Shown here: positions 1 to 46,307 of the stretch, piece by piece
Layout: each line of letters starts with the position of its first letter
How positions within the stretch are numbered: the first letter of the stretch is position 1
Source: Leptolyngbya sp. ES-bin-22
Lineage (GTDB): Bacteria; Cyanobacteriota; Cyanobacteriia; Leptolyngbyales; Leptolyngbyaceae
Assembly: GCA_014380065.1 (NCBI GenBank)
Contig: JACMKO010000031.1
Coordinates: 1 to 46,307 of the forward strand
Reading direction: 5' to 3'
Length of the DNA stretch: 46,307 nucleotides
Program-made: the position numbers and the translations under genes
The notes under the pieces: generated by a model
The model's database searches: none
Seen by the model: the letters and a program-made list of their open reading frames with translations, nothing else
Told to the model about the DNA's origin: nothing

Positions 1-804
1 ACAGACATGGAGCGAAACGGCTATGCTAGCCAGGCAACGAACGATCGCATCACTACATACAGTTACCCCCTACGTATACGTATAGATGCGTGCAAGCTGA
101 TGACAAAATCGCTCTCCAAGCGACGGCTTAACATTTTGCTGTATAAAGTTCTCTAGAGAATCACTGTCATCGAAGAAGATTCATCTTGTTGATACTGGAA
201 TATGAGTTTCTATTACATCCTTCTGGGGAGATACATATTTCTTTATAGTTCATATGGGGCATAAGAAGCGTTGTTTGTGGTCAATTTTCTGGCTGGCTTG
301 ACAGGTTTTGGGGGCACAAATGAGACTTTATTTAGAGAAATATTTCTAAACAATGAAAACTCTGTAGTAAGTCTGCTATTCCTGCGTTCAACAAGTTGGG
401 AAGTCATCGCGAACCCTCATTAACTAACCAACCACCGTCTTTAGGACTAACCAATTATTGTCTCCCGGCGATCGCTACAGCACTCAGCAGTGACTCCAGG
501 GTCACGTTCGTACTCAGCCTCACTGCAAACTCACGTTACAATAAGTGCTAGTGCTGAGTCGTAAAATGATTTTGGACCTCTGTTTGAGTGGCGTATTGTG
601 ATCTCTAAAGTCGCATGGTCTATCTCTTGGACAAGCCGTTGGACAAGTTCGACGCTGCCCCTAGTGGCTACTAATCTCCATAACAGCTAAGCGCCTGCCA
701 TTGCCTTTGACTGCCTGGTACCGTTTCTCGCCATTGATCAGGTTACCGTGATGCCGTCACCATTTTTAATCGTCAATGATCATTCCTTGTTGAGTCAGTG
801 AACT

Positions 805-2235
805 ATGTCTCAGCATTTGGATTCAGAAGCAGAGTTTTTTTTGAAGCAAGGGCTACAACTTAGCCGTGCTGGGGCTTTTGAGGATGCGCTACTCAGCCTC
901 GATCGCGTTTTACACCTTCATCCTGACCGTCACCACGTTTGGCATACCCGTGGCGTTACGCTCTCTGAGTTAGGACATTACGAAGACGCTGTTGCTAGCT
1001 TTAATCAAGCGATCGATTTAGAACCTCACTCTCCAGAAGCGTTCAATAGTCGTGGCATCGCGCTCTACAATTTGCGTAGCTACGAAGAGGCGATCGTGAG
1101 CTATGACAAAGCGATCAAGTTAAGACCAAACTTCCATCAAGCTTGGCATAATCGAGGGAATGCTCTTGACAAATCAGGCTGCTACGAGGAAGCGCTGAAG
1201 AGTTACGACAAGACTCTGGAATTTGAGCCGGACTATTCTAAATCCTGGTATAACCGGGGCATCATCTTATACAAGCTAGAACGTTATCAAGCTGCTATAG
1301 ACAGTTACGACCAAGCCATCAAGTATCGACCGCATTACTCTCATGCGTGGTATAACCGTGCCAATACGCTCAACCAGATTGGACACCATCGAGAAGCGCT
1401 CAGCAGTTACGATCGCGTACTGACCATTAAGCCGGAGTGGTACGGAGCCTGGTATAACCGGGGTAATGTACTGCATAAGCTCGGTCGGCATGAAGAGGCA
1501 ATCTACAGCTACAACAAAGCCTTAGCGATCAACGCAACTCTCTACGAAGCCTGGTATAACCGAGGTAACGCCTTTGATGCCCTTGGACGCTACGATGAGG
1601 CGATCGAGAGCTATCGCAAGGCGCTCGACCTCAAGCCAAACCTCCGCGAAGCCTGGTACAACTGGGGCAGTGCCCTTTACAAGTCTGGTTGCTACCGCGA
1701 GGCGATTGCCAGTTACGATCGCGCACTCAAGCTGAATCCTGGTTTTGCCAAAGCCTGGTTTAGCCGTGGTTCTGCACTGCGTAAGTTAGGACTCTACGCT
1801 GAAGCGATTGCCAGCTACGACAAAGCCGTTCAGTTTCAACCAGAGATGTCCGAAGCCTGGTACTGCCGTGGGATTGCGCTAGGGCACCTGGGGCAAAACG
1901 AGGCAGCGATCGAGAGTTACGATCGAGCCATCAGCATTAATCCTGACTTTCATCCTGCCTGGTATAGTCGTGGCTCTGCGTTAGGGCATTTGGGAGACTA
2001 TCAATCTGCTGTTGCCAGCTATGATAAAGCACTGGAAATTAAACCCAACTTTCCCGATGCTCAAAGCCGTCGAACACTGGCGTTAGACCATAACCAGTCG
2101 CTGCAAGCATCAGCCCACACCGACTCAAACGAAGGCAGGATTGCTGCTGAACGAACGGATGAAGCCTCTTCTTTTTCAAATCGCGCCCTGAACACGGAAG
2201 AACCTGTCAAGTCATCGCCGCCTCTACATACATAG
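805..2235 (+). CDS. Tetratricopeptide repeat (TPR) protein
   Basis: 476-aa ORF with about 12 consecutive 34-aa TPR units (AWYNRGNALxxLGxYEEAIxSYDKALxxxP). Confidence 0.93.
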   Translation: MSQHLDSEAEFFLKQGLQLSRAGAFEDALLSLDRVLHLHPDRHHVWHTRGVTLSELGHYEDAVASFNQAIDLEPHSPEAFNSRGIALYNLRSYEEAIVSYDKAIKLRPNFHQAWHNRGNALDKSGCYEEALKSYDKTLEFEPDYSKSWYNRGIILYKLERYQAAIDSYDQAIKYRPHYSHAWYNRANTLNQIGHHREALSSYDRVLTIKPEWYGAWYNRGNVLHKLGRHEEAIYSYNKALAINATLYEAWYNRGNAFDALGRYDEAIESYRKALDLKPNLREAWYNWGSALYKSGCYREAIASYDRALKLNPGFAKAWFSRGSALRKLGLYAEAIASYDKAVQFQPEMSEAWYCRGIALGHLGQNEAAIESYDRAISINPDFHPAWYSRGSALGHLGDYQSAVASYDKALEIKPNFPDAQSRRTLALDHNQSLQASAHTDSNEGRIAAERTDEASSFSNRALNTEEPVKSSPPLHT

Positions 2236-2387
2236 TTACAGCCATTTCCATTTGCATTCACCACACCCGACACCCTGCATCCCACACCCGTTCTCATAGA
2301 ACTGTGGCTTACCCAATCAGCAACCGCTGTAGGTTGCCATGCAAAAGCAACGCCCCTGCTCTACGAGCATACATAGCTGAGGCTGTG

Positions 2388-2786
2388 TCACTCAATCATT
2401 TGTAGATCGCTAAACTGCGTGACTCGTGCTGCCAGAGTTGTCTCTGTCAGAATTTTTTGGTAGAAGGGGTGAAAGGTTTTTGGTCGGACAAGAAAGTAAA
2501 TTTCATCATACAGCTTCAATGTGCGATCGAAGTGTTCTACAATCTGCCGAGACTCCTGCTCGGTCACAGTAGCAGGGTGCTTCTCGTACCACTCATGCTT
2601 CACAGCGGGTAGCCACACCCCATAGCGATCGGAAAGAATTGCCCACGCTACACCTTTATTCAGGCAACGTTGCATAAAGGCTTGAAGCTCAGGATTTGTG
2701 TAGAGCCTGTCGGGGGTGGTAGTCCTAGTTGTTCCCCTTAAGGTGTTGTCTTTCTCGGCTGAACAATGGGTCAAATAAATCTTCAT
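2388..2786 (-). CDS. Conserved hypothetical protein, DUF6884/YaaA-like
   Basis: 132-aa ORF beginning MKIYLTHCSAEK, with LYTNPELQAFMQ and WAILSDRYGVWLP, resembling DUF6884-type proteins; assignment from motif memory only. Confidence 0.6.
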   Translation of the reverse strand: MKIYLTHCSAEKDNTLRGTTRTTTPDRLYTNPELQAFMQRCLNKGVAWAILSDRYGVWLPAVKHEWYEKHPATVTEQESRQIVEHFDRTLKLYDEIYFLVRPKTFHPFYQKILTETTLAARVTQFSDLQMIE

Positions 2787-2900
2787 CTCAATCAGTGAGT
2801 GTCGACGTTCTTTGAGGGAATGGCTTCAGGGAAGCATCGGTGGTGCATGAAATTTTGGTGGGTCGAGTAACGTAGAAAGACATCTACTCCCAGGCACGAA

Positions 2901-3014
2901 CTATAGAATGTCGGCTCTGTGGTCATCCCCATATCCATCAACACAGTGTGTAATTGAAGTTTTCTGAACGTTGCTTTCTAGCCGTTGCCGTTCTTCATCA
3001 GAGAGCGGACGCAT
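2901..3014 (-). pseudogene. Possible N-terminal remnant of an IS630-type transposase
   Basis: Reverse-strand reading MRPLSDEERQRLESNVQKTSITHCVDGYGDDHRADIL*; the first ~13 residues resemble IS630 transposase starts, then similarity ends. Not in the ORF track. Confidence 0.3.
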
Positions 3015-3099
3015 GATTTGCACTCAAGGCTCAATCAATTTCTGATTCATGGAGATACCTTTAGCCTATGAGCAAACGGCTCTAATAACTTTTCTTGCA

Positions 3100-4368
3100 T
3101 CACTTCACCTGGGTAATGCGCCAACTCAGCTTCAAGTTGATCCAAAAATTCCAGAGCGTTACCGCTGCGATCGCCAGCAGGTTTGCCAGATAAGCATTGA
3201 GATGCAGTCCATTAAAGAGCAGATTTAAGAGCAGAATTTTGAGCATTAGCCCCATCAAGCAAATCAAGTTGAACTTGGCAAAGCGTTTGATGACCTGATG
3301 GCGTTGTTGCTGTTGTTGCGCCAGGTCGCCAAACGTCCACCGATCGTTCCAGAAAAAGTTGTTGATGATTGCCAGTTCTGCCGCCACGATCGCGCTGCGC
3401 GTCAGCCCAAAGCCCAACCTACCGTGCAGCAGATACAGCAGACCCATATCGACCGCCAGTCCGCTCAAGCCCACAAAGGCAAACCGCACAAAGCGCCCAA
3501 CTGGAAAATTTAGCCGCTGGCTAAACCGACCGAGTCGCCCCAACGATATGCGCAAGCGCACCAGATGACGGATGTAGTCGCGGTACTGCTTCCATGTAAC
3601 CTTACTTTCGCCCGCTTCACGCTCTTGAAAGACATAGCCAACTTCCGTAATCTCATCAATCTTGCCGCGCCCCAGCACTTCCAGCAGAATCTTGTAGCCC
3701 AGCGGATGCAGCGATCGATCCGCAATGGCGCTGCGACGCACCACAAAGTAACCGCTCATGGGATCAGACACTCGACTCACCACACCGGGCAGCAAAATCA
3801 ACCCCAGCAGTTGAGCGCCTCGCGACAAGAAGCGTCGCATAGCACTCCACGTACTCACACCACCCCCATCCACATTGCGACTGGCAACGGCTAAATCTGC
3901 ACCTTGCGCGATCGCATCCAGCAGAAGCTGTAACACGTCAGGTGGATGCTGCAAATCGCCATCAATGACACCCAGAACGTCACCCTGCGCTGCCTGCCAA
4001 CCACGAATCACCGCAGTCGAAAGTCCCCGCTCTTGCTGGCGGCGCATCACGCGCAAGTGAGGATAGCGGGCAGTCAACGTCTCCGCTAGTTGCCAGGTGC
4101 GATCGGGGCTATTATCATCAACCACAATAATTTCGTAGCGGTTAGGCAACACAGCATCCAAACGCTCACTCAACAGTGCCACAATGCGCTCAAGGTTGTG
4201 GCTCTCGTTGTAGGTTGGCACCACCAAAGAAAAGCGTACAGGCGCGATCGCGCCTGCTCCTGCCTCTAGTATCTTGTCACACGGTTGCTTTGCCGCTGTC
4301 GATTGGCGCGGCACCTGCAAAACCCCTGAGAGTTCAGGCAGAAGCTGAGTGTAGCCGATTGTGATCAT
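3100..4368 (-). CDS. Glycosyltransferase family 2 (dolichol-phosphate mannosyltransferase-like) fused to GtrA domain
   Basis: FSLVVPTYNESHNLERIV, IVVDDNSPDRTW and GVIDGDLQHPPDVL (GT2) followed by a C-terminal multi-TM GtrA-like domain (FVRFAFVGLSGLAVDMGLLYLL... NNFFWNDRWTF). Confidence 0.93.
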   Translation of the reverse strand: MITIGYTQLLPELSGVLQVPRQSTAAKQPCDKILEAGAGAIAPVRFSLVVPTYNESHNLERIVALLSERLDAVLPNRYEIIVVDDNSPDRTWQLAETLTARYPHLRVMRRQQERGLSTAVIRGWQAAQGDVLGVIDGDLQHPPDVLQLLLDAIAQGADLAVASRNVDGGGVSTWSAMRRFLSRGAQLLGLILLPGVVSRVSDPMSGYFVVRRSAIADRSLHPLGYKILLEVLGRGKIDEITEVGYVFQEREAGESKVTWKQYRDYIRHLVRLRISLGRLGRFSQRLNFPVGRFVRFAFVGLSGLAVDMGLLYLLHGRLGFGLTRSAIVAAELAIINNFFWNDRWTFGDLAQQQQQRHQVIKRFAKFNLICLMGLMLKILLLNLLFNGLHLNAYLANLLAIAAVTLWNFWINLKLSWRITQVK

Positions 4369-4542
4369 AGACGTTTTGGTTTTTTACGAAAGACCAGCAC
4401 TTGAGCAGGCACCTTGCAATCAAAAGGCAGCAAGGGAAAAACGGCAAGAAAATGCCGAGCAAACCTTAGAACAGCCACAGGTGACTCTTGCTTGGCAATC
4501 AACGTCTCCCTCAAAAAGCATTGATCCCCTTTTGCCTCTCCT

Positions 4543-4576
4543 AAGATTTACACAGAGAGACCGTTGTGTAAATCTT
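4543..4576. repeat. Perfect 11-bp inverted repeat, 12-nt spacer
   Basis: AAGATTTACAC-agagagaccgtt-GTGTAAATCTT in the gap between divergent genes. Confidence 0.8.
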
Positions 4577-4810
4577 TCATAAAGTTGGCACTGCTTCTTT
4601 AAGACGCAAAACGGCAAGGAATGTGCCCAACCACGATCGCTAAGCGTGACCCGTTCAAGCCTCACTTGCTGTTACTTCTTAATCCGCGAGAGCGATCGAT
4701 ACCAAACGGCTTTTAGAAGCGCTTTCAACGCTGAAGCGTAGCTCCAAACATCACGGGCGTATATGCTAGCGTTGGCGTACTTACCAGCATCAAACTCCAA
4801 AGAAGTGGCA

Positions 4811-6448
4811 ATGGACATCCCAGCAACTCCCGATGCAGCCGTCATTCCTTTAAAGACTCACATCGTAGCTGTCACTGTTTACACCAATCAAGCACTGGTA
4901 ACGCGGCGTGGCACCATGACGCTGACTGGGCAAGAGCACACGCTGACACTTGAGCCGTTGCCCATCACGCTGCAACCAGAATCGGTGCGGGCGGCTGGTG
5001 CGGGCACGGTTGCAGTCAAGCTGCTAGGTGTGCAAACAGAGCGAGTGTTTACCACGGAACCCGTCGCCGATCGCGTGGCTCAACTAACGGCAGACATTGA
5101 GCAGTTGGTGGATGAGCAGAAGGCAGCTCAGGACAAGCTTGCAGCCGCCAACCTCCAGCGTAGTTTTATTCAAACGCTGAGTGAAAAAGCTGCCGATCGC
5201 TTTTCGCGCAGTCTTGCCCAGCAGCAGGTGAGCCTTGCCGAAACGCGCAACTTGTTGATTTTTTTGGGACAGCGCTATGGCGATGCCTCGGAGGCGATCG
5301 CACAGCACGAGCGCGAACATACGCAATTACAGAAGCAGATTCAAGCGCTGTATCAGCAATTGCAACAAATTCAAACGCCGCGCCCACAAGAAAGCTACCG
5401 TTTGGCAGTGAACATTACGCCTTCAGGCGCTGGAGAGTTTGCACTGGAGGTGTCCTATGTGTGCGATCGAGCCAGTTGGAAGCCACTCTACGATTTACGC
5501 GTCAATAGCACTGAGAACCATATTCATCTGACCTACCTCGCAGACGTGCACCAGACCACTGGCGAAGACTGGAGCGCGGTTGCTCTCACGCTCTCAACCG
5601 CTAAGCCCGGGCTGGGCACCCTTCCGCCAAAACTAACGCCCTGGTACGTAGATGTTTTCCGTCCCCAGCCATCGCCTGCGCCCATGATGGCATCGCGTCT
5701 GCGGGCTGCTGTCGGTGCCGCGCCCGGAGGGGATGACGAAAACGATCGCTTGCTGACCGATAGCGATGCCGGTGAGCCAAGGCAGCAAATGATTCTGGCT
5801 GAAGCACCGTTAGCACAAATCACAAAAGAGGGTGGCGTTGTCACCTTTTTGATCGATGGGAACAACAACATTCCTACAGATGGCGCATCCCACAAAATCA
5901 CCATCTTTAGCGATGATTACCCCTGCCACCTGAACTATGTCGCCATGCCGAAGCTAGTCAGCTTTGCGTACCTGCAAGCGGTTGTCACCAACCCAGCCGA
6001 CGGTGCGACCTTATTACCAGGTCAGGCAAAGATTTTTCGTGACAACCGCTTTGTGGGCACCACTCCGCTAGAAAATATTGCTCCTGGTCAAACGTTTAAC
6101 CTCAATCTGGGCATTGACGAAGGGCTAAAAATCACACGCGATTTAATTGAACGCAAAGTGGATAAGCAACTCATTGGCGGTCAGCGTCGCATTACCTACG
6201 CCTACCGCTTGAGCGTGACTAATCTATGCGCTCAGGAAGCCACGCTTATTCTGACCGAACAACTGCCCGTAAGCCGTAACGAGCAAATTAAAATCCGCTT
6301 GAACCGCACGAGTCCACAAGTTCAGCCCGGCGAAATGGGACTTTTGGCGTGGTCATTGCGTCTAGAACCAAAGGGGCAGCAAGAAATTTCGTATCAGTTT
6401 ACGGTAGAGCACGCGCCTGCGCTTACAGTGGTCGGTTTAGATGTTTAG
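4811..6448 (+). CDS. DUF4139 / mucoidy inhibitor MuiA family protein
   Basis: N-terminal DUF4140-like (VAVTVYTNQALVTRRGTMTL), central coiled coil, C-terminal DUF4139 (WKPLYDLRV... TGEDWSAVALTLSTAKP). Track ORF starts 4763; ATG at 4811 (MDIPATPDAAV) seems a likelier start. Confidence 0.88.
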   Translation: MDIPATPDAAVIPLKTHIVAVTVYTNQALVTRRGTMTLTGQEHTLTLEPLPITLQPESVRAAGAGTVAVKLLGVQTERVFTTEPVADRVAQLTADIEQLVDEQKAAQDKLAAANLQRSFIQTLSEKAADRFSRSLAQQQVSLAETRNLLIFLGQRYGDASEAIAQHEREHTQLQKQIQALYQQLQQIQTPRPQESYRLAVNITPSGAGEFALEVSYVCDRASWKPLYDLRVNSTENHIHLTYLADVHQTTGEDWSAVALTLSTAKPGLGTLPPKLTPWYVDVFRPQPSPAPMMASRLRAAVGAAPGGDDENDRLLTDSDAGEPRQQMILAEAPLAQITKEGGVVTFLIDGNNNIPTDGASHKITIFSDDYPCHLNYVAMPKLVSFAYLQAVVTNPADGATLLPGQAKIFRDNRFVGTTPLENIAPGQTFNLNLGIDEGLKITRDLIERKVDKQLIGGQRRITYAYRLSVTNLCAQEATLILTEQLPVSRNEQIKIRLNRTSPQVQPGEMGLLAWSLRLEPKGQQEISYQFTVEHAPALTVVGLDV

Positions 6449-6759
6449 TTTTCCCGGATGACGCTTTCGATTTTGGAATCCATATCTAGCGGTGCTTTAA
6501 GTTGCGATCGCCCCCAAGCATAAAGTTAGTTTGGCTTGGGGGTTGGTTTTGCGCTCCTTCCTGTAAAATAGCCTCAACCTTTGCCGACTCTATATTTATA
6601 GCAAGAGACAGATGGGTTAGGACGGGGTGCAGGGGTGGAACCTCTGGCTGGGGGCAACGCCCACACACCCTTATGATCCCCATGTCCTAAACGTTGTGAC
6701 GATCGCTATATTGGGTGATGCAGGCAAAGGGCAATCAGCAGACATTGGGCAATTAATCA

Positions 6760-7668
6760 ATGCAAACACAGCGGCAGTGGTATACAAGTGGGTTTGTTGG
6801 GTTGATGATTTTAGGCAATAGTTTGCTGCTCTCACCAACGGCAGGAATGGCACTGCCAGCCGTGCAGGTTACTCAGGCAGCCCAAACCGCAGAAAGCGCG
6901 ATTAATCAGGGGATTCAGTACATTCAACAGGGGAAGGTGAGTGATGCGATCGATGCCTTCCGTCGCGCGACCCAGCTTGATCCCCGGATGTCCGCTGCTC
7001 ATTACAACCTGGGGCTTGCGCTGCGTCAACAGGGTCAGCTTCAGCCAGCCGCTACTGCTTTTTACCAGGCAACACAAGCCGATCCCACGTTTGCCCTCGC
7101 CTATGCCAACCTGGGAGCCGCGCTGCTAGAAGGCAACAACCTGCCCCAAGCAAAAGACTATCTGCAACGTGCCGTCGAACTCAACCCCAAGCTTGGGCTA
7201 GCGCATTACAATTTAGGGCTGGTGTTGGAGCGGCAGGGCAGTTTTGATCCAGCCGTTAACGCGTATCAAAAAGCGATCGAACTCAGCCCCACAGCTCCCG
7301 AACCTGCCTACCACCTGGGTATGGTCTACACTCAGCAACGCAAAACCAAAGAAGCCCGCGCCGCGTTTGAGCAAGCCATCAAAGTTGATCCCAGCTACGC
7401 CGAGGCTCATTACAATCTTGGTTCACTGCTCTTTACTCAAGGCGATTTAGATGGAGCACTGAACACCTTTCGGCGATCGGCACAAGCCAACTCCAACTAT
7501 GCCAACGCTTACTACGCCGCCGGACTGGTCTTCATACGTCAGAACAAATTTAGTGACGCGCAAAAAGTTTTAACCTACGCCAAAGATTTGTACGCCAAGC
7601 AAGGCAATAGTGCTTGGGCAACCAAAGCAGAACAGCAGTTGCAAAAAGCGAAAACTGGGCGATCGTAG
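6760..7668 (+). CDS. Secreted or periplasmic TPR protein
   Basis: N-terminal hydrophobic signal-like segment, then multiple TPR units (AHYNLGLALRQQGQLQPAATAFYQATQADP). Confidence 0.9.
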   Translation: MQTQRQWYTSGFVGLMILGNSLLLSPTAGMALPAVQVTQAAQTAESAINQGIQYIQQGKVSDAIDAFRRATQLDPRMSAAHYNLGLALRQQGQLQPAATAFYQATQADPTFALAYANLGAALLEGNNLPQAKDYLQRAVELNPKLGLAHYNLGLVLERQGSFDPAVNAYQKAIELSPTAPEPAYHLGMVYTQQRKTKEARAAFEQAIKVDPSYAEAHYNLGSLLFTQGDLDGALNTFRRSAQANSNYANAYYAAGLVFIRQNKFSDAQKVLTYAKDLYAKQGNSAWATKAEQQLQKAKTGRS

Positions 7669-7700
7669 GGTGGGGAGTGAGGGGTGAGGGGTAAGGAGCT
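7667..7700. repeat. Heptamer-type short tandem repeat (STRR-like)
   Basis: gtgggga gtgaggg gtgaggg gtaagga, period 7, starting at the stop codon of the preceding TPR gene. Confidence 0.7.
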
Positions 7701-7863
7701 AAAAGACTGAACCGCTGCCGCTACTACCTGATGCCTACAATTAATCACTGGCTTCTCTAACAACCAGCACTTTAACGACCAAACGTACTGATCATTAAGC
7801 ACACACCAAACACTCCGACAAACCATAAGAGATCTGCTTCGCGTCTTCTACTAAATGCAATCG

Positions 7864-8361
7864 TTAGCTGAAGGTTATTTCATGAGTTAATTCCTCGAAC
7901 TTCCTTCGCGCCTTCTGGTGAGTATCCTGCCACTCAAGCTCCCACCACCAAGGCTTTTGCTCTTGCTTCTTAATGTATTCACACACCTCGCCCCAACTCT
8001 TGAACTTTAGTTCCTCAACGAAGTAGCGAGGCAACGGCTCGAGCAAATGACCAAGCTGCTTCCACTCAAGGAAACTAGCATTGTCCCAGGTTAGGAAGTC
8101 TTCGCTTTCTCCAAAAATAATCTTATGACTCCAATGAGTCTCAAAAAATGCTCTTACAGAAGGAAGTACATCTTTGTACAGCCAGGTCGACTCGTCTCTC
8201 TGCTCTGGGTTCCAATACTTTGCTGCTCTCAGGACAGCTTCCACAGAAATGTATTCTTTCGGTTTAACTGTACACGGATGCACGAGTTCCCAGTACGCCC
8301 AGCGGTATCCGGCATCTACAAAGACTTTACAATTTGTACAGGCAAAATACAGATTGTTCAT
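7864..8361 (-). CDS. Hypothetical protein
   Basis: 165-aa ORF without a better alternative frame; N-terminal CTNCKVFVDAGYRWAYWE. Confidence 0.7.
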   Translation of the reverse strand: MNNLYFACTNCKVFVDAGYRWAYWELVHPCTVKPKEYISVEAVLRAAKYWNPEQRDESTWLYKDVLPSVRAFFETHWSHKIIFGESEDFLTWDNASFLEWKQLGHLLEPLPRYFVEELKFKSWGEVCEYIKKQEQKPWWWELEWQDTHQKARRKFEELTHEITFS

Positions 8362-8404
8362 AGCCAGTCAACAACTTCTTCAGCACTTCTACCGCCTCTA
8401 GTCT

Positions 8405-11400
8405 CTAATACTGCCGCGCATGTGGACTTGGTTCTGGTGTCACAGCAAATGTCAGAACCGTTTCATCTACGCCTTTAAGACGTAGTGGACTGAATTTGGT
8501 AATTTCATCCTGTTCCAGGTAATCGGCGACCGCAGCAGAAACCAGGATAGAGTCAGGTTCAGCCGCTGCCTGAATGCGAGAGGCGATGTTAACGCTGGGA
8601 CCGATCGCCGTGTAGTCCGAGCGCTCTGCACCACCAAACATCCCAACCACAGCCGTGCCCTGGTGAATGCCACAGCGGAACTGTACTTGACTAATGCCTT
8701 GCTCTTGCCAGCGATCGTTGAGCAAACGGAGCGATCGTTGCATCTGACGAGCAGCGGCGATGGCACGTCGCACCTGTTCATTGGGCGACATTTCTTCAGG
8801 CGAACCAAAGAGTGCCAGAATCGCATCGCCCATGAATTTATCGACCGTACCGCCGTTATCAAAGACAGCGCGGGTCATTTCTGCCAGGTATTCGTTCAAG
8901 AGTTCTGCCACGCGGCGCGATCGCAGCGTGTTAGACAGTTGCGTAAAGCCAATAATGTCGCTAAATAACACGGTGACCATGCGCGGTTCAGGGCGCAAAT
9001 CAAGCACCAGTTCGCCCCGTGCGGCACGTTGCACCAGCGATGGCGGCAAGAACCGTTTCAAAACCGATTCCGTCAAATAGGTATTGAGTTCGGCGACACG
9101 CTGTTCGTTTGCCTTGAGCGCCAGCAAGTTACGGACTCCTGCTAAGAGTTCGCGATCGCTAAACGGTTTTGACAAATACGCATCAGCGCCCCGCTCAACG
9201 CCTTCAATGCGCGTATCTTCATCAGCTTTTGCGGTCAAGAGAATAATGGGAATGCCCTTGAGATCGGTATCCTCTCGAATCATCCGAATCATATCCAGAC
9301 CCGACACCATCGGCATCATCAAGTCGGTGACAATCAGTTGTGGATGATGCGTTTGGGCGCTCTGAAAGCCTTCAGCACCGTTTCGTGCCGTCCAAATCCG
9401 ATACCCTTGTTCGCGCAAAATCGTTGAGACATACGTACGCAAATCTGGATTGTCGTCCACGATCAAGATACGTGAGGCATCAGACTTGGCAGGCACTGTG
9501 GCAAGCAGTCCGTCTTCGCCGCTGTGATCTTCGTGCAGTTCCATTTCCACATCCGCTAGCTCGATCGCGGCGCGGCTCGGTTGGGCTTCTGCCTGCACTT
9601 CAATCAACTGTTGAGGCGGCAAGTGCGTCATCCCCGTTTGGAGCCAAATCGTAAAGGTGGTGCCTGAGCCGTAAACCGACTCGACCGAGATTTGTCCACC
9701 GTGCAGATCGACCAGTTCCTTCACCAGTGACAGACCCAGCCCGCTGCCCTCATAGCTGCGGTTTGCCGATCCCTCTGCCTGCCGGAAGCGCTCAAACAAA
9801 TGCGGCATTTGGTCAGGACGAATGCCAATGCCTGTATCTGTTACCTTAAGCAAGCAGTGATCGCCAGCAGGCTGAAGCATCACGGTAATCATGCCCCCCT
9901 CTGGCGTGAACTTCATCGCGTTGGAGAGGAGGTTGTACAGCACTTTGTCAAACTTTTCGGGGTCTAAATACACTTGCGGACATGAGGCGAGTCGGGTCAT
10001 GACCGCGATGCCTTTTTTCTCGCAGTAGGGGCGAAAGGAATCCACTGTTTGACTCACGAACTCAACCAAGTCACATGGACGGAAGCTAGGCTGCATCCGT
10101 CCAGCATCCAGCCGCTGAAGATCGAGCAGTTGGTTGACCAGCCGCAGCAACCGACGGGAGTTTCGTAGCGCCACTGTTGCCTGATCATGCGACAAGCCCT
10201 GACGCTGCGCGATCGCCGACTCCAAAGGACCAATCATCAGCGTGAGCGGAGTACGGAACTCGTGCGAAATATTTTGAAAGAACTCCGTTTTTTGCTGGTC
10301 TAGCTCTAAAAGCTGCTCTGCTTGCTGACGAGTTTTCTGATAAAGGCGAGATTGATGCACGGCGATCGCCGCTTGCACTGCCACCGCTTGTGCCAACTCA
10401 ATCTCCGAAGGCTGCCAGCGACGGGATTGACGATTCTGCCGGAGCGAAATGCTGCCAATAATTTGACCGTCCAGAATTAAGGGCACCACCAACAACGCCC
10501 GCGCCGGATTGCGAAACGGCTGCTCAGGCACTGTCATGATCGGGTCATGCTCCAAATCACTGATCACGACAGGCTGTTGGGTCAGCAAGAGTTGCTTGAG
10601 TACTGGGTTTCCCTCGATCGGTACAGTGGATTGGGGCAATGGACGAGGCGTGATGTCTCCGTTGTCTGGCTGAAGCGTTGCAGATGACTCGTTTAGAGGG
10701 GAGCTACTAGCCACATGACCGTTGGCAAGAGTGGTTGTTGCCCAGCCACTAAGAGCCGCATCGTGCAGCCCAACAAGCTGCACAAACTCATCCTCCTGCG
10801 TCCATAGTGACAACGCGCAACCATCCGCGTGGAGCGCTTGCCCCAACTGCTGCGTAATGGCTGCGAAAATTTCTTGAGGATCGAGGCTAGAACGAATGGC
10901 GGTCGTAATGGTGTTGATTAACGCCTCTCGTTTAGCCAGTGCCCGCACCTGCTCGTAAGTCCGTGCCTGAAACAGTGCCAGCGCTGCCTGATCTGCCACC
11001 AGCGTCAGGAGATGCACTTCGTCTTCCTGCCAGAGGCGCGGTGCATCGCACTGATGCAGCGCTAGCACTGCCATCAATTCCTGCTGGCATACGAGCGGGA
11101 CAATCAAACTGGAACGAATCCCTGCGTCTGCATAAACCTGTCGCCGCTGTTGCTTTTCAGGGCGATCGCCTTGCACCCGATCGTCCGTGTCAACATCCTG
11201 AATCACTTCGATATCACGGGTCTCCCAGACAGTCTGCGCAAAGGTTGCCTTCAGCTCAGTCAAGTTGTAGCTGTCAGCCACTGCGTCTACATAAACAAAC
11301 CAGTCGTCCTCCAACCGCCCATCTTGCCAGGGGCGCACAACACAACTGCTTGCCTCCAGGATGCGGCCCACCGTTTCACCGATCGTATGCAGAATTTGGC

Positions 11401-11884
11401 GGTAGCTGAGATCGCTCCGAATGGTGTTGGTAACGGCATTGAGCAGTGACTCTTGGCGTAACGATCGTCGCAACTCCCGCGTCCGTGTTTTCAGCACGAT
11501 ATGTGTGTCTGCCGCCTGCCGTACAACCCCTTTTAGTTCCTCATCGTCCCAGGGTTTGGTGACGTACTTAAACACTTTGCCAGAGTTAATGGCTTCGACC
11601 AGATCCTCAACATCGGTATACCCGGTCAAGATGATCCGCATAATATCCGGATACTGCGTTGCTGTCAGGCTTAAAAACTCCGTCCCGCTCATCAAGGGCA
11701 TCCGCTGATCCGAAATGATGACCGCAATATCGCCTTCTGTCGCCAGAAGATCGAGGGCGATCAGCCCGTTCTCAGCTCGCAAAACCTTGAATTCACGATG
11801 GAACGTGCGGTACAGCAAATCTAAATTATCTGGTTCATCATCGACAACCAACAGTTTTGGCTTGTGGGATGGAGAAGTTTTCAT
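8405..11884 (-). CDS. cyaC: CyaC-type hybrid: REC-GAF-GAF-HisKA-HATPase-REC-class III adenylate cyclase
   Basis: 1159 aa: N-terminal REC (LLVVDDEPDNLDLL), two GAF regions, H-box ISHEFRTPLTLMIGPLE, HATPase (GSGLGLSLVKELVDLHGG), second REC (ILIVDDNPDLRTYV), cyclase (VTVLFSDIIGFTQLS, DKFMGDAILALFG, SDYTAIGPSVNIASRI). Confidence 0.92.
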   Translation of the reverse strand: MKTSPSHKPKLLVVDDEPDNLDLLYRTFHREFKVLRAENGLIALDLLATEGDIAVIISDQRMPLMSGTEFLSLTATQYPDIMRIILTGYTDVEDLVEAINSGKVFKYVTKPWDDEELKGVVRQAADTHIVLKTRTRELRRSLRQESLLNAVTNTIRSDLSYRQILHTIGETVGRILEASSCVVRPWQDGRLEDDWFVYVDAVADSYNLTELKATFAQTVWETRDIEVIQDVDTDDRVQGDRPEKQQRRQVYADAGIRSSLIVPLVCQQELMAVLALHQCDAPRLWQEDEVHLLTLVADQAALALFQARTYEQVRALAKREALINTITTAIRSSLDPQEIFAAITQQLGQALHADGCALSLWTQEDEFVQLVGLHDAALSGWATTTLANGHVASSSPLNESSATLQPDNGDITPRPLPQSTVPIEGNPVLKQLLLTQQPVVISDLEHDPIMTVPEQPFRNPARALLVVPLILDGQIIGSISLRQNRQSRRWQPSEIELAQAVAVQAAIAVHQSRLYQKTRQQAEQLLELDQQKTEFFQNISHEFRTPLTLMIGPLESAIAQRQGLSHDQATVALRNSRRLLRLVNQLLDLQRLDAGRMQPSFRPCDLVEFVSQTVDSFRPYCEKKGIAVMTRLASCPQVYLDPEKFDKVLYNLLSNAMKFTPEGGMITVMLQPAGDHCLLKVTDTGIGIRPDQMPHLFERFRQAEGSANRSYEGSGLGLSLVKELVDLHGGQISVESVYGSGTTFTIWLQTGMTHLPPQQLIEVQAEAQPSRAAIELADVEMELHEDHSGEDGLLATVPAKSDASRILIVDDNPDLRTYVSTILREQGYRIWTARNGAEGFQSAQTHHPQLIVTDLMMPMVSGLDMIRMIREDTDLKGIPIILLTAKADEDTRIEGVERGADAYLSKPFSDRELLAGVRNLLALKANEQRVAELNTYLTESVLKRFLPPSLVQRAARGELVLDLRPEPRMVTVLFSDIIGFTQLSNTLRSRRVAELLNEYLAEMTRAVFDNGGTVDKFMGDAILALFGSPEEMSPNEQVRRAIAAARQMQRSLRLLNDRWQEQGISQVQFRCGIHQGTAVVGMFGGAERSDYTAIGPSVNIASRIQAAAEPDSILVSAAVADYLEQDEITKFSPLRLKGVDETVLTFAVTPEPSPHARQY

Positions 11885-13052
11885 ACCCCACCCTCCAGGT
11901 AGAAAGGCAGTTCAACCCAATATCGACAGACGTAACCTCGTCTCAACCTTAGCGTTGAGCCTTTCTGATCAACGCGATCGTCCTGCTGCACTGTCTGTCG
12001 CCTCTCTTTTGCCTGCATGCCATTACCACATTCAAAGGAGCGTACGCAAAAACATCTGCGTACACCTTGATTTTTAGGATTTAGACCTTGAGCGCTAACC
12101 TGGCGCGGTAAATGTTTCAATGGTGTGAACGTAAAGAGAAAACGGACAGGATGAGGCAGAAGGCACCCGAATCAGCCTCTACACAAGAGGGGTCAGCAGT
12201 GGGGAGGCAACCGATGAACGTGGTACTCAAACGCCACCCGCAACCTCTATCGACAAGCTCTCACTAAGGTTGCCCCTAGTGAGCCAGTCTCTAACGGGTC
12301 GATCGCGAACCCTGGCAAAAGTACAAACATGAGCAACACGAGGTAACCCAAAGCCATGCGGTCAACCCTTGACGGTGCGCCTGCGTCCACTTCCCAGCTT
12401 CAAGGGTCATCACCCTTGAGATCGCTGCAACGTCAGTGCGATGGCAAGGCAGAAATGTTTCAGCCTTACTCTAACTACCTTCTGACGGTTTCTACACCCA
12501 ATCACAATACTGCTTTAAATTGATGCGATCGACTGTACTCCTACGGGTACAGCCAATGATTCATGCCGACACTTGATGCACTTCTACATATGCTAGTTTC
12601 TCTAGCAGCTTTTTTGTATCTCTACAGCAACTTTCATTCGAGTTGCTCTTGCCGCTCTACTCGATGTCTGTGTTCAATCACCGTCAAGGTGCTCGTTGGC
12701 ATGAACGATCGAGAGCCGTTACGATTCCGCATCACCAGCCAAAGTGTGTGAACGTCTAAACGTGGCTAAACCCATAGCCTCCTCCCTACAGGTACAGCAG
12801 CCTTTTAATGTGAAACATGAGCCGCCCTTTAGAGACGCATTCCTAAAGCAAGTTAATGAGGCAAATCGGGCATAATGGGGATGATCTACTGACATCGGAG
12901 CAACCCGAATCTTACCAGGCGCTAAGTTGCTAAAGGCTAGCTCTGAGATCTAGCCTGTTAAATTTGTGTCATCTTGACGGTTGGCGTTTATAACGGTATC
13001 GCATACGCTTTCCGCAGATGCTTGTCCCTCCCGCTCGGAGCTTCCCCTAATC

Positions 13053-13571
13053 ATGCGGTGCCCTTTCTGCCAATACACCGATAATCGTGTTCTTGAGTCG
13101 CGCTCAGCAGAAGCGGGGCAAAGCGTGCGGCGGCGGCGGGAATGTCTACGCTGTGAGCGCCGCTTTACGACCTACGAGCGCATTGAATATGTGCCCATTA
13201 CCGTCATCAAGCGGGATGGCGATCGCGAATCGTTCGATCGTTTCAAGCTTCTGCGGGGCATCGTACGTGCCTGTGAAAAAACAGGAATTTCTTCTGTTCA
13301 ACTCGAAAATTTGGTTGATGAAATTGAGGCAGAGTTGCAGCAGCGAGCCGTCCGTGAGGTGAACAGCTCCGAAATTGGTGAATTGGTACTGCAAAATTTG
13401 CGCACTCTGAGCGAGGTCGCGTACATTCGCTTTGCGTCGGTCTACCGCAAGTTTCAGGGCATTCGCGACTTTGTGGATACCCTCAACCACCTCCGCAGTA
13501 ATACCAGTCAGCTCCAGGCAGAGGTTAAGCAACTTGAAGCCGACGATGCGTCAATGCTTGCGTCGTCATAG
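13053..13571 (+). CDS. nrdR: Transcriptional repressor NrdR
   Basis: [17 protein letters not shown]..., zinc ribbon CPFC...[12 protein letters not shown] and ATP-cone domain. Track ORF starts 12981; canonical start is ATG 13053. Confidence 0.96.
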
Positions 13572-13842
13572 CTTGCGTCGTCATGGTTATCTGCCCGACA
13601 CGAGAGGATGGGCGAAAGCATCGTCTTCCCGACAGCTTGTAGAAAGCAGTTGCATCGTTCTCTAGCCGCAGTGCCAGTAGCCTGCCCGCACAAGCAAGAC
13701 GCTAGCGCTACTTAATCTTTGTCGGCTTGATTTTTATAAGACACCTTCATGGTTAAGCATTACAAACATTGCGCTCAGTCGGGGTTATTGGCTCAGTGTC
13801 GTTCTTTTTGTGATTCGCTATGCTAAGGCAAGCGGTGAGGAA

Positions 13843-13888
13843 GTTCTAGCTTTTAGTCTCTTCAAGCGAAGAGACTAAAAGCTAGAAC
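13843..13888. repeat. Perfect 21-bp stem hairpin
   Basis: GTTCTAGCTTTTAGTCTCTTC-aagc-GAAGAGACTAAAAGCTAGAAC; no T-tract follows. Confidence 0.95.
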
Positions 13889-14077
13889 ACTCACGGAAGA
13901 GTAAGCTGAGTCACCTGACATAGGTTACTATGGTTCTTCTGAGCTATTAATTTGTCCAAATTTAGCCCTCCTGCCAATTGCTGGAGGAGACGTGGGTGTA
14001 GGCAGCACAACTTCAATGTGCTTATACATCGACAGGAGGCAAAATTTTACGGAGATAACTACCAGGAAACGATTCGC

Positions 14078-15052
14078 ATGGTCAATCAGGAAAAGACGGA
14101 AATAGATGTTGGCTTTACCCACGAGGATTTTGCTGCCTTACTTGACAAGTATGACTATCACTTCAGCCCAGGTGATGTGGTCGCTGGAACAGTGTTTAGT
14201 CTTGAGCCAAGGGGCGCACTGATTGACATTGGCGCAAAAACGGCTGCTTACATTCCCATTCAGGAGATGTCAATCAATCGGATTGATGGTCCCGAAGAGG
14301 TACTACAGTCGAATGAAACGCGCGAGTTTTTCATTCTTGCGGACGAAAACGAGGATGGACAACTTACACTCTCCATTCGACGCATTGAGTATATGCGCGC
14401 TTGGGAGCGTGTGCGTCAACTTCAGGCGGAAGACGCAACGGTGCGCTCTGGCGTTTTTGCCACTAATCGAGGCGGGGCGCTTGTGCGGATTGAGGGCTTG
14501 CGCGGCTTTATTCCTGGCTCTCACATTAGCACCCGCAAACCGAAGGAAGATTTGGTTGGTGAGGATTTGCCGCTCAAGTTTTTAGAAGTCGATGAAGAAC
14601 GTAATCGTTTGGTGTTGAGCCATCGTCGAGCGCTGGTTGAGCGTAAGATGAATCGTTTGGAAGTGGGCGAAGTGGTGATTGGTACCGTCCGTGGGATCAA
14701 GCCATACGGTGCCTTCATTGACATTGGCGGAGTCAGCGGTCTACTTCACATCTCCGAGATCTCCCACGATCACATTGATACGCCTCATAGTGTGTTTAAT
14801 GTGAACGATGAGGTGAAGGTGATGATTATCGATCTGGACGCAGAGCGCGGTCGCATTTCACTCTCTACGAAGCAACTGGAGCCTGAACCAGGTGACATGG
14901 TGAAGAACCCTCAAGTGGTGTACGACAAAGCTGAGGAGATGGCGGCTAAATATCGCGAACAGGTGCTTGCTGCTCAGCAGCCGCAGCAAGCGATCGCAGA
15001 CACAATTCCAGAGGCTGTTGAGTTAGAGGAGCCTCCATCTGCTGCCGAATAA
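14078..15052 (+). CDS. rpsA: 30S ribosomal protein S1
   Basis: Three S1 repeats (GDVVAGTVFSLEPRGALIDIGAKTAAYIP; GTVRGIKPYGAFIDIGGVSGLLHISEIS). ATG at 14078 (MVNQEKTEIDVGFTHEDF) is the likely start inside the track ORF 13952..15052. Confidence 0.95.
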   Translation: MVNQEKTEIDVGFTHEDFAALLDKYDYHFSPGDVVAGTVFSLEPRGALIDIGAKTAAYIPIQEMSINRIDGPEEVLQSNETREFFILADENEDGQLTLSIRRIEYMRAWERVRQLQAEDATVRSGVFATNRGGALVRIEGLRGFIPGSHISTRKPKEDLVGEDLPLKFLEVDEERNRLVLSHRRALVERKMNRLEVGEVVIGTVRGIKPYGAFIDIGGVSGLLHISEISHDHIDTPHSVFNVNDEVKVMIIDLDAERGRISLSTKQLEPEPGDMVKNPQVVYDKAEEMAAKYREQVLAAQQPQQAIADTIPEAVELEEPPSAAE

Positions 15053-15116
15053 GTTGGTTTTCTGGCTTTGAATCGTTGAAGGGCGAGTCGGTAACCATAT
15101 CGATCGCCCTTGCTAG

Positions 15117-15139
15117 AGAGGGTAACGCCCTCTTTTTTT
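15117..15139 (+). terminator. Rho-independent-like terminator downstream of rpsA
   Basis: AGAGGG-taacg-CCCTCT followed by a T-run. Confidence 0.8.
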
Positions 15140-15152
15140 ATGAGCAGTTTTT

Positions 15153-15923
15153 GTGAGCGAGCGTTTACCTGGAGCAGTGTCATTGGCAACGATTCAATGC
15201 GGTAGTGTGACCTTTCCGGCGATCCAAGCCGTTCTCTTTGACAAGGACGGTACTCTGGCAGATTCTCAAGCGTTTTTGCGGCGTTTAGGACAGAAGCGAT
15301 CGCGCTTAATTGATGCCCAAATCCCGGGTGTGCAAGAACCGTTACTCATGGCCTTTGGTCTAGACGGGGATCAATTGAATCCAGCAGGGCTATTAGCCGT
15401 AGGGACACGCCTGGAAAACGAAATTGCAGCAGCAGCATACGTAGCCGAAACGGGGCGTGACTGGGTCGCATCGCTTGCCTTGGTGCGATCGGCATTTGTC
15501 GAAGCAGACCGAGTGTTTCAGCGCAAAGCAGACAGCACTCCGTTATTCGAGGGCGCACGCGAAGTCCTGAAAGCCCTGGCAACCGCTGGCATTAAAGTTG
15601 GCATCGTTTCTGCCGATACAACTGAAAACGTGAGCGATTTTGTGGCGCGTTATCAGCTTGAGGGGTTGGTTCAAGTCGCGCTAGGCATTGATCATGGTCC
15701 TGGTAAACCTGATCCAACCGTTTTTTTTCAAGCCTGCATGGCGTTAGACGTTTTACCGGAACGAGCACTAATGATCGGTGATTCGGCTGCTGACATGGAA
15801 ATGGCGAAAGCGGCAAACGCAGGTGGCTGCGTAGCGGTCACCTGGGGTTGGACTCAAGCAGCTCAGCTAAAGCAAGCCGATGCGTCGATCGACAGCTTTT
15901 CAGACATCCAGCTTCTAGAGTAA
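15153..15923 (+). CDS. HAD family hydrolase (phosphatase-like)
   Basis: AVLFDKDGTLADS, KVGIVSADTTENV, GKPDPTVF, ALMIGDSAADMEMAKAANAG HAD motifs. Confidence 0.9.
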   Translation: MSERLPGAVSLATIQCGSVTFPAIQAVLFDKDGTLADSQAFLRRLGQKRSRLIDAQIPGVQEPLLMAFGLDGDQLNPAGLLAVGTRLENEIAAAAYVAETGRDWVASLALVRSAFVEADRVFQRKADSTPLFEGAREVLKALATAGIKVGIVSADTTENVSDFVARYQLEGLVQVALGIDHGPGKPDPTVFFQACMALDVLPERALMIGDSAADMEMAKAANAGGCVAVTWGWTQAAQLKQADASIDSFSDIQLLE

Positions 15924-16090
15924 TTTAGAGCGTTCTGCCTCAATTGACTGACAAAAGTCCCAAAAAGCTGACTGCTCTGCTGCTTACCCGCCCGTAATTG
16001 AAAATCCGGGCTGACGGCATCAAACCCGTTGTAGGCTTTGCCTTCCCGAAGGGCAACAGGTTGAAACACTCTTGCTGTCCTCTTAAACGG

Positions 16091-16198
16091 ACTTAGGAAC
16101 AAGAATTTAATCACCTCGGCGTTTTCCGTAGGGGCGCACGGCTGTGCGCCCCTACCTACGAACAATTTGTCGGTTTTATTTAATCCACGATCCTTAGT
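16091..16198. mobile_element. MITE-like palindromic repeat, copy 1
   Basis: 108 bp with imperfect terminal inverted repeats (ACTTAGGAAC / ACTAAGGATC) and central 12-bp perfect palindrome GTAGGGGCGCAC-ggct-GTGCGCCCCTAC; second copy at 35935-36042. Confidence 0.8.
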
Positions 16199-16405
16199 TC
16201 TGTTGGTTCGCACTTCCACTGCGGGCAGAGCAGACTTCTGACCTTAGATGCTACTCAGCAAGGTGCCGTTTTCCTCTCAGGTTCAGATGCTATAATCTGC
16301 TGAACTTACTAGAAACTTTACGAGACTTGGCACAACTTTTATGAGTTGACTGTTTTTGGTCAGCTTATAGTCGTTCTATAGTTTTTCGCCAGAGAGGATT
16401 GACGC

Positions 16406-17665
16406 TTGTCCCGACGCTACCTTTTTACTTCTGAATCCGTTACTGAAGGTCACCCTGACAAAATCTGTGACCAAATCTCAGATACCATTTTAGACACCCT
16501 CCTGGCACAAGACCCCCAAAGTCGGGTTGCGGCCGAGGTTGTTGTCAACACTGGACTGGTGCTGATTACAGGTGAAATTAGCTCCAAGGCTAAGGTGAAC
16601 TATATTGATCTTGCTCGGCAGAAAATTGCTGAAATCGGTTACTCTGGCACCGACAGTGGGTTTTCGGCACATAGCTGTGCTGTACTGGTAGCGCTGGACG
16701 CTCAATCACCTGACATCGCGCAGGGCGTTGACGCGGCTCACGAAACCCGTGAACAGGCTAGCGATGAAGAACTTGACCTGATTGGCGCTGGCGACCAGGG
16801 CATTATGTTTGGGTTTGCCTGTAATGAAACGCCGGAGTTGATGCCCCTGCCAATCTCATTGGCACATAGGGTTTCGCGTCGGTTGGCCACTGTTCGCAAG
16901 ACGGGACAACTGCCTTATCTGCGTCCAGACGGTAAGACGCAGGTGACCGTTTTGTATGAAGACAATCGACCGATTGGGATTGACACGATTCTCGTCTCCA
17001 CTCAGCACACGGCAACAATCGGCGACATCACAGACGAAGCCGCTGTCCAAGCAAAAATTAAAGAAGATTTGTGGTCTCTGGTTGTGCAGCCAGTGTTCAT
17101 GGATATTGACGTGAAGCCCGATCGCGACACGCGCTTTCTGGTCAATCCTACAGGTAAGTTCGTCATCGGCGGTCCTCAGGGCGATTCAGGACTCACGGGA
17201 CGGAAGATTATCGTTGATACTTACGGTGGCTATTCTCGACATGGCGGCGGCGCGTTTTCGGGCAAAGACCCCACAAAGGTCGATCGCAGCGCTGCCTATG
17301 CCAGTCGCCATGTAGCCAAAAATATAGTAGCGGCTGGTTTAGCTGACCGATGCGAAGTGCAGCTTAGCTATGCGATCGGCGTAGCGCGTCCAGTCAGCAT
17401 TATGATCGACACGTTTGGTACGGGTAAGGTTAGCGACGATCGCCTGCTAGAGCTGATCAAAGAGCATTTTGAGCTGCGTCCTGCTGGTATCATTCAAGCC
17501 TTCAACCTGTGCCATCTGCCAGGAGAGCGCAACGGTCGCTTCTATCAAGATGTGGCAGCCTATGGTCATATGGGACGCACCGATCTAGATTTGCCCTGGG
17601 AACAACTTGACAAAGCACCACTGCTGCAAGCCGCTTTAACAGAATCCCTGTCGCTAAAGCATTAA
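16406..17665 (+). CDS. metK: S-adenosylmethionine synthetase
   Basis: [50 protein letters not shown]. The ORF begins with TTG. Confidence 0.97.
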
Positions 17666-17709
17666 ACGCCAGTAGCGATTAAGCGGTTGATGTAAATAGG
17701 ACTTTTTCT

Positions 17710-17738
17710 AGCGGCTGATCTCGTCAGCCGCTTTTTTT
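17710..17738 (+). terminator. Rho-independent terminator downstream of metK
   Basis: AGCGGCTGA-tctcg-TCAGCCGCT followed by TTTTTT. Confidence 0.92.
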
Positions 17739-17812
17739 GGCAAGCTGCCTTCGTGTTTCAACCGCGATCGTCCTCTTCATTGCTTAGTAATGCTGTCTTA
17801 AGTCGTTAGTGA

Positions 17813-18397
17813 GACAATGCTTGGACGGTTTACCTGTACGAATTTAGGCAACGATTTCCTGGTAATGCTATTAGCGAATTGAATCATCGCTTTCGCGAGC
17901 ATGCAATAGGGTATCAGTACAATAATAGTCAGATCGTTCGTATTGATTCAAGTTTCATTCATGGTGAGGTTGTTGTACAAGCGCTTAGCTTACTCTCTAA
18001 TCAGCATTTCAAAGGTGCTGAGCAAGAATTCCGAAGTGCTCATAAGCACTACCGAAAAAAAGAGTATAAAGATGCAATTGTTGATGCACTGAATGCTTTT
18101 GAGAGCACTATGAAAACAATTTGTGATGAATGTGAATGGTCTTACTCCAAGATTGCTAGTGCTAAAGAACTAATTAATGTTGTGCTTGAAAAGGAGCTTG
18201 TTCCAAAGTATCTTCAAACTCATTTATCAGGCTTAAGGTCTGTCCTTGAAGCTGGTGTTCCCACTGTTCGTAATAAAACGTCTGGTCATGGTCAGGGGGC
18301 ACAACCTGTAGATGTGCCCGAATACTTAGCTACTTGTGCCTTGCACCTTACTGCTGCGAATATCGTTTTACTCGTTGAGGCATATAACGCCAAATGA
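17813..18397 (+). pseudogene. 5'-truncated remnant of an STM4504/CBY_0614 (AbiJ-type) family gene
   Basis: Track ORF 17879..18397 starts at TTG in the middle of a continuous reading ...WTVYLYEFRQRFPGNAISELNHRFREHAIGYQY...; in-frame TGA at 17810-17812 and TAG just before it. C-terminal part (SGHGQG, AFESTMKTICDE) resembles the family's C-terminal half. Confidence 0.6.
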
Positions 18398-18729
18398 GGA
18401 TAGAAAAAATAATTCATCGAAACATCGTTGAAGCATCAACTACAACCCTATTGCACACTAACCGTAATGGGATGAGCGTTAGGTTGAGGAATTTTTGCAT
18501 CGGCTGAACGAGTGCGCTAGTCTTCAGTGCAGGCATTCTCTCCCATCATTTCGCACTGTAATCAATCATCACAATAAAACTAAGCTAGTCGAAGAAAAGG
18601 TTGATGTATCTGACGGTCGATCTTGATCAAAAGACGGACTCTAAATTGTGGAAGTGATCAAGCTGCCTTCTCAATCAGCCATATCCGACTCAATCTCAGA
18701 CTATCCTAGAAAAGCTGATGTGACGAACC

Positions 18730-21066
18730 GTGATGCTGAATATTTCTCAACTGCTGGCAGACGAGCTTGACCTCAAACCTTTTCAGGTGAGCAACGCGCT
18801 CGAACTTTTTGCCGAAGGGTCAACTGTGCCATTCATTGCTCGCTACCGCAAAGAGCGCACGGGCGAGATGGATGAGACCCAGTTGCGGGATCTGTTCGAT
18901 CGCTACACCTACCTGACCGAGTTAGAAGCTCGCAAAAAAGCGATATTGGAGTCGATCGTTCAGCAAGATAAGCTCACCCCCGAACTGGAAGCCAAAATTA
19001 CGGCGTGTTTGCAAAAGAACGAACTCGAAGACCTTTATCTACCCTATCGTCCCAAGCGTCGCACTCGCGCCACGATCGCCCGCGAGAAAGGGCTGGAACC
19101 TCTGGCAGCCTTGATCAAAACGCTCAACGCGCCCAATGCTGCACCCGTCACGCTAACAACGGAAGCGGCAAAGTATGTATCTGAAGTAAAAGGGGTGGCG
19201 ACAGCGGAAGAGGCATTGAAAGGTGCGTCCGACATTCTGGCAGAGGAAGTGGCGGAAAAGGCGAATCTCCGGGCGTATTTGCGCGAATACTTCATGACAG
19301 CGGGTGTTTTGACCTCCAGGGTGAAAGGCGACCATACTGAAGGTTCGACGAAGTTTGAGATGTATCGCAGCTATCAGGCAACCGTGAAGGCGATCGCGTC
19401 GCACAATCTGTTGGCGCTGTATCGGGGTGAAGACGAAGGTATTCTTGATGTCGAACTAACCTTCGATGAAGCTACGGTGCTGTCCTACCTTGAATCGCAG
19501 GAACTCCGAGCCAAACAGCGCGAAGTCCGCGATTTTTATCGAGAGATGCTCAAGGATGCGTTCCAGCGCTTGATGAAAAATTCGCTCATCACGGACGTGC
19601 GATCGGCGAAGAAAGTAGAAGCGGATATTGAGTCTATCAGTACCTTTGAGGCAAATTTGCGAGAACTGCTGCTGTCTGCTCCTGCTGGCATGAAGCCAAC
19701 GCTGGCGATCGATCCCGGTTTTCGGACAGGTTGCAAAGTTGCCGTGCTCGACCAAACAGGCAAATTTCTGGAATACCAGGCTATTTTTCCGCATCAAGCA
19801 GCAGGACAGCGCGTGCAGGCAGGACGGACGCTTGCTACATTGATTGAGCGCTATCACGTGGAATTAATTGCGATCGGCAACGGGACGGCTGGACGCGAAA
19901 CCGATGAGTTTGTTACGGAAGCCTTGCAATCGCTGGAGCGCAAGCCCGTTAAAGTGATGGTGAACGAGTCGGGCGCATCGATTTATTCTGCCAGTCCAGT
20001 GGCAATCGCCGAATTTCCTGACCAGGACATCACCGTGCGCGGTGCCATCAGCATTGGTCGTCGTCTGCAAGATCCATTGGCAGAACTAGTGAAAATCGAT
20101 CCTAAGTCGATCGGCGTGGGGCAGTATCAGCATGATGTGGATCAGAAATTGCTGAAAAAGAAGCTGGATGAAACGGTGGAAAGCTGCGTCAACTACGTGG
20201 GCGTTGATCTCAACATGGCATCCAAAGAGCTGCTCACGTTTGTTTCGGGTATCACACCGACGATCGCCAACAACATCGTCGCCTATCGCAATGAACACGG
20301 TGTGTTTGGCGATCGCCGTCAGTTGCTCAAAGTCCCTAAACTGGGACCCAAAGCCTTTGAGCAAGCCGCTGGGTTCTTGCGGATTCGCGATGGCAAAAAT
20401 CCGTTAGACAACACTGCCGTTCATCCCGAAAGTTACAAAGTGGTGGAAGCGATCGCCACTGACCTCAGCGTTCCGCTCACTCAGATTACGCAGGTTGCTG
20501 AGCGACTGAAAAAGACCGATTTGAAAAAGTACGTGACAGACGCGATCGGTGAACCGACGCTCCGAGACATTCTGGCTGAACTCGAAAAACCAGGACGCGA
20601 TCCTCGTGCTGAATTCAAGTACGCCACCTTCAAAGAGGGCGTGAAGGAAATGTCTGATCTCACGGTGGGGATGCAGTTAGAAGGCGTTGTCACCAACGTG
20701 GCGAATTTCGGTGCCTTTGTGGATATCGGTGTCCATCAAGATGGATTGGTGCATGTTTCGCAACTTGCCGATCGCTTCGTCAGTGACCCCAAGCAAATTG
20801 TGAAGGTCGGTCAGGTCGTCAACGTGCGTGTACTGGAAGTGAACGAAAAGCTCAAGCGTATTAGCCTTTCCATGCGTGCTGATACGGCAGACGGACAAGA
20901 GCGCAGCCAGCCTCAAAGCCATTCCTCACAACCGAAACCCAATCCCTCTCAGCCAAAAGTCAATCCATCCCAACCTAAAATCAATCCATCTCAACCCAAA
21001 GCAACCACAGAGTCTAAACCTGCCACATTGGATGATCTAAAGGCAAAGTTTGGGAAGAAACGGTAA
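18730..21066 (+). CDS. tex: Tex family RNA-binding transcriptional accessory protein
   Basis: FIARYRKERTGEMDETQLRDL, YRPKRRTRA, LAIDPGFRTGCKVAVLD, C-terminal S1 domain (GAFVDIGVHQDGLVHVSQLAD). Starts GTG 18730 or ATG 18733. Confidence 0.95.
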   Translation: MMLNISQLLADELDLKPFQVSNALELFAEGSTVPFIARYRKERTGEMDETQLRDLFDRYTYLTELEARKKAILESIVQQDKLTPELEAKITACLQKNELEDLYLPYRPKRRTRATIAREKGLEPLAALIKTLNAPNAAPVTLTTEAAKYVSEVKGVATAEEALKGASDILAEEVAEKANLRAYLREYFMTAGVLTSRVKGDHTEGSTKFEMYRSYQATVKAIASHNLLALYRGEDEGILDVELTFDEATVLSYLESQELRAKQREVRDFYREMLKDAFQRLMKNSLITDVRSAKKVEADIESISTFEANLRELLLSAPAGMKPTLAIDPGFRTGCKVAVLDQTGKFLEYQAIFPHQAAGQRVQAGRTLATLIERYHVELIAIGNGTAGRETDEFVTEALQSLERKPVKVMVNESGASIYSASPVAIAEFPDQDITVRGAISIGRRLQDPLAELVKIDPKSIGVGQYQHDVDQKLLKKKLDETVESCVNYVGVDLNMASKELLTFVSGITPTIANNIVAYRNEHGVFGDRRQLLKVPKLGPKAFEQAAGFLRIRDGKNPLDNTAVHPESYKVVEAIATDLSVPLTQITQVAERLKKTDLKKYVTDAIGEPTLRDILAELEKPGRDPRAEFKYATFKEGVKEMSDLTVGMQLEGVVTNVANFGAFVDIGVHQDGLVHVSQLADRFVSDPKQIVKVGQVVNVRVLEVNEKLKRISLSMRADTADGQERSQPQSHSSQPKPNPSQPKVNPSQPKINPSQPKATTESKPATLDDLKAKFGKKR

Positions 21067-21196
21067 ACTTCACACTTTAAAAACCGGGTTTCTAACAGTG
21101 CCCTGCATAATTAAGTGGCACAGGCTTCTAGTAGCATTGGGTGCAACCTGAAGCCATCTGCGGGACGTGATAGGCTTAGCGGCAGGTGATTAGTCG

Positions 21197-21520
21197 ATGC
21201 AACCGATGCCTGTACAAACGAAAGCCCAAGTTTTGTCCCTTCTGCGGGAATATCAACAAGAGCTACAACGCCTCGGTGTTCGGCGTTGCGGTGTTTTCGG
21301 TTCGTTTGTACGAGACAATGCCATTCATGCCCAGAGCGATGTCGATATATTAGTTGCGTTCGATCCCGATCAAAAAACGTTTGACAATTTTATACACCTA
21401 TCTTTCTTTCTAGAAGATCTTTTTGGCAGAACAGTTGACCTCATCACGATCGAATCATTAAGCCCTTATATTGGTCCGCACATTTTGAACGAGGTCGAGT
21501 ATGTCTCCATCGGCTCGTGA
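21197..21520 (+). CDS. mntA: MNT-type nucleotidyltransferase antitoxin
   Basis: FGSFVRDNAIHAQSDVDILVAFD minimal nucleotidyltransferase motif; overlaps the downstream HEPN gene by 20 bp. Confidence 0.88.
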   Translation: MQPMPVQTKAQVLSLLREYQQELQRLGVRRCGVFGSFVRDNAIHAQSDVDILVAFDPDQKTFDNFIHLSFFLEDLFGRTVDLITIESLSPYIGPHILNEVEYVSIGS

Positions 21521-21845
21521 GTATCTACAGCATATTCTCGACGAGACGACCTACATCATGACGAGTTCTATAGGGTTAAACAAAGAAGCATTTGTGCAAG
21601 ATGAAACGCTGAAACGGGCTTATGTTAGAAGCCTTGAAATCATTGGAGAAGCCGTTAAACAGCTACCAGAGGCGTTGCGGCAAAAATATAGTGCAACTGA
21701 GTGGCGTGCTATAGCTGGGATGCGCGATCGGTTAATTCACAACTACTTTGGTGTTGATTACGACATCGTTTGGGATGTTGCAGCAAATAAAATTCCTGTG
21801 TTGGATGCTGAGATTAGGATCATTCTCAAGCAAGAACAGCCATAG
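21501..21845 (+). CDS. hepT: HEPN domain toxin (DUF86)
   Basis: RX4HXY motif present as RDRLIHNY; immediately downstream of and overlapping mntA. Confidence 0.9.
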   Translation: MSPSAREYLQHILDETTYIMTSSIGLNKEAFVQDETLKRAYVRSLEIIGEAVKQLPEALRQKYSATEWRAIAGMRDRLIHNYFGVDYDIVWDVAANKIPVLDAEIRIILKQEQP

Positions 21846-21990
21846 GTCGAGACATAATTTGATGTTAAACTGCGACGTTGAGAAGATTACAGGTTGGGCG
21901 ATCGAAGCTTGAACCTGAAGGCATCATGACACGGTATCAAGCATTAGAAACCATGCTTCTTAAAGAAACTCGGCATCTAGGTCAGCTTTG

Positions 21991-23262
21991 TTAAACCTCT
22001 AACCCTGGTAGCGTGACGCTAAAGGTTGTGCCCCCTTCAGCAGTGCTTTCAAGCGTCAGTTCGCCGCCATGTCGATCGACCGCTTGCTTGACAAGGGCTA
22101 ACCCCAAACCAATACCAGGGATGTGAGCTGTTTTTTCCAGTCGATAGAACGGCTCGCACAGTTTAGCTTGCTGCTCTGAGGGAATATAAGTGCCTTCATT
22201 GTGAACGCTAATGCAGGTGCGATCGCGCTCACATTGGAGCAGCACGCGCACCGTAGCGCCTGGGGGCGAATACGTGACGGCATTCGAGAGTAAGCGATCG
22301 ACCATTTGCTGGATCAGCGCATCATCTCCATAGACTGCATCACAGGCTCCGTTGCTGCTAACTGTGATGGGATGGCGATCGTCGTCACGGGTCTGCTGCG
22401 CTTTGACACGCTCTGCACATAGGGTTTCTAAATTAAGCAGTGCAGGGTTAAGGGAGGCGGCATCGGCATACAGCATCACGTCGCTGATGAGGGCATTCAT
22501 GCGCCAAACTGCCTGGTGAATGTGATCGAAATAGGTTTGCTGCTTGACCTCGATCGCACCATTCGCCTTGCTGAAGTGCACGAGCAGCTCTAGTGCTGTC
22601 AAAATAATGGTCATCGGGGTGCGCAACTCGTGAGAAACCACCTGAATAAAGTTAGAGCGCAGATCATCCAGTTCGGTTTGAGTTGCGGCGGCTTTTTGAT
22701 CAGCCACTGCTTGCTTCAGTTCGGTGATGTCTCGCACCAGCCAGCGCCAGCCCGTCAGTTCGCCCTGAGCAGTGCGCATGGCTGACGTGGTGATGACCGC
22801 TGGAAACACTCCACCCTGACGCGACTTGAACCGAAAATCCCAATTCCGTTGCTGTGGGGCTGCCTCTAAGCGGCTGAAGTAGGTACGGAAGGCGCGCCGA
22901 TCGGCGTCTGCAACCAAAATCACCAGGGGTTTGTTGACCAAAAACGCTTGCAGCATCCCAAATAAGCTTGCCGCTGAATGGTTGGCTTCCTGAATGACTC
23001 CGTTTACATCCGTAACCAGGTAGCCATCTGGGGCAAAGTCAAAGAGTTCTTGGTAGCGCTGCCGTTGGCTCTCAAGCGTCTGACGAGTCAGTAACACTTC
23101 CTCGTACTGCTGCTCGACTTCTTCTAAAACGACAGCCAGTTCTTCCATGACTGTCGAGAGTAGCTCTGGCTGATTGAGGAACTCTTCGGCATTATGTGCC
23201 AAAATTTCGATTCGGTGCTGAGCGTTGTGTAGCTTGCTGCCCATTGCTTCAATGTTGCTCAT
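21991..23262 (-). CDS. PAS domain sensor histidine kinase
   Basis: PAS region (LFDFAPDGYLVTDVNGVIQEAN), H-box VSHELRTPMTIILTALE, G-box GIGLGLALVKQAVDRHGG. Confidence 0.92.
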   Translation of the reverse strand: MSNIEAMGSKLHNAQHRIEILAHNAEEFLNQPELLSTVMEELAVVLEEVEQQYEEVLLTRQTLESQRQRYQELFDFAPDGYLVTDVNGVIQEANHSAASLFGMLQAFLVNKPLVILVADADRRAFRTYFSRLEAAPQQRNWDFRFKSRQGGVFPAVITTSAMRTAQGELTGWRWLVRDITELKQAVADQKAAATQTELDDLRSNFIQVVSHELRTPMTIILTALELLVHFSKANGAIEVKQQTYFDHIHQAVWRMNALISDVMLYADAASLNPALLNLETLCAERVKAQQTRDDDRHPITVSSNGACDAVYGDDALIQQMVDRLLSNAVTYSPPGATVRVLLQCERDRTCISVHNEGTYIPSEQQAKLCEPFYRLEKTAHIPGIGLGLALVKQAVDRHGGELTLESTAEGGTTFSVTLPGLEV

Positions 23263-25103
23263 GCTGCCACCTCATCCATAATTAAAATCACCCCGTGACG
23301 CGCCTGATTAGCGTCAAGGAGGGGATTGCAAGTCACACGACAGCAAAACGATCGCCCCCGACGGTTCATAGCCTCGATCGTGGATTCTAGCTGATCGGCT
23401 CCAGCAATACAGCGACGGATCATTTCTCGCAGTTGGTCAACGGGCAAGCCAGTCTCCAGGGTAAAAAACGATTGTCCTGCCACTTCTTCAGTGCGTAGCC
23501 CCCACAGGTTCTCGGTTTGCTTATTCCAGCTCAGGATATTGAATTGATTGTCGATCACCACCACGCCTGCCTGAATGCTAGCAAGGATTGATTGCAGAAA
23601 GGCGTTTGCCTGGTTTGCCTCATCGGTTCGCTGGTGCAATTCTTCGTTGATGGCTTGCAGTTCTGCGTTGGTAGACTGGAGTTCTTCGTTCATGGTCTCC
23701 AGTTCTTCGTTGGTGGACTGGAGTTCTTCGTTGGTCGTTTCTAGCTCTTCGTTGGTGGACTGGAGTTCTTCGTTCGTCGTCTCCAACTCTTCATTACTAG
23801 ACTGGAGTTCTTCGTTCGCCGTTTCTAGCTCCTGGCTCGATCGCTGGAGTTCGGCTTGCAGTGTGTGATGGTCGGTGACATCTGTAAACGTCATGCTCAT
23901 ACCCAGTCGATCGCCATTCTCTTGTAGCGGCGTGAACTGCACGTTTAAATACTGCACCGTACCATCAGGCAGGTAACGAGCAACGTCATTCACCGTCAGC
24001 GATCGTCCCTCGCTATGCGCCTGCTCTATACGAGACCGTAGCTCCAATGGGCGGTAGGAGAGTTCTAGGTTTTGCAGCGGATTACTAATGTCATGATCGG
24101 TCAGCCCAAAGAGCGATCGAGCAAGGGCGCTTGCCAGCACCAGATTGCCATCGTGATCCACGACAATTTGCACCGCTGGAATCGTATCAAACACCAGTTC
24201 CCGAAGCCTCATAGAGGCAGACAATTGGCTGTTCATGACGTCCTCGACCGTTTGAGCCGCGCCAAAAAAGCGATCGCGCGGGTTGAGCCTGGGCACTTTG
24301 GCAAAGATGCGGTGAGAGAGATTGATGGGCGTAAACAGGTCGGTATGGGTTAGCAGCATTTCTGCTTTGCCCAAAAAGATGACCCCTGTGTCGCTGAGGG
24401 CAAAGTGCAGGCGCGAGAGGATGCGAGACTGCGCCTCCGCATTAAAGTACATCAGCGTGTTGCGGCAGACCAGCAAATCCAGACGCGAAATGGGCGCATC
24501 TTGTACCAAATCATGGCGACCAAAAATCACCACCCGACGCAAATCTGCCCGAAAGGTATAGCGATCGCCGATCGACTCGAAGTAGCGCTCCTGAAACCCG
24601 GTTGGCAGTGGCTCTAGGTCGCGCTGGCTGTAAGTAGCGTGACGAGCCTGACTCAGCGCCTCCTCATCAACATCCGTCGCGTAGATTTTGACCCGCTGCC
24701 GAAACTCGCTGGCTCCCAGCATTTCGGTTAAGATCATCGCCAATGTGTACGCCTCTTCGCCCGACGCACAGCCCACACTCCAGATGCGAATCGGTTCCTT
24801 GGCTGACTTTGCCTTCAACAGTGGCGGCAACACATGCTCTTGCAAATAACTCCAGGCAGCAGTATCCCGAAAGAAACTGGTGACGTTGATTAAGACGGTG
24901 TTGAACAGGCTGACAAATTCCTCTGGATGCACTTCCAGATAATCGATGTAGTCTTCGTAAGACTCTACACCTCTGAGATGCATTTGCTTTTGCACACGCC
25001 GCTGAAAGCTCGATCGTTTGTAGCCTGAAAAGTCGAAGCCCCGCGATCGCTTCAGGTACTCCAGTAGCGATTCAAAAACACTGTCGTCGTCATGATGGCT
25101 CAA
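23259..25103 (-). CDS. cheR: CheR-type methyltransferase with PAS domains and coiled coil
   Basis: CheR N- and C-terminal motifs (RGFDFSGYKRSSFQRRVQKQM, WSVGCASGEEAYTLAMIL), coiled coil ELQSTNEELETTNE repeats, PAS. 4-bp overlap with the downstream kinase gene. Confidence 0.9.
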   Translation of the reverse strand: MSHHDDDSVFESLLEYLKRSRGFDFSGYKRSSFQRRVQKQMHLRGVESYEDYIDYLEVHPEEFVSLFNTVLINVTSFFRDTAAWSYLQEHVLPPLLKAKSAKEPIRIWSVGCASGEEAYTLAMILTEMLGASEFRQRVKIYATDVDEEALSQARHATYSQRDLEPLPTGFQERYFESIGDRYTFRADLRRVVIFGRHDLVQDAPISRLDLLVCRNTLMYFNAEAQSRILSRLHFALSDTGVIFLGKAEMLLTHTDLFTPINLSHRIFAKVPRLNPRDRFFGAAQTVEDVMNSQLSASMRLRELVFDTIPAVQIVVDHDGNLVLASALARSLFGLTDHDISNPLQNLELSYRPLELRSRIEQAHSEGRSLTVNDVARYLPDGTVQYLNVQFTPLQENGDRLGMSMTFTDVTDHHTLQAELQRSSQELETANEELQSSNEELETTNEELQSTNEELETTNEELQSTNEELETMNEELQSTNAELQAINEELHQRTDEANQANAFLQSILASIQAGVVVIDNQFNILSWNKQTENLWGLRTEEVAGQSFFTLETGLPVDQLREMIRRCIAGADQLESTIEAMNRRGRSFCCRVTCNPLLDANQARHGVILIMDEVAA

Positions 25104-25421
25104 AATGCTTGAATTCTAAAGAGGATGGGTGAATGCTTACGTGAAGCGAACCAGCAAGAGCATTAAGACTTTTTGCATCAGCGGTCAGTCGATCGCTGTC
25201 TCCCCGATACAACAACTGAAGGTAAAAGCCTGTCCCTGGAGACTGTGATGCCCTCACCGTAGTATCGATTCACGATCCCATATAGGAAGCTCACATCAAA
25301 TAACAATGAGATACGTATTGTTATGATTCTCTACATCTAATCACATAAGCAGTAGCAGCAACTCAGGATGTCTAAGAAGTAGTCGTCAGCCGCATCTTTT
25401 AAGATATCCTCTGAGGTGCAG

Positions 25422-26057
25422 CTAAGGATTAGTCTCGACCAGGGCGATGAGTTTAGTTGAGATTTCAGCCAGCGGCAGCACAAAATCAACCATACCCGTG
25501 CGAATCGCCGCCTCAGGCATACTAAAAAACTGCGCGGTTGCTTGATCTTGAGCAATCACAAGCCCGCCCTGCTGTTTAATTGCTTGAATGCCCGTTGAGC
25601 CATCCTTCCCCGTGCCTGTGAGCACAACCGCGATCGCTCGCTTCCCATAGCTAGCAGCTACAGACTCAAACAGACTATCGGCAGATGGACGCACAAACCG
25701 TACCCGCGCCGACTGGGTGAGATTGAAGGTGCCGTCTGGCTTAACTAGCGTGTGGTAATTGGGTGGTGCAATGTAGATGACACCAGGGCAGAGGCGATCG
25801 CCCTGCTGGGCTGCCTGCACGGGTAGCACCGTCCGTCGAGCGAGAATATCGACCATCAGCGATCGATGATTGGGGGCAAGATGCTGCACGACTACAGTAG
25901 CGGCGGGGAAGCCAGCAGGTAGCCCCGAAAGTACCTGACTCAAAGCGTTAAGCCCTCCGGCTGAAGCTGCTAACGCCACTAGCTCAAACGCAGGTTGCTT
26001 GAGGCGATCGACTGCCTCATGGGAACGACTGGTTTCGTCAGCAGTGGAAGCATTCAC
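25422..26057 (-). CDS. cheB: CheB-type methylesterase (catalytic domain only)
   Basis: ALAASAGGLNAL, VVVQHLAPNH, LTGTGKDGSTGIQAIKQQGG catalytic motifs; no REC domain. Start appears to be GTG. Confidence 0.9.
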   Translation of the reverse strand: MNASTADETSRSHEAVDRLKQPAFELVALAASAGGLNALSQVLSGLPAGFPAATVVVQHLAPNHRSLMVDILARRTVLPVQAAQQGDRLCPGVIYIAPPNYHTLVKPDGTFNLTQSARVRFVRPSADSLFESVAASYGKRAIAVVLTGTGKDGSTGIQAIKQQGGLVIAQDQATAQFFSMPEAAIRTGMVDFVLPLAEISTKLIALVETNP

Positions 26058-26063
26058 AGGTGC

Positions 26064-28421
26064 TCACTCGACCCGTTGCAGGGGCGTTAGTTTGGGATCA
26101 ACAATTTTCTGACCCATGCCTGTAAATTTGATGGCGAGGCAGATTTTGTTGCCTGCCCCAAAAATGTGCGTCACCTGACCATTGCCAAAAGCTTTATGCA
26201 CCACGCGATCGCCCACTGTCCAATCGTCCTCATGAGTATCGGGCAGTGAGGCAGTTTCAGAGGGCGTGCGGGCAGAAGCGGTAGTGCCTTTTGTCCAGCG
26301 CGTGGGAATAGCAGTGGCAACGTTAGTTTGCAGCATTTCACGGGGCAGCTCTGCCAAGAAGAGCGATGGGCTGGCAGGTTCGCGATTGCCGTATAGCCGC
26401 CGTTCGCGCGCATACGAAACAAACAACCGCTCTTGAGCACGGGTGATGCCCACATAGCAAAGGCGGCGTTCTTCTTCCAGGGCAGCAGGGTCTTCGAGCG
26501 ATCGAAAGTTGGGAAACAGCCCTTGCTCCAGCCCGACTAGAAACACGACTGGAAACTCCAGCCCCTTCGACGAGTGCAGCGTCATCAATGAGACTCGTGT
26601 GACTTCCTCTTCCAAATTATCCAGGTCAGACGACAGCGACGCGCTAGACAGAAACCCAATCAGGCTGGGATCATCCGTATTCTGCTCCTCGAATTGAAGC
26701 ACCGCGTTGTAGAGTTCGCCCACATTCTGCACACGTTCTTCGGCTTCGTCAGTGCTCTGCGTTTTCAAGTCCTGCACATAGCCCGAATCTTCCATGATGC
26801 CCTGGACGATTTCGTTGGCGGGCAGCGTGTCCAATTGCGATCGCCACTTTTGGATCATGTGCGCGAAGCTCAGCACACCTTTAGAAGAACGCCCCGCCAA
26901 CGTTTTGACCGAGGTATCGTCAATCAAAATTTCCCACAGGGGCACGTCAAGCTCCTGCGAGGCTTTCACCAGCGAATCGATCGTCGCTTTACCAATGCCG
27001 CGTCGAGGGGTATTGATCACGCGCAGCAGGCTCACGGTATCGGCAGGGTTGGCGATCGCCCTTAGGTAGCCCAGCACGTCCTTAATTTCCTTGCGATCGT
27101 AGAAGCGCAAGCCGCCCACAATTTTGTACGGCACATCATGACGCACCAGCACTTCTTCAAACGCACGGGATTGGGCGTTGGTGCGGTAGAGAATGGCAAA
27201 TTTACCCCAGTGCAGTTCGGGGTACTTCGTCTCCATCGTGCGGATTTGCTGCACGACAAATTCTGCTTCAGCCACTTCATCATCCGCGCGATAGCAGAAG
27301 ATAGCTTCACCCGCCCCGCGCGTGGGCTTTAGCACTTTGTCAATGCGCTCAGTGTTGTTTTCAATCAGGTGATTGGCAACTTCGAGGATATTTTCGGTCG
27401 ATCGGTAGTTCTCCTCTAGCTTGACCATCGTGCGCGTGTCGTCATCGGGCAGGCGATCGCCAAAGTCTTTCTGAAAGCCCATCAAAATGGTGAAGTCTGC
27501 TGCCCGGAAAGAGTAAATGGACTGATCCGCATCGCCTACCACGAAAACCGATCGATACTCCCAGTTGTCAAAGGTCTTCGTATCGTCACTATTGGTCACC
27601 AGCAGACGAATGAGATCGTACTGAGTCCGGTTTGTGTCCTGGTATTCGTCTACGAGAATGTGCCGAAAGCGGTTGTGCCAGTAGGTTCGTACCTGCTCAT
27701 TTTGGCGAAACAAGCGCACGGGCATCAAAATCAGGTCGTCAAAATCCAGCGCGTTATTCGCCACCAGCGCATCCTGGTACATGGCGTAAACATTTGCAAT
27801 CACACGACCGCGATAGTTTTGCTGCTCTCGCTCTAGATCCTGTGGCGACCAGCTCTGGTTCTTGGCGTTGCTGATGGCGAAGCGGACGGAGCGGGGATCA
27901 AACTTTTTGTCGTCCAGATTCAGCTTGTTCGTCACAATGTCTTTCACCAGACTTTGCGCGTCCGACTCATCAAAGATCGAAAAGTTGCGCTTCCAGCTCC
28001 GCCCTTTATCATCCTCAAACTTTTCGATATCGAACCGCAGAATCCGTGAGCAGAGCGCATGGAACGTGCCAATCCACAGCTCTTTGGTAATAGTCTTGTA
28101 GATTTTTGCTTTTAGCTTTGTTTGCTCGTAGGCTGGCAGCGAATCCAGCGGTTTACCAAACTGGCTGTACGCCTCGCGATCGGCAAACAGCTTTTCGATC
28201 CGCTCTTTCATTTCTCTGGCAGCCTTGTTGGTAAAGGTAACTGCCAGAATATTCTCCGGGTCAACGTGATGGGTCAACACCAGGTTGGCAATGCGAAAGG
28301 TCAACGCTCGCGTTTTGCCAGAGCCTGCCCCCGCTACAACCAGCAAGGGACCGCAGTAGTGCTCTACCGCCTGTCGCTGCGAAGGATTAAGATGTGCGAG
28401 AAATTCTGTCGTTTGTGTCAT
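26064..28421 (-). CDS. pcrA: UvrD/PcrA-type ATP-dependent DNA helicase
   Basis: LNPSQRQAVEHYCGPLLVVAGAGSGKTRAL, VDEYQDTN, VSLMTLHSSKGLEFPVVFLVGLEQGLFP. Track ORF extends to 28490; ATG at 28421 (MTQTTEFLAHLNPSQ) is likelier. Confidence 0.95.
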   Translation of the reverse strand: MTQTTEFLAHLNPSQRQAVEHYCGPLLVVAGAGSGKTRALTFRIANLVLTHHVDPENILAVTFTNKAAREMKERIEKLFADREAYSQFGKPLDSLPAYEQTKLKAKIYKTITKELWIGTFHALCSRILRFDIEKFEDDKGRSWKRNFSIFDESDAQSLVKDIVTNKLNLDDKKFDPRSVRFAISNAKNQSWSPQDLEREQQNYRGRVIANVYAMYQDALVANNALDFDDLILMPVRLFRQNEQVRTYWHNRFRHILVDEYQDTNRTQYDLIRLLVTNSDDTKTFDNWEYRSVFVVGDADQSIYSFRAADFTILMGFQKDFGDRLPDDDTRTMVKLEENYRSTENILEVANHLIENNTERIDKVLKPTRGAGEAIFCYRADDEVAEAEFVVQQIRTMETKYPELHWGKFAILYRTNAQSRAFEEVLVRHDVPYKIVGGLRFYDRKEIKDVLGYLRAIANPADTVSLLRVINTPRRGIGKATIDSLVKASQELDVPLWEILIDDTSVKTLAGRSSKGVLSFAHMIQKWRSQLDTLPANEIVQGIMEDSGYVQDLKTQSTDEAEERVQNVGELYNAVLQFEEQNTDDPSLIGFLSSASLSSDLDNLEEEVTRVSLMTLHSSKGLEFPVVFLVGLEQGLFPNFRSLEDPAALEEERRLCYVGITRAQERLFVSYARERRLYGNREPASPSLFLAELPREMLQTNVATAIPTRWTKGTTASARTPSETASLPDTHEDDWTVGDRVVHKAFGNGQVTHIFGAGNKICLAIKFTGMGQKIVDPKLTPLQRVE

Positions 28422-28547
28422 GAAGTGGGGCGATCGAGGAGCAATTGGCAGAGATGTTGCTCTTCTAAAGCGTATCGCATCCAACGGCAATCCCGTTAGC
28501 AGGATCAGGGACAGTCGCGTGGGGACGTTCTAAGTTGCTTCGAGATC

Positions 28548-28643
28548 TTGCTTTCTGTTTTGGGCTTTTGCTTCCTGCTTTTGAGCGTTTGCTTTCTGCT
28601 TGCGGGGTTTTGCTTCCTGGTTTTGAGCTTCTGCTTTCTGTCT
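28548..28643. repeat. Tandem repeat, period ~21 bp, ~5 copies
   Basis: TTGCTT(T/C)CTG units starting at 28548, 28568, 28589, 28610 and (CTGCTTTCTG) 28631. Confidence 0.85.
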
Positions 28644-28742
28644 GCTCCCGCTCAAATGTATTAAATCGAATGGAAGCCTACAGCTAGGAACGGTATCATC
28701 AACAAATAACACCCTGCTTGTGTTCAATTCGGTCTAGCCTGA

Positions 28743-29885
<1,143 letters not shown>

Positions 29886-29898
29886 GATAGGCAATTTT

Positions 29899-29927
29899 GT
29901 AGGGGCATGGCAATGCCATGCCCCTAC
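29899..29927. repeat. Palindromic REP-like element
   Basis: GTAGGGGCATGGCA-a-TGCCATGCCCCTAC, perfect 14-bp arms. Confidence 0.85.
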
Positions 29928-30029
29928 CCAGCGTTTGATCCGTAGCGATCGTTCTTCAAGTCGGTATAACAACCTGCCTTACAAGTTTTGACCATGCAAC
30001 CGCGACTTTAGTTGCCCAAAGCAGCCTTC

Positions 30030-30749
30030 TTACGCCGCCATGAACTGGCTGAGTTCTTGGGGCGCGAGATGCGGGTGAACCACAGCACCATCTCTGAACC
30101 AGATCACCCGATTGGTACGACGAGCCACATCTGCTTCATGCGTCACCATCACGACGGTCATACCGCTGGCGTTCAGTTCCGTAAAGATGTTGAGAATCTC
30201 CACTGTGGTGTGCGAATCCAGCGCACCCGTTGGCTCATCTGCCAGCAGCACAACAGGACGATTAACGATCGCCCGTGCAATGGCAACCCGCTGCTGTTGT
30301 CCACCCGATAGCTGAAACGGTTTGTTGTTCATACGGTTTGCCAACCCGACGCGAGTCAGCGCTTCCACCGCTCGATCGCGCCGCTCTCGATCGGGCACAC
30401 TGGCATACACCATCGGCAGCATCACGTTTTCGATCGCCGAGAGCTGCGGCAACAAATGGAACTGCTGAAACACAAACCCCAATTTGCGGTTCCGCACATG
30501 AGCCAGCGTTGTATCGTCCAACTGAGCGACATCTTCACCATCCAGGTAGTACTGTCCACGTGTGGGGCGATCGAGGCAACCAATCACATTCATCATCGTG
30601 GATTTACCCGAACCAGACGCACCCATAATGGCGCAATACTCGCCCTGCTCGACCACCAAATCAACGCCTGCCAGCGCCTGCACCTCTGTTTCACCAGCAC
30701 CGTAGATTTTGTAAATGTCTTCAAGGCGAATGATGGTGGAGGTGGGCAT
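30030..30749 (-). CDS. ABC transporter ATPase (MacB/LolD-like)
   Basis: MGASGSGKSTMMNVIG (Walker A), LSGGQQQRVAIARA (signature), VVLLADEPTGALD (Walker B). Track ORF continues upstream into low-complexity repeats; ATG at 30749 (MPTSTIIRLEDIYK) is likely. Confidence 0.94.
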   Translation of the reverse strand: MPTSTIIRLEDIYKIYGAGETEVQALAGVDLVVEQGEYCAIMGASGSGKSTMMNVIGCLDRPTRGQYYLDGEDVAQLDDTTLAHVRNRKLGFVFQQFHLLPQLSAIENVMLPMVYASVPDRERRDRAVEALTRVGLANRMNNKPFQLSGGQQQRVAIARAIVNRPVVLLADEPTGALDSHTTVEILNIFTELNASGMTVVMVTHEADVARRTNRVIWFRDGAVVHPHLAPQELSQFMAA

Positions 30750-30759
30750 GGGGGGAGAA

Positions 30760-30940
30760 GAAAGGATAAAGGATGAAGGATAAAAGATAAAAGTTTTGAG
30801 TTTTGGGTTTTGAGTTTTGAGTGAGGGATGAAGTGTGGAGAGAGTTTTGAGTTTGGGTTTGGGTTTCTGCTCTACTCCCATTTCTAACAACTAAAAACTA
30901 AAAACGCCTTCAGCCTTTAGCCTTCATCCTTTATCCTTTC
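30760..30940. repeat. Intercistronic repeat block bounded by a perfect 20-bp inverted repeat
   Basis: GAAAGGATAAAGGATGAAGG at 30760-30779 and its exact reverse complement CCTTCATCCTTTATCCTTTC at 30921-30940; interior has GTTTTGA/GGGTTTT-type repeats. Confidence 0.92.
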
Positions 30941-30942
30941 CC

Positions 30943-32160
30943 CTACGTGCTTCTCAGCGCCACGATCGGGTCGAGTTTTGCCGCCTGTCTGGCAGGCACC
31001 ACACCGAAGAATAGACCGATACCACCGGAGACACCGACTGCAAGGGCGATCGCAATCGGTGAAACGCTGGCTTTGAGGGGAGTGATGGCACCGACAGCGA
31101 GAATGCCGCCAACGCCAATCATTGTGCCGAGTAGCCCGCCAGCCGCCGAGAGAATGACGGCTTCAATCATGAACTGGATCAGGATGTCTTGTTGGGAGGC
31201 ACCAATCGCCTTGCGTAAGCCAATTTCTTGGGTACGTTCCGTAACAGACACCAGCATGATGTTCATAATGCCAATGCCGCCGACCAGAAGGGAGATGCCT
31301 GCGATCGCCGCCAGCATTGCCGTCAAACCACCCGTAATGGTGTCCACGATCGTCAGTACGTCTTTCTGAGTCTGCACCTGAAAGTCATCGTTATCCACAA
31401 TCTTGTGCCGCAAGCGCAGCAGGTTTGCGATTTGAAACTCGGCGGCGCGAATCGTGCTCTCGCTTTTGGCGGAAATTGAGATGGTGCTCACGTCCAAACC
31501 ATAGGGAGAGGTGCGTCCAGTGAGACGATAGGCGTGCGTTGTGATCGGGATGTAGGCAGTATTATCCTGGTTGCTCCCCAAAAACGACCCTTTTGCCTGC
31601 AAAACGCCAATCACCTGAAAGCTGTTGCCCTTAAGGCGAACCTGCTGACCGATGGGATCGCTATTGCCAAAGAAACGTGTCGCTAGATCTGCACCGAGGG
31701 CAACAACCTGGGTGTCACGCTTCACGTCTTGATCGCTGAGGAAGCGTCCTTTTGCCATATCAAAACTCCGCACAGAGAGAAACTCTGGCGTGGTGCCAAC
31801 CACCGAAGCACTGGTGTTGAGATTTTTATAGACGATCGTCATCACGCTCTGACGCTGCGGCGCAACTTCTTTAATGGAAGGCACTTGCACCGCGATCGCC
31901 TTGGCATCTTCCAACACGAGCGTTCTAGGTACGTCAGACGTGCGGCTACGGCCTTCAGGGTTTCCTGGCGAAACAAACAGCACGTTCGGTCCCAAGGATT
32001 CAAACTGCTCGGATGCCAGCTTTTGGGCACCCTGTCCAATACCAACCATTGCGATGACGGACGCATTGCCAATTACAATACCCAGCATCGTTAGCGCACT
32101 GCGTAATTTGTTTGCGGTTAGCGTTTTAACCGCCATCTTGCCACTTTCAAGTAAGTCCAT
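30943..32160 (-). CDS. MacB-like ABC transporter permease
   Basis: MAVKTLTANKLRSALTMLGIVIGNASVIAMVGIGQGA, SLLVGGIGIMNIMLVSVTERTQEIGLRKAIGA. Confidence 0.94.
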   Translation of the reverse strand: MDLLESGKMAVKTLTANKLRSALTMLGIVIGNASVIAMVGIGQGAQKLASEQFESLGPNVLFVSPGNPEGRSRTSDVPRTLVLEDAKAIAVQVPSIKEVAPQRQSVMTIVYKNLNTSASVVGTTPEFLSVRSFDMAKGRFLSDQDVKRDTQVVALGADLATRFFGNSDPIGQQVRLKGNSFQVIGVLQAKGSFLGSNQDNTAYIPITTHAYRLTGRTSPYGLDVSTISISAKSESTIRAAEFQIANLLRLRHKIVDNDDFQVQTQKDVLTIVDTITGGLTAMLAAIAGISLLVGGIGIMNIMLVSVTERTQEIGLRKAIGASQQDILIQFMIEAVILSAAGGLLGTMIGVGGILAVGAITPLKASVSPIAIALAVGVSGGIGLFFGVVPARQAAKLDPIVALRST

Positions 32161-32164
32161 TGGG

Positions 32165-32280
32165 GGAAAAGCTAAAGGATGAAGGCTAAAGGCTGAATTT
32201 TTATCTTTGAGGAAAGGGAGGGACGGCTAAAAGCTAAAGGACAAATGATAAGTTTTAGCCTTTAGCCTTAGCCTTCAGAC
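32165..32280. repeat. Intercistronic AAAGGAT/AAAGGCT heptamer-type repeats in inverted orientation
   Basis: CTAAAGGATGAAGGCTAAAGGCTGAA on the left and TTTTAGCCTTTAGCCTTAGCCTTCAG on the right; exact 10-bp inverted pair TGAAGGCTAA (32180-32189) / TTAGCCTTCA (32268-32277). Confidence 0.8.
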
Positions 32281-33639
32281 TTACTTCTGATTCACTCCTT
32301 TCGTAATGTTTTCCAGTTTCAAACCTTCGGGCAGTTCGACAAACACCTGAGTGCCTGTTTGAATGCCGCTTAAGATTTGAGTTTCGTTGCCGATCGTGGC
32401 ACCCACCACCACTAGCTGGAATTTGGGTTTGCTTTGGGCATCAGGAACAAGCACGCCCGTTTGCCCTTTATCGGTGACGATCGCCACGGTGGGTACAATC
32501 AATGCCTGTTTGAGCTGCTTGCCTAGAAACGTGAGGTCAATGTCCTTCATGCCCGATCGCAGCAGGTCTTTGCCCGTATTCAGCCCCACCCAGACTGCAA
32601 ACGTAACGACCCCTTTTTGCGTCGCGTCTTCTTCTTCAGCCTTGGGGGAAATCCGTTGCACAACGCCCTTAAAGGTCTGTTCTGGGTAGGCACCTGCCCG
32701 AATTTCAACCGTTTGCCCCAATCTAATTTGAGAGATGTCCACCTCTGGCACTTTGGCTTTCACCTCCAGGTCGCTGGCAAGGTTGGCAACATAGGTCGCT
32801 GAGGAGGTGCTGGAGGCAAAGCTAGTGGGTGCGACGAAGGCACCGGCTTCTGCGCCCGTTTGGGTGATCACACCGTCAAAGGGAGCACGAATGACTGCAT
32901 CTTCTAGCTGTACGTCAATCTTATTAAGGCTTGCCTGAGCCGCCTGTACTTGCGCCGCTGCCTGTTCCACGTCCTGAATGCGGGAGCCATTTTTCTGTTG
33001 GTTAAGCTGTTGCAAGAAGTTATTGTAACCAGCTTTTGCCTGCGCCAGATTGGCTCTGGCACTCTGCTCTTCATTCAGTACTTCGTCGAGCTTATCGCGG
33101 CTAATGGCACCGTCTGTGGAAAGCGCACGGTTGCGCTGCGATCGCTGCAATGCCAGCTCCAGCCGAGTTTGTGCAGAAGCGATTTGTGCCTTTGCCTGAG
33201 TTGCGCTTGCCTGTGCCTGGGCGATCGCTTCAGGACGATTGCCTGCCCGTAATAGCGATAGGTTTGCTTGCGCTTTCGCGAGTTCTGCCTGTGCTTGGGC
33301 GCGATCGGCTTGCAGTTCTCTGGTTTCCATCCGGGCGACGATTTGACCCTGCTTGACGCGATCGCCTCGTTGCACCGTTAGCGCTTCGAGCCGTCCTGCC
33401 GTTTTCGGATTCAGGTTTAGTTCTTTCACTGGCTGCACTTCACCGCTAGCCGTGATAATCGTTGCCGTATCTTTTGTTTGCACAGGTACAGTCAGTTGAC
33501 TAAGCGGTTGCTTTGGAGTCGTGCGAAGCAGCGGTACTGTCACTGCCGTAACGCCAACAAATCCGGCTGCTAACAGCCCGATCATCCAAGGATTTGTCTT
33601 GGTTACTTTGCCAACAAAGGGGAGTTGCATGGGAGGCAC
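32281..33639 (-). CDS. HlyD/MacA-type periplasmic adaptor subunit
   Basis: N-terminal TM, lipoyl-like halves (GRLEALTVQRGDRVKQGQIVARME; AVIRAPFDGVITQTGAEAGAFV), long coiled coil. Confidence 0.93.
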   Translation of the reverse strand: MPPMQLPFVGKVTKTNPWMIGLLAAGFVGVTAVTVPLLRTTPKQPLSQLTVPVQTKDTATIITASGEVQPVKELNLNPKTAGRLEALTVQRGDRVKQGQIVARMETRELQADRAQAQAELAKAQANLSLLRAGNRPEAIAQAQASATQAKAQIASAQTRLELALQRSQRNRALSTDGAISRDKLDEVLNEEQSARANLAQAKAGYNNFLQQLNQQKNGSRIQDVEQAAAQVQAAQASLNKIDVQLEDAVIRAPFDGVITQTGAEAGAFVAPTSFASSTSSATYVANLASDLEVKAKVPEVDISQIRLGQTVEIRAGAYPEQTFKGVVQRISPKAEEEDATQKGVVTFAVWVGLNTGKDLLRSGMKDIDLTFLGKQLKQALIVPTVAIVTDKGQTGVLVPDAQSKPKFQLVVVGATIGNETQILSGIQTGTQVFVELPEGLKLENITKGVNQK

Positions 33640-33723
33640 GATGGTTAGAGAGTAGTGCGTGGATTGAAACGTAGCCAGTTAAGCTTGTGGTCTGTGAAAA
33701 GAAAGATATCAACGCATGACCCA

Positions 33724-34272
33724 TTAACTGAGTCGTGCTGGCTCATCGACTGCTGCTTGTACGCCTTGAGGCTGCCGCCGCTCCCAGCGTTCCATCATCA
33801 GCGGTAGTTCTTGTTCCAAGAAAGCATGAACACCCTGCATTTCTTCTAGCCGTTGACGTAGGTGTGGAGTATTGCTGTCAATCAGCGTCAGTCCCTGCTC
33901 AGCAATCTCGCGAAACGTCTTAATTTGCGTAATGCGTTGCTTTGTTAGCTCAGCCCAGGCATTGGGTTTAATACGAAAGTAATCTCGACGCTGACCGGGA
34001 AGGCTGGTGCGTTCGATTAAACCGATTTGCATGAGCAGGCGCGTCATGGTACTGATCGAACCTTTGCTCGCTTGCAGCACCTCTGCCAGCTCACTGGGTG
34101 ATTGATGCGGTGGGTTAGAAATCAACAGCCAGCCCAGAATGCGCCCTGCCATACGCGGCAAGCCAACCAGCTCAAACGAGAGTCCGACCGTTTCGATAAA
34201 TTGCTGGTGTTCGAGCTGTGCAGTCGGCTTCATCAAGATTGAGTCAGGCTTCAGCGGGAATGTTGCACTCAT
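33724..34272 (-). CDS. MarR/GbsR-type transcriptional regulator
   Basis: Winged-helix pattern AGRILGWLLISNPPHQSPSELAEVLQASKGSISTMTRLLMQIGLIERTSLPGQRRDYFRI. Confidence 0.88.
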   Translation of the reverse strand: MSATFPLKPDSILMKPTAQLEHQQFIETVGLSFELVGLPRMAGRILGWLLISNPPHQSPSELAEVLQASKGSISTMTRLLMQIGLIERTSLPGQRRDYFRIKPNAWAELTKQRITQIKTFREIAEQGLTLIDSNTPHLRQRLEEMQGVHAFLEQELPLMMERWERRQPQGVQAAVDEPARLS

Positions 34273-34278
34273 GGCTAC

Positions 34279-34314
34279 AAACTAACACAATTAGTTTAGT
34301 CATTACTGAACTAA
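34279..34314. promoter_or_regulatory. Candidate MarR-type operator
   Basis: AAACTAA-cacaa-TTAGTTT (34279-34297) plus a further AACTAA half-site at 34309-34314, directly upstream of the regulator start at 34272. Confidence 0.6.
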
Positions 34315-34676
34315 GGGAATATTCTAAAAGGCTCAGACCGTTCTGTTTGCTCTGTTACACATTGTCGGTACTAAGGGCATCTTTCCCTATTAGTCGTGCT
34401 TTCAGCGTTGTCTAGTCGCTTTCAGCCGATCGTGTTTGGGTATGATAGATACGTTCGTCTTGCTGCCTGCCGATCGCCCATGTTAAGACTGAGTTCTTAA
34501 CGTTAAATGCCTCCTTCATGGAAGCATTTGACTCCATGCATCGCAGGCTCAAATACCCGTTCGTATGCTTTTTTTGTAAACATTGCGCAAACCTTTCGGA
34601 TTAGTCCACGGCTTCGATGCATTCAGTACAATATGCTGACCGATGCAATCGTGCGCTCAGACCGAGTTTAAAGCCT

Positions 34677-35891
34677 ATGAGTTCTTTGCCTGATCGCTCC
34701 CTCCAATCCTCCAAGCCTCCCTTGCCCGACGAAACCACATCCAGACCAGAACAGCCCTCCGCTGTGTCTGACTCAACGACAACGGATGCATCCCCAGCGA
34801 AAGAAGCCGCACTCGATCGCTCTGCGGCTTCAACGGCTGAAGGTGCCGCTGCGGTTGAAGCAGCGCCCTTGGTGCCCAAGCGGCCACTGATGCGTCCTGT
34901 CAGCCGCCCTCAGCCACCGCCGCCTGTTGCCCAGACGCTGGTTGCCCAGACACCGATTGCCCAGACACCGATTGTGCAAACACCTCTAGAGGTAGTGTCT
35001 AAGCCGCCGAAGCCTGAGATCGTGTCGCCGCCAACAACAGAGAGTAGTCCTGTAGAGACCTCTGAGGCTGCTGGCGGTCAAGCGTTGATTCGGCAACAGC
35101 CCATTCCACCGCCGAGTGAACCCAAGCAATACCGGGCGATCGGTCTCGTTCGGGGTCGGTATACGCCGTCTGACGAGCAGTTTACTCGTGGTGCCATGCT
35201 TACCAGCGAGGGGACTGAAGTCGAAGCCGTGCTGCTTGGGCGGGTGATGAGCCTGGTGCGGAATCACCTGGATCTCGAACAACAGCACCTGTGGGTTGTG
35301 TACCCCCGCACTCGTGAGATGCGGCAGGATCTGCACGTGCAAATTGTGGGCGTGTGGGAACCAGAAAAGTTGAACAAAAACGCTGAGGATGCCACTGACG
35401 ATGCCGCCGAATCAGACGCATCGCTGGAGCCAACCGCACCTGTAGAAGCGCCGCCCAACCCTACGCCTGATGATTCAGGGTTTGACGAAAACTACTTCTC
35501 GATTCGAGGTGAGGTGGTATTTTACTCCGCTGAAGAGGAGCAGATTGTCGTCAAAATTCAACAGGCTCCCCGCAAAACAGCCGATCGCGAAAAAGCATTT
35601 AAGCTCCGGCTGGATGGCACCTTGAATAGCCCCAAAGCGTTAGGCTACTTCTGGGATTTGCAGGTTGAGAGGCGTAATGCGGCTCTGGTAGTTACAAGTG
35701 GTACGGCGATCGGGCTAGTCCCTCCCAAGAAGAAGACCGCGACGGCTGGGTTCAAACGAGGGGGCGATCGCCGTCCACCCCAGCGTAAAGCACATTCTGC
35801 TGGTGCCAGAAGCGCTGCACCAACGGGAGCACCCCGCCGCGAACCCCTGCCTAAACCAGTCAAGCGGGCTGAGCCAGCAGGCGAAGGTTAG
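34677..35891 (+). CDS. Hypothetical protein with Pro/Ala/Thr-rich N-terminus and basic C-terminus
   Basis: Long ORF (track start 34617; ATG at 34677 plausible). Internal VAQTLVAQTPIAQTPIVQTP repeat, ordered central region (YRAIGLVRGRYTPSDEQFTRGAMLTSEGTEVEAVLLGRVMSLV...HLWVVYPRT). Confidence 0.85.
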   Translation: MSSLPDRSLQSSKPPLPDETTSRPEQPSAVSDSTTTDASPAKEAALDRSAASTAEGAAAVEAAPLVPKRPLMRPVSRPQPPPPVAQTLVAQTPIAQTPIVQTPLEVVSKPPKPEIVSPPTTESSPVETSEAAGGQALIRQQPIPPPSEPKQYRAIGLVRGRYTPSDEQFTRGAMLTSEGTEVEAVLLGRVMSLVRNHLDLEQQHLWVVYPRTREMRQDLHVQIVGVWEPEKLNKNAEDATDDAAESDASLEPTAPVEAPPNPTPDDSGFDENYFSIRGEVVFYSAEEEQIVVKIQQAPRKTADREKAFKLRLDGTLNSPKALGYFWDLQVERRNAALVVTSGTAIGLVPPKKKTATAGFKRGGDRRPPQRKAHSAGARSAAPTGAPRREPLPKPVKRAEPAGEG

Positions 35892-35934
35892 TAAAGTCGG
35901 GGCTTTAGGGCTGATTCTAAAGCCCCATACTCAT

Positions 35935-36042
35935 ACTTAGGAACAAGAATTTAATCACCTCGGCGTTTTCCGTAGAGGCGCACGGCTGTGCGCCTCTACC
36001 TACGAACAATTTGTCGGTTTTATTTAATCCACGATCCTTAGT
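35935..36042. mobile_element. MITE-like palindromic repeat, copy 2
   Basis: 106/108 identical to 16091-16198; palindrome GTAGAGGCGCAC-ggct-GTGCGCCTCTAC. Overlaps the last codon and stop of the 36038..37219 CDS. Confidence 0.8.
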
Positions 36043-37219
36043 CGATCGCAATCTGTGAACCCCACGCATCCTGCGGTCGAAACAGTCGATCGGCAGGAAT
36101 CGGTGCCACAAACTCTGTCAATGTAAATGTTCCGGCTTCGATCCACTGCTTCAGCTCCACTGCCACCTGACGCGAGAGAAAGAGGCTGGCAAGTGGAGCC
36201 ACCCTGACGCTTTTGCCGTCGATCGTCATGCGTCCCGATTTAAGTTGAGCATAGCTGACTAGCCCAAACGTAGGGCGTACGCGTCGAGGAATCGAAAAGT
36301 CCACCACAGGCGCGACCAAATCTTGATCCTGCACCGCACACCGTGCCACAACTTCCTCATGCAAAACTGGCAGAGGCACCCCAACCCCTAACATCAGTGA
36401 GGGACCGTAGCTTTTGAAGTAGCAACCCCGTACCCAACGGGCATCCATTTGTTTCGCATCGCCAATCAGCGCGAGGGTTGCAGCGGGACCGATTGGTGTA
36501 CGGTTCGGTAGCCGCCGCTGTAACGGAAAGTGTTGAGTGCCTTCCCATGCCACATACCCAATCCCGCCGCCTAGAAAGATGCGAGTGCCGATCCCCACAA
36601 GTTGCAGGTCTGGATCATTGAGGAGAGGCGAAATCGCTCCAGGGTTGGAATAAACTGCGTTACCCAAACGGGGCTGAAGTGAACCCAGATAGGTAAATAG
36701 CGGGCGATCGCCTCCATTCACTCCCACGATAAAGTTCTGATAGAGATTCCGTGGATTGAAGAGGTAAAACTGATTGATGGTATCGCGTGTAATCGTCGTC
36801 TCAAACGAGCTACGCGGGTAGCAGTCGGTGACCTGTCCTAGCGCTCGAAGATGCACAGGTTTACCTGCGATCAAGTCTTCAATCACATAGCCACCGCCCT
36901 TCTCACGCGTCTCTTCACCGTCGGCAGCTTCACCCACCTGCGTGGCACCCAGGTACAGATCGACTGCCCCAAAACCCGCATAGGCAGGCACGCCATCCAG
37001 CCAGCATTGACGAATTTTAATCGGCGGATCGGTATGTCCCAAATTGAGGATGGCTCCAGACGACTCCATCGGCTCAAAGGTGCCCGTCGTAATCACATCG
37101 ACTGTCTTTGCTGCTTGCGTCACGCCAAGTTCAGCCACACGCGCCTTCAGTTCTTCGATCGTCCAGACAACGGCTCGTTGCTGACTAATCTTGTCGTTAA
37201 TCTCGGCAATAGTTCGCAT
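36038..37219 (-). CDS. Homocysteine biosynthesis protein (DUF39)
   Basis: MRTIAEINDKISQQRAVVWTIEEL, VDVITTGTFEPMESSGAILNLGHTDPPIKI, IFLGGGIGYVAWEGTQHF. Confidence 0.9.
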   Translation of the reverse strand: MRTIAEINDKISQQRAVVWTIEELKARVAELGVTQAAKTVDVITTGTFEPMESSGAILNLGHTDPPIKIRQCWLDGVPAYAGFGAVDLYLGATQVGEAADGEETREKGGGYVIEDLIAGKPVHLRALGQVTDCYPRSSFETTITRDTINQFYLFNPRNLYQNFIVGVNGGDRPLFTYLGSLQPRLGNAVYSNPGAISPLLNDPDLQLVGIGTRIFLGGGIGYVAWEGTQHFPLQRRLPNRTPIGPAATLALIGDAKQMDARWVRGCYFKSYGPSLMLGVGVPLPVLHEEVVARCAVQDQDLVAPVVDFSIPRRVRPTFGLVSYAQLKSGRMTIDGKSVRVAPLASLFLSRQVAVELKQWIEAGTFTLTEFVAPIPADRLFRPQDAWGSQIAID

Positions 37220-37240
37220 AGGGTTAGCACTGTCTTGCTG

Positions 37241-37277
37241 CTACACCCTACACCCTACACCCCCAACCCTACTCCCT
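37241..37277. repeat. Heptamer short tandem repeat (STRR-like)
   Basis: CTACACCCTACACCCTACACCCCCAACCCTACTCCCTC, period 7 (ACACCCT). Confidence 0.75.
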
Positions 37278-38558
37278 CATACGTTGAGCTAGCGTTGGAG
37301 CACGCCCACTCAGCCCAGTCATCAGCATCAGGGCAATACGTTTAGCGGGATGGACTGTTCTCAACGTCCACAAACCCAGCCGACGTAGCACCACCAGCGG
37401 CAAGATGCTGTTTGAGAACATTCGATTCAGGACATCGGTGAAGCCCAAAATGATAAAGCTCTCCAGCCTACGCCAGCGATCGTATGCCTTGAGCACCCGC
37501 AGTGCCCCAATGTCTTTGCCATGCTGGTGAGCCGCCTGGAGTATTTGCGCCAGTGCTGCGGCATCGCGAATGCCCAGGTTTACGCCTTGCCCGCCGACGG
37601 GGTGACAGCAGTGAGCCGCATCGCCAAGTAGCGCCAAACGAGGGAGCACATAGCAATCGCTCTGCATGAGCTGCGTGGGGAAAACATAACGCTCTCCCAC
37701 CAACTCCAAGGCACCCATTTGAGCACCATAGCGCTGGGTGAGTGCCGCCAGAAAGGCGGCATCGTCTAACGCCATCATTGCCTCTGCTTCGGCTTTGGGA
37801 GCCGTCCAGACAATGCGGCAGAGATTATTGGGCAAAGGCAGAATGGCGAAGGGGCCATCGGGCTGAAAGCGCTCATACGCAATGTTATGGTGTGGCTTTT
37901 CTGGCTTAATGAACGCAACGATGCAAGCCTGCCAGTACTGCCAGCCGCGAGTGCGAATGCCTGCCTGCTGTCGCAGGGTCGATCGCGAGCCGTCTGCTGC
38001 CACCAATAGACGAGTTTGCAACTGCTTGATGACTCCATCCTGAAGCACTTCCAGCACGACACCATCGTCCTGAGCGATCGTCTTAACCAATATCGCCGGA
38101 CAAAGATACGTCACATTCGGACATTCGCTTAACTGGTGTTGCAGTGCCTCCAACAGCACTCGATGCTCTGCTACATAGCCCAAAACGTCGGTGTCCAGGT
38201 CTTTTTGCACAAACGTTACGGTTGTGGCATAGTCCGCATCCGAGAGGTGAATTTGCTCAATCGGGTTTACGCCAGGACGCATCTCATCCCAAACACCAAT
38301 GCCCTCAAAAATACGGCTAGACAGCAGGTTGATGTGATATGCCTGCCCTCTAACAACTGCATTAGACTGGGGTTTCGCCTCAAGCAGCGCCACCTGCAAA
38401 CCAGAGTCTTTCAACGCGCAGGCTAACGTTGCGCCCACTAAACCACCACCAACAATGACCACATCATAATCAAGGCGTTTATCGGCATCACTCCAACGCT
38501 GCACAGCGGGAGCCTGGAAGTTTAAGGATGCGATCGCGTCGAGCTGCTCCAGCGTCAT
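37269..38558 (-). CDS. UbiH/VisC-like FAD-dependent monooxygenase
   Basis: YDVVIVGGGLVGATLACALKDSGLQVALLEA (FAD), LALLGDAAHCCHPVGGQGVNLGIRDAAALA. Confidence 0.93.
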   Translation of the reverse strand: MTLEQLDAIASLNFQAPAVQRWSDADKRLDYDVVIVGGGLVGATLACALKDSGLQVALLEAKPQSNAVVRGQAYHINLLSSRIFEGIGVWDEMRPGVNPIEQIHLSDADYATTVTFVQKDLDTDVLGYVAEHRVLLEALQHQLSECPNVTYLCPAILVKTIAQDDGVVLEVLQDGVIKQLQTRLLVAADGSRSTLRQQAGIRTRGWQYWQACIVAFIKPEKPHHNIAYERFQPDGPFAILPLPNNLCRIVWTAPKAEAEAMMALDDAAFLAALTQRYGAQMGALELVGERYVFPTQLMQSDCYVLPRLALLGDAAHCCHPVGGQGVNLGIRDAAALAQILQAAHQHGKDIGALRVLKAYDRWRRLESFIILGFTDVLNRMFSNSILPLVVLRRLGLWTLRTVHPAKRIALMLMTGLSGRAPTLAQRMRE

Positions 38559-38722
38559 CTTAGAAAAAGGATAAAGAGCTTAAGGCTTCGTTACATTCCC
38601 CTATTGTGACGTGAATCAAGGCTGCGAGCAAGCTAAGCGTCTTGTGATCATAGCCAGCGACCAGTTTTTAAGCCAAGGGACGGTCGCAGTCCTTCTAATG
38701 TGGCTCGGCTACTACCGCTCAC

Positions 38723-39055
38723 TCATGCTTTTAACCGTTTTTCTAGCTTAGAAACTCGGTCTTCCAACGCATTCAGCCGCTCTTTAGCTTCGATCGCCAG
38801 GGTTGCCAGTCGATCAATAATTTGGGGATCGGTGGGATCAGTCAGGCTACGGGGTGTTCTGCTTGGAGTGGGACGTGGGCTAGAAGGGCTTTGGCGACTG
38901 AGCTGAGCGACCTGAGAACGAAGTTGATTGACTTGCGATCGCAGCTCAAAAATGTCGGCTTGCAGGTTAGATGCCGACTGAGCAGACGTGCGCCCCTGCA
39001 AGAGCAAAAACGTCAGGAGCGCAGTGACGAGAATTAACCCCAAACGGCGTAACAT
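38723..39055 (-). CDS. Small secreted or membrane-anchored coiled-coil protein
   Basis: MLRRLGLILVTALLTFLLLQGRTSAQ signal-like start then heptad-rich ADIFELRSQVNQLRSQVAQL and RLNALEDRVSKLEKRLKA. ATG at 39055 preceded by GTGAGG (SD-like). Track ORF extends to 39118. Confidence 0.75.
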   Translation of the reverse strand: MLRRLGLILVTALLTFLLLQGRTSAQSASNLQADIFELRSQVNQLRSQVAQLSRQSPSSPRPTPSRTPRSLTDPTDPQIIDRLATLAIEAKERLNALEDRVSKLEKRLKA

Positions 39056-39062
39056 TTCGACC

Positions 39063-39227
39063 TCACGTTGCATCGCCAGCAAACAAAGTGCGAATAAATG
39101 TCCAAAATGCCCAAACAAACACAGAAACGAGCGTGAAGAGCATCAACATTGCCAGTGCTGAAAAGGGAGCCACGACAGCCATCAGCAACAGCACGAGAAT
39201 TAACAGTGTCCAAAGAGGGCTTTTCAT
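39063..39227 (-). CDS. Small membrane protein, 54 aa (absent from ORF track)
   Basis: Reverse-strand reading MKSPLWTLLILVLLLMAVVAPFSALAMLMLFTLVSVFVWAFWTFIRTLFAGDAT*; ends 7 bp before the next gene start. Confidence 0.6.
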   Translation of the reverse strand: MKSPLWTLLILVLLLMAVVAPFSALAMLMLFTLVSVFVWAFWTFIRTLFAGDAT

Positions 39228-39316
39228 CTTGATCTTGCTTAATCTTTCGTCTTGATCTTAACGATCAATGCGGTGCAAGCCCTCTAGCGCTGGCAGGATG
39301 ATTGAACGCAACATGC

Positions 39317-39448
39317 CTATTTAGCTGTGGTTGCGTCAGTCACCGTCAAATTATTGACCAGCGTGGGGTAAGGCAATGTTGCAGCCACTAGCCCGACAAC
39401 AGCAAAGCAAAGCAATATAGGAAAAAGTTTCGGTTGAGATAAGTTCAT
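39317..39448 (-). CDS. Small putative membrane/secreted peptide, 43 aa (absent from ORF track)
   Basis: Reverse-strand reading MNLSQPKLFPILLCFAVVGLVAATLPYPTLVNNLTVTDATTAK*. Confidence 0.45.
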   Translation of the reverse strand: MNLSQPKLFPILLCFAVVGLVAATLPYPTLVNNLTVTDATTAK

Positions 39449-39812
39449 GATCTGAAGGGGAAACACGAGGGAAGTTTATGTACTCTGGCGATCGATCGTC
39501 GGCTTCAACCGCCTCTAAAACTAGATGCAGCGCTCTTAATCTGTAGATGTCTACACAGAGAACAGGTGCGATTACGTACGTAGAATTGACCAAAGCTCGC
39601 TCACAGTCACATGAAGAAGCGTTCAACGTATACGCTGCTATTTAAACTCTAGAGATCAGCAAAAAAGCTTAGATAAAATTCAAGCCTGAAGCAGCTTTAC
39701 GCCGAGAATTCAGTATCCGCTCGTTCTGCCTGCCACATCTGACAGCTTGTGCCAGTTTGCTAAGTATTTGTACCAGTACCCGTAGAAACCGCGATCGCTA
39801 AACTCAGTGTCT

Positions 39813-40973
39813 TTACACAATTGCTTTTAGCCCTTGCACCAACCGTTCAATGCCTGAGATCGCAGTCTCCGGTTGGAGAGCACCATACGCCACGCGCAAA
39901 TAGCAGCCTTCTAGACCAAAGGTTGTACCTGGAATGGCAGCAACGCCATGCTCCACAATGAGTCGTTCTACCAGTTCTAGGGCACTGAGTTGGGTATGGA
40001 CGTTGAGCAGCACGTAAAATGCGCCGTCGCTGGGTGGCACTGTGCAACGATCGCTAACCGCACTTAACGCTTGAAGCAGTTGTTGGCGCACTGTTGCGAT
40101 CGTCCCTAGCTTCTCCTGGCAGTAGCCAACGCCAGCCTGCAATGCTCCCAGCGCGGCGTATTGAGAGATTACGGCTGGACAAATCACGTTTGTATCCTGA
40201 ATTTTCATCACGGCTGCCATGAGGTGCGTGGGAATAACCATGTAACCAATACGCCAACTGGCAAAGCCATATGCTTTTGAGAGTGAATAGAGCGAAATAG
40301 TGTGACCACTACTGTCCCCAATCGACCCTGGTGAGAAATGTTGGGCACCCTCGTAGGTGAAGTACTCGTACGCCTCATCATGGATGTGATAGATGCCTCG
40401 ATCGCGGCAAAGGGCGTTCACTTGCCGTAGGGCTACCTCTGGATAGACGGCTCCAGTGGGGTTATTGGGCGAGATGGTGACGATCGCGCGTGTGCGATCG
40501 GTCATGGCTTGCGCGATCGCCTCAGGACGCAACTGATACTGCTCATCCGTCGCCACGAGGATGGGACGACAGCCTGCGATCGTCACTGCCATTTCGTGAT
40601 TGAAGTAGTAAGGCGTTTGTAGAATGATTTCATCGCCAGGACTGGTCATCGCCAGCACCGCATTCAAGAAGCCCATATTGCTTCCAGCCGTGACGACAAC
40701 CTGACGGTGCGGATCGATCGCGATTCCGTTTTCAGTTTTTAGCTTGATGGCAATTTGCTCTAACAGCGGCGCGATGCCCTCAACTGCCTGATATTTGTGG
40801 TGCTCTGGCTTTGCTAGAAAGGCAGTGATTTGCGCGATCGCTTCCGGTGGTGGTGGATAGTACACAACCCCTTGCCCCAGCGAAATCGTCCCTGGATGCT
40901 GCTGAATCATCGCAGCGATCGCTGGAATAATCGGCGATTGCACACCGTCCATACGAGATGGGTTGAACGTCAT
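39813..40973 (-). CDS. Pyridoxal phosphate-dependent aminotransferase, class I/II
   Basis: VVVTAGSNMGFLNAVLAM, ISPNNPTGAVYPE, YSLSKAYGFASWRIGYM (PLP lysine). Confidence 0.94.
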   Translation of the reverse strand: MTFNPSRMDGVQSPIIPAIAAMIQQHPGTISLGQGVVYYPPPPEAIAQITAFLAKPEHHKYQAVEGIAPLLEQIAIKLKTENGIAIDPHRQVVVTAGSNMGFLNAVLAMTSPGDEIILQTPYYFNHEMAVTIAGCRPILVATDEQYQLRPEAIAQAMTDRTRAIVTISPNNPTGAVYPEVALRQVNALCRDRGIYHIHDEAYEYFTYEGAQHFSPGSIGDSSGHTISLYSLSKAYGFASWRIGYMVIPTHLMAAVMKIQDTNVICPAVISQYAALGALQAGVGYCQEKLGTIATVRQQLLQALSAVSDRCTVPPSDGAFYVLLNVHTQLSALELVERLIVEHGVAAIPGTTFGLEGCYLRVAYGALQPETAISGIERLVQGLKAIV

Positions 40974-41091
40974 AACGACTTAGTAGCTAAACGATGATGG
41001 CTAGATTCAGAGAACTTCAAATGTCTTTACGTCAGTCTTAAGCTATGCTGCCAGATCAGACGATCGTTCGCTTACCTGTTTGTAAAAGCTG

Positions 41092-41796
41092 ATGCCGCTT
41101 AGACCCTATCAAACCGCTTTGTGGATTGCCCTTGTCGTTTTCGTAGTGGCAGTGATTTGTTTATACACCCCGGTCAACCTGCTCTTCAACCAGGCGTTTT
41201 TGGTGATGGAACTTGGGAACCTGGGTCCCTATGCGGCATTAATCTTTGTGCTGGGGTTTGCCATCACTACAACGTTGGGCTTCCCTGGCAATGTATCAAC
41301 GATCGCGGGTGGTGCCGTCTTTGGCTTGTACTGGGGAACGCTGTGGTCACTCATCGGCGCTACGTTGGGAGCCGTCGGCGCTTTCTTGTTGGCACGGTAT
41401 CTCGTTCACGATTGGGCAGCACATCGCTTTGGTCAGCAGGCACTCTTACAACGGATTAACCAGGCGATCGTCCACAAGCCTATGCGCTTCATTTTGGCAG
41501 TGCGCTTTACGCCCTTGTCGCCCTTCAGCCTTGTCAATTTCCTGCTTGGCTTAACGCCCATTGATCTCAAAACCTATACGATCGGCACGTTCTTTGGCAT
41601 TATTCCCCTGACAATCGTCAATACCTGGCTGGGCGTAGCGGGTAAAGAGGCATTGAGCGGGGGCGATCGTCTACCATTCTTCCTGGCACTGGGTGCACTG
41701 ACGCTGCTTTCGGTGCTGCCGCTGCTGGTAAAGCAAAAACGTGTAACGCAGCCAACAACAGCACCTGAGCGTCGGAACCTGCGACTCTTTAAGTAA
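41092..41796 (+). CDS. TVP38/TMEM64 (VTT/SNARE-associated) family membrane protein
   Basis: GFPGNVSTIAGGAVFGLYWGTLWSLIGATLGAVGAFLLARYLVHDW, VRFTPLSPFSLVNFLLGLTPIDLKTYTIGTFFGIIPLTIVNTWLG. Confidence 0.92.
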   Translation: MPLRPYQTALWIALVVFVVAVICLYTPVNLLFNQAFLVMELGNLGPYAALIFVLGFAITTTLGFPGNVSTIAGGAVFGLYWGTLWSLIGATLGAVGAFLLARYLVHDWAAHRFGQQALLQRINQAIVHKPMRFILAVRFTPLSPFSLVNFLLGLTPIDLKTYTIGTFFGIIPLTIVNTWLGVAGKEALSGGDRLPFFLALGALTLLSVLPLLVKQKRVTQPTTAPERRNLRLFK

Positions 41797-41811
41797 GTTC
41801 TACAAGCTGCC

Positions 41812-42114
41812 TTAGACCAGTTCTTCCTCTTTGTGAGTCAGAATTGTGCAGTCAGACGTAGGGTGCGAAACGCAAATCAACACATAACCAGCAGCAATCT
41901 GATCCTCATCCAAATAAGATTGTTCTGATTGGTCAACCGAGCCTTCAACTAGCTTGCCCGTGCAGCTAGAGCACACACCTTGACGGCAAGAAAAAGGGAG
42001 TTCCATGCCATCATTTTCAGCCGTTTCAAGAATATACGCATCGTCTGGCACTTCCACCGTTTGGTCAATGCCTTCGGCTTCGTTCGTGAGCCTGATCTTG
42101 TAAGCTGTCGCCAT
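41812..42114 (-). CDS. petF: Plant-type [2Fe-2S] ferredoxin
   Basis: [54 protein letters not shown]: CxxxxCxxC plus distal C. Confidence 0.94.
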
Positions 42115-42501
42115 AGCGGTAAACCTTTTAACTAATGTTTTGGGTGAGAAAAATGAGAGCCTTGCGGCTGGCTAAAGCAGTCAAAAAAGAGGCGCGATTA
42201 AGAACGTGAAATAGAAATTCAGCTTGCTCCAACGAAAGGATGACTGAATCCACCGCAAAGTTTAGTGCAAGGCAAGCAGCCACTTCTCTATCAAGAGATA
42301 GTCACCTGCGATCGAGGCTGTCCACTTTAGGGCAGATTTAAACGATCGTGCCGATGGAGCCGTGCATTATTGATGACAAAAAAGCCCTCATCCCTTTAGA
42401 GCGCTCTTCTCAGAAGAAAGTGCAAAGGATGAAGGCTAATGACTTAGAAGAAGCTTGTAGAAGCAGTACAGGCACGATCGCCGAGTTCAGCCGATCGCTA
42501 C

Positions 42502-43722
42502 TCAAGCATCATCCAGCGCAGCAATACCAGGCAATTCTTTACCTTCCAGCAGTTCCAGGCTGGCACCGCCGCCTGTGGAAATGTGGCTCATCTGGTCGGC
42601 AACGCCCACTTTTTCGACGGCTGCAACCGAATCACCGCCACCAATGATGGTTGTAGTGCCCGTTTTGGTGAGGTCTGCGAGGGTGCGCGCGATCGCCTCT
42701 GTACCCATAGCAAACTGGTCAAACTCAAACACACCCATCGGACCATTCCAGATCACCGATTTGCAGGTGGAAAGGGCATCCTGGAAAACTTTTATCGAGT
42801 CAGGACCAATATCCAAGCCCATCCAGCCATCGGGAATATTTTCAACGCTGACGGTTCGAGCATTCGCGTCGGCAGCAAAATTGTCCGCCACCACCACGTC
42901 AGTGGGAAGGAGAAGATCAACGCCTTTCTCTTTGGCTTTGGCTTCCAGCACTTTTGCCAGTTCCAGCTTGTCTTCTTCGACGAGGGACTTGCCCACGCTC
43001 AGACCACGCGCTTTGTAGAAGGTGAAAATCATGCCGCCGCCGATCAGCAGTTTGTCTACTTTATCCAGCAGGGTTTCGATGACGGTGATCTTGCTGGAAA
43101 CTTTGGAGCCGCCAACGATCGCCGCAAGGGGACGCTGCGGGTGTTCGATCGCGTCCTGCAAAAATTGCAGTTCTTTCTCAATCAAAAAGCCAGCGACTGA
43201 CGGCTTGAGATAATGCGTGACACCTTCCGTTGAAGCATGGGCGCGGTGTGCCGTGCCGAACGCATCGTTCACATACAAATCAGCGACTGCTGCCAGTTGC
43301 TTCGCGAAAGCGGGATCGTTTTTCTCTTCACCGGGATGGAACCGGACGTTTTCTAACAGCAGCACGTCGCCATTGCTTAGCTCAGCGACTTTAGCCGCTA
43401 CATCGTCGCCAATGCAATCATCCGTTTTGACCACAGGCTTGTCCAACAATGTAGACAACCGATCGGCAACAGGTGTCAGGCGAAACTTATCCGAGACGCG
43501 AGCGGCATAATCATCGCCTTTGGGTCGTCCAAAATGGCTTGCCAAAATGACCTTCGCGCCTTTGGTGGTGAGGTGCTGAATCGTCGGCAAAGCAGCACGG
43601 ATGCGCGTATCGTCTGTAATCTTGCCTTGATCGTCTAAAGGAACGTTAAAATCTACCCGCACGAGGACGCGCTTACCGGACAAATCAGAGGATGATAAAC
43701 TGGCTAGAGTCTTCTTAGGCAC
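42502..43722 (-). CDS. pgk: Phosphoglycerate kinase
   Basis: [81 protein letters not shown]. Confidence 0.97.
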
Positions 43723-43781
43723 CGAGAAAACCTCCTAAATGAGTCTTTTTACCTATTGTACCGAAGGACGTACCTTCGGTC

Positions 43782-44195
43782 TTGAATACCATGTTTAAGA
43801 CTGTACTTTTTCCGATCGACCGTAGCCGTGAATCGCAACAAGCGGCCGAAACCGTTGCTGGCGTTGTTAAAATCCACAACAGCCGCTTGATTCTGCTCTC
43901 AGTTGTCGAACCGCCTGCCGAAGATGGCACCGAGGATGCGATGACCTCACCAGAGGCGATCGCTGAACTGTTGCTTGCTGCTAAGTCTCTGTTTTCGCAG
44001 CAGGGCATTGAGGCAGACGTGATCGAGCGCGAAGGTAAACCTGCTTTTACCATCTGTGACGTTGCCGATGAAGTCGATGCCGATTTAATCGTCATGGGCT
44101 GTCGAGGGCTGGGGCTGACCGATGAAGGCGTTTCCGATAGCGTCACCAATCGTGTGATCAATCTGTCGCCGTGCCCGGTGCTAATTGTGCCATAA
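43782..44195 (+). CDS. Universal stress protein (UspA family)
   Basis: TVLFPIDRSRESQQAAETV, DADLIVMGCRGLGLTDEGVSDSVTNRVINLSPCPVLIV. Start may be the internal ATG (MFKTVLFP). Confidence 0.92.
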   Translation: MNTMFKTVLFPIDRSRESQQAAETVAGVVKIHNSRLILLSVVEPPAEDGTEDAMTSPEAIAELLLAAKSLFSQQGIEADVIEREGKPAFTICDVADEVDADLIVMGCRGLGLTDEGVSDSVTNRVINLSPCPVLIVP

Positions 44196-44222
44196 AGAAA
44201 GTTGTGCCTTAACGAGGGAGCG

Positions 44223-44786
44223 ATGGTCGCCAATTTCAAAACGTTGACCCCGCAAGCGTACCTGGACTGGGAGCAAGGACAGGAACTTCGCTACGAGTAT
44301 GTCAACGGTGAAGTCTTCGCCATGACAGGCGGCACCATTCCTCATGGCACGATCGCGCTAAACCTTGCGACAGCGCTGAAGCCGCATCTCCGAGGTGGTA
44401 CCTGCCGCGTATTTAACTCTGATATTAAGGTTGGCATCACAGAAAATGGACCCTTTCACTACCCCGATCTATCGGTAAGCTGTGATGAGCGCGATCGAGC
44501 AGCGATGCAATTTCTTTTGCATCCTTGCCTCATTGTGGAAGTGCTTTCACCGACCACTGAGGCATACGATCGAGGTGGAAAATTCGCCCACTATCGCCAA
44601 ATCAAAACGCTTCGAGACTATGTACTGATTAATGTCGATCAGGTTAGCGTGGAGTGCTTTCGACTGAATGCAGCAGGTAAATGGGAATTAACTCACTCTT
44701 TGGCAGGGGATGACATTGAACTAACAAGCGTTAGTTTTCAGTGCCCGATCGCGCTGCTTTACGAGGATGTGCCCTTTCATGGCTAA
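44223..44786 (+). CDS. Uma2 family endonuclease (DUF820)
   Basis: YLDWEQGQELRYEYVNGEVFAMTGGT, YPDLSVSCDERD, LIVEVLSPTTEAYDRGGKFAHYRQIKTLRDYVLIN. Confidence 0.92.
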   Translation: MVANFKTLTPQAYLDWEQGQELRYEYVNGEVFAMTGGTIPHGTIALNLATALKPHLRGGTCRVFNSDIKVGITENGPFHYPDLSVSCDERDRAAMQFLLHPCLIVEVLSPTTEAYDRGGKFAHYRQIKTLRDYVLINVDQVSVECFRLNAAGKWELTHSLAGDDIELTSVSFQCPIALLYEDVPFHG

Positions 44787-44907
44787 CATGCCCAGACTTG
44801 CTCGATTCAGTCCCGCAAGTTGATCTCAGGCAGAGAAAACCGCGTGAGTCAGCTACGATCGCTAGAGCGAATGTAATTCCTTCCTCAACGTTTGTGCTGT
44901 ACTTCTC

Positions 44908-45750
44908 ATGACTACGCCTCCCATCCAGTGGTATCCCGGTCACATTGCCAAAGCCGAAAAAGCGCTGATGGAGCAGTTGAAGCGTGTCGATGTCGTACTG
45001 GAAGTGCGCGATGCGCGGATTCCACTTTCGACAGAGCATCCTCAAGTGCAGCAATGGTTGGGCACGAAGGGTCGTGTGCTGGTCATGAATCGCATTGATA
45101 TGATTCCGCTCCAGGCACGGCAGCAGTGGATTGAGTGGTTTCGATCGCAGGGCGAGGAACCGTATTTTACCGATGCTCAACATGGGAAAGGCATTGAAAC
45201 TGTGTTGCACGCCGCTCAAGCAGCCGGAGAGCAGATGAACCAACGCAGGCGCGATCGTGGCATGTTGCCCCGCCCCGTGCGTGCAGTTGTCATTGGGTTT
45301 CCCAATGTCGGTAAGTCAGCGCTCATCAACCGTTTGCTGAATCGGCGGGTTGTCGATAGTGCCCGTCGTGCCGGAATCACAAAGCAATTGCGCTGGGTCA
45401 GAATTTCCGACCAAATTGAACTGCTGGATGCGCCTGGTGTATTGCCATCCCGCCTGACGGATCAGGAGGCTGCACTCAAGCTGGCAATTTGTGACGACAT
45501 TGGCGAAGCCGCCTATGACAATCAGCGAGTTGCCGCCGCGCTAGTGGATATTTTGAAGGAACTGGAGGTCGAGACGGCACTGCGATCGCGCTATGACTTC
45601 GATGCCCAACCACTAACGGGTGAAAGCTATTTGCATGAACTTGCTGTTTATCGTCATCAGGGTGATGTAGAGCGCACAGCACGGCAATTGTTGAATGATT
45701 TTCGTACCGGAGTGTTGGGCGCGATCGCGCTAGAGTATCCGCCGCTGTAA
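44908..45750 (+). CDS. ylqF: Ribosome biogenesis GTPase YlqF/RbgA
   Basis: IQWYPGHIAKAEKALMEQLKRVDVVLEVRDARIPLST, circularly permuted GTPase motifs (MNRIDM; VVIGFPNVGKSALINRL; LLDAPGVLPSR). Confidence 0.95.
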   Translation: MTTPPIQWYPGHIAKAEKALMEQLKRVDVVLEVRDARIPLSTEHPQVQQWLGTKGRVLVMNRIDMIPLQARQQWIEWFRSQGEEPYFTDAQHGKGIETVLHAAQAAGEQMNQRRRDRGMLPRPVRAVVIGFPNVGKSALINRLLNRRVVDSARRAGITKQLRWVRISDQIELLDAPGVLPSRLTDQEAALKLAICDDIGEAAYDNQRVAAALVDILKELEVETALRSRYDFDAQPLTGESYLHELAVYRHQGDVERTARQLLNDFRTGVLGAIALEYPPL

Positions 45751-45910
45751 CGAACAGACTCAACATCGAATACCTGTGAAAAGATCAGACGCATATGGCT
45801 ATCAGCGGTCAATAAAGTATCAAGTGATGATTACTGGCGCGTTGCTGATAATTGCTTGGGGACTCAGTAGAAGCCCTCAACTAGACTGACACGCTCTTAA
45901 AGCTGACCAC

Positions 45911-46035
45911 TAACGGCTGATCGCTTTAAGCTGTTCATCATTCAAGCTGGGTATTTAGGAGGCTGAAACCCTTTACTGGCTTAGATCGCTTTGAAAATTT
46001 AAGTGCATAACAGCTTAACGGCTGATCGTTTTAAG
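45911..46035. repeat. 20-bp direct repeat pair (1 mismatch)
   Basis: TAACGGCTGATCGCTTTAAG at 45911-45930 and TAACGGCTGATCGTTTTAAG at 46016-46035. Confidence 0.7.
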
Positions 46036-46307
46036 CCCATTCAACATGCTCAACTTAATTCCATCCACTCATTTAACAGATAGATTTCTTGATAGTTGAG
46101 AAGTTTATAGATTATCGAATCATCTTTATTTACTCTTTACAGAAAATCTCCTGACCTTCAGTATGATTATGCAGAAAGCTCTTTGCTAACATCGTTTCGT
46201 CATCGTTTTTTAAGCTTCAAACACATCGTATAGGTACCTCTACTTGTGTACTTTTGAGCCTTCACACAATTCATATCAGAATTGAAAGTGGGTTCTAGAA
46301 CGCTCTC

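Follow-up and report, generated by a model that had tools for sequence, protein, structure and literature searches.

A 98-bp miniature transposon with a compensated base-pair change in its central hairpin in Leptolyngbya sp. ES-bin-22

Small dispersed repeats of 21-27 nt, some of them within minitransposons and bearing compensatory mutations, were reportedly found in cyanobacteria by Elhai et al. in 2008. Arm homogenisation and spacer inversion are two published footprints of inverted-repeat template switching (PMC8604942), and template switching has been proposed to maintain or fix hairpin stems (PMC8794818). The window analysed here is the whole 46,307-nt stretch of contig JACMKO010000031.1 (assembly GCA_014380065.1). 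It holds two copies of a repeat, at 16091-16198 and 35935-36042, which are identical at 106/108 positions by direct comparison. The only two differences are G16132/A35976 and C16151/T35995. Position 16132 pairs with 16151 in a 12-bp stem (16128-16139 with 16144-16155) of the hairpin GTAG[G/A]GGCGCAC-ggct-GTGCGCC[C/T]CTAC, and DNA folding of both copies gave the identical 12-bp stem. The ends of the 108-bp repeat match as inverted repeats at 15/21 positions. A preliminary description of this DNA had reported the identity, the coordinates and both facing differences, all recovered exactly at the same positions, and the count for the imperfect inverted-repeat ends was reproduced. The repeat pattern had 0 expected matches in shuffled windows, and two substitutions placed at random in 100 internal sites have a probability of about 0.001 of being paired and complementary. 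The features, by position in the window, are as follows.

16093-16095, unstranded: left target duplication TTA of copy 1, from the target-duplication test
16096-16193, plus strand: 98-bp miniature transposon, copy 1 (GGAAC...GATCC), bounded by about 30 aligned copies and the target-duplication test
16128-16155, unstranded: 28-bp hairpin GTAG...CTAC of copy 1, loop GGCT, pair 16132:16151 = G:C, from sequence and DNA folding
16194-16196, unstranded: right target duplication TTA of copy 1, from the target-duplication test
35937-35939, unstranded: left target duplication TTA of copy 2, a single TTA in relative genomes G001 and G003
35940-36037, plus strand: 98-bp miniature transposon, copy 2, missing from the orthologous place in relatives
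35972-35999, unstranded: 28-bp hairpin of copy 2, pair 35976:35995 = A:T (compensated change), unique in the genome
36038-36040, unstranded: right target duplication TTA of copy 2, which is also the TAA stop codon of a minus-strand gene at 36038-37219

Element family and partner insertion sequence

The true element is 98 bp long (GG...CC), lies within a 3-bp TWA duplication and has no coding capacity. The host genome contains about 40 copies or pieces of it, and the left and right flanking 3-mers agree in 25/31 copies, against 14.5 after shuffling. For copy 2, the empty site is preserved in G001 and G003 as a single TTA before GTCGATCG, with both neighbouring genes retained. An exact search of the contig collection with the host element gave no match; a looser end pattern showed the family in the same-genus relatives Stenomitos frigidus ULC18 and S. 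rutilans, which puts the host within Stenomitos or close to it. The element is a non-autonomous MITE, an ordinary small passenger transposon, and the term MITE-like in the preliminary description was right. Three truncated copies (L036, L037, L039) end at or just past the hairpin (query positions 65-73), which suggests breakage at the hairpin. MITE copies that share one flank across contigs (L007/L008, L011/L027, L003/L034) suggest chimeric assembly joins at the repeat.

Contig C320 of the host genome carries a 1,310-bp ISAzo13-family insertion sequence (DDE transposase) with ends matching those of the MITE; its right end is GGATCGTGGATTAAATAAGACCGG and that of the MITE is GGATCGTGGATTAAATAAAACCG. 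The transposase reading frames match PF07592 and NF033519 (transposase match 8e-71), and another transposase copy, again with this right end, is present on contig C305. Among the things that the preliminary description had suggested looking for, further copies outside the window, target-site duplications with empty sites, and an autonomous relative with matching ends in the same genome were found. The right end of the MITE also bounds the ISAzo13 insertion sequence, so a DDE transposase most likely carries the MITE along as a passenger. From the matching ends, the C320 element is the probable mobiliser, and the MITE would be moved in trans by the ISAzo13 transposase. The two transposase copies are 76% identical (L069 1308-1904 and 679-1281 on the minus strand; L071 ~339-400), and the frame of both is broken at the same place (GAC ACA AAA AAA GAG AAC/T TGA). 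A -1 shift at the A-run restores KKRELIGQL, which suggests programmed frameshifting.

Compensated changes and the dispersed hairpin

Compensated double changes recur in other copies and in two sister families. In copy 2 (L005), a G:C pair became A:T, a version present genome-wide in copy 2 only, and no stepping-stone form of this double change was seen. Another host copy (L030) shows an independent T:A to G:C change. Among the G001 copies, L131 and L132 changed from G:C to T:A, and L129 changed from C:G to T:A at the loop-adjacent pair. Own family 2, another MITE family of the host genome, contributes L155 and L165, changed from A:T to C:G, and L166, whose one further changed pair may be an old subfamily state. 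When pooled, 8 compensated pairs were observed against 1.4 expected (P = 1.5e-5) under a null that held stem substitutions per copy constant. The conservative subset, in which strongly decayed copies were dropped and shared events were counted once, gave 5 against 0.4 (P = 4e-5); the G001 family alone was non-significant (3 against 1.2, P = 0.11). None of 500 shuffles and no slid version matched the covariation, taken as a named-structure count over 39 copies. An excess of complementary arm doubles, itself a footprint of template switching, is thereby present.

In two copies from relatives (L130 and L123), clustered changes outside the stem have added to the 12-pair palindrome, bringing it to 18 pairs. 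In L130, CTAC-CTGCAAA became CTAC-GGGAAA opposite TTTCCC-GTAG, extending the palindrome into the flank, and in L123 the extension is TTTGCC/GGCAAA. Such lengthening is expected if the flank of one arm is copied onto the other. Fourteen copies have the loop GGCT, and another 14 have its reverse complement, AGCC. This loop inversion is suggestive of template switching and was set aside as proof of it, since the loop found in relatives is the palindromic GGCC, from which two separate transitions could give the same result.

The 28-bp GTAG...CTAC palindrome (GTAGGGACG...CGTCCCTAC) also occurs at 18 retrieved loci (L207-L224) outside both MITE families studied, and the core is therefore modular. 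At four of these (L210, L211, L212, L218), it is embedded in a different repeat, whose ends resemble TAATACCGATTTAAATC...TTAAATTGGTAT and which is probably one more MITE family, and at the remaining loci it lies in unrelated flanks. At 17 unrelated sites (including L073-L075), the palindrome continues into the flanks for a mean of 1.9 pairs, against 0.94 when shuffled (P = 0.0035). The continuing flank sequence at unrelated hairpin sites is often site-specific. More speculatively, the palindrome may be an independent tiny mobile unit that sits in several unrelated mini-transposons and is kept perfect or lengthened by template switching, not by selection. We regard this as doubtful, though worth entertaining; if true, the compensatory changes of the hairpin would imitate RNA covariation.

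Origin of the paired change

The account that we consider probable joins an ISAzo13-mobilised MITE to a copy 2 pair change by template switching. An ISAzo13-family transposase acting in trans would copy the 98-bp MITE into TWA targets, and the centre of the MITE is a 28-bp palindrome of a kind also dispersed singly in the genome. In copy 2, a mutation would have arisen in one hairpin arm, and a DNA polymerase templated by the arm folded back on itself, or by the opposite arm, would have copied it over (quasipalindrome template switching). The change from G:C to A:T could have been made in a single step or via a homogenised mismatched intermediate. We infer template switching as the cause in copy 2 from the recurrence of such changes, and for the overall pattern polymerase template switching between arms fits better than selection or single-stranded transposition.

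If selection kept the hairpin paired, as an RNA, a terminator or a structure for movement, the double change would be a mutation followed by a selected compensation. Consistent with this, 97.6% of stem cells are still paired, the stem differences between families are compensated ones, and in own family 2 the rate of change was lower in the stem (16/544) than in the flanks (122/1041), a hint of constraint or conversion that keeps constraint alive as a rival for that family. In the 27 intact host copies, however, the stem changed as fast as the flanks (11/648, 0.017, against 21/1836, 0.011; P = 0.31); there is therefore no sign of broken stems being purged, and these copies show no purifying selection on the fold. 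Many copies have stems with uncompensated changes or deletions, several of the doubles consist of two transversions, between which no wobble intermediate exists, and an Rfam scan of the window matched no family. Selection is judged unlikely as the source of the change. The preliminary description had offered selection on the folded form, single-stranded DNA transposition or hairpin-templated correction. The last gained support from the recurrent doubles, the palindrome extension and the mutually inverted loops. Selection lost it, being unseen in these youngest copies, where uncompensated stem substitutions occur at normal frequency, the very observation that the description had set against it. 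Single-stranded transposition lost it for the 98-bp element, which has a DDE partner of the ISAzo13 family and a 3-bp target duplication.

A Y1/RAYT single-strand transposase might still have moved the hairpin as a REP-like unit, with the paired change made via the folded single strand. The GTAG start resembles that of GTAG-tagged REPs, known in cyanobacteria too (PMC3733652), standalone copies of the 28-bp hairpin exist, and the host genome has three Y1 transposase genes. None of these three loci has a linked GTAG...CTAC hairpin, however, GTAG is paired with CTAC here and GTAG REPs are defined by an unpaired end tag, and the partner and target duplication of the 98-bp element point elsewhere. 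This origin of the paired change is highly improbable; the inner 28-bp hairpin by itself may still transpose as a single strand. Gene conversion or recombination with a dispersed hairpin that was already A:T draws on the similar 28-bp hairpins dispersed in the genome and on two other GTAGAG...CTCTAC palindromes, at C146 and C477. After the shared ends, these two differ strongly inside (CTTCACTGGAG and TTTTCCCGATT); a tract converted from either could have altered only the one pair and left everything else as it was, and a same-core A:T donor was not found in the host genome; we hold conversion to be very unlikely. A palindromic repeat could also have misled assembly or sequencing, as the paired change was read from a draft assembly (5.13 Mb, 603 contigs) in which one flank can be common to different contigs (L007/L008, L011/L027). 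The flanks of copy 2, in the interior of a 46-kb contig, are unique and syntenic in relatives, and G001, which was sequenced independently, has doubles of a comparable kind; an artefact is scarcely credible. The compensated change is best explained by mutation, over selection.

Comparison with known systems

Compensatory changes are usually taken to prove a functional fold, and here they are found in copies of a transposon in which the stem is otherwise free to decay. The family is a compact natural test case of mutation-driven covariation and a caution for covariation-based RNA searches where palindromes are dispersed in cyanobacteria. Compared by description, the Elhai small dispersed repeats (SDR1-8) are alike in being tiny dispersed hairpins that show compensatory changes and sit inside a MITE; the hairpin here differs in being 28 bp. 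GTAG-tagged REPs and REPINs (PMC3733652, PMC3116915) share the GTAG start, the dispersed palindromes and the compensatory changes, whereas GTAG lies inside the paired stem here and no linked RAYT gene was found. Quasipalindrome-associated template-switch mutations (PMC7202029, PMC8604942, PMC8794818) show the same arm homogenisation and palindrome extension, and possibly the loop (spacer) inversion, but here the process is read from dispersed cyanobacterial repeats and not from a reporter or a strain phylogeny. ISAzo13 insertion sequences and IS-derived MITEs (PF07592, NF033519) are alike in their matching ends, the partner in the genome, the short TWA duplication, the non-coding sequence and the approximately 40 copies. 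The element here differs from them in its centre, an unrelated 28-bp palindrome without internal transposase sequence, and its left end is more diverged than its right end. Both the ISAzo13-type MITE and the dispersed cyanobacterial hairpin are known kinds, and this family is a further example.
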